Below, piece by piece: positions 1-50,851 of a DNA stretch of 50,851 nt (position 1 is the stretch's first letter; each line of letters begins with the position of its first letter). Source of the stretch: a bacterium (GTDB lineage: Bacteria > Sysuimicrobiota > Sysuimicrobiia > Sysuimicrobiales > Segetimicrobiaceae); assembly GCA_035295165.1 (NCBI GenBank), contig DATGJN010000017.1:1-50851 (forward strand), in the 5' to 3' direction. Below the pieces are notes generated by a model, which worked only from the letters and a program-made list of their open reading frames with translations, did not search any database and was not told the DNA's origin. A program made the position numbers and the translations under genes.

Positions 1-1
1 C

Positions 2-535
2 ACGACCGGGCTCCGCGCGGTGATCGGCGACCTCAGCCTCGACGAGGCGCTGACGAAGCGGGACCAGATCAACCAAGTCATGCGCGCCAAGCTCGACGAG
101 ACCACGGAGCGGTGGGGGGTCAAGGTGACGACCGTGGAGATCCGCGAGATCACCCCGCCGAAGGACGTCCAGGATGCGATGACGCGGCAGATGTCCGCCG
201 AACGGAGCCGGCGCGCGCTCGTCACGGAAGCGGACGGGAAGAGGCAGGCCGCCATCACCATCGCGGAGGGAGAAAAGCAGTCGGCCATCCTGAAGGCGGA
301 GGGCGACCGTCAGGCCGCGATCCTCCGTGCGGAGGGGTTTTCGCTGGCCTTGGGTAAGATCTTCGAGGTCGCCAAGACCGTGGACACGAATACGATGAGC
401 CTCCAGTATCTGGAGGCCCTGAAAGCCCTCGGAGCGGGTCCCGCCACGAAGTTCGTGTTCCCCATGGAGTTCACCAAACTGCTCCAGCCGTTCGTGGATG
501 GGGGACGTGGGAGACCGCCGCAGGGGACGCCGTAG
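2..535 (+). CDS. SPFH/band-7 (stomatin/prohibitin-like) protein, C-terminal part
   Basis: This is the C-terminal part of an SPFH-domain membrane-scaffold protein; the reading frame is open to the left edge of the window, so the N-terminal membrane anchor and the start of the SPFH domain are missing. Visible are the end of the SPFH core (LDEALTKRDQINQVMRAKLD, then WGVKVTTVEIREITPP), then a long charged Ala/Glu/Arg helix with repeated AEGEKQSA / AEGDRQAA units, typical of the coiled-coil region of stomatins and HflK/QmcA-like proteins, and a short C-terminal tail. Such proteins oligomerise at the inner membrane and are often encoded beside an NfeD-like protein, which would lie to the left of the window. 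Family assignment is secure; the specific subfamily is not. Confidence 0.9.
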   Translation, partial: TTGLRAVIGDLSLDEALTKRDQINQVMRAKLDETTERWGVKVTTVEIREITPPKDVQDAMTRQMSAERSRRALVTEADGKRQAAITIAEGEKQSAILKAEGDRQAAILRAEGFSLALGKIFEVAKTVDTNTMSLQYLEALKALGAGPATKFVFPMEFTKLLQPFVDGGRGRPPQGTP

Positions 536-749
536 CCGCTCCGACGTGCTGCCGGCGAGCACCACTACGGACGCGCTCCACCGGGATCTGGGATCTGGAC
601 GTGGCGCCGCCCCCCCGAGACGCCCCTTGGCTGCCGCGGTGGCCACCTGGAGGCCATCGTCGGGGATGGTCCAGGGTCGGCCTCGCATCGCACCTGCGGA
701 TCGTGCGCTCGCGGGAGGTCGGGGCTCCACGCTGACGGGGGGACTGAGG

Positions 750-1175
750 ATGGACATGAGTCACGAACTGGCCCCGCCGCTCACGACTCTTCTGTACGCG
801 ATGGCCGAGGAAGGTGCGGATGACTGGGCGACCGGTCCGGGGGGAAATGTGTGGGCCGGGTTGCTGCGAGACGGCGCGGAGATCGTACGGCGTCTCAGGG
901 AGCAGATCGAGGCGAACGACGCTATTGTGCGAGACGAGATCGACGCGGAGGACTGGGCAGCCCTCGGCACGGCGTTTGGCGTCATCGTGAGGCGTGACCA
1001 TCGCAGAAACACCATCTCCGCTCGTGCCTTCACCGACGAGGAGGAGTTGCTAGCCGAGTGGGAAGCGACCAAGGCCGAACTGGAACCGAGCGGTGGGGCG
1101 GTGGAGGCCGCCGGGATGGGCGAGAGCACCGAGGGGCCATCGTCGGGACCGAAGCCGCCACGCGACGACGAGTGA
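750..1175 (+). CDS. Hypothetical protein (141 aa)
   Basis: A 141-aa acidic soluble protein of unknown function. The frame is open further upstream, but the ATG at 750 is chosen because a purine-rich GGGGGACTGAGG sits just before it and the upstream translation is Arg-rich, like out-of-frame GC-rich DNA. The protein has no signal peptide or membrane segment. It contains a charged helical middle ([21 protein letters not shown]) and a disordered Gly/Pro/Ser-rich tail ending PPRDDE. It lies about 215 bases downstream of the SPFH gene on the same strand. I do not recognise the family. Confidence 0.55.
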
Positions 1176-1258
1176 AGCGCGGCACCTCGTCCACACTGGA
1201 CAGGCTAGACGGCTCCAACCGAAGGGAATCTAGACCCCAACTGGAAATCCCGGATACT

Positions 1259-2914
1259 ATGGTGATTTCGCCACTCGCAGGCAAACCGGCCCCGAAGGAA
1301 ATGTTGGTGGACTTGGCCCGGCTCGAACGTGAGTATTACGAACGGCGACCTGATCTGGCCGACCGGAATCAATTGGTCAGCTTCGGCACGAGCGGACATC
1401 GCGGCTCATCATTGCACGGCACGTTCACCGAGGCGCACATTCTCGCCATCACGCAGGCCATTTGCGAGTACCGCCGCCGCCAGAAGATCACCGGCCCGCT
1501 TTACATGGGCAAGGACACGCATGCGCTATCCGCTCCCGCCCAATGTACCGCGCTCGAAGTTCTCGCGGCCAACAACGTGGAAACGTTCATCCAACCCGAC
1601 GACGGCGTGACGCCGACGCCGGTCATCTCGCGCGCAATTATTGTTCACAATCGCGAACGCACAATCGGCCTCGCGGACGGAATCGTCATCACACCTTCGC
1701 ACAATCCGCCGGAAGACGGCGGCCTCAAGTACAATCCGACCAACGGCGGCCCCGCCGACACCGACGTGACGCGCTGGGTGCAGGATTGTGCCAACGAATT
1801 ATTGCGCGGGAATAATGCCGGTGTGAAGCGCGTGCCGTTTGCCACCGCACTCAAAGCGGCGACCACACACGCAGACGATTTCATTCTGCCCTATGTCAAT
1901 GACCTGCAGAATGTCGTGGACATGGACGCCATTCGTGCCGCCGGTTTGACGCTGGGTGTGGACCCCCTCGGTGGCGCGGCGTTGCCTTATTGGACGCCGA
2001 TCAACTCCATTTACAACTTGAACATCACGATCGTGAATCCGAAACTCGACCCGACGTTCTCGTTCATGACAGTCGACCACGACGGAAAGATCCGCATGGA
2101 TTGCTCCAGCCCGTATGCGATGGCCAGCCTCGTCAGTCTCAAAGATAAATACCGCGTCGCGTTCGCCAATGATCCCGACGCGGACCGGCACGGAATCGTC
2201 ACGCCGTCGGCGGGGTTGATGAACCCGAATCATTATCTCGCGGTGGCCATTGAGTATCTGCTCACGCATCGTCCGCACTGGTCGGCCAATGCGGCGGTTG
2301 GCAAGACGCTCGTGAGCAGCAGCATGATTGATCGCGTGGTGAACAAACTTGGCCGCCGGTTGTGCGAAGTACCGGTCGGCTTCAAATGGTTTGTGCCCGG
2401 ACTGTTCGACGGCTCGGTTTGTTTCGGCGGCGAAGAGAGTGCCGGAGCAAGTTTCCTGCGGCTCGACGGCACGGTGTGGACGACCGACAAGGACGGCCCG
2501 ATCATGGCCCTGCTCGCGGCGGAAATCACCGCGCGCACCGACAAAGATCCCAGCGAACATTTCCGTGACCTGACGGCGGAGTTCGGCACGCCGTATTACA
2601 CGCGTATTGACGCGGCGGCGACGCCGGAACAGAAGGTGAGCCTCGCCAAGCTGTCGCCCGAGGCTGTGAAGGAGTCGAAGCTGGCGGGCGATCCGATCAT
2701 GGCCAAGCTGACGCGCGCTCCCGGCAACGGTGCGGCCATCGGCGGTTTGAAAGTTGTGACTGCGAGCGGCTGGTTTGCCGCCCGCCCGTCCGGCACGGAA
2801 GACATTTACAAGATTTACGCGGAGAGTTTTCGTGACGAGCAACATCTGCAGACTATCGTGAGCGAGGCCCAGAAGATCGTGAACAATGCACTGACCGGGT
2901 CGGGAAAACTTTGA
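1259..2914 (+). CDS. pgm: Phosphoglucomutase, alpha-D-glucose phosphate-specific
   Basis: Interconverts glucose-1-phosphate and glucose-6-phosphate, linking glycolysis to glycogen and to nucleotide-sugar synthesis for the envelope. The 551-aa product aligns along its whole length with E. coli Pgm. The N-terminal substrate-binding segment is [11 protein letters not shown]. The phosphoserine loop is [21 protein letters not shown]. The metal-binding loop is [15 protein letters not shown]. The sugar-binding loop is [12 protein letters not shown], and the C-terminal phosphate-binding loop is [13 protein letters not shown]. The ATG at 1259 is chosen because the following residues match the family N-terminus; the open frame upstream to 1058 is not homologous. 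Codon use looks less extremely GC-rich than in neighbouring genes (many AAT, ATT, AAA codons), suggesting acquisition from another lineage. It is convergent with fabZ, 29 bases away. Confidence 0.97.
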
Positions 2915-2943
2915 TGTTATTGAATGTCAGTTCCAGCAAGAGA

Positions 2944-3393
2944 CTACCGATTGGCGGATGTCACCGCATCAACCGTGACCAACCCGTAGGTCACAATCCC
3001 TTCTGCCACGACCATGCCCTCCACCGTGGCGGTCACGTGCGCTTTGCCGAACCGACCTTTGCCCCGGAGCGCCACCGCGCTCATGATGAGTTGATCACCG
3101 GGGCGCACCGTTCGGCGAAACCGTACACGTTCGAGATTCGCGAGGTGGATCAGACGGCCCTCGATGTCGGGGCGAAATGACACGAGAATGGCCGCAACTT
3201 GAACCATCGCCTCGACGACGAGGACCCCCGGCATCACCGGATTCCCAGGGAAATGGCCCGCGAAGAACGGTTCGTTGATTGAGACGTTCTTGAACCCGAC
3301 GATGCGTTCGCCCGGCACCATGTCTACGATGCGATCAACGAGCAAGAATGGGTAACGTTGCGGGAGTCTCGTCAAAATCTGTTGAATGTCCAT
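2944..3393 (-). CDS. fabZ: 3-hydroxyacyl-ACP dehydratase FabZ
   Basis: A hot-dog-fold dehydratase of type II fatty-acid synthesis, converting (3R)-hydroxyacyl-ACP to trans-2-enoyl-ACP in the cytoplasm. The 149-aa product shows the N-terminal [12 protein letters not shown] and the active-site segment [20 protein letters not shown], with the catalytic His and Glu, followed by [28 protein letters not shown]. The ATG at 3393 has AGGG five bases upstream; a GTG two codons earlier (3399) is possible. FabZ usually lies in the lpxD-fabZ-lpxA lipid A cluster, but here it stands alone, so it may be a second copy. It is convergent with pgm. Confidence 0.95.
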
Positions 3394-4040
3394 CGGCACC
3401 CTGCTTTGCTCTTGCCTACACCATGATCATCCTATGCAGAGCCACACGGGAATACCCGGAACCAAGAGTTCTAGGAGGAGCGGAAGATTCCTCGAAAAGC
3501 CGTGCCCGAACTGGTCATGGGCGGTGTACGGCCAAACGCGGTCAAGGCAGCGCTCCTCGCTCTAACTAAGCGCCCCCCGGTCGCGGTTTGATGCGATTTG
3601 CGAGGCTGGCAACACGCCGTCCTGCACCGCCTCTTCATCCGCGCCGAACGCCTGCATAAGATCGGTCCTCACCAGTTGCGTCACTACGCGGTCATGTCGA
3701 TTCCTCAAGCAGACTGGGGACCTGGAACTCGTGTGGCAGCTGCTCCGGAACGAGAGCCTCGCGATGGCGCTCCGCTACACTCTCCTGGTGAGGCCGGACG
3801 TGTGTCGCGGAAGTTCCGGCGCGTGTCGCCGCTCGACAACCTGAGGGCGGGGGATGACAGCGCGGATGGAGCTTGGCTTGGTCTGCGCGGTACTCGTGGT
3901 ACCGACGACAAGGCCAAGCGCCCCGAGAGGAAAAAGCGGGAAGGTACCTCCCCCCAAATAGGCTCCGCACCCGATGGCGGGCAAACCTGATGGATTCTTA
4001 TAATGGATTGTATCAATATCAAAGAGAGGAGGATCCTCGA
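3394..4040. other. Intergenic region without a supported gene
   Basis: About 650 bases between the divergent fabZ and BON-protein genes. The open frames here are Arg/Pro/Ser-rich and look like non-coding GC-rich DNA. The last 40 bases become AT-richer (TTCTTATAATGGATTG around 3995-4011) and probably hold the promoter of the BON gene; no further structure was seen. Confidence 0.4.
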
Positions 4041-4697
4041 ATGAGGAGTGACTCGCAGGTCAAACAGGATGTGGAAGAGGAACTCAAGTGGGAGCCGGTT
4101 CTGCATCCGGAGGCTATCAGAGTCGCGGTCAAGGACGGTAAAGTCACCCTCACCGGCTATGTGGATAGTTACGCGGAGAGGCTGTCCGCGGAGGACGCCG
4201 CAAGGAAGCTCTGGGACGTCAAAGGTGTGGTTGATGAGATCGAGGTCCGGCTGCATCCCTCCTACGAGCGGGCGGATGCTGAGATCGTGCGAGCAGTGGA
4301 AAATGCGCTGGCTTGGAACATCCGGGTGCCGACAGATCGTATCAAGGTGACTGCGGAGCATGGATGGGTGACCCTGAAAGGCCAAGTGGACTGGCACTTC
4401 CAGAGGCTAGCAGCTTGGGAAACCGTACGACATATGTCGGGAGTTCGGGGAGTCAGCAATGAAATCACCATCCGGCCATCGGTAACCCCAGCTGAGGTGA
4501 AGGCGAAGATCGAAGCGGCCCACCAGCGCAATGCGATTCTTGACGCAAAGCGGATCAAGGTCACCACCTCTGGGGGCAAGGTCACGCTGACCGGCACTGT
4601 CCGCTCCTGGAGGGAATTGCAAGAGGCCGAGGACGGTGCGTGGGCTGCGCCTGGAGTCACAGAAGTCCAGAATCTGCTTGTGGTGACCGGTTTCTAA
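4041..4697 (+). CDS. BON-domain protein (three BON repeats)
   Basis: A 218-aa protein made of three successive BON domains (about residues 5-75, 78-147 and 150-217), each containing the typical core of the form V.DG.VTL.G.V.S followed by A...GV..V.N.: VKDGKVTLTGYVDS, TAEHGWVTLKGQVDW and TTSGGKVTLTGTVRS. BON domains bind phospholipid or membrane surfaces; proteins such as OsmY contain tandem copies and act in osmotic and envelope stress. No signal peptide is evident, so it may be cytoplasmic. The ATG at 4041 is preceded by a strong GAGAGGAGG site; the longer open frame upstream lacks any BON similarity. Together with the neighbouring mechanosensitive-channel-like and GlsB-like genes it suggests an envelope-stress neighbourhood. 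Confidence 0.9.
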   Translation: MRSDSQVKQDVEEELKWEPVLHPEAIRVAVKDGKVTLTGYVDSYAERLSAEDAARKLWDVKGVVDEIEVRLHPSYERADAEIVRAVENALAWNIRVPTDRIKVTAEHGWVTLKGQVDWHFQRLAAWETVRHMSGVRGVSNEITIRPSVTPAEVKAKIEAAHQRNAILDAKRIKVTTSGGKVTLTGTVRSWRELQEAEDGAWAAPGVTEVQNLLVVTGF

Positions 4698-5030
4698 GGG
4701 TGGACCGCGATTCGTAAGCTGGACAGATGCTGCAACTGGAATGATGCGGGGGAGTTGGACGATTCTGACCGTGCTTTCCCGAACGGTCAAGAAATCGTGG
4801 CCACTAATCGTGAGCAGATGGAAGAGGCCGACCGGGTCTCCGAGGATGCTTGGAGTCCCACCGACGCGCCTGGATTGCGCAACCTCAAAGAAAGCTTTGT
4901 TTCCCTGGCGGCGGGTCAAGTTTAGAGCAATCGACATTCTTCCGGATCGCCGTCATGTCCTTTTCGTCCTAGAAGACCTTTGGACCGAACGAAAGATCCT
5001 GAGGGGATCAGGGAGAGAGGAGGTGACACG

Positions 5031-5942
5031 ATGGAAGTGATACGAGACCAGATTGTTCGGTCAAGCCCCACCATCATCGGTGCCATCGCCGTCCTTGTTA
5101 TTGGGTGGATCGTAGCCCGGGTGGTGTCCGGTACCGTGAGAGCGGTCCTTCACCGTACAGGCACGGGTCAGCGATTGGTGCAATGGATCACCGGGGAAGA
5201 GGCAGCAAAACCTGTCGATGCGGAGCAGTGGATTGGGAAGTTGGTCTACTACTTGATCATGCTCTTCGTCCTGGTCGGGTTCTTCCAGGTCGTGGGGCTC
5301 ACGATCGTCACGCAACCGCTCGTCACGATGATGAACCAGATCTTCCAGACAGTCCCCGCGCTGCTCGCGGCTGGGCTCTTTCTATTGCTCGCTTGGGTCA
5401 CCGCCAGTGTGCTGCGATTCATCGTCATTCGTCTGCTGAAGGCCACGAAGAGCGACGAAAGTCTCAAGAGCATTGTGGCTCTCAAGAACATGCAGGCCGC
5501 GCCCTCGGAAATTGCAGGCCATCTCGTCCGGGTAGCCATCATGCTCTTTGCCGCGATTGAAGCCGCGCGGATCCTTGGCCTTGTCTTGTTGGCCGACCTC
5601 CTGGTCCGGTTCACGGTCTCGGCGGGCCACGTGCTTGTGGGGTTGGTCATTTTTGCCGTCGGTCTCTACATCGCAAATCTAATCTCCAATATGGTCCTGG
5701 CCAGCGGGATGGTCCAAGCGAGCCTACTCGCCGTAGCCACCCGGGTCTCTATCTTGGTCTTGGTCGGGGCGATGGCCCTGAGGCAGATGGACCTGGCAAA
5801 CGAGATTATCAACACGGCTTTTACGCTGCTCCTTGGGGCTATCGCTGTGGCGGTGGCTCTGGCCTTTGGCCTTGGTGGAAGGGACATTGCGGCCCGGGAG
5901 CTAGAGGGTTGGGTGCAGTCTGCTAAATCCAGGAAGATCTAG
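5031..5942 (+). CDS. Mechanosensitive-channel-like membrane protein (conserved TM-helix repeat, CmpX-like)
   Basis: A 303-aa polytopic inner-membrane protein. Hydrophobic segments are seen at about residues 13-32, 65-85, 95-130, 165-185, 190-215, 220-240 and 255-285. The segment NEIINTAFTLLLGAIAVAVALAFGLGGRDIA is the hallmark ending of the conserved TM-helix repeat (PF05552), found beside or within small-conductance mechanosensitive channels and in CmpX-type proteins. The large cytoplasmic MscS beta-domain is absent, so channel activity is inferred only from the family. The ATG at 5031 is preceded by GAGAGAGGAGGTGACACG, an excellent ribosome-binding site. The 330 bases before it hold no gene I can support. 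Confidence 0.85.
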   Translation: MEVIRDQIVRSSPTIIGAIAVLVIGWIVARVVSGTVRAVLHRTGTGQRLVQWITGEEAAKPVDAEQWIGKLVYYLIMLFVLVGFFQVVGLTIVTQPLVTMMNQIFQTVPALLAAGLFLLLAWVTASVLRFIVIRLLKATKSDESLKSIVALKNMQAAPSEIAGHLVRVAIMLFAAIEAARILGLVLLADLLVRFTVSAGHVLVGLVIFAVGLYIANLISNMVLASGMVQASLLAVATRVSILVLVGAMALRQMDLANEIINTAFTLLLGAIAVAVALAFGLGGRDIAARELEGWVQSAKSRKI

Positions 5943-6417
5943 GGTGCTCTTTCCCGCGAGTCGAAGTTTGACCTAAATGTGAATTGCTCTAATTTAATTT
6001 ATAATTTAGGTACCGGAACGAACGACCGCGGGTGCTGCGGAAGCGCCCGAAGCGATAGTCGGCAGGCTCGGCCAACGGCGGACCGGGGTGAGTGGAAGGG
6101 GGTAGTAATTCTATTACCATTGCTGGCATGTGGCTCACCACGGCCTAGCCGTTCCGAGCAGGTCCTCGTCATCAACTGAGGAGGGCTGGCGCGAGGAGCC
6201 CGTCGGTTCAAGACCCTCGGTCATTCCGGCCGACAAGTCAAGACGTGAAGATGCCAGGTCGCACAGCCGCGGCGAAAGTGGAGGCCACCCAGTTGGTCCG
6301 GGATCTCGAGGCCGAACGGGTTGGAACCAGCCAGCACTAAGGTCGTCCAGTTCTCGCATACGGGCTACTGCATCCGGCCCCAATGGTATCCTCAGGGGCC
6401 TCGGGGAGTGCGCCGCG
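5943..6417. other. Intergenic region without a supported gene
   Basis: About 475 bases between the TM-helix protein and the end of the convergent asmA-like gene. It starts with a conspicuous AT-rich block (see 5971-6011); the remainder is GC-rich and its open frames look non-coding. Confidence 0.4.
5971..6011. promoter_or_regulatory. AT-rich block with 8-bp inverted repeat (possible promoter/operator)
   Basis: A strongly AT-rich patch in otherwise GC-rich DNA, bounded by a perfect inverted repeat ACCTAAAT (5971-5978) and ATTTAGGT (6004-6011). It contains TATAAT at 6000-6005 and TTTAAT at 5993-5998; TTGACC lies at 5968-5973, 19 bases before TTTAAT. No gene start follows within a normal leader length, so the target of any promoter is unclear. 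The long loop also allows it to be only a weak terminator of the upstream gene. Confidence 0.35.
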
Positions 6418-8151
6418 TCACCGCGAAGGGTTGTGGGGTTGTTGCTCTTGTTGCTGGGGACTCAGGTCCCGTATCGGCTGCGGCGTGCCGGCCCGGGAAA
6501 ACGTGACATTGTCGAAGGTCCCGCGCACGGAGAACGGCACCTGGATCCCGGCTGCGCCCGAAGTCCCCGGCACGACCTTCCTGAGGATCCGCCCCACAAA
6601 TGACATGGCGCCCCCCGATGCCGCTGATGCTGGGGTCTTCATCGCGCCCGTCCCCACGTAGTCAAGGGTCCTATCGAAGCCGAAGCTACCCCGGACCGTT
6701 CCTTCCAGTCCTTCTCCCTCAAGCCGAATGGCGTTGCTGTACACGCGCTGTTGCCCGATGCGAAGATCTCCCCCGAAGTAGCTGAACCGCGTGGGGCCTA
6801 CCGGCACGTTAATGAGGTGCACCGCCGTCGCCAATTTCTCCATGGTGCTCTCGAGGTCCAATCTCGGGAAAGATCCGTTGCGCACCGCAAAGGTCCCAGC
6901 ACCCCTGAGGGCCGCCTCGGGATCACGCCCCATCTCGGTGGCCAGCCTGAGATCGGCCTCCAGCGTACCCGTAATCTGTCCTCCCTTGGGCGAGAGCGTG
7001 CTCGACATCCGCTCGACATTGACGCCGCGCACCGCAGTGGTGACGATGGTGGGAAAGCTGGCAGCGGAGTAGTCCAGCACGGCCGCGCCCTGGACGGTAC
7101 CGCCATACGCAGAGAGTGCATAGGAATCCACCTGAATCGTGTTCGTGTGCACGCTCAACCGGCCACGCATCTGGGTCGCCTCCAGTGGGGAAAGGACGAG
7201 CCGGTCGATCTTGACTGTTCCGCGCGCCACCAGGTGCCGGGTCGTCGAGGGCGTCGAGGCTGCCGGATTGCCGCGCGCATCGCGGATCGCGAGGCGCTCC
7301 ATCCTGGCGACGTCGAGATCGGGGATGGCGACCGTGAACGTGATGATGGATAACGGATCGAGACTGGCGATCGCGACGGACCCCGTGACACGCATGGTGT
7401 CCAGTGTTGCCGCAAACGCTCCCCGCGCCGCACCATCCTTGATGAGGAAGTCGCCCGCTTCGAACTGCACCGGCTTGGCTAACGACGGCGTCGTGATCGT
7501 CACGCCCCGCAGGGCCGAGGCCATTTCGAGCCGCTTCGGCGCGTCCGGTGCGCTCAGATCGATGGAGCGGATTCGGGCATTCACTCCGCGCAAAGTCAGG
7601 GACGGCGTCACCTGCTCGGTGCGTGGGTCGACGCTGCCCATGGTGATCTCGACATTCGTCACCGCGATCGCACCGACGTGGTCGAGCGTCAGCAAGGCGC
7701 CACCCCCGGTGGCGACAGCGGTCAGCCGCGGTGGGACGCTTCCAAGGGCAACCGGAAGCTCGAGATTCGTTCGGCCCGCAGGGTTCCGGAGAAGATGCAC
7801 CTCGACGCCGCTGAGTACAATGGACGTCACATCGAGCTTCTGCGAGAGCAACGCGAGCAGCCCGACGTCGAGATCGACGGACTTCACGATGATGGCATCA
7901 CCCCCAGGGAAGCCCTGCGAGTTCCTCACACGGACATTCACGGCTTGGAGGTGCACCGTCGGTACCACATGGAGTCTCAGCGCGTCGATCTGGACCTCTC
8001 GACCGGTGTTGGCTTCGATGAGCTGTATCAGCAGCGGTCGGAAGCGGTCAACCGGGATGAGGAAGGGAAGGGCCACAGCAACGATCAGCCCCAGCAGGAG
8101 GATGACGCCACCGACACGGAACCACTTCGATCGGTACCACGGGATAGCCAC
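6418..8151 (-). CDS. AsmA family protein
   Basis: A 577-aa envelope protein of the AsmA/TamB-like bridge family, thought to help move phospholipid between the inner and outer membranes. The N-terminus has a basic WYRSKWFR stretch and one transmembrane helix (VGGVILLLGLIVAVALPFLI), after which the protein would lie in the periplasm. The classic AsmA entry motif IPVDRFRPLLIQLIEANTGREVQIDALRL-type segment follows. The C-terminal half carries the AsmA-2-like features (GRLSVHTNTIQVDSYALSAYGGTVQG and a final VRGTFDNVTF). The tail is Gln-rich. The GTG at 8151 is chosen because GGGAGG lies ten bases upstream; the frame is open to another GTG at 8187 without a good site. It lies downstream of the crp/fnr-like gene on the same strand. 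Confidence 0.9.
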   Translation of the reverse strand: MAIPWYRSKWFRVGGVILLLGLIVAVALPFLIPVDRFRPLLIQLIEANTGREVQIDALRLHVVPTVHLQAVNVRVRNSQGFPGGDAIIVKSVDLDVGLLALLSQKLDVTSIVLSGVEVHLLRNPAGRTNLELPVALGSVPPRLTAVATGGGALLTLDHVGAIAVTNVEITMGSVDPRTEQVTPSLTLRGVNARIRSIDLSAPDAPKRLEMASALRGVTITTPSLAKPVQFEAGDFLIKDGAARGAFAATLDTMRVTGSVAIASLDPLSIITFTVAIPDLDVARMERLAIRDARGNPAASTPSTTRHLVARGTVKIDRLVLSPLEATQMRGRLSVHTNTIQVDSYALSAYGGTVQGAAVLDYSAASFPTIVTTAVRGVNVERMSSTLSPKGGQITGTLEADLRLATEMGRDPEAALRGAGTFAVRNGSFPRLDLESTMEKLATAVHLINVPVGPTRFSYFGGDLRIGQQRVYSNAIRLEGEGLEGTVRGSFGFDRTLDYVGTGAMKTPASAASGGAMSFVGRILRKVVPGTSGAAGIQVPFSVRGTFDNVTFSRAGTPQPIRDLSPQQQEQQPHNPSR

Positions 8152-8495
8152 GATTCGGGATCCTCCCTCTCCGGCTCTTTGGCTCACCGGGGCGTGCGAA
8201 GCGTCCCAGAAATCGGGTCTTCAGACGGGGTTTCCGATGTACGACAGACTTGATACAAACATGCCCATCTCCAGATCAGGTGCCGCGACATGATAGGGTG
8301 ACCGATACAGGATGAGCGCTTCGGTCGAGTGACGACGACTTTGTTGCTCTTCGGTGCGGACTGGTGGCAGATGGCGGCGACCATGTCCAGTCCACCGCAT
8401 CAGTTGGCCATGCATCCTCTCAGGGGTCTGTGCGCGTTGTTTGCGACTTTCCGTGTGTTCGGAAGCGGCGTGGTCGACCTCACATAAGAGCCGAC
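8152..8495. other. Gap between asmA-like and crp/fnr-like genes
   Basis: About 345 bases between two minus-strand genes. A 92-codon minus-strand frame (8221-8499) overlaps the end of the regulator gene by a few bases, but its sequence resembles no family and has mixed composition; I do not call it a gene. The promoter of asmA is presumably here. Confidence 0.3.
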
Positions 8496-9149
8496 TCAAT
8501 CGAGCAGGATGACGCTCAGGAGGGAACTGTGGACGGACAAGCCACCGTTGTATTCGATGAAGCCCAATTTCCTGAACTTGTTCATGAAGTGGCTCACGCG
8601 CGACCGGGTCGTCCCGATGATCCCCGCCAGGGTCTCTTGGCTGATCTGCGGCACGATGGATTGAGGTTGTCCCTCTTTGCCGTACTGCGCCAGCAGTAGG
8701 AGCGTCCGGGCCAACCGCTTCTCGCTGGAGTTGAAGAGTTGGTCGACGAGGTCCGCTTCAATCCGAATGTTGCGGCCGAGCAAATACGCCATGAACTGTT
8801 CGGAGAAGACACCACGCTGGTGGAGCAGTTGGTTCATGACCGTCTTGTCGATGCGCACACACGAGCACGCGGTCATGGCGATGGCCGTCGCCATGCGCAA
8901 GGGTTGCCCCGCGAGGGATCCTTCGCCGACAAAGTCGCCCGCGCCGACGATGGCCACGATGGCTTCCCTGCCTTGCGAGGACGTGGTCGTCAACTTAATC
9001 TTGCCGTCCCGAACGTAGAATACTGCGTCGGCAGCATCGCCCTGCTGAAAGAGGGTGTCTTTCGGGCGGTATTCGACCACGCGTTTCCCGGCACCGGGTT
9101 TTTCGAGGGTGCTGAGATGCTTGAAGTGCGCGGGTTTTCTCTTTGCCAA
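8496..9149 (-). CDS. Crp/Fnr family transcriptional regulator
   Basis: A 217-aa cytoplasmic regulator. Residues about 20-130 form a cyclic-nucleotide-binding-type beta barrel (FQQGDAADAVFYVRDGKIKLT, then GAGDFVGEGSLAG in the place of the phosphate-binding cassette). A dimerisation helix follows, and then a winged-helix DNA-binding domain with SQETLAGIIGTTRSRVSHFMNKFRKLGFI as the recognition helix-turn-helix. The cNMP-contacting Arg-Ser pair is not obvious, so the ligand is uncertain. There are no N-terminal Fe-S cysteines as in Fnr. The TTG at 9149 is chosen because GGAG lies seven bases upstream, the product then starts with (M)AKRKP as in relatives, and a TATACT -10-like box lies between it and the upstream ATG candidate (9197). 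Confidence 0.9.
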   Translation of the reverse strand: MAKRKPAHFKHLSTLEKPGAGKRVVEYRPKDTLFQQGDAADAVFYVRDGKIKLTTTSSQGREAIVAIVGAGDFVGEGSLAGQPLRMATAIAMTACSCVRIDKTVMNQLLHQRGVFSEQFMAYLLGRNIRIEADLVDQLFNSSEKRLARTLLLLAQYGKEGQPQSIVPQISQETLAGIIGTTRSRVSHFMNKFRKLGFIEYNGGLSVHSSLLSVILLD

Positions 9150-9179
9150 CGCTAATCTCCACCGCCCGAGCGTGACCTG

Positions 9180-9185
9180 AGTATA
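9180..9185 (-). promoter_or_regulatory. Candidate -10 box of the crp/fnr-like gene
   Basis: Read on the minus strand this is TATACT, about 30 bases upstream of the TTG start at 9149. The matching -35 region is poor (TGGAGACA-like, 15-16 bases upstream). It would place the transcript start after the more distal ATG/GTG codons and so supports the shorter protein. Confidence 0.35.
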
Positions 9186-9267
9186 GCAGCTTGACATGAA
9201 TGTCTCCAGCACCTGCTGCCCATCCTAGCCCCGTTGCTTGGTATTCTGATTGGTGCCATCGAACTTA

Positions 9268-9294
9268 ATGATGTTTTCGTAATATAGTGACATC
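9268..9294 (+). repeat. IS630 left inverted repeat
   Basis: Begins directly after the TA at 9266-9267. Roughly 20 of 27 positions match the complement of 10363-10389. Confidence 0.85.
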
Positions 9295-9321
9295 CGTCAG
9301 TGGGCCTGCTACAATGTCCTC

Positions 9322-9813
9322 ATGGCGCCCATCCTTCGCACCCGACGGGATTTCGCTGCTCTGGAAGCGCGCCGGCAACGCGCAGCGCAGCTGTTCGCGC
9401 GTGGCCAGCGCCAAGCCGATGTTGTGCGCGAGTTGCGCGTGTCCCGCGAGACCGCCAGCCGTTGGTACGAAGCGTGGCGGGCGCACGGCGCGGCGGGCCT
9501 GCGCGGAGCCGGGCGCGCCGGCCGGAAGCCACGCCTCGACGCTGCGGCGTTGCAGCGACTGGAGACCGCCCTCGTCCGTGGCCCGACCGATTGGGACTAT
9601 CCCACCCACCTGTGGACGCTGCAGCGGATCGTCACGGTCATCTGGAAAGTCTGTCGCGTCCGCTACTCCGTCCCGCAGACCTGGCGCGTCTTGCGCCACT
9701 TGGGGTGGAGCCGACAACGGCCGGCGCGACAGGCGAAAGAGCGCGATCCCGAGGCAGTGGCCCGCTGGATCCGCACGACGTGGCCGCGGGTAAAAAAAAC
9801 GCCGCCCGCCTGA
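9322..9813 (+). CDS. IS630 family transposase, zero-frame part (orfA)
   Basis: The 163-aa N-terminal product of the IS630 transposase. It carries the DNA-binding half: a helix-turn-helix (LFARGQRQADVVRELRVSRETASRWYEAW), a Gly/Arg linker and a second winged-helix-like segment (TLQRIVTVIWKVCRVRYSVPQTWRVLRHLGWSRQRP). It ends shortly after an A8 run (9792-9799), where the reading frame can slip by -1 into the catalytic part. The start ATG at 9322 is 28 bases inside the left inverted repeat. On its own the product would lack the catalytic triad and could act as a regulator, as in other frameshift-controlled IS elements; this is an inference. Confidence 0.88.
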   Translation: MAPILRTRRDFAALEARRQRAAQLFARGQRQADVVRELRVSRETASRWYEAWRAHGAAGLRGAGRAGRKPRLDAAALQRLETALVRGPTDWDYPTHLWTLQRIVTVIWKVCRVRYSVPQTWRVLRHLGWSRQRPARQAKERDPEAVARWIRTTWPRVKKTPPA

Positions 9814-10355
9814 GGGCGTTGCTGGGCTTCCTGGACGAGAGTGGCTTTACCCAACGGCCGCCGATTCGCGCGACGTGGGCCCCGAAAGGCCGCCCTCCGG
9901 TGGTCGTGGAGCCGTTCAATCATTGGAAGCACCTCTCGGCCATCGGCGCACTGCTGACGACCGGCCACGGACGTCACCCGCGGTGGTCCGTGGCGTTCCA
10001 CCCGGGCCCCGTGCGCAGCGTGCACGTAATCCGGTTCCTGACGGCGCTCCGCCACCACGTGCGCCGTCGCGTGATTCTCGTGTGGGATCGCCTGCCCGCC
10101 CACCGCAGCCGCGTGGTCCAGGAGACGGTCGCCCGATATCGGTCCTGGCTGACCGTCGTGTGGCTGCCGGCGTACGCGCCGGACCTCAATCCCGTCGAGC
10201 AGCTGTGGGCTCATCTCGATGTGACGGCCTTAGCGAACACCCCGGCCGACGAGCTGCGCCTGCTGCGCCGCAGCGTCCGCAACGGGGTTCACCGATTTCG
10301 GCGGCGTCCCGCTGTGAGCCGAGGGTTTCTGAAACACGCCGGGCTCTTTTTTTGA
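9798..10355 (+). CDS. IS630 family transposase, DDE catalytic part (reached by -1 frameshift)
   Basis: The catalytic half of the transposase, in the -1 frame relative to orfA. The heptamer A AAA AAA at 9792-9798 is in the correct phase of orfA (GTA AAA AAA ACG) for -1 slippage, giving VKK then NAARLRALLGFLDESG. The DDE triad is visible as FLDESGF, VILVWDRLPAH and PDLNPVEQLW. The frame has no convincing start codon of its own, so the full transposase (about 344 aa) probably requires frameshifting; the same arrangement is common in IS630 elements. The 3' end runs into a T7 tract just before the right inverted repeat. Confidence 0.88.
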   Translation, partial: NAARLRALLGFLDESGFTQRPPIRATWAPKGRPPVVVEPFNHWKHLSAIGALLTTGHGRHPRWSVAFHPGPVRSVHVIRFLTALRHHVRRRVILVWDRLPAHRSRVVQETVARYRSWLTVVWLPAYAPDLNPVEQLWAHLDVTALANTPADELRLLRRSVRNGVHRFRRRPAVSRGFLKHAGLFF

Positions 10356-10362
10356 TGCTCGA

Positions 10363-10389
10363 GTTATCACTGTATTATGAAAACCTCAT
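10363..10389 (-). repeat. IS630 right inverted repeat
   Basis: Complement of the left end with about seven mismatches, followed directly by TA at 10390-10391. Confidence 0.85.
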
Positions 10390-10795
10390 TAGTTTCGCAA
10401 TGAGCACCGACGATCCGAAGGCGGGACTGATTAGTTCAGTTCTTGGCGCCTACCTCTCTTGGCACATGCGCCCACCCTTATCGCCTACGGTCGAGGCACG
10501 CCTCGAAGCGCAGTGCGGATGCGACAAGTGGCGGCAGGTGAGGGTCTGCGTCCACGCGTGGACGACGCTTGGGACATCGTGCTGACGGCGATGGGGGGCA
10601 CGACCCAGTCGGCATTTGAGAGATGTGAGCAATTTTGCATAGTGGGAAATTGCAGGTCGTGTTACGCTTCATCTAGGCCCGGGGACGATCGACAAGTCGA
10701 TCGACGGTAGGCGTATCGAGCAGAGGAAAGATAGCTGAGGAGATGACGTGCCATGGGCGGCCCCTGGCCGGTCAGAGAGTACCAATCCACAGTAA
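10390..10795. other. Intergenic region after the IS630 element
   Basis: About 400 bases with no gene I can support; short open frames have no family resemblance. A short palindrome-like segment CGACAAGTCGATCG lies near 10687-10700. Confidence 0.3.
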
Positions 10796-10950
10796 TGCGA
10801 GATGTACGTCAAGTTTGGCCCACCCTCACCGAACAAGATGTACAAGCTATGGCCGCATGGAGATGGAGCGCCCGCGGCCAACTCGGCGCGCAACGCAAGA
10901 TCGTCCCCGCGAGGAGGCGTTACAGTGGTTCCACATGCTCTTCATTGGAT
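10796..10950 (+). pseudogene. Possible degraded CsbD-like stress protein gene
   Basis: One frame reads MRDVRQVWPTLTEQDVQAM, close to the KEKWGKLTDDDLEVI core of CsbD-family general stress proteins. A downstream frame reads DRPREEALQWF, similar to the family's C-terminal YGxxREEAxRQVxEW. The two pieces are in different frames, and the segment between them matches poorly, so this would be a frameshifted relic. CsbD and GlsB/YeaQ genes are common neighbours in stress loci, which gives modest support. The resemblance is short and could be chance. Confidence 0.3.
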
Positions 10951-10973
10951 ATTTCGAACAAAGGAGGTATGAG

Positions 10974-11243
10974 ATGAGCATTCTATCATGGATTGTGGTG
11001 GGGATAGTCGGCGGCTGGTTAGGGAGAATGGTAATTCCCGGTGAAGGACCTGGCGGTCTGCTGGGAGACCTCGTGATCGGTGTCGTCGGCGCCATCGTGG
11101 GAGGTTGGATCTTCGGCTTCTTTGGGCACGTGGGCGTCACGGGTGTGAACGTCGGATCCATCATTGTTGCATTCGTCGGAGCCGTGGTCGTGCTCTGGTT
11201 GGTGCGGCAATTGACCGGGATGCGGCATTCCAGGGCGGCGTAG
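10974..11243 (+). CDS. GlsB/YeaQ/YmgE family stress-response membrane protein
   Basis: An 89-aa protein of the transglycosylase-associated protein family (PF04226): three Gly-rich transmembrane helices (SWIVVGIVGGWLGRMV, LGDLVIGVVGAIVGGWIFGFFG and GSIIVAFVGAVVVLWLVRQL) with the conserved GLLGDLVIGVVGAIVGGW signature. Members are small inner-membrane proteins induced under general, acid or envelope stress; no enzymatic activity is established. The ATG at 10974 follows AAAGGAGGTATGAG, a near-perfect ribosome-binding site. A GC-rich hairpin follows 33 bases after the stop codon. Confidence 0.92.
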   Translation: MSILSWIVVGIVGGWLGRMVIPGEGPGGLLGDLVIGVVGAIVGGWIFGFFGHVGVTGVNVGSIIVAFVGAVVVLWLVRQLTGMRHSRAA

Positions 11244-11276
11244 CGTAGCCTGGGTTGTGTTTGTATCCACGTTAGA

Positions 11277-11305
11277 TGGGGGAAGGCGCGCCGGTCCTTC
11301 CCCCA
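11277..11305 (+). terminator. Terminator-like hairpin after the GlsB-like gene
   Basis: A perfect 10-bp stem, TGGGGGAAGG paired with CCTTCCCCCA, with a 9-base loop. No U-tract follows (AGGTAGG), so it may be an mRNA-stabilising or weak terminator structure rather than a classical intrinsic terminator. Confidence 0.55.
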
Positions 11306-11458
11306 AGGTAGGAGCTCGTCTCTCGACAGAACCGTGTTGCCGAACGGCAACGGCCAATTGTCTCAGGACACCGCGGGGGACCCAGTTTCCGCTGATCACC
11401 CTCTAGGATGTGAGAGCGAGTACCTAGCCACTAAGTGAAGTATGTTCGGACCAGATTC

Positions 11459-12631
11459 ATGGAACAAACTGCGGGGTCGGTGTTGACACAGAGGCAACTG
11501 ATCGGTGGCACTGTTACGGTCGTGGCGGTCATTCTCCTCGCCGGGGTAATGATTTGGTTCGTACGCGAGATCGCGGAGATTCTGGTGCTCCTGCTCGTGT
11601 CGGCAGTCCTCGCAACCGCGTGTGCGCCCCTCGTGGGATTTGTGGAGCGGTGGCGGATCGTGGGACGATTCCGGCTCCCCCGGGGAGCCGCGATCGGGGC
11701 GCTCTACCTCGCGATCTTTATCGTTGTCGTGCTCATCTCTGCCATGGTGATCGCGCCGGCCGTCGGGGAAACTCGAAGATTCGTTCAGCAGGCGCCGTCT
11801 CTCCTAACCGAGGGTCGGCAGTGGCTGGCGGGCGTGAGGGTTCAGCGGCCGTGGGTGCCGGACCTCGCAAGTGATCTCGACCATCTTTCGGCGCAAGGTT
11901 CCAATGCTGCCATGCTGGGGTCCGGCGCGGCCGTGCTGGCGCTGCGGCTGGCGGGTGGGCTTGTGGCGGCGATCACGGTACTGGTGGTTACCTTCTATAT
12001 GCTGCTCGAGGGAGCGTCCATCAAGAGCGCCTTTCTCACGGTGTTTCCTCAAGAAGAACGCCCACGGGTGAGCCTCCTTCTCCATCGGATCGGCATGAAG
12101 TTTGGTGGATGGTTGCGTGGGCAACTCCTGCTGGCTGTGTCTGTGGCCGTGCCAGTCTCGCTGGTCCTTCTCGCCATCGGCATCCCCTATCCATTTCTAA
12201 TCGGCGTGATCGCCGGGGTCGGGGAACTCATTCCGCTGGTAGGACTCACCCTTGCAGCGGTCATCGCGGTTCTCGTAACACTGGGGCAACCCGCCTGGCA
12301 GTTGCTGGCTGTGGTCATCTTCTTCGTCGTCGCGATGAATCTGGAGTCGCATATTCTGATCCCTCGGCTCATGGCGCGCGTCCTCGGACTGTCACCACTC
12401 TTGACCATTGTGGCCTTGCTCATTGGAGTGAAATTGCTGGGGCTTCTTGGCGGATTGCTCGCTCTCCCGGTGGCGGCGGCCGTGCAGGTGATGGCGAGGG
12501 AGGTCGTCCAGGAGATCAACTCGCCGGTTCGCCCGCTGGTTTCAGCGGCTCCAATCGAGGACATTGCGAAGCCGCTGCGGGCAACCTCCGCGTGGCGTGC
12601 TGGGCCGGCTGAGTTCCCGAAGGTGAGTTGA
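11459..12631 (+). CDS. AI-2E family transporter (PerM/YdiK-like)
   Basis: A 390-aa polytopic membrane protein of the AI-2E transporter family (PF01594), whose members are proposed exporters of autoinducer-2 or Na+(Li+)/H+ antiporters. It has the usual two N-terminal transmembrane helices (TVVAVILLAGVMIWFVREI, ILVLLLVSAVLATACAPLV), a soluble loop, TM segments with YMLLEG, and a C-terminal bundle containing the family signatures IGVIAGVGELIPLVG and ESHILIPRLMARVLGLSPLLTIVALLIGVKLLGLLGGLLALPVAAA. The ATG at 11459 is preferred; a GTG eight codons upstream (11435) is also possible. The C-terminal 40 residues are hydrophilic and variable. The substrate cannot be told from sequence. Confidence 0.93.
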   Translation: MEQTAGSVLTQRQLIGGTVTVVAVILLAGVMIWFVREIAEILVLLLVSAVLATACAPLVGFVERWRIVGRFRLPRGAAIGALYLAIFIVVVLISAMVIAPAVGETRRFVQQAPSLLTEGRQWLAGVRVQRPWVPDLASDLDHLSAQGSNAAMLGSGAAVLALRLAGGLVAAITVLVVTFYMLLEGASIKSAFLTVFPQEERPRVSLLLHRIGMKFGGWLRGQLLLAVSVAVPVSLVLLAIGIPYPFLIGVIAGVGELIPLVGLTLAAVIAVLVTLGQPAWQLLAVVIFFVVAMNLESHILIPRLMARVLGLSPLLTIVALLIGVKLLGLLGGLLALPVAAAVQVMAREVVQEINSPVRPLVSAAPIEDIAKPLRATSAWRAGPAEFPKVS

Positions 12632-12856
12632 TAGCGGGCAGAGAGTGTCGGCATGGCGGGCTGCAACAGTCATCCGGCGCTACCGGTCGTGTTCTGGCGA
12701 CGACTGGAAGAGGGTATCGCAAGGGGCTCGCTTCCCTGATGAAGCAACGGGCGAGAGGATGCGATGACGCTGCTCTTACGAGCCGTAGGCCGCCGCCGCC
12801 TCCGGAACGTCAAGCGCGCGGGTAAACCGGATCCATCATGAGCGCGAGGTGATCGT

Positions 12857-13231
12857 ATGTCAATAGTCGCTGACGTGAGTCTTGCCATCATCGCGGCGAC
12901 TTGCCTCATCGTGACCGGCGTGACGGTGGCGGTCTTTGTGATGGCTTGGCGCGTCGTTGTTCGGGTACAGACGGTCGTCGCGGCTGCTCAGCGGGTCCTC
13001 CCATTGGTGACGGCAGATCTGCGTAACGTGCTCGTACGCACTGAGGATGTCCTCGGGACTGTGAGTAAGACGCACGCGGTTCTGCAGTCAGGGATCGAAG
13101 CACTTATCCGAATGCAAGACGTGGCGCGACAGGCTGCCCAGACCATCGGCGCGGGCGCCGCCGTGCTTGCGGCGATCCGCGCGGGGCTTCGCTGGTCTCG
13201 CTCGCGTCCGCGCGTGGAGCATCGCGGATGA
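12857..13231 (+). CDS. Small single-pass membrane protein (DUF948-like)
   Basis: A 124-aa protein with one N-terminal transmembrane helix (VSLAIIAATCLIVTGVTVAVFVMAWRVV) followed by a predicted amphipathic helix (VRVQTVVAAAQRVLPLVTADLRNVLVRTEDVLGTVSKTHAVLQSGIEAL) and a basic C-terminus. This layout resembles DUF948-type proteins, but the match is by architecture only. The ATG at 12857 has GCGAGGTGAT just upstream. A 75-codon frame starting with an ATGA overlap at the stop (13228-13455) is very Arg-rich and is not called. Confidence 0.65.
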   Translation: MSIVADVSLAIIAATCLIVTGVTVAVFVMAWRVVVRVQTVVAAAQRVLPLVTADLRNVLVRTEDVLGTVSKTHAVLQSGIEALIRMQDVARQAAQTIGAGAAVLAAIRAGLRWSRSRPRVEHRG

Positions 13232-13601
13232 CAGGCGCGGCACGGCGAAGCGAGGTACGTATGCCCTTCCGCAGCCGCTTGATCTTTCTCTCGATCCGTC
13301 GGGGCACGTCGGCGAAGTTGAAGCTGCGATTGCGCCCACTACGCTCGGAGCGCGTCAGGGTTAAACGACCTTTTCCACCTGTTCGCCGGCACTCCGCGCT
13401 AGGAATTCCAGGACGTGAGCGGACCTTCGAAATCGCCCAGTTCCGCGTCTTGTGAGCATATTTGACCATCTTTTCCGCCCCGAGCCTGCTACCCTGGAAC
13501 GTAGGCACACACAGGCTTCGAGCACGTTGGTCATTGCCCCGTGTCAGACGGCTGTACCAGCGAGCCTGGTCGTCAAGACTCTCACGGAGAGGAGGAATCC
13601 C

Positions 13602-13841
13602 ATGAAATCCTTGCGGATGTTCGGGGGGATCATGCTTGGCGTGTTGATGCTCTCGACGGCGTTCGTTGGAATTGCATCGGCCCAACAGTACCCGACCGTG
13701 TCCAATCTGACACCATTCAGCGCGCAGACGGACTTTATGTCGCTGCCCGGTTATCTCCGGTACGTCTCCTACCAGCAGAGCCAGCAGTGGCTGACGTATA
13801 CGGAAGCCACCCGTATTGTCCAGCAACAGAAGGGCGAGTAG
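13602..13841 (+). CDS. Small exported protein (79 aa)
   Basis: A short protein with a clear Sec signal peptide: basic MKSLR, hydrophobic MFGGIMLGVLMLSTAFVG, then a cleavage-like ASAQQ at about residues 26-30. The mature part is about 52 residues, rich in Gln, Ser and Tyr (SLPGYLRYVSYQQSQQWLTYTEATRIVQQQ). The ATG is preceded by GGAGAGGAGGAATCCC, a very strong ribosome-binding site, which decides the start over the longer frame beginning at 13452. It has no known family; it is presumably periplasmic. Confidence 0.75.
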   Translation: MKSLRMFGGIMLGVLMLSTAFVGIASAQQYPTVSNLTPFSAQTDFMSLPGYLRYVSYQQSQQWLTYTEATRIVQQQKGE

Positions 13842-13846
13842 GCGGT

Positions 13847-13880
13847 CTCGGGCGCAGATCAGGCTACTCTGAGGCCCGAG
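13847..13880 (+). terminator. Hairpin downstream of the small exported protein
   Basis: CTCGGGC (13847-13853) can pair with GCCCGAG (13874-13880) six bases after the stop codon. The 20-base loop and lack of a T-run make it a weak terminator candidate. Confidence 0.4.
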
Positions 13881-14023
13881 GGTGGCCTGGTCTGACGCTC
13901 AGATAGGCGACACAACACCTCGGCTAGGTTTTGCCCGCCACTGGAGACAGTCGGTTGCAGTACACGCCCCGATTGCGGCTTGTCTCGCGCAGATGCGGGG
14001 GAGTGGGGAGGACTGAGCGACGT

Positions 14024-14209
14024 ATGGAGGCTGCGGTCCACGAAAATGGGCGACGGTCATCGCGGGCACTGGCTTCGATACTGCGGCGAATCGGTCTGAC
14101 GTGGGCTCTTACGCTCGCACTGGCAGGATGGTGCGTCGCAGGCGTTGCGGTCCTGGGTGACATGCGGGAGCATCAAGTCGCGCGCAGCCTGGCCGCCGCG
14201 GCGGGTTGA
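14024..14209 (+). CDS. DUF881-type protein, N-terminal membrane part (first half of a split gene)
   Basis: A 61-aa product with a basic N-terminus and one transmembrane helix (LTWALTLALAGWCVAGVAVL) followed by a short helix ending at a TGA. The next frame begins at a TTG overlapping this stop (TTGA) and encodes the DUF881 domain without any membrane anchor. DUF881 proteins normally carry an N-terminal TM helix and a linker fused to the domain, so the two frames together make one expected protein. A -1 shift at the G/T-rich GGCGGGTTGA joins them. It could be a real frameshift mutation, translational coupling or a sequence error. The start ATG 14024 has GGGGAGGA upstream. Confidence 0.6.
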   Translation: MEAAVHENGRRSSRALASILRRIGLTWALTLALAGWCVAGVAVLGDMREHQVARSLAAAAG

Positions 14210-14664
14210 CGGCGATCCCAGGGCCTGGCATCGAAATTGTGCTCTCAGATGCCACCCGGGCACTCTCGTCGGACGATCCAAGCGCTGCGTTGGTGCAAGA
14301 CGGAGATGTGGTATTGCTGAACATGATGTTGCGGTATGGCGGGGCTCAGGCCGTCGCCGTCAACGGAGAACGAATCACGGCACAGAGCACCATTGTGTCG
14401 TCCGGTCCAACCCTCCTGATCGATGGACGCCGAACGGTCGGGCCATTTCACGTGACGGCGATCGGCGATCCTATAGTGCTCCGAGGGGCCGTAGAGGCCC
14501 GTGGCGGGGTTCTTGATGGCCTGCGCCGAGCTGGTCTTGGCGTGCACGTCACCACGAAACAGGCCATGGTCGTTCCGGCCGGAGCCAGTGAGCAGTGGGA
14601 ACGCGTCGTCCCCCCTCTCCGCGACTCGGCGACTCCACGTGCCGCTCGGATGGACACCCCGTGA
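14206..14664 (+). CDS. DUF881 domain protein (second half of a split gene)
   Basis: A 152-aa frame that covers most of a DUF881 domain (PF05949): IPGPGIEIVLSDA, then VVLLNMMLRYGGAQAVAVNGERIT, ...TIVSSGPTLLIDGR, then FHVTAIGDPIVLRGAVEARGGVLDGLR and a final VTVPA-like MVVPAGAS. These are the conserved blocks of the family, whose members are extracytoplasmic, membrane-anchored and often encoded near division or sporulation genes. Function is unknown. The anchor lies in the preceding frame (14024-14209). Translation could start at the overlapping TTG, but a single fused protein is more likely ancestral. Confidence 0.75.
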   Translation: MTAIPGPGIEIVLSDATRALSSDDPSAALVQDGDVVLLNMMLRYGGAQAVAVNGERITAQSTIVSSGPTLLIDGRRTVGPFHVTAIGDPIVLRGAVEARGGVLDGLRRAGLGVHVTTKQAMVVPAGASEQWERVVPPLRDSATPRAARMDTP

Positions 14665-14842
14665 CCTCGGATCGATGACGAGGAGGTAGCGGGGGCTCGT
14701 CTCGATCGGCGCTATTCACTAGGCTTGGCGCGATCGCGCGGCGCGAAGCGGTCCAATTGCGACGGGATCCGCACCGAAGCCTGATGTCAGATGCAAGTGC
14801 AAGCGGGAGGAATCCGCTAGGCGCGCTGACGGAGGTGGCGTC

Positions 14843-15187
14843 ATGATCGTCATGAACGCGAGGGACCAGATCCGCGAACTTCAGGCGTTCTTCGATCTCT
14901 CTGAGGCCAAGCTCGGCCAGGTTCTGGGCGTGCGAGAGCGCACGATCGGACAATGGCGGTCTGGCGGCCTCGCGCCTCAGGGAGTGGACAGACTAGAGCT
15001 CGAGCGAATCCTCGCAGTGAAGGACTTGCTCGTGGATCGGTACAAAAGCGTCGACAAGGCCCGCGAGTGGCTGAACGCGCCGACCATGGCCTTTGGCGGG
15101 CCCACGCCACTGAAGATTCTCCTGTCCCGCAGCGTATCCGACGTGCTTGGGTATCTCGAGATGCCCGACGAGGCCGTGTATTCTTAA
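14843..15187 (+). CDS. Xre/MbcA/ParS-type protein with antitoxin-like C-terminal domain
   Basis: A 114-aa protein. The N-terminal half is a helix-turn-helix (LQAFFDLSEAKLGQVLGVRERTIGQWRSGG). The C-terminal half (about residues 55-110) resembles the MbcA/ParS/Xre toxin-binding domain, ending in the characteristic REWLNAPTMAFGGPTPLKIL... segment with a helix after it. In RES-Xre and related toxin-antitoxin modules this domain covers the toxin. No RES-like toxin gene is adjacent; the next gene, 40 bases downstream on the same strand, is an RNA polymerase omega-like gene. The start ATG 14843 follows ACGGAGGTGGCGTC. Confidence 0.8.
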   Translation: MIVMNARDQIRELQAFFDLSEAKLGQVLGVRERTIGQWRSGGLAPQGVDRLELERILAVKDLLVDRYKSVDKAREWLNAPTMAFGGPTPLKILLSRSVSDVLGYLEMPDEAVYS

Positions 15188-15227
15188 CGGCGACATCTGA
15201 AATGTTGACTGTCTGGAGAGGAAGATA

Positions 15228-15473
15228 ATGCGCACACGCCCGCTTGAGGAACTACTAGCCAGGGTCTCACCACGGTATGCACTCGTGAATGTGGTGGCCG
15301 CTCGGGCCCGGCAGTTGATTGCGGGAGATCTGCCCGCCATCGAGACAACGATGCGCAATCCTGTGCTCATCGCAATGGAAGAAATTGCGCTGGGAAAGCT
15401 GCACCTGGAAACCCGAAGAGCGGCCGGTGCGCCCGAGAAAGATCCGGAGTTAGTTGAGGTTTCACAGGTCTGA
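15228..15473 (+). CDS. rpoZ: RNA polymerase omega subunit (RpoZ-like)
   Basis: An 81-aa protein with the omega-subunit core: VSPRYALVNVVAARARQLIAG (the helix with the conserved A-x-RARQL), then NPVLIAMEEIALGKLHLE. Omega binds the beta' C-terminus and aids RNA polymerase assembly. The family match is clear although the C-terminal tail (PEKDPELVEVSQV) is short. The ATG follows GAGAGGAAGATA. Canonical rpoZ lies next to gmk; here it is in an Xre-like/omega pair, so this could be a second, specialised omega. The position just before a transposon border and a relic region supports that idea but does not prove it. Confidence 0.85.
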   Translation: MRTRPLEELLARVSPRYALVNVVAARARQLIAGDLPAIETTMRNPVLIAMEEIALGKLHLETRRAAGAPEKDPELVEVSQV

Positions 15474-16009
15474 TATTCTACCTGGTCCGACAGATTCTCG
15501 CGATCCACGAGGTTGTGGCCTCGATGTCGCATCGACGGGGGTGATTTCTGTCATCGATCTTCTCGCGGTTCCGACCGTTTTGTTCCCTCCAGCCGACGCA
15601 GGATCTGTGAACTCAGCTCCCCCTGATGCTCGATCGAGGCGGTCTGCAGCTCCTCGGCCTTCTGGTTGATCTCGAAGTCGGTGTTCAGATGTACATAACC
15701 CTCCCCTTTTGTACAGCCTGCGACAGATCGGCTCCCGTGCGCCTGTGGTCGCCGGCATTGGAACTTACCGAGGATGCACCAGGGCACGCCGAGACGCCAT
15801 TCGGCACGAATGCGAGTGCCCGAATACCCCGGTGCCGCAGAAACAACCCGTCTTTAGGCAGTCGATAGACGTGCGGTTGCTCGGCTACGCGTGACGGGCA
15901 GAACCGACGAAACTCTCCTCGGCCCACCCCGATCTCCGCGAGAACCACTCGACCGGCCCCGGGGTATCCGACTATCCGCTCCGCCGCGGAATGCAGACTT
16001 GTCCCTTAG
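15474..16009. other. Intergenic region left of the IS5 element
   Basis: About 535 bases with no intact gene. The only coding-like signal is the short minus-strand frame at 15551-15696, annotated separately. The IS5 element has inserted at TTAG 16006-16009. Confidence 0.35.
15551..15696 (-). pseudogene. Possible small helical protein gene with shifted start
   Basis: A minus-strand frame encodes a charged, helical 45-residue segment (LNTDFEINQKAEELQTASIE, then HQGELSSQILRRLEGTKRSE). A strong GGGGAGGG site and an ATG (15694-15696) lie directly upstream but in another frame, giving only MYI before a stop. One base gained or lost after the ATG would restore a protein of about 48 aa. This suggests a small gene broken at its start; coding status is uncertain. 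Confidence 0.3.
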
Positions 16010-17322
16010 CAGGATGCTGAAAAAGCAGGCATCCGACAAGATGTGATGAATTGATGCTGCGACACTTCGCTGCTCATACACACCACCTGTCGGAGGAGCC
16101 TCGCATGCGCGGTGACGACTCGCACGAAGGCGCGATGTTCAGCTATATCTCGCCCGAGCAACGCGTGCCGCCGGATCATCCGCTCCGCACGATCCGGGCA
16201 CTGGTTGATGCCGTGCTCGTGGAGCTCTCGCCGACGTTCGACACCCTCTATGCTCGTGTGGGTCGCCCGTCGATTCCCCCGGAGCAGCTCCTGCGCGCGT
16301 TGCTGCTGCAAGTGCTGTACACGGTGCGCAGCGAGCGCCAGTTGATGGAGCAACTGGACTACAACTTGCTCTTTCGCTGGTTCGTGGGCTTGCAGATGGA
16401 TGCGCGGGTGTGGGATGCGACCACCTTCACCAAGAATCGGCAACGGCTGTTGGATGGCGATATTGCTCAGGGCTTCTTCCAGCAGGTACTGGCGCAGGCG
16501 CGCCGCCGCGGGCTGCTGTCGGCCGAGCACTTCACGGTCGATGCAACGCTGATCGAGGCGTGGGCGGGCACGAAAAGCTTCCGGCGCAAGGACACCCCAC
16601 CGCCGCCGCCCTCGAATGACGATCCGGGCAATCCGACCGTCAACTTTCGCGGGGAGCGGCGCAGCAATGCCACGCATGCCTCGACGACCGATCCCGACGC
16701 CCGGCTGGTCCGTCGCGCGGTCGGGCGGGAAGCCAAGCTGAGCTATCTGGGGCATCTCCGGATGGAGAATCGCCACGGCTTGGCCATGGCCGCAGTCGTG
16801 ACCGTGGCGACCGGCTACGCGGAACGCGAGACCGCCGCGGTCTTGGTGCATGGCCGGCACAATCCGGGGCGCCGCATCACGGTGGGCGCCGATAAGGGCT
16901 ACGACACGCGCGACTTCGTCGCCGCGGTGCGCGCGGCGAACGCGACCCCGCATATCGCGCAGCGCACCGAACGGACGAGCGCGATCGATGCGCGCACCAC
17001 GCGCCATGGCGGCTACGAGCGCAGCCAGCGGGCCCGGAAGCGGGTGGAAGAGATCTTCGGCTGGCTGAAGACCGTCGGACTGATGCGGAAGACGCGCCAC
17101 CGAGGCCGCGATCGCGTCAACTGGATGTTCGTCTTCGCCACGGCCGTGTACAATCTCGTGCGGATCCGAAAGCTGCTGGAGACCAGGGCGTGAGGCACAT
17201 ACCCGCGTTGCTCGTGGTCCTTGCGCCACCGGCGCGGACGCGCTAACCGACGGACGCGCGCTGCGAACTGATTGCGGTTCCGGAGGCATGGTCATGCTCG
17301 CACCTGATTTTTCCGTAGCCTG
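16010..17322 (+). mobile_element. IS5-family insertion sequence, complete
   Basis: A 1313-bp element. Its ends are CAGGATGCTGAAAAAGCAGG (left) and, complemented, CAGGCTACGGAAAAATCAGG (right), matching at 16 of 20 positions. Both sides are flanked by TTAG (16006-16009 and 17323-17326), a YTAR target duplication typical of IS5-group elements. It carries a single intact transposase ORF and so looks recent. Confidence 0.92.
16105..17193 (+). CDS. IS5 family transposase
   Basis: A 362-aa DDE transposase. The N-terminal domain has YISPEQRVPPDHPLRTIRALVDAVL and RPSIPPEQLLRALLLQVLYTVRSERQLMEQLDYNLLFRWFVGL (DUF772-type). The catalytic domain shows FTVDATLIEAWAG (first D), a TVGADKGYDTRDFVAAVRA segment (second D) and RKRVEEIFGWLKTVGLMRKTRHRG (E with the Y/R-rich signature). 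The ATG at 16105 follows CGGAGGAGCCTCGC; the frame is open to 16051. The gene is intact and fills the element. Confidence 0.95.
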   Translation: MRGDDSHEGAMFSYISPEQRVPPDHPLRTIRALVDAVLVELSPTFDTLYARVGRPSIPPEQLLRALLLQVLYTVRSERQLMEQLDYNLLFRWFVGLQMDARVWDATTFTKNRQRLLDGDIAQGFFQQVLAQARRRGLLSAEHFTVDATLIEAWAGTKSFRRKDTPPPPPSNDDPGNPTVNFRGERRSNATHASTTDPDARLVRRAVGREAKLSYLGHLRMENRHGLAMAAVVTVATGYAERETAAVLVHGRHNPGRRITVGADKGYDTRDFVAAVRAANATPHIAQRTERTSAIDARTTRHGGYERSQRARKRVEEIFGWLKTVGLMRKTRHRGRDRVNWMFVFATAVYNLVRIRKLLETRA

Positions 17323-18306
17323 TTAGAGGTGTCCTCGGAGTGACGTAGGGGCAGTCGGGAAGCGCGCACGGCCTTCGTCGGTTCGGCTACCGGCCTGGCT
17401 CACACCGCCAGCCGGTCTTCCGGAGAACGAGACGACAGCGGCTCTGCTCAGCCCGCGCCGATCTCCGCGAGAGGCGCTGGCACGGGTTGCGGGTGTCCTG
17501 CTACCCGCCCGATCGGGAAGTGCCGCCGTGGCCGATGGGCGTGGCCTCGCGGTGCCGTAGAGGGGACCGGGAACGCAAGCGCGGCTTCGTCGGTCGCAGG
17601 CGGACCGCCGCGCGCCGCACTGGCTCGTCGGCCACACCGGCATCGCTCCGACGAACTGCCCTGCGCGCTCAGGCTCCGGGCCGCGATGCTCTGGACCGCT
17701 CTGCGATAAGCGAGGGCCATTTTCGGTCGCCGTGCTCGCTGGGCCAGGTCGCGCGTGGCGCTGGTCGTTCGGATCATTTGCGGCCCTCCAGCGACGCCGA
17801 TCGGGGCTCAATCGCCTCGCCTTGACCCCTCGATTGGGCTCTTCTCGCTGTACGGCTGGCACGCGGTCGGACGCCCTGCTAGGCCACTGGCGGCGACGAC
17901 CCTCAGCGCCTCGCCACGGTCTCTGCTATCGTGGAGTGGCCTCGGCCCGCTCGTGCCTGAGCGCGTGGCATGGGCAACGCGCAGCCCGCGGAGCAGGGCA
18001 GCCTATCGTCGGCTCATGCCCCGCCTTGAACAAACGGGAACAATGTGTCCGGACGTTCTGAAATAACGTGCGCAGATACCCGTTTCGCTCGATCACTTGT
18101 ACTCTAAGCTAAACTAGCACCTCTGGAGGTCGTCCCGACCGCGGCTAGTGGCGCGAGTCGAAAATGTGTGACACAAGACCACGCCGTTCTTGTGCGCCTG
18201 CAAGGATCTCAAGAGTACAGCCCGTGTCATTTATCAATGACTCGCTCCACTAGGAACGAGCTTGAACTCACCATTTGTTGAACCAATTCATGGGGAATTC
18301 ACAGCG
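17323..18306. other. Roughly 1 kb of non-coding or decayed DNA right of the IS5 element
   Basis: No frame here resembles a protein family; the longest ones are Arg/Ser/Pro-rich on both strands. The segment separates the IS5 element from the defence-island-like genes and is probably decayed sequence. The stretch 18060-18260 is somewhat AT-richer. Confidence 0.4.
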
Positions 18307-20046
18307 CTACCCGGCGGGCGGGAACACGAGTTTGACAATTTCTTTCCGTACGCGTTCCAGTTCCTGGTCGGCAAGCGTCGTCGCGCGGTGCACTCGGTCG
18401 CGCATTATCCGGAACAAGAAATTCTTGAAGCCCATGTTCCGCATGGATTCCTCGTCTTTGCGTTCGAGAATGTCAGCCAACGAGAGCCCCTGGGGAATCA
18501 GATGGCGAAGGAGCTCAATCTCCTCAGCGGTGAGCAGCTGGAGCCGCGCTACATCTCTTCCCAGTTCAGTTGACCGGAGCAAATGAGCCCCACGGAGCGC
18601 CGTCTCGTACTCGTGCCAGACCAGATCCCCGTCTGGCATGGAGCCCAGTGTGACAATCACGGGATAGATTCGCCGAATCCGGCTCGGGTCTACGCCAGGC
18701 AACTGGTACTTGCCCGCAAGCAGGGCCTGGATGTTACGGTCGAGCTGGCGTGCGTTGTGAACGACAATCTTCTCGACATCTCGCTCAACCTCGTGCCGCG
18801 CAGCACGAATCTGAGTTTCTTCAAGTCGCGGACCTCCCACCGCAGCCTCGACCATGACGAGACGGTCCCCGCAGTCAATGGTGACGTCGGAGCTCTTGCA
18901 AAGCGCACGTTTATGCCACCGGTATGGTACCTCCCGGTGGACGCGGGGAGCAAGCGGGGTCAGCGTGCCACTGCTGTGCGCCGCGGCGAGCTTACGATAA
19001 ACGTACTCTTCAAACAGCTCCCCAAGAAACGGCGGCACATCGATCCCACTAGCCCTCCCGTGGTCACGGAGCCGCCAGAGCAAGCCGGTCGTGAACTTCT
19101 CCCGGAGGAAGCGGAGACTGAGAGGTAAGATCTTATCGCCGTACCGCACAAGCGGGAATTCGCGCATGGTGCGGAAACCGAAGGCGATACTTTCAGTACG
19201 GACGTGTTCGTGACGGAGCCGTACAGCGTACTCGTCGGCGGAGAGACTCGCAACCGCGCATATCCGGTCCCAGACGTCCGGAGTAAAGTTGGCAGCCGCG
19301 AAGTAGGCGCGCGGCGAGAGCATCAGCAATGGCTTCACCCGGTTTCGGAGACTGAGTTGGCCATAATGAACGATGAGCGCTGAGCCCGCGGCAAGGTAGG
19401 TCTTTATGTCGAGGCCATCATGCCGCTCCATAAGATCGCTGAGGTCGGCGCGGTGTTCCGCCCAGAGGGCAGGATCGCCCAGGAGGTCAACCAGCATGGC
19501 CCAGACACGCTGCAGCGCAGCCCCAGCATTCTCGCGGGCATGGAGCATCTCCATACGCAGAAGGTGTTGCAACAGCATCCAGTCGCGATCGCCAGGTCGG
19601 TCTGCCGGAGTCAGGTCGTCAAGATGATCGGCAATCGCCAGCAGCAGGCGGCCGAGATCACGCATTTCCATCTCGGTCACCGCCGCTTCGGCGACAGGAT
19701 CGGCGTAGAGAAGCGCGAGCTTCTCAAGGATCCAGATGGGTTGGTTCGCAAACGCAACAACGCGCGAGTGACGCAACTTCTCAGTGGCTGCCAGCCGTAG
19801 ATCTTCCGGAATCAATGCAGCGGTGAGTTCCGCCTGCGTGTCAGGTGCCAGTTCGCCGTCGTTTTCGAGGGTAGCATCTACCGTCGCGAGGAACGTCAGG
19901 GCTGCTTGCTGGCTATGCCGCCTCAGGGAACGGGTGATTTCCTCCCACGACATCCTGGCAGCGCCCAGGGAACCGAGCGATAACGTCTGATATAGATACG
20001 CAGTTTCGACGAGGCGACGATGCGCTGGTGTGGCGAGCTGCGGCAC
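18307..20046 (-). CDS. Unknown 579-aa protein, possible PD-(D/E)XK-like C-terminal domain
   Basis: A soluble 579-aa protein that I cannot assign to a family. The N-terminal 350 residues are mostly alpha-helical (for example WEEITRSLRRHSQQAALTFLATV and LGRLLLAIADHLDDLTP). Residues about 380-405 read SSDVTIDCGDRLVMVEAAVG, which resembles the D-(x)n-E-x-K strand pair of PD-(D/E)XK nucleases (D387, E400), but the expected Lys is replaced by Ala402. It may be a degenerate or divergent nuclease-like fold; this is weak. The start is GTG 20046, with GGAGGT seven bases upstream. It is divergent from the nuclease-helicase-ATPase genes at 21431-33699, with a relic gene in between, and could be their partner or a separate island gene. 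Confidence 0.7.
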   Translation of the reverse strand: MPQLATPAHRRLVETAYLYQTLSLGSLGAARMSWEEITRSLRRHSQQAALTFLATVDATLENDGELAPDTQAELTAALIPEDLRLAATEKLRHSRVVAFANQPIWILEKLALLYADPVAEAAVTEMEMRDLGRLLLAIADHLDDLTPADRPGDRDWMLLQHLLRMEMLHARENAGAALQRVWAMLVDLLGDPALWAEHRADLSDLMERHDGLDIKTYLAAGSALIVHYGQLSLRNRVKPLLMLSPRAYFAAANFTPDVWDRICAVASLSADEYAVRLRHEHVRTESIAFGFRTMREFPLVRYGDKILPLSLRFLREKFTTGLLWRLRDHGRASGIDVPPFLGELFEEYVYRKLAAAHSSGTLTPLAPRVHREVPYRWHKRALCKSSDVTIDCGDRLVMVEAAVGGPRLEETQIRAARHEVERDVEKIVVHNARQLDRNIQALLAGKYQLPGVDPSRIRRIYPVIVTLGSMPDGDLVWHEYETALRGAHLLRSTELGRDVARLQLLTAEEIELLRHLIPQGLSLADILERKDEESMRNMGFKNFLFRIMRDRVHRATTLADQELERVRKEIVKLVFPPAG

Positions 20047-20598
20047 AAGAAGACCTCCGTCACTTCTGATCCATTGGCGCGCTCGGCGTCTCGACGTGCG
20101 CTAGCCCCCTTACGAACAGTACGACCAGGAGGGTGCCCCGATCGCACAGCGATTTCGGTTAGCATACCATCTCCCTCGGCCGCGAACAACGCCTCGGAAG
20201 CGTCACGCCGAGCCTGTGATGTTGGCCCGGAAGGACCTGGAAACCCCGGACGTGATAGCAGCACAGGCAGAGGCCCCGCGATCTAGACACGCGGTGCGCG
20301 CGCGTCGAACGCGCGCGGACTTTGGGTTCCCGTGCGAGGGATCCCGAGTACGGCCCAGACACGGACACAAAAAAACAGGACGGGGCGAGGGCGCGCTAGC
20401 GCGGCATTCGGGCTCCCGTCCCGCCGCGACAACGACGGATGACCCCACGAACAGAAAGTCCACTTGCGACCGCAGGCACTTGCGCGCGCCGACGGCGCGG
20501 TGTTCGGACTGCCGCGCCGCAGAAAGCGAATCGTTGTCAGCCTCTATCGGTTGGTCCCGCTCAGCCCCTACCACCTCTCGCGGTTCAGCCTCATCGTA
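20047..20598. other. Non-coding stretch upstream of the 579-aa gene
   Basis: No gene supported. The promoter of the minus-strand 579-aa gene should lie near 20050-20170. The stretch also holds the intrinsic terminator at 20369-20421, described separately. Confidence 0.35.
20369..20421 (-). terminator. Rho-independent terminator on the minus strand
   Basis: Read on the minus strand: GGACGGG, a loop containing a second palindrome (CGCGCTAGCGCG), CCCGTCC, then TG and seven T. A strong stem plus U-tract makes this a convincing intrinsic terminator. It lies downstream of the truncated copper-oxidase-like frame (20599-20868), so it is probably that gene's original terminator. Confidence 0.75.
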
Positions 20599-20868
20599 TC
20601 ATCCCGCCGCAGGATGTTCGGGTTTGAAGATCTGCGGCTGCGCCGGACCCGTCACGTCCATCACGCCGATCATGCCCTTGCGCACCGCGCGCGTTAGCGC
20701 GTGGTCCAGGAACTTCACCTGACCGGGCACCGGTAGCGCCAAGTGGGCTACGAGCGTGCTTCCGGGGGCCACAGGCACCGTCTGGACGTAGGTGTCGGGA
20801 GCGTTCGCGAGCGCGCCGTTGGGCCATGCCTTCGTCCACACGTTGCCGATTGCATGGAAGCTGCATGG
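20599..20868 (-). pseudogene. C-terminal remnant of a copper nitrite reductase / multicopper oxidase
   Basis: The minus-strand frame reads SFHAIGNVWTKAWPNGALAN, then YVQTVPVAPGSTLVAHLALP and VPGQVKFLDHALTRAVRKGM IGVMDVTG. This is the C-terminal cupredoxin region of NirK-type copper nitrite reductases and related oxidases, where the family has FHVIG...D, N/VQT, PGG, VPG.Y..VDH and KGA.G.L.V.G. Upstream of about 20868 the similarity stops and no start codon with a signal is seen, so only the last 90 residues of a normally more than 300-residue protein remain. The original stop (20599-20601) and a terminator survive. It is a deletion relic; it indicates that the island replaced part of a respiratory gene region. 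Confidence 0.7.
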
Positions 20869-21430
20869 AAGATCCGGATTCCGGGGGGCCGTCCCGCCAG
20901 GCGGCCCCGCGCGACGCGTCGCGGGGACCATCCCGACTCACGATGTGCGCGGCCTGTGGGCCGGTAGCCACGCGGACAACATGCGCGATATGTGGGAGAA
21001 GCGTCGGCAGAGGATGTCCGCATCGATCGCGGCGCTCGTCCGGGAAGCGGCGTTGTGCGTCACGCCGACCGGCCGGGAGGAACGGCTGGCTTAACCTCGA
21101 CGGCGCGCGGGGTCTGGGCTCCCGGCCCACGAGTTCACCACGCCCGCATCGCAGGGACAAAATGTGCGGAATCGCACAGATGATAACAAAGTTGTCGTCC
21201 GTCTGATTGGACGATTCGATGGACGAAATGCGCCGCGGGGCCGGCGAGGGTTACCGCACAAGGAGTTCCTGATGTGGGAGGGGTAGTGAGCACGTGAAAC
21301 ACCCTGAACGGGCTGGGAGGTCCCACCATCCTGGAACGTGCACAGATACGGGACGGCGTCGGGCCCGGACGGGGTCTAGCCCCGGCGGGACGACTCTCGT
21401 GCTGTTGTGGCTTGGGAGGCGGGAAGCACG
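20869..21430. other. Leader region of the nuclease-helicase-ATPase genes
   Basis: About 560 bases without a gene. Long minus-strand frames here are Arg-rich shadows. It contains the palindrome at 21163-21178 and AT-rich TGATAACAAAGTTGTC (21181-21196), plausible promoter/operator territory for the operon to the right. Confidence 0.35.
21163..21178. promoter_or_regulatory. Palindromic site TGTGCG-GAAT-CGCACA
   Basis: A perfect 6-bp inverted repeat with a 4-base spacer, about 250 bases upstream of the PD-(D/E)XK gene. Its size and symmetry fit an operator for a dimeric regulator (the half-sites are loosely Crp/Fnr-like). No regulator gene is adjacent; function is inferred only from symmetry. 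Confidence 0.35.
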
Positions 21431-22312
21431 GTGGGTGACAGCAAGACAAGTGCGATCGACCCAACCCAAGCTCGTACTCACGCGCTGAACGTCGAGGGAG
21501 TATTTTTTCAGCAGCGGGTCGCCGACGTGGTCCAGGAAGCAGGCTGGACGATCACGGCTCAAGAACATCCGGTGGCCTTTCCTAAGGGGAATGGGCCCTT
21601 CCCGGGTCGCGAAGGACGGTTGGACATCCGGGCTGAGCGCGGTTCCCAAGGCTACCGAATCATTCTCGCGATTGAGTGTAAGAAGTCCGACCAAAGTTAC
21701 AAGGATTGGGTCTTCTTTCCGGATCGGTCGGAAGAGATCAGGGCTCCAGTTGCCTACCCTGTACTGACGAGCGAAACCCCTGGTTCGACGACCGCCGGCT
21801 CGAAGTGGCGCCTGAGCACCGAGATCCGCCCATTTACTGCCGGAGTCGTTTGCATCGACGCCCGGGAACTCAAAGCGGAGTTCGGCAAACCAGATTCGTG
21901 GAAATCTTCGACGAAGCGCATTGAGGATGCCTGCTACCAAGCGACGCAAGCCGTTCAAGCATTGTTCGGCGACATCGTGGAACGTCAAAATCACCTTCTA
22001 GCAGCCGGAATGGAACCGGAAGTAGGGGCCTGGGTGATCCCGCTGGTTGTGACGACCGCAAATCTCTTCCTGTGTCGCTTCACGCCGAAAGCAGTTTCTT
22101 TGGACACCGGTGAAGTCGATTGGATGCGGGTACGATACGAGCCGGTCGATGCCACCGTGCTGGAGTATCCGCTGCCAGTTCACTTGCAGCTGCCCCCGGC
22201 CGAACCGTTGAAAACGGACCCGAGAACCGTCACGAAGAAGCACGTCTTCGTGGTACGAGGTGCATCTCTTTACGTGTTCCTGCAGCGAGCGGATCTGGGG
22301 GTTCGTCCTTGA
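21431..22312 (+). CDS. PD-(D/E)XK nuclease domain protein
   Basis: A 293-aa soluble protein. Residues about 25-90 form a restriction-endonuclease-like core: an N-terminal helix (FFQQRVADVVQEAGWTITAQE), then GREGRLDIRAE (D65) and YRIILAIECKKSDQSYKDWV with E82-x-K84. That is the classic D-(x16)-E-x-K metal site, so it is likely an active DNA- or RNA-cleaving nuclease. The rest (about residues 130-293) is an unassigned alpha/beta region (VIPLVVTTANLFLCRF, then VFVVRGASLYVFLQ), perhaps for substrate recognition. The GTG at 21431 is chosen for its purine-rich leader (GGGAGGCGGGAAGCACG); a GTG at 21407 is possible. It lies 169 bases before the giant helicase gene on the same strand and probably belongs to the same unit. 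Confidence 0.82.
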   Translation: MGDSKTSAIDPTQARTHALNVEGVFFQQRVADVVQEAGWTITAQEHPVAFPKGNGPFPGREGRLDIRAERGSQGYRIILAIECKKSDQSYKDWVFFPDRSEEIRAPVAYPVLTSETPGSTTAGSKWRLSTEIRPFTAGVVCIDARELKAEFGKPDSWKSSTKRIEDACYQATQAVQALFGDIVERQNHLLAAGMEPEVGAWVIPLVVTTANLFLCRFTPKAVSLDTGEVDWMRVRYEPVDATVLEYPLPVHLQLPPAEPLKTDPRTVTKKHVFVVRGASLYVFLQRADLGVRP

Positions 22313-22481
22313 GTGCGCCAGCCAGATGGCAAACTGAAATAATCGAAGTCTAGTGTTACACGACTTTGGGCAACTCAAGCGATTGGATGTTCCTGAACTG
22401 TAAGCCTCAGGTTGCCCTCAGAGGGTGGAGTGTCCCGATGACTACAAGACGCCACGTGTGCGCTAGGCGCAAACGTTGGCG

Positions 22482-25400
22482 ATGAACGCCCTCACCGCAT
22501 TGTTGACCGAGCTTCTTCTTGCTAGTCCAGCGGGGGTCACGGTCCCTCAACTCCGCCGGCGGCTGCGCGAGCACGGCCGCGGCATGACGGAGCAACAGAT
22601 CGAGTACGCTCTCCGGCGCGGCCTCTTTACCGAACTCAGTGGCCACTGGTATGTCCAGGGCCATGAACCGATTGAGGAGGCCACGGGCGACCATGCATCT
22701 GAACCGGCTAGGAACCCGATCCCCGTGTCCGTGCTCTGTCTCCCCCGAACAGCCGAGCACTACGCTGTGCTCGACATCGAGACAACGGGCATGGTCAAGG
22801 GCACGGACCGAGTTATTCAGATCGCGGCCTTTCGGGTCCACCACGGGCATCTGGAGTGCGAGCCTCTCGTAACGTACGTCAACCCGGCAGATCGCGAGAT
22901 CGCACCTGAGCTTCGAGATAAGCTTGGCATTGTCGCCGGCGGACCTGTGGAGGTCGCGATGCGGTCAGCGCCGCCCCTGCAGGTTGTGTGGCCCCGTGTC
23001 CAATCCATGCTCCAGGATCTTCCGGTTGTCGCCCACAATGGGGTTGACTTCGACCTGCCCTTTCTGGAGGCGCACGTCGGCCCGATCCCCAATCAGTGTA
23101 TCGATACGTGGGAGCTCGTGCACTTGGCGCGACCGGACCTCACTGATCGTACGCTCGGTGCACTCATCGACTCCCTTGAGCTCTCTTGTCCTGCCAAAAT
23201 CCGCGAGCACTCAACTCGATCGGACTACCATGACGCGCTGTACGATGCTGGGTGCACGTGGGCGCTGTTCGACGCGCTAGTCGAGGCGCTACGGGCGCTG
23301 CCTGACGACGATCGAGCTGTGCTGGCGTACCTCCTCCCTGAATGGAGCTCGTTCCTGCGGGTGCGAGGCGACGTCACGCGCGTGGAGGCTGTGTTGACCC
23401 CGCCGCGGCGTGCAGATTTCAGCGGCACGATGGTCGGTGCAGGCTCGGTACTTCCTGAACTTACGCCACAGGCGGTGGCGGAAGCGTTCGAGATGTTCGT
23501 GACCCGCACCGGGCGAGATGCGCGCCCCTCGCAGGTTGCGATGGTTCGCCATGTCGCCGACGCACTGGTGAATGGACGGGCGAAGCTCATTGAGGCACCG
23601 ACCGGGACTGGCAAGAGCCTCGCCCTCGGCTTCCCCGCCGCCCTCTTCGCGCTGCAAACGGGACAGCAGGTCGGCATCGCTACGCGTACCCACATTCTTC
23701 AGACGCAATTGCTGGATGACCTAACTCAGCTCAGGGAGCAATCCGGGTATCCGTTCCGTTTCCAGGTTGTCAAAGGGCGAGAGAATTACCTGTGCCTCAC
23801 GCGGTTGGAGCGCCTCGTCCGGGATCTCGATCCGGTAAAAACCCCTTCAGATGAGCGGTTCCTTGTAGCCTACCTCGTGCGGTGGGGCACCGTGGCTAGT
23901 GCTTCCGGGAACACGGGCGATCTGGACGACCTGTCCTTTCGTCTGCGAGAGCGATTCCCCATTTTCTCGACCCTTGTCGGGCAGGTCCGCGCGCTCGAGC
24001 ACAGTTGTCCGACCAGCACCTGCGGCCGGTACCGCGGGTGCTTCTGGGGAGCTGTTCGGCGCGCCGCTGAGACGGCTCACGTGCTCGTTCTCAACCACGC
24101 GCTATGGCTCCAAGCTGACCGCAGCCAGGTGCCCCATCTCCTGATCGATGAGGCCCATGGGTTCGAAGACGCGGCGACGGAAGCGCTCCAAGAAGAAGTT
24201 GGCACGGAGACGATCGGGTATGCGCTTTCGCAGATCCTGTATCCGGGGGACCGGTTGGGCCTGCTGGTGCGGCTTCAGGCCGCAGTGCGGCCTGGTTCCA
24301 CACTGACTCGTCTCATCTCATCGGCGTTCCGCAAGGTGCGTGTGGCGAGGCAGCAGCTCGGCGAGATTGGCGTACTGCTCCTCGAGTTCGCGCGCCACAG
24401 TGGGCGCGAGGTGAGCGAACTATACGGCGTCACGCTCAGAATCCGTCGTGACCTTCGGAATCAGTATGCGCAGCGGTGGGATCGCATCGATGCGGCGCTA
24501 GCTCACCTCAGAACAGTTTGTCTACTTGCGCTCGCCGAGGATCTTAGGCAGATTCGCGAAGGCCTGGACGTCGCTGCTGACGCTGGCCGTTATCGGGGCG
24601 ATCTGTTCGCGCTGCAGCAGGCGGTCGAGAATGAAGCCGCCCGGCTCGAAGTCCTTCCGCGTGCTGATTCTCGGCGCAACGTGTACTGGCTGCATGTCGA
24701 TCCCCGCCGGGACGATCCACCAAGCTGGGCCTTTCGGTCCGCACCCATCTCGGTCGCAGCCGACCTGCAACCCCGGTTCGCGCAGCTGACGTCGCTCGTT
24801 TTAACATCCGCTACGCTGACGATTGAACGGAATGACTTTACCCACTTCCGGGACCGGCTGGGCTTGCAGGATCGGGTGACTGATTCCGACCTCCATCCGC
24901 TTCCTCCCAACCTGCCTTACGAGAACGCGCTGCTCGTATTGACGCGTTACCTCAACCATATCCCGGCAGCCACATATGTGCCGGCGTTCACGGAGGAGGT
25001 AGCGCAGGAACTCACACACCTTCTCCGCTTCACTGGCGGCCGCGGTCTCGTGCTGTTCACTGCCCGCTACCGCATGGAGGGTGTGTTCGCCAAGATCACC
25101 GCGCCACTGACCGCTGATGGGGTCGAGGTTCTGGCGCAAGTTGCAGGTCAAAGCCGGGACCAACTCAAACGCCGCTTCCGAGATGTCGAGAGCTCGGTGC
25201 TCCTGGGTGTTCAGTCTTTTTGGGAAGGCGTAGATGTCCCCGGGCCGTCGCTGTCAATCGTGGTGATGGAGAAACTGCCATTCCCGTTCTTCGGCGACCC
25301 CGTTCTCGAAGCCCGGATGGAGGCGATTGAACAGGCGGGGGGGCGACCATTCGACGACTTCCTGTTCCCCCTTATGGCCCTGCGATTTAAGCAGGGATTC

Positions 25401-27869
25401 GGGCGACTGATCCGTACGCCCAGCGATCGCGGTGCGGTCCTGCTGCTGGACCGGAGGATTCACGGAAAATCCTATCGGGAGAGGCTTCTCAACTGCCTGC
25501 CAAATTTCACGCGCCGGCCCGAGGTGGAAGGGGACCGCCGGTCCACGTACGAGGCAGTCGCGCGGCACATACCGGCCATCATGCTAGGCCGAGACTTGGC
25601 CGCCCAACTTGGTCAGATCCCGGAAACCCTGCTCTCGGAGGTTGCCACCCGGCTCGAAACCTGGAACCTGGTAGGCCCCCTGACGGCGGACGCGTACGCG
25701 GCGCGCCGGGGCGAACTCCTCCAGCTCCTCCGCGACATCTTCGGCCACGAGGCGTTCAGGTCGGAGGAGCAGGAGGCCATCGTCCGGGAGTCATTGATGG
25801 GGCACGATATCTTGGCTGTGCTCCCGACCGGCGCCGGCAAATCGCTCGGCTTCCAGCTGCCGGCGCTCTTGCGGCGCGATCTTACGGTCGTGTTTTCACC
25901 GCTCATCGCACTTATGCGGGACCAGGTCGACCAACTACAGGGGCGGCGGATTGACCTTGTGGACGCGCTCACGAGTCATCTGCCGGCCGACGTGCGCGAG
26001 CATGTGTACCGGCGGGTCCGCGCCGGGCAAACGCGCCTCCTGTATTGCAGTCCTGAGCGGCTCCGCGATCCGTACTTGCAGGAGGTCCTGCGCGTAAGGC
26101 GCATCGCACAGGTGGTGGTCGACGAGGCGCACTGCGTCTCAATGTGGGGGCCCACGTTCCGGCCGGAGTACCGAGCGATCCCGACGATGTACCCGAACGG
26201 CGTGCAGCGTCCCCCTGTCGCAGCGCTCACCGCGACGGCAACACCGGCGATCGCCGAGGACATCACTAACGTGCTCGGCCTCCGGGATCCCACGGTCATC
26301 CGCACGTCGGTCGATCGCCCCAACCTCCGACTGATCGTCTATAATCGGCACGCCTGGTACTATCACGTCCGCAGCCGGCCGGACAAATTCCGCGTTCTCC
26401 TCCCAATTCTCCGTGCGGCCGATCGGCACGCTGACGCGGTTGTGGTCTATGTTGCAACCGTCCACGGCGCAGAGACGCTGGCGCGCCGGATCGCGTCAGC
26501 CGGATTCACTGTCCGAGCGTACCACGGTAAGATGGACGCCTTCGACCGCGCGGACATCCAGGACCAATTCATGGATGGCCTCGTCCCGATCATCGTGGCC
26601 ACGAAGGCGTTCGGTATGGGTATCGACAAGCGTGATATCCGCTACATCATTCACTACGATGTCCCTGGCGATCTCGAGAGCTACTACCAGGAGGTTGGGC
26701 GTGCCGGTCGGGACGGGGAGCCCGCCTACTGCGTTCTCCTCTACTGCCCTGCAGACGTGAAGATCCAGGAATACTTCGCCGACCAGGGTCAGATCGATTT
26801 CTCGAAACTCAGAGCCCTCACGGCCGCGCTGCGGGCTAGGCTGGCCGAAGGGCAGCTGGTCGACCTCCAGGAACTCGCCGAGGAAGTGGACCTTGAGGAG
26901 ATCCCCCTTGAGGTGGCCTTAACTCATCTGGAGAACCGCGGCCTGATCCGGCGGGAGGTAGATGTCACCCGGGAAGCGATCCTCACTGTCCAGACCGACC
27001 GTCGCACGCTGGAGACCCTTCTGGAGCGCGGGGACGAGTACGCCGGCCTCGAGGCGCTCCTGCGGACGGGTGTGCTCCGGCCGTATCAGCGTCAAGTCAT
27101 GTATATACTCCCGCTGGCGCACGCGGCAGGGCTGGCTCCGGCCGATCTGGACCGGTTGCTCGTGCGCCTTGCACTGGACCAGCACGTGATCTACAGACCT
27201 TATGGACGGGTAGCGTCGATCGTGCCGGGTCCAACCTGGCAGTCCTACGACCCGGCAGTTGAGTCGCCAGATGCGGCCGTGGTGGCGGGGGCCTACCGGA
27301 AGCTGCGCCAGATGATCGCTTATGCCGAGGCTCGACCCGATCAGTGCCGTCGCCAGCGCTTGCTCACTTACTTTGGAGAAACTCTCGCCACCCCGTGCGG
27401 AGCGTGCGATGGATGCAATCCGCGCCTTGGCGTCCCCTGGGCGGACCTGCGGATCGAGGACGTCCCCAATCCGTCGGTGCTGTTCGACCTCCCGACCGTG
27501 TGGATCGAGACGATCCAGGCCAACATGGACCTGGAAAAGGAAGGGCGGCAGCCGTACAGTGGGAAGACGCTAGCGCACATCCTGGAAGGCAACGACTACG
27601 CCTTGGTGAATCGGTACCCTCCCGACGAGCGCCGACGGCGCCAGCGGCATCTCCACCGGTTCCCGACGTGGGCGGCGCTCGCGACGCTCCGGCCTCGCCG
27701 CAGGTTGCAGAAAACCTATGAGCGGTTACTGCGAGAGGGATTCATCCGTGAGGAACAACGCTCGCTTCGCAGTAGCTCCGACACCTATCTCGTGCCGGTT
27801 GTGACGGAAAAGGGAGCGGTCGTTCTTGCCGATGGCAAGCCGCTGAACTGGGAGCACGTAGGAGAGTAG
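22482..27869 (+). CDS. DEDDh exonuclease - DinG-type helicase - RecQ helicase fusion (1795 aa)
   Basis: A giant three-enzyme fusion. Residues 1-60 look like a winged helix. Residues about 93-270 are a DnaQ-like 3'-5' exonuclease: LDIETTG (D98, E100), HNGVDFDLP (D189) and H250-x4-D255. Residues about 340-1080 are a DinG/XPD-type superfamily 2 helicase: EAPTGTGKS Walker A (K378), Fe-S cluster cysteines C438, C509, C514 and C520, DEAH at 556-559, and the C-terminal QSFWEGVDVPG and RFKQGFGRLIR motifs. Residues about 1085-1660 are RecQ: LPTGAGKS (K1120), DEAHC at 1214, ATKAFGMGIDK and YYQEVGRAGRDGE, with zinc-binding C1622, C1639, C1642 and C1645. A C-terminal wing-like region follows. All key residues are present. 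DnaQ-DinG fusions are known; the added RecQ is unusual. The ATG at 22482 is chosen; a TTG lies two codons upstream. Confidence 0.95.
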   Translation: MNALTALLTELLLASPAGVTVPQLRRRLREHGRGMTEQQIEYALRRGLFTELSGHWYVQGHEPIEEATGDHASEPARNPIPVSVLCLPRTAEHYAVLDIETTGMVKGTDRVIQIAAFRVHHGHLECEPLVTYVNPADREIAPELRDKLGIVAGGPVEVAMRSAPPLQVVWPRVQSMLQDLPVVAHNGVDFDLPFLEAHVGPIPNQCIDTWELVHLARPDLTDRTLGALIDSLELSCPAKIREHSTRSDYHDALYDAGCTWALFDALVEALRALPDDDRAVLAYLLPEWSSFLRVRGDVTRVEAVLTPPRRADFSGTMVGAGSVLPELTPQAVAEAFEMFVTRTGRDARPSQVAMVRHVADALVNGRAKLIEAPTGTGKSLALGFPAALFALQTGQQVGIATRTHILQTQLLDDLTQLREQSGYPFRFQVVKGRENYLCLTRLERLVRDLDPVKTPSDERFLVAYLVRWGTVASASGNTGDLDDLSFRLRERFPIFSTLVGQVRALEHSCPTSTCGRYRGCFWGAVRRAAETAHVLVLNHALWLQADRSQVPHLLIDEAHGFEDAATEALQEEVGTETIGYALSQILYPGDRLGLLVRLQAAVRPGSTLTRLISSAFRKVRVARQQLGEIGVLLLEFARHSGREVSELYGVTLRIRRDLRNQYAQRWDRIDAALAHLRTVCLLALAEDLRQIREGLDVAADAGRYRGDLFALQQAVENEAARLEVLPRADSRRNVYWLHVDPRRDDPPSWAFRSAPISVAADLQPRFAQLTSLVLTSATLTIERNDFTHFRDRLGLQDRVTDSDLHPLPPNLPYENALLVLTRYLNHIPAATYVPAFTEEVAQELTHLLRFTGGRGLVLFTARYRMEGVFAKITAPLTADGVEVLAQVAGQSRDQLKRRFRDVESSVLLGVQSFWEGVDVPGPSLSIVVMEKLPFPFFGDPVLEARMEAIEQAGGRPFDDFLFPLMALRFKQGFGRLIRTPSDRGAVLLLDRRIHGKSYRERLLNCLPNFTRRPEVEGDRRSTYEAVARHIPAIMLGRDLAAQLGQIPETLLSEVATRLETWNLVGPLTADAYAARRGELLQLLRDIFGHEAFRSEEQEAIVRESLMGHDILAVLPTGAGKSLGFQLPALLRRDLTVVFSPLIALMRDQVDQLQGRRIDLVDALTSHLPADVREHVYRRVRAGQTRLLYCSPERLRDPYLQEVLRVRRIAQVVVDEAHCVSMWGPTFRPEYRAIPTMYPNGVQRPPVAALTATATPAIAEDITNVLGLRDPTVIRTSVDRPNLRLIVYNRHAWYYHVRSRPDKFRVLLPILRAADRHADAVVVYVATVHGAETLARRIASAGFTVRAYHGKMDAFDRADIQDQFMDGLVPIIVATKAFGMGIDKRDIRYIIHYDVPGDLESYYQEVGRAGRDGEPAYCVLLYCPADVKIQEYFADQGQIDFSKLRALTAALRARLAEGQLVDLQELAEEVDLEEIPLEVALTHLENRGLIRREVDVTREAILTVQTDRRTLETLLERGDEYAGLEALLRTGVLRPYQRQVMYILPLAHAAGLAPADLDRLLVRLALDQHVIYRPYGRVASIVPGPTWQSYDPAVESPDAAVVAGAYRKLRQMIAYAEARPDQCRRQRLLTYFGETLATPCGACDGCNPRLGVPWADLRIEDVPNPSVLFDLPTVWIETIQANMDLEKEGRQPYSGKTLAHILEGNDYALVNRYPPDERRRRQRHLHRFPTWAALATLRPRRRLQKTYERLLREGFIREEQRSLRSSSDTYLVPVVTEKGAVVLADGKPLNWEHVGE

Positions 27870-27873
27870 AGAA

Positions 27874-30800
27874 ATGGCGTGGACCGAACTCCACAAGATC
27901 GGCGCCAACCCCGTTGGGATTGTCGCCGAACATCTGCATGGCTACGTCGGCTTCCTGGCTCTTGCGAAAGAACTCATTCAAAACGCCGACGACGCCGGGG
28001 TGACCACTCGGGACGCCCGGGGTGGCCGCTACGGGGCCAAAACTGTGCGGTTCCGTTTCTTCTCAAATCGTGTCGAGGTCAACAATGATGGGCCGCCGTT
28101 TGACGAGGCTGACCTCAGGGCGATCGCCGAGATCAATTCCGGGCACAAACAGCGCACCGAGCGCGCCGCCGGATATTTTGGAGCAGGGTTTGGCGCAGTG
28201 TACTCCATCACCGACACGCCTGAGATCCGCTCCAACGGGCGCCGAGTCCGTCTGAACTGGGAGCGAATGGTACTGGAGTGTGATGCCGATCTCGAACCCG
28301 ATGGGAAGTGGACGAGCATCATTCTGCCGTTCCGGCGTGATCGGACCTCGGTGCTGGCCAGATTCTCCCAACAGGCTGCGGTGGTCGAGCCTCACCAAGA
28401 ACGCCAGTTTGAGCGCGTGCTCCGCGCGCACCTAACCGAACTGTTATTGTTCTTGCGCAATGTCCGGGCCATCGAAGTCTACATCGAAACACTCCCCAAG
28501 TCACCAACCTGGGTGGCCTTCAGAAACGGTGACACCGTGACCCTCTCCAAGTACGACCCTCGGAAGAACGCCCTTGAGGTACTAAGCACCCAACGCTGGT
28601 TCCACGCCGCCGACACTTTCGCCTCAGGATCCGAAGGCGTCGGCATTGCCCGGTCGCGTGAAGTGGAACTTGCGGTCGTGCTCTCGACAAACGCTCCGGA
28701 TGGTCTCCTCTATAGCGTGCTCCCTTTAGACCTCAAACTCGGATTCAAGATGATGCTGAACGGGCACTTCATTCCAGATCCCACGCGGAGACATGTTGTC
28801 GAAACAGGTCCAGGCGGCGGAGCTTGGAACCGGGCCGTGATCGAGGCGCTCGGGAAACTCATCGTTACCAACGTCGAGCGATTGCGGGACGCGTTGCTTG
28901 AGGCGATGGATGGCGACGGCGGAAAGGCGGCCGCTGCGCTGTACGCCGCTCTCCCACTCGACGAACGCACCATCCTTGATCTGTTCCGGGAACCAGCCCA
29001 GCGTGTCCACGAGGCGCTCACCCGCATGGCTGTTCTGCCCGATCACCGGAACCGATGGCAGATCCCGCGCAACGTGTACTGGGTAGACCCGCAGCAGGCC
29101 GAGCGGAAGATCGCGGCACAGTGCGAGAGTCTCCCAATCGTCCACTCAGGGCTAACCAATCGCCAACTGCGCTACGTATATGACGCCCTCGGCGTCCCGC
29201 AACTCACGCGTAAGGATCTGCTATCCTACCTCAGCAGCATCCTCACGCCGGGCTTTCAGGCCCTCGACGGCAATCATCCGTTGGTTGGTACTCGTAACCG
29301 GCTTGAGGATCTGATCCGGTACGTCCTCTCGCAGGAGAACCGGAGCGAAGACTGGGCCCGCGTGCGCATACTCCCCTGCATCCCCGATCGTCGGCGCCGG
29401 CTCACGTCTCCGACCGACTTGATCGTGCCTACGGATGAAGACCAACCGGCCGTGGAGGTGCTATTGAAGCTCCAACATGCCGACCTGTCGACTCCTGATA
29501 GTGAACGAACGTGCGACCTGCTCGAGCCTCACCGGGCGGAACTCAAACTGTCCGGATTGACGGTATCGAGGATTCTCGCGGTTCTCGTGCGCGCGCTCCC
29601 GCCGGGCCCCCTGAAGCCGCAGGAGCTTGGGTGGACTGTCGGCGACCTGCAGGTTCTCTATGACCACCTCCAGCGGGCGTGGATCGATAACCAAACGGCG
29701 GTGCGAGAAGACCTCCGGCGACTCCAGATGGTTCCTGTGTGGCTGACCCAGGACGGCTCCCTCCGTGCGTCGACACTGAACCACGCGCTCCGCGTGAAAG
29801 GTAGCGAGTCCCTCCCCAGCTTCCTACCGGTTGACGATGTCATCCACGCGGAGTTCTCCACGGGTGACATGCGGACGTTCCTCCGGAGCGGTGTCGGGTT
29901 CAGCGAGCTAGGAACCCACGAGTTTATCCGGGACTACCTCCTCCGCCAGTGGCCGGACCTCACTGACAAGGTCCGGCACGAGGCGCTGAGGTGGCTCCGC
30001 GAGGCCCACATGGACAACCGGTTGGTCGTCCCAGGCCAACCGTCGCTGACCGACCAGCTGCGTCAAGCCCAACTTGTTCCGACCAAACAGGGCGACTGGC
30101 GCCGGGGTGCCGACGTGTTCTTCCCGAGCCCCTGGCTGACGGATATTGTCGGGCCTCAGGCGCCCGTGATCGACCCCAAGGTGTCGCCCAAGATCACGCC
30201 CGAACTAAGGAGATCCAGATCCCACGAGAAGGTCCCCGACCCCCTTCGGTGGGAGCGTTTTTGGCACCTATTGGACGTTCAGCGCTTTCCTTCCACGTCG
30301 GACCTTGTTGCGGTCGTAGATGAGTGCCTGGTAACCCCTGAACCCGAGCGCCGCACGCGGATCCAAACTGTTGTCCACGGCCTGGACCGCATGGTGGAGG
30401 ACTTGCGTCACGAAGATGACTGGGGCGAGATCCTCCAGACCCTCACCACCGGTCTCGAGCCCCTACAGAAACTCCACTGGATCCCTGCGGAGGGTCGCAC
30501 AGACCTAATGCGGCCCAGGGATGTCGCACCTCCCTTCCAGAGACTCCGAGAGCTCGCCGGACACGGACTGCTCTTCACCGATGTGCGCTTCTTGCCGGAC
30601 AGCGTCCTCCCCGACCTGCTCAAGTTTCACACCGAAGTCGACGTGGCGGAAGTGCTAGCGCATCTCGACGCTCTCGCATCGACAGGGGCGCCACCATCTG
30701 CGAAAGTCTATCAGTGGTTGGCCGAGCACCGCCAGGATTTGCCCAGGAAGAAGGACCTGTCCGATCGCTTCCTGATCTATGAGAACGGCCGATACTACCG

Positions 30801-33699
30801 CCCGCGCGATCTGCTCCTGGTCGAAACGGGTGATTTCGGGGACTACCGGCCGGTTATTCCGGAAAGCGCGCCAAGCCAGCTCAAGGATTTGTATCGAGCG
30901 CTCGGCGCCCGATCGATCATTGAGGCCACGGACTACCTTGATGTGCTCGAGGAAATCGCGGCCAAAGCAGCCAAGAACCCTATACCGCCAGACCAAGGAG
31001 ACGAGTCCGTCATCCGGTCGGCGTATCGCTGGTTGGCTAGGGCAGCGGCCGAGCGCAAACTGCCCCAATCCGCCGAGCTTCACCGTCGCCTCATTCTCAC
31101 CCAGGACGGCCGTCTCGACTTTCCGGACAAGACCCTTTGGGAGGACAATCCCCATTGGGGCGCGCTCGCCAAGGTCGCTGCCCCACAATTTTGCCGCCTT
31201 CGCGATGCCACGTTCCTCCCATGGTACCTTGCCGCAGGTGTCCGACCGCTGACCTCCGCAATGCGCCGGGAACTGGAGCGTGCCGAAGGCGAGCAACCGG
31301 CCCCTGACATATCCACTCGGCTCAGGGCACGGTGGCCATTCCTCCGTCGGATCATCCTTCACTTCGGCGGAGCGCCGGAGAAATGCGAGGATTGGCTATC
31401 GGGACTCCAAACATTTCTGGCCACACGTCTGCAAATCAAAGGGAGTATCGAGGGACTAGGGGGCTTCAGCAGTACCGAGGAGCTCGCCTGGGTCGAGTCG
31501 GAGGGCGATCCCGCTCGCCTGGTCATCACACCCGGATATGAGGGGCTTGCGGCAGGAGGCCAGTGCGTAGGGGAAGTACTGCTGCAGAAGGCCGGCCTCG
31601 GCGCGTGTGTTGAAGGCGCGTTGTTCATCCAGATCATCGCCCGCGTTGTGGAAGCGCCTGAAGAAGGAGCGCTAGGTCACGTTCTGGACGTCTCCGGGGT
31701 GCGCCGAGACGGCGTTGCGCTGCCGAAACTGCACCAGCAGACCCGGTACCTCACCATACCGGTCCTCGAGTCGGAACCGGCACCCTCCAAACCGGTCGCC
31801 ACGTTCCCGGAACCAGAGCCAGCAGACTCCCAGGGCCCATCCGGGGCAACTGATGGGGTGCCGCACCGGACGGTTGAGGTTGAGGCGGACATAGCGGATG
31901 GGCGCGTAACCGCGCCGCAGGCGGGCTCATCGATGCCCGCGGAACAAGAGAACGAACGGGTCCGTCAGAGGCGCGGCTCCACCGCGCCGCTCGCTCCTGA
32001 AACACTCTCCCCGACAGACGGGAAGGAACCTCAATTCGAGCCAACTACGCCGCATCCATCGCCGTCGCTGGCTGGAAGGCGGACAGACGCCCGCGCACCG
32101 GTGAAACCGAAGCCGGCGTGGACAGGGGTGAGCGCGCGCTACGAGGGCAACGTACGCCTCCAGGCTCCGCGCGGCACCAACAATGCACTGCGAGCGCTAG
32201 GGTACCACCTCGATCAGGACAAGAAGGAGCTTGAGGAAAGGATCACGGCCGCGGAAACAGCGCAGCCAGAGACCGGGGTTGTTACGATAGTGCTGCGGGC
32301 GGAGGCCCTCTATCTGGGTGTAATCGAGCTGCCCGATGCAGCAGAGAAACTTTGCCCGCTAGACCGGTCCGAGTTTCGGTTGACGACCCAACTGGATAGG
32401 AGGGGGGTCACCGTTAAGCTCGACCGGGCACGGCACGTCCTGTTCAACCAGACCGACTTGCCGCACTTCCTATGGGCCCATGATTGGCCACCCGGTACCA
32501 TTCTCACCCTCTCGCGCACGGGAACTTTTGATGAGTTCGAGCTGCGTACGCGCCCAGCCGAGTGTGTCATCAAGAACGTTATACGCTTCACACCGGACGA
32601 GCGCGGGGCCCCACGATCGCATACCGATCCCGAGGTGCGCTTCCATATCCAGGTTGACGAAGACGTCTATCGGTCGGCACGACGCTGGGAGGAGCTCGAG
32701 CTGATGACCCAGCCGGTGGACGAGGGAGTGATCACGGCGATCGTGCACGTCTTGCAGGATCACGCCGCGCATGGCGAGATCGTTGTGAACGAGTCAACCC
32801 TCAGGCACGAGGTCTTTGCAAGGCGTCGCTGTTCCTATGCGTCGGTGGCGATCGCGCTGCGGCAACGCCCGCACGTCTTCGAACGTGTCGGCACGCAGGG
32901 ATGGCGGCTCCTGCCTCCTCGAGAGCGCCCAGTGTTCTCTCATGCGACCGCCCCCGCCAACAACGAAGCGCCTGCGCTAGCGCCAGCCGGCCCGGCAGAT
33001 GACAGCGAAGCCATCGTGCCTTGGTTGAACAGGGCGCGGGCACGCATGAGCACTTGGGCCGAACATGTGGACCCGCGCCTGGCGCTCCAGGTACTCCGTC
33101 CTATGCTCCAGCAACTCAGCCACTTGGTCCGACAACTGGAAGATGTCTTGGCGGTGCCGGAGCGTTCACGACGTGAACCTCCTGTGCAACCAGCTCTTCA
33201 AGCTTCCCCACCGTCTGTGGAGGCGGAGCCACCTGGTACGCCACTCCTTACGCTCGCGGAACGCCTCAAGACGCTGAGGAAGGTCGATGCGCGTGATCCC
33301 GCAACCGTTGTCCGCGTCCTGAGAGGCGTCGCAGAGGCCGTGGGGGGATCACGGGCACACGCCACGGCTGCCGTCCTCTACTTGGTCGTTGCACGGCTGG
33401 AGGCCGGGTTCGGGCTGGGGACCAAGGACGCCGTTGCGTCCCTGCGGTGCGCCGAGCAGCATCTCGAATTGGCTTCGCTCCGCCAAGCCGCGGTCGCGGT
33501 GCACGCGGCGGCCGAGCGTGTCGGGCAGGGTGTAATGTGGCCCGGGACAGGCCCGCGTTCGGGACCAAATGCGCAACAAGTCCGCGAGAAAGGGTGCGTC
33601 GGCATGTGGTGGCTGGCCGCCCACACTGCGAACCGCGAACTGTTCGATACTCACTTGAGGGCAGCTCTCGCGGTCGTGGATCTTCCTGCGGCGCGCTAA
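27874..33699 (+). CDS. Sacsin-like Hsp90/GHKL ATPase domain protein (1941 aa)
   Basis: A very large protein whose first 200 residues are a sacsin-type GHKL ATPase: GYVGFLALAKELIQNADDAG (N-box, E33 and N37, D39/D40), VEVNNDGPPFDEADL (D72, G73) and GYFGAGFGAVYSITDTPEI (glycine-rich ATP lid). Sacsin-like regions bind ATP and couple it to conformational change. About residues 200-1300 are repetitive alpha/beta sequence without a clear family. About 1300-1420 is a Pro/Glu-rich disordered linker. A beta-rich segment (about 1420-1580) and a winged-helix-like region (about 1615-1680) follow, then a helical C-terminus. The ATG is 4 bases after the helicase stop, with GGAGAG overlapping the helicase's last codons, so the two are translationally coupled. 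No nuclease motif is seen in this protein. Confidence 0.9.
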   Translation: MAWTELHKIGANPVGIVAEHLHGYVGFLALAKELIQNADDAGVTTRDARGGRYGAKTVRFRFFSNRVEVNNDGPPFDEADLRAIAEINSGHKQRTERAAGYFGAGFGAVYSITDTPEIRSNGRRVRLNWERMVLECDADLEPDGKWTSIILPFRRDRTSVLARFSQQAAVVEPHQERQFERVLRAHLTELLLFLRNVRAIEVYIETLPKSPTWVAFRNGDTVTLSKYDPRKNALEVLSTQRWFHAADTFASGSEGVGIARSREVELAVVLSTNAPDGLLYSVLPLDLKLGFKMMLNGHFIPDPTRRHVVETGPGGGAWNRAVIEALGKLIVTNVERLRDALLEAMDGDGGKAAAALYAALPLDERTILDLFREPAQRVHEALTRMAVLPDHRNRWQIPRNVYWVDPQQAERKIAAQCESLPIVHSGLTNRQLRYVYDALGVPQLTRKDLLSYLSSILTPGFQALDGNHPLVGTRNRLEDLIRYVLSQENRSEDWARVRILPCIPDRRRRLTSPTDLIVPTDEDQPAVEVLLKLQHADLSTPDSERTCDLLEPHRAELKLSGLTVSRILAVLVRALPPGPLKPQELGWTVGDLQVLYDHLQRAWIDNQTAVREDLRRLQMVPVWLTQDGSLRASTLNHALRVKGSESLPSFLPVDDVIHAEFSTGDMRTFLRSGVGFSELGTHEFIRDYLLRQWPDLTDKVRHEALRWLREAHMDNRLVVPGQPSLTDQLRQAQLVPTKQGDWRRGADVFFPSPWLTDIVGPQAPVIDPKVSPKITPELRRSRSHEKVPDPLRWERFWHLLDVQRFPSTSDLVAVVDECLVTPEPERRTRIQTVVHGLDRMVEDLRHEDDWGEILQTLTTGLEPLQKLHWIPAEGRTDLMRPRDVAPPFQRLRELAGHGLLFTDVRFLPDSVLPDLLKFHTEVDVAEVLAHLDALASTGAPPSAKVYQWLAEHRQDLPRKKDLSDRFLIYENGRYYRPRDLLLVETGDFGDYRPVIPESAPSQLKDLYRALGARSIIEATDYLDVLEEIAAKAAKNPIPPDQGDESVIRSAYRWLARAAAERKLPQSAELHRRLILTQDGRLDFPDKTLWEDNPHWGALAKVAAPQFCRLRDATFLPWYLAAGVRPLTSAMRRELERAEGEQPAPDISTRLRARWPFLRRIILHFGGAPEKCEDWLSGLQTFLATRLQIKGSIEGLGGFSSTEELAWVESEGDPARLVITPGYEGLAAGGQCVGEVLLQKAGLGACVEGALFIQIIARVVEAPEEGALGHVLDVSGVRRDGVALPKLHQQTRYLTIPVLESEPAPSKPVATFPEPEPADSQGPSGATDGVPHRTVEVEADIADGRVTAPQAGSSMPAEQENERVRQRRGSTAPLAPETLSPTDGKEPQFEPTTPHPSPSLAGRRTDARAPVKPKPAWTGVSARYEGNVRLQAPRGTNNALRALGYHLDQDKKELEERITAAETAQPETGVVTIVLRAEALYLGVIELPDAAEKLCPLDRSEFRLTTQLDRRGVTVKLDRARHVLFNQTDLPHFLWAHDWPPGTILTLSRTGTFDEFELRTRPAECVIKNVIRFTPDERGAPRSHTDPEVRFHIQVDEDVYRSARRWEELELMTQPVDEGVITAIVHVLQDHAAHGEIVVNESTLRHEVFARRRCSYASVAIALRQRPHVFERVGTQGWRLLPPRERPVFSHATAPANNEAPALAPAGPADDSEAIVPWLNRARARMSTWAEHVDPRLALQVLRPMLQQLSHLVRQLEDVLAVPERSRREPPVQPALQASPPSVEAEPPGTPLLTLAERLKTLRKVDARDPATVVRVLRGVAEAVGGSRAHATAAVLYLVVARLEAGFGLGTKDAVASLRCAEQHLELASLRQAAVAVHAAAERVGQGVMWPGTGPRSGPNAQQVREKGCVGMWWLAAHTANRELFDTHLRAALAVVDLPAAR

Positions 33700-33905
33700 A
33701 GGCCGCCGAGGCAGTAAGCGTCCCGGCGGATTGCCGCGCGCAGACAGAAGGGGACCCGCGGTAGAATGACGCGTCGCGCCCGAGGGGTAGGGGACCGCTT
33801 CGTCAGGTCGGAGGCTCCAGTCCCGATCTAAGATTAGGGTGCAGGGGGCCCGCTACCCGAAGACGCACCCGATGAGCCGGGCTCGCGCATGTCTAAGGCG
33901 TGCCT

Positions 33906-34487
33906 TTAAAAGCGTTGCAGACGGAAGTCCTTGGTGACGCGGAACGTGACTGCAGTTCCACCGGAAACGCTGCCAACCGTTACGGTGGTGCCGGGCAGGC
34001 CGACCATGTGCCCGAACTGGGCTTGGATGATCCTGCGCCATCTTCGGCTATCGAACCCCCACTTACACACGTACCGATTCGCGCAGAGCTCTGAGGCCCA
34101 GCCGGCGTCATTCCCCTCGCGCGCCGAAAACTGGGCATAGGTCGTCACCGCATGACCGCACTCATGGGCCACGAGTCCCGCTAAGAACTCAGTCTTCTTC
34201 GCGAAGCGGACCACGCCAGTCGTGTTAAACGCGGCCTCCATCCGACAGCACCTGGGGAGGGGAAACCGGGTTGGGCCTGTATGAGTGTGCGTGACCGGGT
34301 CGGGGAACCATTGGCCAGCGGCTTCGTCGAGATCGTCAACGGTCTCGAACTGCCGAACACGCCGGCGGAGTCTGCTCCAATCCCAAGGATAGCCATGCTG
34401 GACCCGACGCAAGACTACCCTGATCGCTCGGAGCGCCTGCGCCGGGCAATCCTTGCACTGGATATCGCACACGAATGTGCTGCTCAT
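33906..34487 (-). CDS. Putative zinc metallopeptidase-like protein (HExxH)
   Basis: A 193-aa Cys-rich protein. It has FLAGLVAHECGHAVTTYAQF with H108-E109-x2-H112, the gluzincin/zincin zinc motif, followed 20 residues later by ASELCANRYVCKWGF, which could give the third ligand (Glu). The N-terminal part has FVCDIQCKDCPAQAL with several Cys. No signal peptide is visible. Similar short HExxH proteins occur in phage and defence contexts, but I cannot name the family. The ATG at 34487 follows GGGAGGGTGCAAGGCG. It is convergent with the sacsin-like gene, 207 bases away. The preceding minus-strand frame overlaps its start. Confidence 0.65.
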   Translation of the reverse strand: MSSTFVCDIQCKDCPAQALRAIRVVLRRVQHGYPWDWSRLRRRVRQFETVDDLDEAAGQWFPDPVTHTHTGPTRFPLPRCCRMEAAFNTTGVVRFAKKTEFLAGLVAHECGHAVTTYAQFSAREGNDAGWASELCANRYVCKWGFDSRRWRRIIQAQFGHMVGLPGTTVTVGSVSGGTAVTFRVTKDFRLQRF

Positions 34488-34917
34488 CGCCTTGCACCCT
34501 CCCGAATTTCCACATCCTGTCTCTCGCAACCTTCGCCGACCACCGTGTTACCCAATGGCGGAACTTCGTAAGGTTCAGCCCTTCGTCGATCAGCGATGCG
34601 TCGCGGGCCGGAGCATTCCAAACGCGAGTGCCACAGGTGAAGCACAGGTAACGACGCGGCGCGCCTGCGCCGACGGGAAGGAGCGGCGGGCCACTGGATG
34701 ACCGCGCAAGGGTTTCAGCCTGGAGGATGGGAGTCGTCCACCCCCTGGTTCCGTTACGGACGAAGATACCATACGATTTTCGAGTTGCCCTAAATTCGTT
34801 CAGATTCACGATGACGTGAGTGGGCAGAAGTTGCATAATCATGCGTAAGTACGTCGTCGGCCGTTCAGGCTCTGTATGGCGTGCAACGAATTCGTAAAAA
34901 CAAGTGAAAATGGGCAT
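34336..34917 (-). CDS. Hypothetical protein overlapping the metallopeptidase-like gene
   Basis: A 193-codon frame whose first 130 residues look protein-like (VARHTEPERPTTYLRMIMQL and a CFTCGTRVWN CxxC motif), but whose last 60 lie within the metallopeptidase gene in another frame. In an alternative frame a TGA would overlap the ATG of the metallopeptidase (ATGA), so a one-base shift near 34500 may have extended it. It may be a real small gene of about 140 aa in a two-gene unit, or a chance frame. No family is recognised. Confidence 0.4.
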   Translation of the reverse strand: MPIFTCFYEFVARHTEPERPTTYLRMIMQLLPTHVIVNLNEFRATRKSYGIFVRNGTRGWTTPILQAETLARSSSGPPLLPVGAGAPRRYLCFTCGTRVWNAPARDASLIDEGLNLTKFRHWVTRWSAKVARDRMWKFGRVQGDEQHIRVRYPVQGLPGAGAPSDQGSLASGPAWLSLGLEQTPPACSAVRDR

Positions 34918-35033
34918 GTGGGCTTGACAGATTTCGGGAATCGGGCCCGCGCTTCAGCCGCCGACGACAACTGGGAGGGGGGAATCTCGGTGGCGCAATC
35001 AGGTGATCTTGGTCCGGCAGCCCTTCATTCACA

Positions 35034-35108
35034 TGGCTCGGCGCGCGACGGTAGCGCACCTGAATGGGGTTCAGGTGGTCGGCGGTTCAAATCCGCCCGG
35101 CCCGACCA
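35034..35108 (+). tRNA. tRNA-Pro(GGG)-like sequence, probable prophage attachment site
   Basis: The 3' two-thirds are a normal tRNA: anticodon stem CCTGA/TCAGG with loop ATGGGGT (anticodon GGG), variable loop TGGTC, T-arm GGCGG-TTCAAAT-CCGCC, acceptor strand CGGCCCG, discriminator A and encoded CCA (35106-35108). The 5' part is poor: acceptor TGGCTCG pairs with one mismatch and two G-U pairs, position 8 is G instead of T, and the D-loop (GACGGTA) is short. It is therefore either a chimeric tRNA or a 3' tRNA fragment. The integrase gene ends 8 bases beyond the CCA, which fits an att site in the tRNA 3' end. Confidence 0.65.
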
Positions 35109-35115
35109 TATTTCA

Positions 35116-36300
35116 CTAGGGTTTCCGCGCATCGACCTGTTCCCCTGTCGCGTCTGGTGCCGTCCTGGTGCCGTTCTTGGTGCCGCTGAGCAGCCTATCC
35201 AGCTGCTCGCCGACCCCCTGAAACGCCGACGGCATCAGGTGTCCGTAGGTGTTGAGGGTCGTCGTGATCGACGTATGCCCGAGCCGTGCTTGGATCGCCT
35301 TCGGGTGGACGTTGGCGGCGATCAACAGACTGGCGTGCGTGTGCCGCAGATCATGGAACCGAACCATCGGCACCCCGGCAAGCGTGAGGTGCCGAGTGAA
35401 TGTGCGGTCGACGTTGTCCGGGTCCAGCGGTGCGCCGTCACGATTGCGGAAGACGTAATCGTCCTCCACGTCGCTCCCGGGCAGATCCAGCAGGACAGGG
35501 CGGGGGACATCGATGACGCGCCGGGACGCGGCCGTCTTGAGCGGCCCCTCCACAACGCGATAGACGTCGCCATCCTTGACGCGCCCCCGAGTCCGACGGA
35601 CGTGAACGCGGGCGTTGCGCAGATCGACCTGCGACCAGTGGAGCGCCAATAGCTCGCCCCGTCGCATCCCGCTGTAGATTGCGAGCTGATAGAGACTTCG
35701 GAAGGGTTTTTGGGCGATGTCGAGCAGTCGCCCGATCTCGTCCGGCCGGAGTATCTGCAGGCGCTCCCCGTCCACCCGGTCGGGCGCGCGCAGCGGTCGC
35801 ACGAGGGCGGCGGGGCTCTCAGTCAGGTGTCCCTGGTCGACCGCGTCCTTGAGAATGAACTTGAGAACGTGGAGCGCGTAGTTGACGGTCGTCGGGGAGA
35901 GGGGAACCCGACGCTTCTTCTTGCCGCGCCGCGTGCCGGTCTCCGCGAGCGCAGTCACGAAGTCCTCGACGTCACGTCGGCTGATCGTCCCGAGTCGCGA
36001 CTCGCCGAAGCGAGGACGCAGGTGCACGTTCACGGTCCCCTCGTACGACTCCAGCGTCTTCGGCTTTAGCCCCCGCGCCCGGCCGCGCCGCAGCCAGTCG
36101 TCAGCGAAGTCTCCGAAGCGCGGCGTCTGCGCGGGCGCGATCCGATGCACGCCGAGCACCGCCTCAGCCTCGCGCTGCTCGAGGATCCGGCGGGCCAACC
36201 GCTCGCCGCCGTTGATGAGTTGCCGCACCCGGCGGCCGGTCGCGTCCACAAAGTCGATCTGATGCGCGCCACGATCGGCCCGATAGCGTACCGTGCCCAT
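35116..36300 (-). CDS. int: Tyrosine recombinase / phage integrase
   Basis: A 394-aa integrase. The N-terminal region is the arm- and core-binding part (FADDWLRRGRARGLKPKTLESYEGTVNVHLRPRFG, SAM-like core-binding domain at about 62-160). The catalytic domain is at about 183-365: R213 in SGMRRGELLAL, K255 in GPLKTAASRR, H316 and R319 in FHDLRHTHASLL, H342 in LGHTSITTTL and Tyr352 in NTYGHL. All catalytic residues are present. The gene's 3' end abuts the tRNA-Pro-like sequence, the usual position of a phage integrase at its attachment site. The small RHH-like gene lies directly upstream. Confidence 0.95.
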   Translation of the reverse strand: MGTVRYRADRGAHQIDFVDATGRRVRQLINGGERLARRILEQREAEAVLGVHRIAPAQTPRFGDFADDWLRRGRARGLKPKTLESYEGTVNVHLRPRFGESRLGTISRRDVEDFVTALAETGTRRGKKKRRVPLSPTTVNYALHVLKFILKDAVDQGHLTESPAALVRPLRAPDRVDGERLQILRPDEIGRLLDIAQKPFRSLYQLAIYSGMRRGELLALHWSQVDLRNARVHVRRTRGRVKDGDVYRVVEGPLKTAASRRVIDVPRPVLLDLPGSDVEDDYVFRNRDGAPLDPDNVDRTFTRHLTLAGVPMVRFHDLRHTHASLLIAANVHPKAIQARLGHTSITTTLNTYGHLMPSAFQGVGEQLDRLLSGTKNGTRTAPDATGEQVDARKP

Positions 36301-36504
36301 TTAAGCGCCGGCCTGCTCAGACGTCGTCGTGATCCCCGAGCCCCCGCCGCGCGTCGTCGGGTCCGTCGGAGTCTGCTGTGGCTCGAGGTTGAGAAGCCGA
36401 CGGAGCACGCTGTTCGGGGTGTCCACGAGCGGCCGCGCGTGGGCCTTGAGGATGCGGTACACGTCGGGGTCGATTCGGATCGTCATCGTTGCGGGTACGC
36501 GCAT
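36301..36504 (-). CDS. Small ribbon-helix-helix / SeqA-N-like protein
   Basis: A 67-aa protein: MTIRIDPDVYRILKAHARPL, then TPNSVLRRLLNL, resembling the N-terminal beta strand plus two helices of RHH/SeqA-type DNA-binding proteins. A disordered Thr/Gly-rich tail follows. The ATG at 36504 follows GGAGGCAACG. Its stop is immediately next to the integrase start, so they are probably co-transcribed; a control role for integration/excision is inferred. It overlaps the C-terminal end of the excisionase-like frame. Confidence 0.65.
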   Translation of the reverse strand: MRVPATMTIRIDPDVYRILKAHARPLVDTPNSVLRRLLNLEPQQTPTDPTTRGGGSGITTTSEQAGA

Positions 36505-36811
36505 CGTTGCCTCCGCATGACGAAGTCACGGTGATCCTACGTGGCGAGGTGACTTCTGTCAACCGCCCACGCCGGGATCGGGCCAGACGCACCCGATTCC
36601 GAGGGCCGAGATCCTGTCCAACGCGCTGCTCCGATTTGAACCACGCGACGACCTCGACCGGATCAAAGAGCAAACATCGCCCCCCCTTGTACCTGGGGAT
36701 GGACCCGGGGTCGCGGCGTGCCGTCCACGCGTACACGCGGCTGACCGGGACGCGCAGGAGTGCCGCGATTTCTTGAACGGTGACGAACGGGGAAGGGGCG
36801 TCAGGCATCAT
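36317..36811 (-). CDS. Excisionase-like helix-turn-helix protein
   Basis: The first 65 residues are a MerR/excisionase-type winged helix: FVTVQEIAALLRVPVSRVYAWTAR, then IPRYKGGRCLLFDPVEVVAWFKSEQ. Such proteins bend DNA for excisive recombination or act as regulators. After about residue 70 the frame continues as Arg-rich sequence that overlaps the RHH-like gene in another frame; a relative would be expected to stop near residue 70, so a small frame change may have extended it. It overlaps the stop of the preceding methyltransferase gene (ATGATGCCTGA), implying translational coupling. Confidence 0.7.
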   Translation of the reverse strand: MMPDAPSPFVTVQEIAALLRVPVSRVYAWTARRDPGSIPRYKGGRCLLFDPVEVVAWFKSEQRVGQDLGPRNRVRLARSRRGRLTEVTSPRRITVTSSCGGNDARTRNDDDPNRPRRVPHPQGPRAAARGHPEQRAPSASQPRATADSDGPDDARRGLGDHDDV

Positions 36812-38135
36812 CCGCTCGCCTGCCCACGATCGGCGGACTCCCCGCGCGACTCACACCGGCGATCCGGCTCCTCGCCCGCTGGAACGTGGCCTCGTCAATC
36901 TCGATCCCGACGGCCCGCCGCCCAAGCGCCAGCGCAGCCAGCAGCGTCGTCCCAGACCCGCAGAACGGATCCAACACCATGTCGCCAGGAGTGGTCAAGT
37001 GTTCGATGTAGTAGCGAGCCTCAACCTCGCTCTGCGCCCAGTCGTGTAGCGTCTTGTCGGGCGGCTCGGATCGCACAATGTCGTTGATCAGCTCGCGTTT
37101 CTTCACCTCGGCCGACAGCGTGCCATGCACGAGCCACGCCAGCGGTTTCCAGCAGCCCCACACATGCGCGCCAGGCAGCCGATTCTGGCCGCCGAAGTGT
37201 ACGACAGCAAACAGCCACCACAAGCGCAACGGCTGCACGCCCTCCATTGACGCGATAACGTGGTGGATCGCGTAGTGTGGACAATATGCGACGAGGCTGC
37301 CGCCGGGCTTGAGGATGCGTGCGGCTGCGCGCCCCAGATCGGCGTACAACGGCAGATTGTCTTTCAAGTACGGCGGGTCCGTGAAGATCAGGTCGACCGA
37401 CGCTTTGGGGAACCGCCGCAACACATCCCGAAAGTCACCATGCCGCAAATCCACATCACGCGGCAAGGGCGCTGTGGCACCCGTCTGTTCCGCCGCTCTG
37501 CGGGCTGCCTCGCGATCGGCGCGGACGGCGGCCTTGGCCGCGGCGCGAACAGTGAGTACGCCCGCCGTGCCGTCAGATGCCCCGTCGAGGGACGGTAGGA
37601 GCCGCAGCGCCGCGCGCTGCTCCGCTAATGTGGTGGCGATGATCGCCGGCCGCCGCGTCTTCGTGGCCGGCTGTCGGCGACCCAGCGTATCCGTGACGAC
37701 GTGTCGAATTTTCGACACATCTCGCACCCACAGGGCCACCGTGCTGTGGTCCGCACCGACGAGTCCGGCGATGCGGCGTGTCGTCCACCCGTGCTCCCGA
37801 AGCGTCGCCGCAATCCTCTGCTTTTGCTCCCGTGTCAGGTGCCGGCGCGCGCAGTTGAGGCGCACCGCGTGTTCGACCCGCTCAGCATCACAGGTGAACG
37901 CGCGGACGGTCCGTGGGTAGTCCGGCAAGCGGGTTCCTTCGGCTTTCAGTTCTTCCCAGGCGCGGACCCGGTGGCGGCCGTCGAGGACATGGCCGGCCTC
38001 GTCGTACTCCACCGGGACGAGCACACCGTGCGCCGCAATGTCGACCTTCAGGGCCGCGTAGACCGCTGCGTCCAACGGTGGGATCAGCGCCTGCGCCAAC
38101 TCGGCACACGATCGGACTTTGGCGACGTCGCTCAC
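36801..38135 (-). CDS. ParB-like nuclease domain - DNA methyltransferase fusion
   Basis: A 444-aa two-domain protein. Residues about 1-100 are ParB/sulfiredoxin-like (LIPPLDAAVYAALKVDIAAHGVLVPVEYDEAGHVLDGRHRVRA with the conserved GRHR). Residues about 95-150 include a helix-turn-helix (GWTTRRIAGLVGADHSTVALWVRDV). The C-terminal domain is an N4/N6 amino-methyltransferase: DPPY at 253-256 and, later, DPFCGSGTT (F391), with motif IV before motif I, the beta-class order. ParB-methyltransferase fusions are common in phages and protect phage DNA or regulate transcription. The GTG at 38135 overlaps the upstream gene's stop (GTGA). It lies in a minus-strand early phage block. Confidence 0.88.
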   Translation of the reverse strand: MSDVAKVRSCAELAQALIPPLDAAVYAALKVDIAAHGVLVPVEYDEAGHVLDGRHRVRAWEELKAEGTRLPDYPRTVRAFTCDAERVEHAVRLNCARRHLTREQKQRIAATLREHGWTTRRIAGLVGADHSTVALWVRDVSKIRHVVTDTLGRRQPATKTRRPAIIATTLAEQRAALRLLPSLDGASDGTAGVLTVRAAAKAAVRADREAARRAAEQTGATAPLPRDVDLRHGDFRDVLRRFPKASVDLIFTDPPYLKDNLPLYADLGRAAARILKPGGSLVAYCPHYAIHHVIASMEGVQPLRLWWLFAVVHFGGQNRLPGAHVWGCWKPLAWLVHGTLSAEVKKRELINDIVRSEPPDKTLHDWAQSEVEARYYIEHLTTPGDMVLDPFCGSGTTLLAALALGRRAVGIEIDEATFQRARSRIAGVSRAGSPPIVGRRADDA

Positions 38136-39025
38136 AACTTGTCCCCGTGCACAAAACTTCGACCGCTTACTTCCGATCTTGACCCCCACACCCGGACCGC
38201 CCGATGGGACCGCCGTCCCTCGCCGAGCGGGGTGATCACGTCGTACACTGGGAGACCGGGGGAGGGGGTCGCGGGGGCGCGGCGCGTGGAACCGGGTGCG
38301 TAGAGCCGACGGGCAGGGCCCCCGTCGGATGATGCGGAAGATGCCGCGCCGGCGAGAAGCCGCAGGCGCCGATTCACGTGCCGTAAGCGCGACCGCCCTC
38401 CCACCTCGGGAATCTGCAGCGAATCCGCGATCCGGCGAGCCACCCAGCGACGGCCACGGAACCGCACGGTGCGGAGTGCCGGTGCTGACGCCCGGAGGTC
38501 GCCGGCAATCTGCCCAGGGTGGAGTGGGGCCACTAGCACGAAGTTTTCGCGCGGGTGAACTCGGGCGGTCCGCCTCCACTGCGTGATGGTGCGGATGGAT
38601 GTGTGCACCATCTCCGCGATCGTCGCGTTCGAGACGGGGCGTCCTTTCCGCAGGGCCGCGACGGCGCGCATCACGAGTCGGGCACGAGCCGCCCCGAGCG
38701 CCCCGCGCAGATCATCAAGGGGCGCCCAGTAGGCCACGTGGAATGATGTCACACCAAGCGCGCCCGCGATTGTCGCTGGACCTCGGAGGTAGACGACGCC
38801 ACGCGGCGTTACTCGCCAGAACGTGTCCGCGCCGTCTCTGAGCACCCGCGCCGAGAACCGGGGACTCCACCCGAGCTGATGACGCACGTTCTCGACCTGG
38901 TCTCGTGAAACGCGACCGGTGCCGGTGTCGTCAGTGGTGCGGAAGCTGTACCATGCGGCAAGCTCGCGGTCGCGGTGTTGCACGACAGCGGCGAGGTCGA
39001 GATCGGCGTAGTGGATAACATTCAC
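38132..39025 (-). CDS. Phage protein of unknown function with helix-turn-helix
   Basis: A 297-aa basic protein. A helix-turn-helix-like segment (SNATIAEMVHTSIRTITQWRRTARVH) lies at about 130-155. The N-terminal region (WRVTPRGVVYLRGPATIAGAL) resembles parts of phage replication or regulator proteins only loosely, and the C-terminal 80 residues are low-complexity Arg/Ser/Pro. It overlaps the methyltransferase start by 4 bases, so they are translationally coupled. Its start ATG is at 39025. Role unknown; possibly replication initiation or regulation. Confidence 0.6.
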   Translation of the reverse strand: MNVIHYADLDLAAVVQHRDRELAAWYSFRTTDDTGTGRVSRDQVENVRHQLGWSPRFSARVLRDGADTFWRVTPRGVVYLRGPATIAGALGVTSFHVAYWAPLDDLRGALGAARARLVMRAVAALRKGRPVSNATIAEMVHTSIRTITQWRRTARVHPRENFVLVAPLHPGQIAGDLRASAPALRTVRFRGRRWVARRIADSLQIPEVGGRSRLRHVNRRLRLLAGAASSASSDGGPARRLYAPGSTRRAPATPSPGLPVYDVITPLGEGRRSHRAVRVWGSRSEVSGRSFVHGDKL

Positions 39026-39071
39026 AACTCAAAGTATGAAACAGCAGCAGCGGCGGCCTCGAATTAAAATG

Positions 39072-39090
39072 CCCCGCGAAAGCCGCGGGG
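39072..39090 (-). terminator. Intrinsic terminator between phage genes
   Basis: CCCCGCG and CGCGGGG form a perfect 7-bp stem with loop AAAGC. On the minus strand it is followed by CATTTTAATTC, a short U-rich tract. It lies 39 bases after the end of the 431-aa gene (39129-40424) and would end that transcript, isolating the downstream early block. Confidence 0.7.
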
Positions 39091-39128
39091 TCCGACCAAT
39101 GATCAGAACTCGGGGCGATTGTGGGCGG

Positions 39129-40424
39129 TTATATGGGCGGCAGTTCGGAACCCCTCGTGGCGCAAGGCTTTGCGAGCAACGTTTGTAAACTTGGGGTCGG
39201 ATGTTTCATGGCGTTGAGGCCCCGTTTCACGAGTTTCCCGGCCCAGACTTTCGTGCAGCCGCAGACCTCGCCGACCCCCTCGAGCGTCTTCCCCTGCCGC
39301 TTGTTGAGGTAGGCGGCCATGAGGGCGCGGCACGGCGCACAGCGGTCGGGTAGGGCGTGTTGCTTCGCGGTCCACATCGGGTCGTGTGAGCCGGGGAGTT
39401 CGGCGTCCTCCAGGGCCTGGCGGATCGCGTCGAGGGAATCGCCGCGCCAAAGCGCGCGGACGATGAACTGCGTGGCGATGTGGACCTCGGCTTTGAGCAA
39501 CCGGCCAGTTGCCTGGTCGGGTCGGAACCGCTGGATGCTCGCCCGTGGCCCGTGCTGTTTGTAAAAGTCCGTCATGGTGCCACGCTGCGCCGCCGCGAGG
39601 ACCTCGTCCGTCGAGCGGCTGAAGAACCCGGCCAGCGCCCGCAGGACGCGGTCCTGCAGGTACGCCGGCGTCACCACGCGGCGGCGATTGGGATGGCGCT
39701 TGTCAGGGTGGCGGATCCGGTGGTGGATGAGCGCCGCCAGGGCGCTGCGCTCGATCCCGAGGACGCCCGCCGTCGCCTGCATCAGCGAATGTGGCCGCGT
39801 CGGAGACGCCCGCACCGCTGTGCGGATCTCCTCGACGCGGCCATGCCACTCTTCGAGCCACGTGGTGACGGCCACGGGCGGCACATGCACGAGGCGTGCG
39901 ATCCGACCCGCCGGGACATCCGCCGCGGCGGCCATGATGACAACCACCCAGCGGCCAAGCAGGGTCTCCACGCCCGCGCGCGTGATCCTCCAGATGGTGT
40001 CGCAGCCGCGGCCGCACGCGGCGTGCTTCGACGCGCGGCGCGACGGAGACCGCCGGACGGGCCGGCCGCAGACCGGGCACGGAGGCCGCTGCGCCAGAAC
40101 GGACTGCGCCTCCTGCCGCCGGTGGTCCTCGTAGGTGCGCCCTCCGAAGCGGTCCAGCACCTCGTCGGCCGTCACTGGGGCGCCCCGCAGCGACAGCGCC
40201 TGTGCGATCTTCTCGACCGTGGGCCTGCGCGGGTAGAAGTCCGCGTCAGTAAAGTAGCGGGCCAGCCCGCGCTGGGTCATCGGGACGGCCCGCGCGAACG
40301 CGGTGGCCGATCCGAAGCGTTCTTGCACCAGTGGCGCGAGCCACCGGCCGCCGTGCGGGTACGTCCGTCCTGCGGGAGCGTGCGGAATCGGCTGCGGTGG
40401 CGCATACCGGTCCGACTCAGTCAC
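39129..40424 (-). CDS. Phage-like DNA-binding protein with Cys-rich finger
   Basis: A 431-aa basic protein of unknown family. Residues about 30-80 look like an Xre-type helix-turn-helix (FARAVPMTQRGLARYFTDADFYPRRPTVEKIAQALSL). Residues about 112-142 are a CPVCGRPVRR...ACGRGCD zinc-finger-like motif. Several further helix-turn-helix-like stretches occur (IARLVHVPPVAVTTWLEEW), and the C-terminus includes another RCAPC/GCTK cysteine group. The composition suggests a DNA-binding or transcription-control protein of the element. The ATG is at 40424; a terminator follows its end. Confidence 0.6.
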   Translation of the reverse strand: MTESDRYAPPQPIPHAPAGRTYPHGGRWLAPLVQERFGSATAFARAVPMTQRGLARYFTDADFYPRRPTVEKIAQALSLRGAPVTADEVLDRFGGRTYEDHRRQEAQSVLAQRPPCPVCGRPVRRSPSRRASKHAACGRGCDTIWRITRAGVETLLGRWVVVIMAAAADVPAGRIARLVHVPPVAVTTWLEEWHGRVEEIRTAVRASPTRPHSLMQATAGVLGIERSALAALIHHRIRHPDKRHPNRRRVVTPAYLQDRVLRALAGFFSRSTDEVLAAAQRGTMTDFYKQHGPRASIQRFRPDQATGRLLKAEVHIATQFIVRALWRGDSLDAIRQALEDAELPGSHDPMWTAKQHALPDRCAPCRALMAAYLNKRQGKTLEGVGEVCGCTKVWAGKLVKRGLNAMKHPTPSLQTLLAKPCATRGSELPPI

Positions 40425-40529
40425 GGCTCTGCCTCCCCACCTGCGCCCCGGGCTTCGGTGGGGTCTTGGCCCACCTGGCCAGCACGGCCTTCCTCGCGGC
40501 CTCGCGGCGCATCGCCTTCGTCCCAGCGG

Positions 40530-41822
40530 TCAGAGATTCTCATGATCCTCCTGTTGATAGACCGTCTCGAATGGCTGGCCCCAATCGGGCCCGTACACGG
40601 TGCGTACCATCTCAAGGTGTTCCGGCGAAGCGCCTGCTTCAATGCGGTCGAGGAAACCGAAGAACCCGTCCCTAGTGTTGAACGAGAACACCTGAGTTCC
40701 ATACCGCTGGACCTCGGAGACTAACGGTTGCTCGGCAAGATAGGCCGCGATCCCGTTGTCGACCAACATGGCCTCGCAATAGGGAAGGAGACAGGACACC
40801 ATGAGCGCGTCAGTCGCGAACCCCCGGCTCGGTGGTCGCTGCTGACCCGCGGCCGCCTTTCTCGCGACGGCCGCGAAGAGCATGCAACGCAGCCGCAGGA
40901 ACGGAACGTGCGTGAGAGCCGTTGAGGCAAGAAATTCCGCGGTCTTAGGCCACAGGTCCTGTTCCTCTACGCCGGACTCGCGCAGGGCGTCACGGATCTC
41001 GTGTAGAGTCCGGACCGGCGGAGTCCCAAGAAGTTCAAGAGACGGTGCTTCTTGCCCGGTCAGCACGCGGTGAAATCGCTGCAAGTGCTGCAGGTACCCT
41101 CGCAGGAGCTGCTGTCCGTACGCACGCACCTCTTCTGAGAAGACGTCCTCGAACGATGGCCGCTCTTGCTGCCACCGTTCGAACACCTCCCCCATAATTT
41201 CATGCGCCCGGTCTCGTTCACAGCGAAGATCGTCGAGCCATTCCGGAGGGATATTCATGTTGGCCGTGATCTGGAACTTCTCCCACCAGCGGTCCAGCTC
41301 TCCGTCGACGACGTCCCGGGCGTGCAGGTCAAAACCTGGGGCCGACTGCCCGCTCATCCACGCCTTGGCTGCGAAGATCAACTGAAACTGCTCGATGTAC
41401 GATGCGTCCCGGAACGTGGCGCCGCCGGAAAGGAGTTCATACAGGCGCCTCAACGCACTGTAGTATGGCGACACGAGCGACTCGTCCCAGTGAAAGCCCG
41501 AGTCCGGGCAGACGACCAGTTGAACCTTCGCCACGTGGTCGAGCCGGCGGAATAGCTGGAGCCACGCGGGGTCAACTCGTCTGGCCCGATGCGCATCGGT
41601 CGCGGGATTCAGCGCGAGCATCATGTTGCTGATGGCAAACTGGTCGAGATAGATCACGGTCTTCCTGATGGGAGGAAGCTGTATGCGGGCCGTGTGTCGA
41701 CACTCCCGACACCGCCGCACGTAGTGTTGCCCGGGAATCATCAGCACGCCAAAGCTCTCGCGATGGCATTGCGGACACGCCTGGAAAGGCGGAGCAATAA
41801 AGTCCCTCGGGTCGATTCTCAA
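40530..41822 (-). CDS. Zinc-ribbon plus PIN-like domain protein
   Basis: A 430-aa protein. An N-terminal zinc ribbon (CPQC at 16-19, CRxC around 38-41) is followed by TVIYLDQFAISNMM (D60), an opening strand and acidic residue as in PIN-domain ribonucleases. The C-terminal region has GFATDALMVSCLLPYCEAMLVDN with D338 and D355 in the PIN-like spacing, and a central helical insertion separates the two halves. It may be a toxin- or defence-type RNase; the acidic-residue pattern is the only functional evidence. The gene lies in the cargo block between phage regulators and the HEPN gene. Its ATG is at 41822. Confidence 0.6.
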   Translation of the reverse strand: MRIDPRDFIAPPFQACPQCHRESFGVLMIPGQHYVRRCRECRHTARIQLPPIRKTVIYLDQFAISNMMLALNPATDAHRARRVDPAWLQLFRRLDHVAKVQLVVCPDSGFHWDESLVSPYYSALRRLYELLSGGATFRDASYIEQFQLIFAAKAWMSGQSAPGFDLHARDVVDGELDRWWEKFQITANMNIPPEWLDDLRCERDRAHEIMGEVFERWQQERPSFEDVFSEEVRAYGQQLLRGYLQHLQRFHRVLTGQEAPSLELLGTPPVRTLHEIRDALRESGVEEQDLWPKTAEFLASTALTHVPFLRLRCMLFAAVARKAAAGQQRPPSRGFATDALMVSCLLPYCEAMLVDNGIAAYLAEQPLVSEVQRYGTQVFSFNTRDGFFGFLDRIEAGASPEHLEMVRTVYGPDWGQPFETVYQQEDHENL

Positions 41823-41944
41823 CGATTGCCTCTCATCTGCGACTCCCTGCCGTACCGTGGCCTGCGCGTGGCCTCATTTTCTCGACCTCCCGCACGCCAC
41901 GGCTCTTTCCGTTTTCATGCGGTCGCAGGGCCCTGGGGTGCGAG

Positions 41945-42583
41945 CTACGGTTCCCGTGATCTCTTTCGCGCCTCCTTAGCCATCGCTACGATCTCACTAT
42001 CGCTGACGAGGCGTTCGCACAGCTTGCGATACTCCGCGAGCCCGTGTTCGAGGATCGCCAGTTCTTCTCGAGCTTTCCTGGTATCTAGAAGTTCGTCCGC
42101 TCGACCCGGGTACATCGACCGAACAACGTCGAGAAGCCACTCCCGATCATCGACGCGAGCTAACATCGAATAGTAGACTAGACCGGCACCAATCTCGTGT
42201 AGCGAATCCGCGCGCTCGAGCTTGGAGCCAACCACCGCCTCGAGGCGATCCTTCAGCCCCGGGCTTACCAACGCTAGAGCATCCTGCCCGAAAAGAGAAC
42301 CAGCCAAGGAGTAAAGTCGTCCGGCCTGGCGGTGAACAATCAGTGCCCACTCGCGCGCCAGCAGATCTGCCTCCTCGGGAGGGAGGCTGGTCAATGTTCG
42401 AGCGGGATCATTGCCTACGGAATCGAGAAGCTTCTCGCCGTCCTTCGTGACGTCCGTGAGGATGAAACACGTACCGAGCAGCTCGAGGACGGCCTCGCGT
42501 CGTGCTCTCTTGTCCTTGAAGGTGGCCACGGCTCCTGCGGCCGCACTGAGGATATCGACTGCGCTCTTTAGTTGGCCAAACAT
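41945..42583 (-). CDS. Hypothetical protein (212 aa)
   Basis: An all-alpha, charged soluble protein without signal peptide or recognised motif (for example REAVLELLGTCFILTDVTKD and LAREWALIVHRQAGRLYSLAG). The frame is intact, begins with ATG 42583, and has codon use like its neighbours. It lies between the PIN-like and beta-flower genes on the same strand, so it is probably part of the same cargo cluster. Confidence 0.6.
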   Translation of the reverse strand: MFGQLKSAVDILSAAAGAVATFKDKRARREAVLELLGTCFILTDVTKDGEKLLDSVGNDPARTLTSLPPEEADLLAREWALIVHRQAGRLYSLAGSLFGQDALALVSPGLKDRLEAVVGSKLERADSLHEIGAGLVYYSMLARVDDREWLLDVVRSMYPGRADELLDTRKAREELAILEHGLAEYRKLCERLVSDSEIVAMAKEARKRSREP

Positions 42584-42631
42584 CTTCGCGAATCACTCAC
42601 GCGACAGGAACGATCGTCGGCTATCATGGGC

Positions 42632-42985
42632 TCACGTCCCCTGTAAGAATTGCTCCCAGCTCATTCCGCTCCAACTCAGCGACGGGGGCGGCGGGATCGG
42701 TGGAAGCGGAGGGACCGGCTTGACTGGTGGAAAGTGAGGAAGAGGAGGGATCGGTGGCACTTTTGTGCGCGGCAAGAGAACGCCTGATGCGCCTGGAATG
42801 AACGCGACGGTCGCGCCATGCTTGTTGCGAAAGAGACCGTGACTGAATGTTCCCAAGTACGTAGCCGCGTAAGAGAATACTGCTCCATTGTAGACAAGAG
42901 CGCGATGTCTGGCGTGGTCGTCAAGGATTCGGTCGTCATCTAGCCAACCCACCGGCGATCCGGACCGGTCGAAGATCGGGATCAT
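42632..42985 (-). CDS. 4-fold beta-flower domain protein
   Basis: A 117-aa protein. Its first 70 residues contain repeated short beta-hairpin units of the 4-fold beta-flower type: FDRSGSPVGWLDDDRI, ALVYNGAVFSYAATYLGTFSHGLFRNKHGATVAF. A Pro-rich tail follows (PPIPPLPHFPPVKPVPPLPP) and a short SWEQFLQ end. Beta-flower domains have unknown function. Its ATG overlaps the stop of the HEPN gene by 4 bases, so the pair is translationally coupled. Confidence 0.7.
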   Translation of the reverse strand: MIPIFDRSGSPVGWLDDDRILDDHARHRALVYNGAVFSYAATYLGTFSHGLFRNKHGATVAFIPGASGVLLPRTKVPPIPPLPHFPPVKPVPPLPPIPPPPSLSWSGMSWEQFLQGT

Positions 42986-43785
42986 CTTGCGCCGAGTCCG
43001 CTGAGCTGATTGTTAATTGCCCGCAGCAGATCTTCGCTCGCTTGAAGGAGCGCGTTGGCGTCGGCAGCCATTCGCGGTCTGGTTCGCATGTTTCGCACTC
43101 TGCCGGCTGCCTCCAGATTAACATCAAGGTCGTGGATAATCTTGTTCCGCACCCGAAAGATATCCCTAAGATCCTCGAAATTCGTTCCGAGGTCTTCCCG
43201 AGTAAGCCCAAAGGCGGCGGCTATCCGAGACAGTTCCTCCGCCGACTGAAGGCTACCGGCAGTAAGATCCTCGACATACAGTGCGACCGCACGGCTTGGT
43301 AGGTCGGACGCCGATAACAACCCGGCCACGAACCTTGCTGATCTCCCAGCAGTGATCGACTGCACGTCGACGGCGAACTGCCGAGCGAGAAACTTCTCTA
43401 GCTCCGCTCTCGCCCTGCTGTTGCGGTGTGCAATGAGAGGGAGCGCATCGCGAATCAGCTGCTTCGTCATCGCGTCAAGCCCAGCGGCCGCCATCACGAG
43501 CATTGCTCGCAGGACATCCTGCTCCTCGTCCGTAGTCATACCCACCCTAGCCGTTCGCCTTCCGCGCGGCGTTCTGAGCAGATCGAATGCTTTTAGAAGC
43601 GCGGCGGCAGACTCGTGGGTGCGCTCAAGTATCGTCCTAGCCTTTTCGCACGCCTGGTGGTCTACGTCGATTGCACGGAACACATGGATAGCCGTCGAGG
43701 CGGGAACGCGTCGCACGCGTGGCCGAGACTCCCGCGGAAGCCCGGCCGCGCGCGGCCTTCTCTCACCGGGATCGCCCGTGGTCAT
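42982..43785 (-). CDS. HEPN-domain-like protein (R-x4-H motif)
   Basis: A 267-aa alpha-helical protein. Residues about 85-230 fit a HEPN-type bundle, ending in DLRDIFRVRNKIIHDLDVN with R213-x4-H218, the catalytic R-x4-6-H motif of HEPN RNases (RNxxIH). HEPN proteins are frequent toxins or abortive-infection effectors. The N-terminal 40 residues are Arg-rich and may be non-native (a later start is possible). It overlaps the beta-flower gene by ATGA; the small basic protein gene lies 31 bases upstream. RNase activity is inferred from the motif only. Confidence 0.75.
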   Translation of the reverse strand: MTTGDPGERRPRAAGLPRESRPRVRRVPASTAIHVFRAIDVDHQACEKARTILERTHESAAALLKAFDLLRTPRGRRTARVGMTTDEEQDVLRAMLVMAAAGLDAMTKQLIRDALPLIAHRNSRARAELEKFLARQFAVDVQSITAGRSARFVAGLLSASDLPSRAVALYVEDLTAGSLQSAEELSRIAAAFGLTREDLGTNFEDLRDIFRVRNKIIHDLDVNLEAAGRVRNMRTRPRMAADANALLQASEDLLRAINNQLSGLGAR

Positions 43786-43816
43786 AGTGCAGCCAGTCGA
43801 CTACAAGGAATATCGA

Positions 43817-44026
43817 TTATGGGACTCCTCGGCCCTGTCGCTTTGTTCGCGCCCACCGAGCCAGCACAGCCTTCCGGGCGGCCTCCTGGCGTTGCTCCTT
43901 CGTGAGCTCTTTGTTGCGGGCCTCGGCGCCTAATCGAGCGACGCGCTGGCGCTCCTCGGGCGTCATCGCCTGGAGCCGTGCCTTGCCCGCGCGTCGTCCA
44001 CGTTCCGAGAGCGTCAGCTTTCTCAT
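43817..44026 (-). CDS. Small basic protein (69 aa)
   Basis: A lysine/arginine-rich, helical 69-aa protein with the repeated pattern GRRAGKARLQAMTPEERQRVARLGAEARN...AARKAVLARWARTKR. Similar short proteins are common in phages and actinobacterial or soil genomes, of unknown function (possibly DNA-binding). Its ATG faces a divergent promoter region containing the 12-bp direct repeats at 44044-44080. Confidence 0.65.
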   Translation of the reverse strand: MRKLTLSERGRRAGKARLQAMTPEERQRVARLGAEARNKELTKEQRQEAARKAVLARWARTKRQGRGVP

Positions 44027-44043
44027 GGTGTTTAGTATAGCAT

Positions 44044-44080
44044 GTTAGCGCGTATTGCACTCCTCGTTGTTAGCGCGTAT
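44044..44080. repeat. Two direct repeats GTTAGCGCGTAT in a divergent promoter region
   Basis: Identical 12-bp copies at 44044-44055 and 44069-44080, 25 bases apart start to start, between the divergent small basic protein and serine recombinase genes. The second copy runs into TATACTAGG, mirrored by TTAGTATAG on the other side (about 44033-44041). The spacing of about 2.4 helical turns suggests an operator or a recombinase (res-like) site. Confidence 0.6.
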
Positions 44081-44114
44081 ACTAGGAGGCAAGGTGAACC
44101 ACCAGGGGGTAACG

Positions 44115-44753
44115 ATGCGCGCCGCGATCTACGCGAGAGTCAGCACCAGCGACAAAGACCAGGATCCGATGACGCAGCTGCTGCCGTTGCGCGAGTTCGT
44201 CGCGGCGCAGGACTGGACGGTCGCCGGCGAGCACGTCGACCACGCCAGCGCCACCGATCTCCGCGGCCGCACCGCGTGGCGTGAGGTGCTCGACCTCGCG
44301 GCCAAGCGCAAGATCGACGTGCTGCTCGTCTGGAAGCTCGACCGCGCTTTCCGGTCCGTGAGCCACGCCACGAGCACGCTCGAGCAGCTGCGTCGCTGGG
44401 GCGTCGGACTGCGCAGTTACTCCGAGGCGTGGCTCGACACGTCAGGGTCGTCTCCGGTTGGCGACTTGATCTTCCACGTGCTCGCCGCGGTCGCGCAGTT
44501 CGAGCGCGGCCTGATCGCCGAGCGCGTCCGCGCGGGCATGGCGCGGGCCAAGAAGCAGGGCAAGCGCCTCGGGCGGCCGCGGGCCGTGAACGGCGAGTGG
44601 GTCCAGATCCGACCGCTCGTCGCCTCCGGCGCCCTGAGCCGACGCGAGGCGGCCCGACGGCTCGGGTGCTCGGCGCGGACCGTCGGCCGCCTCGTACAGC
44701 AACCCGAAGGAGGGCGCTTTAGGCAGGAGCCCCGCACCGGACATCGTGAATGA
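44115..44753 (+). CDS. Serine recombinase (resolvase family)
   Basis: A 212-aa small serine recombinase. The N-terminal catalytic domain starts AAIYARVSTSDKDQDPMTQ with the catalytic Ser10, followed by VLLVWKLDRAFRS (the conserved DR), a GVGLRSYSEAWLDTSGSSPVGDLIFHVLAAVAQFERGLIAERVRAGM segment, and a C-terminal helix-turn-helix (ALSRREAARRLGCSARTVGRLV). It may act on the direct repeats just upstream. The ATG at 44115 follows GGGGGTAACG. Its stop overlaps the start of the methyltransferase gene (ATGA). Confidence 0.92.
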   Translation: MRAAIYARVSTSDKDQDPMTQLLPLREFVAAQDWTVAGEHVDHASATDLRGRTAWREVLDLAAKRKIDVLLVWKLDRAFRSVSHATSTLEQLRRWGVGLRSYSEAWLDTSGSSPVGDLIFHVLAAVAQFERGLIAERVRAGMARAKKQGKRLGRPRAVNGEWVQIRPLVASGALSRREAARRLGCSARTVGRLVQQPEGGRFRQEPRTGHRE

Positions 44754-47700
44754 AAACCATTATGCCAACGACCGAACACACGATAAACGACGCGATTGCG
44801 AGCCTGCTGCGTGAAACGCGGCGTGCTTGGAGAGCGACGGATGTTGTGCACTCCGAGACCACTGGAATGCTGGTGGGGACCAACAAGCGCCCTGACATTC
44901 TGGTAATGGAGGCAACGGTTTCGCCCGTCGTCATTGAAACAGAGTTTGCTCCGGCGCCCGTGGTTGAACTTGAAGCTGCTGCTCGCCTCGGCGAACGCGT
45001 CCGCAGTAACGGGCGCTTGATCCTCTCGGCGATTGCCGTTCAACTTCCCGAAGCTTTGAAGCAGCACTCTGGAACGTCGCTGCGGAAAGAGCTGGAAGCC
45101 ACAACGGAATTAGAGATGGCAATCTACACGGGGAGTAATACCCAAGACTGCCTGCGATGGCCTCAATCGGGTTGGCTCACCGGTGGGATCTCTGATCTCT
45201 CCATTCTCACGCAGTCGGCTTCTGTGCCTCCAAAAGTTATCGAAGAAGCCGCAAACAAGTTAGTGGAGGGTGTGAGCGAAGCGGCAGGTCTACTCGCGGA
45301 AGTGGCGCAGGGAAACCCTGGCGCGATGCAGGAGATTTGCAAAGAACTACGCCAGCACGATGATGAACAGACACGGCGCATGGCGGCGACGATTCTCGCG
45401 AATGCGTTTGTCTTTCAAGAGAGCCTAGCGCGCGGACCCGGAGGGCTTTCTCAGGTTCTCTCGATCGAGGAACTGCGCGGATCTGGAGCGCTGACGAAGT
45501 CCGCGGTTCTAAACGAGTGGCGAAAGGTCCTAAGGGTCAATTACTGGCCGATCTTCGACATTGCGCGCCGCATTCTCCAAACTGTTCCGGTCGGCCACAC
45601 GAAGTTGCTGCTTGATCGACTAGCCACGACCGCAGACAGGCTCGTTGAGAATCGACTGATGCGCTCCCACGACCTTACCGGGGCTGTTTTTCAAAAGCTC
45701 ATCGCTGACCGAAAGTTCCTCGCAGCATACTACACGACACCGGCGTCTGCGGCCTTGTTAGTTGGCTTGGCGGTCACTCCAGAGACACCGCTCAGCTCTG
45801 ACAAATGGGCATTACCTGAAGCCGTAGAGAATCTGCGCATCGGCGATCTCGCTTGCGGCACGGGAACACTGCTGTCCACAGCGTATCAGCGCATCGGACA
45901 ATTGCACGAGCTGAACGGTGGGGATTCTGAAACTCTCCACCCGGCCATGATGGCAAACTCGATGGTCGGATGCGATGTGCTACCGGCCGCAGCGCATCTT
46001 ACTGCGTCGATGCTGGCAGGCACTCATCCGACGGTGACTTACGACCATAGCTCAATATTGACAGTTCCCTTTGGAAGGCAGGCAGATGGCGGTGTGGCTT
46101 TAGGGTCGCTTAATCTACTCGATCCACAGGGAAACAAGTTAGTGGACATCATTGCGACCACGGCGAAAGCGGCCGGTGGATCGGGCGAATCCAGTACCGA
46201 CGCGTGGACGGAGATCCCAGACGGCTTTTTTGATGTCGTGGTCATGAACCCACCCTTTACGCGATCAACAGGCCATGAGGCTCAAAAGATCGGAGTCCCT
46301 CGACCGATGTTCGCAGCATTTACCTCTACGGCCGAAGAACAGCGGCTGATGGCGAAAGCGACGAAGACGCTCACCAAAGGCACGAGCGCGCACGGAAATG
46401 CTGGCGAGGCTTCGATCTTCCTCGTTCTCGCTGATCGGAAGGTCAAGAAGGGCGGCGTGCTTGCGTTGGTAATGCCACTGAGCCTCATCGCAGGCGAGGC
46501 CTGGGAAGCATCGCGAGCCCTCCTGGCAAAAAATTACAGCGATCTGGTGCTTGTTTCAATCGCTGGCGCAAGTCCTGAGGAGATGTCCTTTTCAGCGGAC
46601 ACAGGGATGGGGGAATGTCTCGTCGTTGGCAAGAAAACCGGTACACCGAGCAAACGGGCAGCGTTCGTCGTTCTAAAGGAACGTCCCGCATACCCGCTCC
46701 TCGGTGCGACGGCCGCAAGACAGATACGGCGTTTAGCACACGGAAACAACCTTAGGCGGTTAGAGGATGGGCCGATAGGCGGTACGCCTCTCTACTTCGG
46801 CGATGACATCGTCGGGCAAGCGATTGACGCGCCAATCTCCGAGGATTGCGCATGGAATCCGTCGCGGATCGCTGATCTTTCATTAGCGCAAACTGCTTAC
46901 CAAATGGCCACAAATGGCCGCATCTGGCTTCCTGCGATGCAAGAAGCTGAATCGGTCAGTGTACGAATTTCAACTGTGCAAGCCATCGGAGAGATCGGTC
47001 CCTACCACTCAGACATTAATGGCACTCCTTCCGGCGGCGGTATACGCGGCCCGTTTCTCATTTCAGATATTGATGAGCACGCGGCGCCTACGTATCCAGT
47101 ACTATGGTCGCACGACGCGACTCGCGAAACGACCATGATGTTTCCTGCCGATTCGGAAGCACAACCAAAGCACCCGAAGAATGCAACAGAGAAGCTGGTA
47201 ATCAACGAAAAGGTGGCGACGATTTGGGCCACGGCCGCGCACTGCCACTTCAATCAGAACTTCCAATTCAATAGCCAACCGACCGCCATGCAGTTCACAC
47301 CCTACCGAACGATCGGTGGCCGTGCCTGGATATCGATTCGCCTCGCGTCCGTGGAACAAGAGAAAGCGCTAGTGGCTTGGGGTAATACGACGTTTGGTCT
47401 ACTGCTTCATTGGTATCATGCCAACAAGCAGCAGTCCGGCCGCGGGAATATAGGCAGGACAGCGCTACGAAGCTTGCCCGTCTTGGACGTCGCAGCTTTG
47501 AACCCGAAACAATTGAAATTTGCGACCAGTATTTTTGACGCGCTCATGAAGAAGGGTCTCCTTCCGTTCAACGAGCTGGATCGAGATAACGTGCGACATG
47601 AGCTTGATAGGCGTTTCGCAACTGAGGTTCTTGGGATGTCGCCTGATGCTTTGCAACCAGGAGGCGTGGTTGACTTAGTCCGAAGAAAACTGGCGCAGGA

Positions 47701-47767
47701 ACCGTCTATTCGTGGCGGCAAAGCACCCGGGAATGAATCGGCGGCTCCGGAAGCGGACATCAGTTAA
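44750..47767 (+). CDS. N6-adenine DNA methyltransferase, possible type IIG-like RM protein (1005 aa)
   Basis: A large DNA methyltransferase. The SAM-binding motif is IGDLACGTGTLLSTAYQRI (D366) and the catalytic motif NPPFTR (N500), the gamma-class order of HsdM/type IIG enzymes. The N-terminal 120 residues include RPDILVMEATVSPVVIETEF (D49, E63, E65), which recalls a restriction-nuclease D...E-x-K strand pair but with Glu in place of Lys. The C-terminal 350 residues may form the target-recognition domain (IGGRAWISIRL and LHWYHANKQQSGRGNIG). It may be a single-chain RM enzyme or an orphan methyltransferase. Codon use is less GC-rich than around it. It is coupled to the serine recombinase by a 4-bp overlap. 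Confidence 0.85.
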   Translation: MKTIMPTTEHTINDAIASLLRETRRAWRATDVVHSETTGMLVGTNKRPDILVMEATVSPVVIETEFAPAPVVELEAAARLGERVRSNGRLILSAIAVQLPEALKQHSGTSLRKELEATTELEMAIYTGSNTQDCLRWPQSGWLTGGISDLSILTQSASVPPKVIEEAANKLVEGVSEAAGLLAEVAQGNPGAMQEICKELRQHDDEQTRRMAATILANAFVFQESLARGPGGLSQVLSIEELRGSGALTKSAVLNEWRKVLRVNYWPIFDIARRILQTVPVGHTKLLLDRLATTADRLVENRLMRSHDLTGAVFQKLIADRKFLAAYYTTPASAALLVGLAVTPETPLSSDKWALPEAVENLRIGDLACGTGTLLSTAYQRIGQLHELNGGDSETLHPAMMANSMVGCDVLPAAAHLTASMLAGTHPTVTYDHSSILTVPFGRQADGGVALGSLNLLDPQGNKLVDIIATTAKAAGGSGESSTDAWTEIPDGFFDVVVMNPPFTRSTGHEAQKIGVPRPMFAAFTSTAEEQRLMAKATKTLTKGTSAHGNAGEASIFLVLADRKVKKGGVLALVMPLSLIAGEAWEASRALLAKNYSDLVLVSIAGASPEEMSFSADTGMGECLVVGKKTGTPSKRAAFVVLKERPAYPLLGATAARQIRRLAHGNNLRRLEDGPIGGTPLYFGDDIVGQAIDAPISEDCAWNPSRIADLSLAQTAYQMATNGRIWLPAMQEAESVSVRISTVQAIGEIGPYHSDINGTPSGGGIRGPFLISDIDEHAAPTYPVLWSHDATRETTMMFPADSEAQPKHPKNATEKLVINEKVATIWATAAHCHFNQNFQFNSQPTAMQFTPYRTIGGRAWISIRLASVEQEKALVAWGNTTFGLLLHWYHANKQQSGRGNIGRTALRSLPVLDVAALNPKQLKFATSIFDALMKKGLLPFNELDRDNVRHELDRRFATEVLGMSPDALQPGGVVDLVRRKLAQEPSIRGGKAPGNESAAPEADIS

Positions 47768-47940
47768 GTCCGGCATCCTTGCGATGCCGTTCGGTGCTGC
47801 GGGGCAAGTCTTGCCTTGGGCTTGGTCTAGAATGAATGTCTCGGTCCAGTGTTCCAGAGCCAGTCGCCCGCGGGCTAGATCCGGTGGAGGGCCGAATTCG
47901 CGATGATCGCCATCTACCAGCCCTGCATCACGAACGACTC

Positions 47941-49305
47941 TTAGGTCTTCCAAGTGAGCGCCGCGCTCTGTGCTGCGAAATAGCGCGCCCGCTCGAAGTC
48001 GGTCATGCTAGCGAGCTTGTCCTTAAGCGAAACACTGCCCGGCGTCACTATCAGATTCGTCACCGCCCACACCAGCGCGTCCAAGCGGTCGGGCGATTCC
48101 CCCTCGCCCGGCACCCATCCGCACAGCTGCTCCTCGAGCTCCGCGTGCAGCCCGACGTGGTGCACCCGCCCCTGCTCGTACAGTGCCGCCACCGGCTCGG
48201 CCCGCGCCTGCTTCGACCGCGCCGCGTGCACCGTCGTCAGCGACAGCGACGGATCGACCGTCCGCAGCACGTTGGCGACCAGCACGCCGCCCTGGTTCGT
48301 CTCCGCCACGACCCGATCCGCCAGGTGCACCCGGTACACGCTCACCACCCGCCGCGCCCACGTGTCCGGACTCGCCCGCACGCTCGCGTCCTGCAGCACG
48401 TAGGCGTGCGGCAGCGGCCGCTGCCGGTCGATCCCACAGACGACGATGCCGCACTCCGCCGCGCCCTCGGCCGTGGCCGCGACACTCGGATCCACCCCCA
48501 CCACGACGCGCACCAAGTCCGGAATCTGCACTTGCTGGCCGTCGGTGCGCGTGCCCGTCACCATCGGCGGGGACGCGACGCGCGTCTTCTCGAGCAAGTC
48601 GCGGCTCCATAGCGCGCCGGGCGTGTCGAGCAGCAGCTCGCCGAACAGCTCCTGCCGCCCGAGGTGCGTGCCAGCGTAGCGCGAGACGATGTCCTGCGCG
48701 AACCCCGCGGCCAGGTTCGGCAGGTTCTCGTGTGTCGCCATCTTGGTGACGGCGACGTCGCGACCGTCCCGGGCGAACAGGTCGCGAATCAACGGGATCG
48801 GCCGCGGGGTCGTCGAGACGATACACCGTGCTGCACCGAGCCGCAGGCCGAGCATCAGATTGTTCCACGTCTCCTGCGCCCGTTCCCACGCTGCCAGCTC
48901 GTCGCACCAGGCGAGGTCGTGCTGCGGCCCGCGGAGCAGGTCCGGCTCGTCGGCCGAGAACGTCGTCGCCACGGCGCCATTCGGCCACGACAACCTGCGC
49001 TTACTCGGCTCATAGGTGGGCCGGAAGAACGCGGGCGCCACCGCCAGCAGACCGGACGGCCCCTCGACCATGACGTCCCGCGTGTCGGCCGCGGTGCGTC
49101 CCACCACGGCCACGTGCCGCGCCCGCCCCGCCATTATCTCGCTGGTGAGGTGTTCGGACGCCGCCCGCGTCTTGCCCGATCCTCTGCCCGCGATCAGCGC
49201 CCAGATCCGCCAGCCGCCGGATGGCGGCAGCTGCGCCGGCCGGGCCAGCTCGGCCCACGGACAGTGGCGCAAGGCTTCGGCCAACGTGCGGGCGAGCTCA
49301 CTCAT
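47941..49305 (-). CDS. terL: Terminase large subunit
   Basis: A 454-aa DNA-packaging ATPase/nuclease. Walker A is IAGRGSGKTRAASEHL (K45), Walker B is HDLAWCDELAAW (D135, E136), and a coupling-motif-like SPR/STTPRPIPLIRDL segment follows. The C-terminal RNase H-like nuclease domain begins VRVVVGVDPSVAATAEGAAECGIVV and ends near SPDRLDALVWAVTNLI. It packages phage DNA into proheads. The small-subunit-like gene lies upstream, two genes to the right. The next gene in its own direction would usually be portal, but to the left there is instead the divergently read methyltransferase. The ATG is at 49305. Confidence 0.95.
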   Translation of the reverse strand: MSELARTLAEALRHCPWAELARPAQLPPSGGWRIWALIAGRGSGKTRAASEHLTSEIMAGRARHVAVVGRTAADTRDVMVEGPSGLLAVAPAFFRPTYEPSKRRLSWPNGAVATTFSADEPDLLRGPQHDLAWCDELAAWERAQETWNNLMLGLRLGAARCIVSTTPRPIPLIRDLFARDGRDVAVTKMATHENLPNLAAGFAQDIVSRYAGTHLGRQELFGELLLDTPGALWSRDLLEKTRVASPPMVTGTRTDGQQVQIPDLVRVVVGVDPSVAATAEGAAECGIVVCGIDRQRPLPHAYVLQDASVRASPDTWARRVVSVYRVHLADRVVAETNQGGVLVANVLRTVDPSLSLTTVHAARSKQARAEPVAALYEQGRVHHVGLHAELEEQLCGWVPGEGESPDRLDALVWAVTNLIVTPGSVSLKDKLASMTDFERARYFAAQSAALTWKT

Positions 49306-49428
49306 GCGATCCCGCCACTGCGGCCAACGCGTTTGTAGACCAGGCCCAGGCAGCGGGTCGGGGGTGTTGGAGACGGCCCCCGCCGTTCAACGCAATGGCG
49401 GGCGTTCTGGCCGCCTTGCCGTGGACTT

Positions 49429-49746
49429 CTATGCGTCGGTCGGACCATCCGTCCACCCTACCTCGCACCACCACAAGAGCGGCCACTGCCACATCGGCGT
49501 GTCCTGACCCCATCGCGCCCGCCCCTTCGTGCACAACTCGGTCAGGTGCGCCGCGGTGGTTGTCCGCCCGTGTGCCCGCCACGCCGACAGGATCAATCCG
49601 CAGCCGTCACACAGCCCGGGCCACGCACGGGACGGCCGCCCCAGAGAGCCGAGACATGCCGCACACGTCCCCGTCATTCGGCGGCGACTACCCTCACGAA
49701 GCATCCGACATGCCACCGCGACGCTACTGGCCGGGTCCATGCTCAT
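49429..49746 (-). CDS. Small Cys-rich zinc-ribbon-like phage protein
   Basis: A 105-aa protein with TGTCAACLGSLGRPSRAWPGLCDGCG, two CxxC pairs 17 residues apart, fitting a zinc ribbon. The start ATG 49746 is preceded by GGTGAGGAGGC, a very strong ribosome-binding site. It lies between the small- and large-terminase genes. No family name can be given. Confidence 0.55.
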   Translation of the reverse strand: MSMDPASSVAVACRMLREGSRRRMTGTCAACLGSLGRPSRAWPGLCDGCGLILSAWRAHGRTTTAAHLTELCTKGRARWGQDTPMWQWPLLWWCEVGWTDGPTDA

Positions 49747-49866
49747 GCCTCCTCACCGTAGCCGGTGCGGCAAAAAGGGTGTCCCAACCGCGTCCCGCCG
49801 CGCCGTGTCCTGTATGGCGTTTGCACGCGCCGTCATCGTGCGGCACCAAGAACTCTTTGTGCCGCA

Positions 49867-50433
49867 TCACGCACCTGCGTGACCGCTGTTCGCCGCCACA
49901 ACGACGGCTGCAGAGGCGTCTCGCGGCCTCGCGGTGCTCCTGGCAGCGCCGGGGGCGACGTGATCCCCACCGATCGCGAGCAGCACGGCCTGACGCGCCT
50001 CCGCGTACGGCCCGAGTGCCGCGATGATGCGCGCCTGCAGCGTCAACCACTCGCTCGAGCTCGCGATCGCCACGTTCACCTGCACCTGGGACCCGCTCCG
50101 CAGCTCGCCCTTGGCCTCGAGCGCCATCCGCACGGCGCCGATCAGCTCGCGCGAGACCGAGCTGATGTCCTTCGCGACGTCGCTCGACTCCAGCGTCCGC
50201 TCGAGCTTCTCGATGACGCGCTCGACGACGGCCCAGTAGTCGGTCGCGTGCCGACGGGCCTTGGCCTGGCGGGCGTTCGCGATGTGCGCGGCGATGTGCG
50301 CCTTGTGGCGCCGGATGGAAGCCTCGGCGAGCCGGTACTGCGCCGCAATGCGTCGGTAGGGGGTGCCGGCGACGATGGCCGCGTCGATCGCATCGCGCTG
50401 CGGGTGGCGGCAGACGGTGCAGGTGCGCGGCAC
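49867..50433 (-). CDS. Terminase small-subunit-like / helix-turn-helix protein
   Basis: A 188-aa protein: an N-terminal Cys/His region (CTVCRHPQRDAIDAAI), a helix-turn-helix (GTPYRRIAAQYRLAEASIRRHKAHI), then a long helical part (ERVIEKLERTLESSDVAKDISSVSRELIGAVRMALEAKGEL) and a Gly/Ala tail. DNA-binding plus oligomerisation helices upstream of TerL fit a small terminase subunit, but the match is by layout. Its GTG start overlaps the preceding stop codon (TAGTG). Confidence 0.7.
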   Translation of the reverse strand: MPRTCTVCRHPQRDAIDAAIVAGTPYRRIAAQYRLAEASIRRHKAHIAAHIANARQAKARRHATDYWAVVERVIEKLERTLESSDVAKDISSVSRELIGAVRMALEAKGELRSGSQVQVNVAIASSSEWLTLQARIIAALGPYAEARQAVLLAIGGDHVAPGAARSTARPRDASAAVVVAANSGHAGA

Positions 50434-50600
50434 TAGGCGTGCCCGCCGCTGTCCCCGTCCCCCTCCGGGGGCACGGGGAACACGTGGCCGCAGCAGTCAC
50501 ACATAGTCCACGGGTCGCCGGTCTCCGGGTCCACGATGACCGGCGACAGCGCGAGAGGCTTGGCGTCACCGCCGTCGTCGCGGCGCGTTTCGTCCGTCAT
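50433..50600 (-). CDS. Small zinc-finger-like protein (55 aa)
   Basis: A short protein with WTMCDCCGHVFPVPPEGDGD, a CxxC-type motif, and an acidic N-terminus. Its ATG (50600) overlaps the stop of the upstream gene (ATGA) and its stop overlaps the next start, so the three genes are translationally coupled. Function unknown. Confidence 0.6.
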   Translation of the reverse strand: MTDETRRDDGGDAKPLALSPVIVDPETGDPWTMCDCCGHVFPVPPEGDGDSGGHA

Positions 50601-50851
50601 GGTGTCGTGCGTCCTTCGAGCACCTGAAGCTGCGCGGCGAACTCGGCGACCTTTGACTTCGTTGCCTCGTCCTCGCCGTGCCGTCTGGCGAGCTCCGTGT
50701 TGAGCGCGACAATCTGCTCGCGGAGCGACTCCTTGGCTGTCTCCGCGACCGGCGGCGCGGTCGACAACGCCGGACGCGGTCCCCACCGCCGTTCGCTCCA
50801 GTACTCGCGCCACGTTGGCAGTGCGCCCCGGCCCTCGACACGCGCGGCTTC
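50597..50851 (-). CDS. Partial phage protein, C-terminal part
   Basis: The minus-strand frame is open from the right edge of the window to a TGA at 50597-50599, which overlaps the ATG of the next gene. The visible 84 residues include ALPTWREYWSERRWGPRPAL and a helical, coiled-coil-like end (ESLREQIVALNTELARRHGE, then AEFAAQLQVLEGRTTP). The N-terminus lies outside the window. No family recognised; tight coupling places it in the packaging operon. Confidence 0.6.
   Translation of the reverse strand, partial: EAARVEGRGALPTWREYWSERRWGPRPALSTAPPVAETAKESLREQIVALNTELARRHGEDEATKSKVAEFAAQLQVLEGRTTP

What the first reader, a model, noticed from the sequence alone, without database searches (positions are those of the whole stretch)
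21431..33699. Candidate undescribed defence locus: PD-(D/E)XK nuclease + exonuclease-DinG-RecQ fusion + sacsin-like ATPase
Three same-strand genes encode a nuclease with an intact D-E-K site, a 1795-aa protein uniting a DEDDh exonuclease, a DinG/XPD-type Fe-S helicase and a RecQ helicase, and a 1941-aa sacsin/GHKL ATPase. The last two are separated by 4 bp, with the ribosome-binding site inside the first. Helicase-nuclease pairs and GHKL ATPases occur separately in known anti-phage systems, but I do not recognise this trio. The setting (transposon, relic gene and prophage next door) is typical of defence islands. Defence function is an inference.
Basis: partly seen in the sequence, partly recalled or inferred. 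Interest (0 to 1): 0.88.

Follow-up and report, generated by a model that had tools for sequence, protein, structure and literature searches.

The report
Sacsin-like ATPase paired with helicase-exonuclease
A rare, horizontally acquired bacterial gene pair joins an ATPase related to a known anti-phage protein (TmtA/Tiamat) to an unusually large enzyme carrying a DNA exonuclease and two helicases; it is probably a new variant of a helicase-coupled anti-phage system, although the trio as described was found nowhere else.

Summary
The genes are real and their coordinates hold. The helicase gene (22476/22482-27869) is one intact DEDDh exonuclease-DinG-RecQ chain with all catalytic, Fe-S and zinc residues present. 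The sacsin gene (27874-33699) starts 4 bp downstream, with its ribosome-binding site inside the first gene. The upstream 'nuclease' (21407/21431-22312) is an orphan whose PD-(D/E)XK assignment rests on a motif alone.

The three-domain fusion was published in 2005 for Thermus thermophilus HB27 (PMC1274311), and colinear fusions occur on Thermaceae and Deinococcus plasmids. The sacsin protein matches PADLOC's TmtA (Tiamat defence) profile at 2e-103 but lacks the C-terminal NOV_C nuclease domain of most relatives.

Among 12 sacsin/TmtA relatives, 8 have a UvrD-type helicase within about 1.6 kb and 5 sit with Type I or III restriction-modification genes. None has the DinG-RecQ fusion. No second copy of the trio was found, but my sampling of chromosomes was poor. 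All three genes are absent from 42 genomes of the same phylum.

Best reading: an anti-mobile-element locus in which a Tiamat-like ATPase controls a single-chain bipolar helicase-exonuclease, a new variant of a sacsin-plus-helicase theme. Defence function is inferred, not shown; membership of the nuclease is uncertain.

The parts
27874..33699 (+). 1941-aa sacsin-like GHKL ATPase, TmtA (Tiamat)-related in residues 30-1200; C-terminal ~450 aa unlike known families; no NOV_C domain
   Evidence: Pfam SACS 2e-16; PADLOC TmtA PDLC03969 E=2e-103 over residues 80-1194; sacsin chains in PDB E~4e-5; NOV_C profile absent
22476..27869 (+). 1797-aa (1795 from ATG 22482) DEDDh exonuclease - DinG Fe-S helicase - RecQ helicase with Zn domain, in one chain
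   Evidence: colinear end to end with six Thermaceae/Deinococcus fusions
21407..22312 (+). 301-aa (293 from GTG 21431) orphan protein, possible PD-(D/E)XK nuclease (D73 / E90-x-K92); membership in the unit uncertain
   Evidence: no homologue in own phylum, plasmids or viral contigs; 169-bp gap to the next gene counted from ATG 22482
27860..27864 (+). ribosome-binding site AGGAG of the sacsin gene, inside the last codons of the helicase gene
   Evidence: read from the sequence

Best explanation
The helicase and sacsin genes form a translationally coupled two-gene anti-mobile-element locus, perhaps with the upstream nuclease as a third member. Proposed mechanism: the sacsin-like GHKL ATPase is the sensor and gate; ATP-driven closure recognises foreign or replicating phage DNA (or a phage-made structure) and licenses its partner. 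The partner is a single-chain machine with two motors expected to move in opposite directions (DinG 5'->3', RecQ 3'->5') and a DEDDh 3'->5' exonuclease, so it could unwind and trim invader DNA from an end, gap or fork, functionally like a RecBCD-type engine. The PD-(D/E)XK-like protein, if real and part of the unit, would supply the entry cut that relatives may get from their fused NOV_C domain. Shown here: genes, motifs, homology, gene spacing with the embedded ribosome-binding site, absence from relatives, and the defence context of relatives. Inferred: sensing, gating, polarity in this protein, DNA destruction, and anti-phage activity.
For: TmtA profile match E=2e-103. 4-bp gap with embedded RBS. 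Both helicase halves and the exonuclease intact and conserved. All three genes absent from 42 same-phylum genomes, and no other DinG or RecQ in the own genome. Sacsin relatives have UvrD-type helicases within about 1.6 kb in 8 of 12 loci, some overlapping or 2 bp apart, and Type I/III restriction-modification in 5 of 12. The fusion is strain-variable in Thermus (HB27 yes, HB8 no; PMC1274311), and recQ on pTT27 is 'highly permissive' and in the shell pangenome (PMC13140390). Fusions lie near CRISPR genes in HB27 and A. silvanus. A GHKL ATPase proposed to control a PD-(D/E)XK nuclease is known in VcSduA (PMC12137116).
Against: The sacsin + DinG-RecQ pairing was seen only in this genome (0 of 12 sacsin relatives; 0 of 6 fusion loci carry a sacsin gene). 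Chromosomal sampling was poor, because the genome-collection scan returned mostly generic DinG genes and the wider genome searches failed. The NOV_C domain found in most relatives is missing. The nuclease is unproven. No experiment exists.
Confidence: 0.55

Rival explanations
1. Two independent defence genes that happen to be adjacent: a stand-alone Tiamat-like ATPase next to a stand-alone ExoDinG-RecQ, in a defence island.
For: TmtA is treated as a one-gene system in PADLOC (my knowledge of its naming); the fusion occurs without sacsin in Thermaceae and Deinococcus with other partners; islands cluster unrelated systems.
Against: 4-bp gap with the RBS inside the upstream gene; helicases adjoin sacsin relatives repeatedly.
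Confidence: 0.25
2. A DNA repair or recombination operon rather than defence: ExoDinG-RecQ resolves replication stress and the sacsin ATPase acts as a chaperone.
For: ExoDinG of B. subtilis is implicated in replication stress and S. aureus DinG has 3'-5' exonuclease activity (PMC12525004, PMC12345164, abstracts); RecQ is a repair family.
Against: Absent from 42 genomes of the phylum; Thermus homologue is strain-variable and dispensable; sacsin relatives sit with restriction-modification genes.
Confidence: 0.12
3. A degraded or chance assembly with no joint function, the nuclease ORF being non-coding or unrelated.
For: No second instance; 21407-22312 has no homologue and the lowest coding signal of the three; transposase and prophage nearby.
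Against: The two large ORFs are 1797 and 1941 codons without a stop, with codon-position GC like genuine genes and invariant catalytic residues.
Confidence: 0.08

Closest known systems
Tiamat (TmtA), PADLOC PDLC03969
   Same: Sacsin-type GHKL ATPase at the N-terminus, alignable over ~1100 residues (E=2e-103); defence context of relatives
   Different: Only 20-22% identical to the four plasmid relatives aligned; lacks NOV_C (DUF3883) nuclease domain; different ~450-aa C-terminus; coupled to an ExoDinG-RecQ gene
DnaQ-DinG-RecQ three-domain fusion of Thermus thermophilus HB27 pTT27 (Omelchenko 2005, PMC1274311)
   Same: Same domain order, colinear from exonuclease to C-terminal tail, all catalytic residues shared (~30% identity)
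   Different: Thermaceae copies head a conserved four-gene run with a coiled-coil protein and two unknown proteins; no sacsin gene
Sacsin-NOV_C + NERD-UvrD or UvrD loci (L111, L194-L198)
   Same: Sacsin ATPase next to a DNA helicase, sometimes overlapping genes
   Different: SF1 UvrD helicase instead of two SF2 helicases; nuclease in NOV_C and NERD domains
VcSduA, Shedu with GHKL ATPase (PMC12137116)
   Same: GHKL ATPase proposed to control nucleic-acid cleavage
   Different: One chain, DUF4263 nuclease; no helicase
ExoDinG (PMC11981726)
   Same: N-terminal DEDDh exonuclease on DinG
   Different: No RecQ half; the review's ten subgroups do not mention a RecQ fusion

Membership tests
Tiamat (TmtA) | Sacsin-type GHKL ATPase with ATP-binding motifs | tested here: met
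   SACS and P_loop_sacsin above curated cut-offs; ELIQNADDA, NDGPP and GYFGAGFG conserved with relatives
Tiamat (TmtA) | Match to TmtA profile over most of its length | tested here: inconclusive
   345 bits, model positions 86-1167 of 1563; a full-length relative scores 1284 bits over 7-1562
Tiamat (TmtA) | C-terminal NOV_C (DUF3883) nuclease domain, present in seven of the relatives checked (L096, L111, L112, L194, L195, L197, L198) and encoded in L196 as a separate reading frame | tested here: not met
   No Pfam hit; hhalign of six NOV_C sequences finds nothing in protein 3 and only a non-significant match at the motif of protein 1. That NOV_C is defining is my inference from relatives
Tiamat (TmtA) | Single gene protects from phage | not testable with these tools
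   Needs an experiment
DnaQ-DinG-RecQ fusion (Thermus type) | Three domains in that order in one chain with intact active sites | tested here: met
DnaQ-DinG-RecQ fusion (Thermus type) | Thermaceae operon partners (coiled coil, ~180 aa, ~510 aa) | tested here: not met
   No homologue beside the locus in the window (the one match there, E=0.004, is a 56-residue stretch of an AsmA-family protein at 6418-8187)
Dpd system (DpdF) | DpdF above family cut-off, with DpdA and other dpd genes | tested here: not met
   PADLOC DpdF hit is the shared RecQ core; NCBIfam DpdF 228.8 bits against cut-off 550
Type IV CRISPR CasDinG | Csf4/CasDinG equivalog score | tested here: not met
   NCBIfam Csf4 86 bits against cut-off 400
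Shedu type I-D (VcSduA) | GHKL ATPase fused to DUF4263 nuclease | tested here: not met
   No DUF4263 match in proteins 1 or 3
Housekeeping repair operon | Conserved in close relatives | tested here: not met
   Absent from 42 genomes of the phylum
PD-(D/E)XK nuclease (protein 1) | Family profile or fold match | tested here: inconclusive
   Motif only; no profile or PDB hit; failed model

The most novel reading that the evidence does not exclude
A distinct defence system type: a Tiamat-like ATPase that has lost its own nuclease and gates a single-chain bipolar helicase-exonuclease (two SF2 motors of opposite polarity plus DEDDh nuclease), with a separate PD-(D/E)XK protein making the entry cut.
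Probability: 0.3. Interest if true: 0.65.

Novelty: new variant of a known kind. Interest (0 to 1): 0.48.

Why it matters
Tiamat's mechanism is listed as unknown (PMC10482375). If its ATPase normally works with a helicase, as the repeated UvrD neighbours suggest, and can swap it for an exonuclease-DinG-RecQ machine, that gives a direct hypothesis (ATP-gated DNA unwinding and degradation) that can be tested with existing phage panels. It also gives a possible role to the DnaQ-DinG-RecQ fusion, a known Thermus oddity since 2005 for which I found no assigned function.

Tried and rejected
Housekeeping repair: rejected on phyletic pattern. Dpd and type IV CRISPR: rejected on scores far below family cut-offs. 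Nuclease as a detached NOV_C: hhalign aligned only the D..ExK stretch, not significant. Structure of protein 1: failed (pLDDT 36) and fold matches meaningless. A shared winged-helix domain between proteins 2 and 3: no support. L016 and L082 looked like DinG+RecQ loci: in L016 the two genes are separate, lying beside histidine-biosynthesis genes; in L082 they are also separate genes. Clean empty site in same-genus G026: the flank is rearranged, so not shown. Terminator and promoter scans were at chance level.

Full report
Observation. The three ORFs are present at the stated coordinates. Protein 2 is one uninterrupted chain with RNase_T, DinG-type Helicase_C_2, DEAD/Helicase_C and RecQ zinc-binding domains. 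Every active-site residue that I could test is present and invariant in an end-to-end alignment with six homologues. Protein 3 has a SACS domain above the curated cut-off. The 4-bp gap and AGGAG within the preceding gene are in the sequence. The 301-aa protein is the weak part: its D-E-K motif in bare form is expected in 66% of shuffles, only a strand-framed version chosen after the fact is rare (0.17%), and no profile, PDB sequence or reliable model supports a nuclease. It has codon-position GC compatible with coding but the weakest of the three.

Phyletic pattern. The genome belongs to a small phylum with 43 genomes held. Proteins 1 and 3 have no match outside the own genome. Protein 2's fusion occurs in no other, and the own genome holds no other DinG or RecQ; most relatives show only weak (about 25-30%) matches in short (roughly 390-530 aa) frames of the DEAD-box kind, with separate DinG-like frames in G010 and G034. 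The set is therefore an acquired accessory locus.

What the fusion is. Plasmid searches found colinear DEDDh-DinG-RecQ proteins in Thermus, Meiothermus, Allomeiothermus and Deinococcus (regions). In the Thermaceae the gene heads a conserved run of four tightly packed genes with a coiled-coil protein of about 260 aa, one of about 180 aa and one of about 510 aa (38-66% identity between most genera for the last), none with a PADLOC hit of substance. In Deinococcus actinosclerus it follows a UvrD helicase. Omelchenko and colleagues described the HB27 protein in 2005 as a unique three-domain fusion, strain HB8 lacking the DinG and RecQ orthologs (PMC1274311). A 2026 Tn-seq study lists recQ on pTT27 as highly permissive and part of the shell pangenome (PMC13140390). 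The 2025 DinG review lists ten subgroups and does not mention RecQ (PMC11981726). So the architecture is known but its function is open.

What the ATPase is. PADLOC assigns protein 3 to TmtA at 2e-103, covering 86-1167 of 1563 model positions. A Microvirga relative matches the same model over its full length with 1284 bits and ends in NOV_C, a domain called a novel REase domain in PMC3710099 (under its name DUF3883). Protein 3 lacks NOV_C. I located 12 sacsin relatives that match protein 3's ATPase region at E < 1e-5: 4 on plasmids and 8 in viral contigs (L194-L201). Eight have a UvrD-type helicase within about 1.6 kb: L111 (2 bp), L194 and L195 (overlapping), L196, L197, L198, L201, and L096 by annotation. 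Five lie with Type I or III restriction-modification genes: L112, L194, L195, L197, L198. L195/L196 and L197/L198 are near relatives of each other, so independent cases are fewer. None has a DinG-RecQ fusion.

Synthesis. A sacsin ATPase next to a DNA helicase is a recurring arrangement in defence settings; this locus shows it with an exonuclease-DinG-RecQ machine as the helicase and without the fused nuclease. That supports a functional partnership of proteins 2 and 3, but the particular pair has one instance in my data. From established polarity (DinG 5'->3', RecQ 3'->5') the fusion could drive along both strands of a duplex like RecBCD; this is inference. A GHKL ATPase joined to a nuclease, with both activities needed for protection, has a tested precedent in VcSduA, whose authors propose that the ATPase controls the nuclease (PMC12137116). 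I rate defence as the most likely function (about 0.8, summing the joint and independent readings) and joint action of proteins 2 and 3 at 0.55; the nuclease's membership is near even.

Limits. The one scan of the 85,000-genome collection returned mostly ordinary DinG genes, because its peptide patterns were short stretches of this protein that include helicase motifs. Searches centred on other phyla failed (calls listed under rejected). The statement 'not found elsewhere' therefore covers the own phylum, 72,556 plasmids, 50,697 phages for protein 3, the viral contigs reached by short conserved patterns, and 56 further genomes tested for protein 3, not bacteria at large.

Noticed in passing
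L090:12058-19924, L091:12040-20023, L093:11743-19714, L094:11806-19891: Thermaceae megaplasmids carry a conserved run of four tightly packed genes led by the DnaQ-DinG-RecQ fusion (plus coiled-coil, ~180 aa and ~510 aa proteins), no match of substance to defence profiles, near CRISPR genes in two cases: a candidate undescribed system.
   Followed up: partly
window 35034-36300: tRNA-Pro(ggg) directly abutted by a tyrosine integrase on the minus strand; a prophage (terminase at 47941-49305) extends to the right, so the ATPase/helicase locus lies outside it.
   Followed up: partly
window 18307-20046 (-): 579-aa protein of unknown family, divergent from the locus; no Pfam, PADLOC, NCBIfam or plasmid match; has a D..E-A-A stretch reminiscent of a degenerate PD-(D/E)XK core.
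   Followed up: partly
window 44750-47767 (+): Eco57I-like methylase (weak Pfam match) of lower GC (56%) inside the prophage, on the opposite strand to the terminase: likely cargo restriction-modification.
   Followed up: no
window 42982-43785 (-): Weak HEPN_RiboL-PSP match (E=0.002) in the prophage.
   Followed up: no
L194:6418-19101: RadC-like gene, UvrD helicase, sacsin-NOV_C and Type III methylase/restriction genes run on one strand, closely packed: another sacsin-helicase defence cluster in a viral contig.
   Followed up: partly
L196:9941-14748: Sacsin ATPase (1043 aa) and NOV_C (544 aa) lie in two consecutive ORFs where L195 has one 1593-aa ORF; a split or a frameshift.
   Followed up: no
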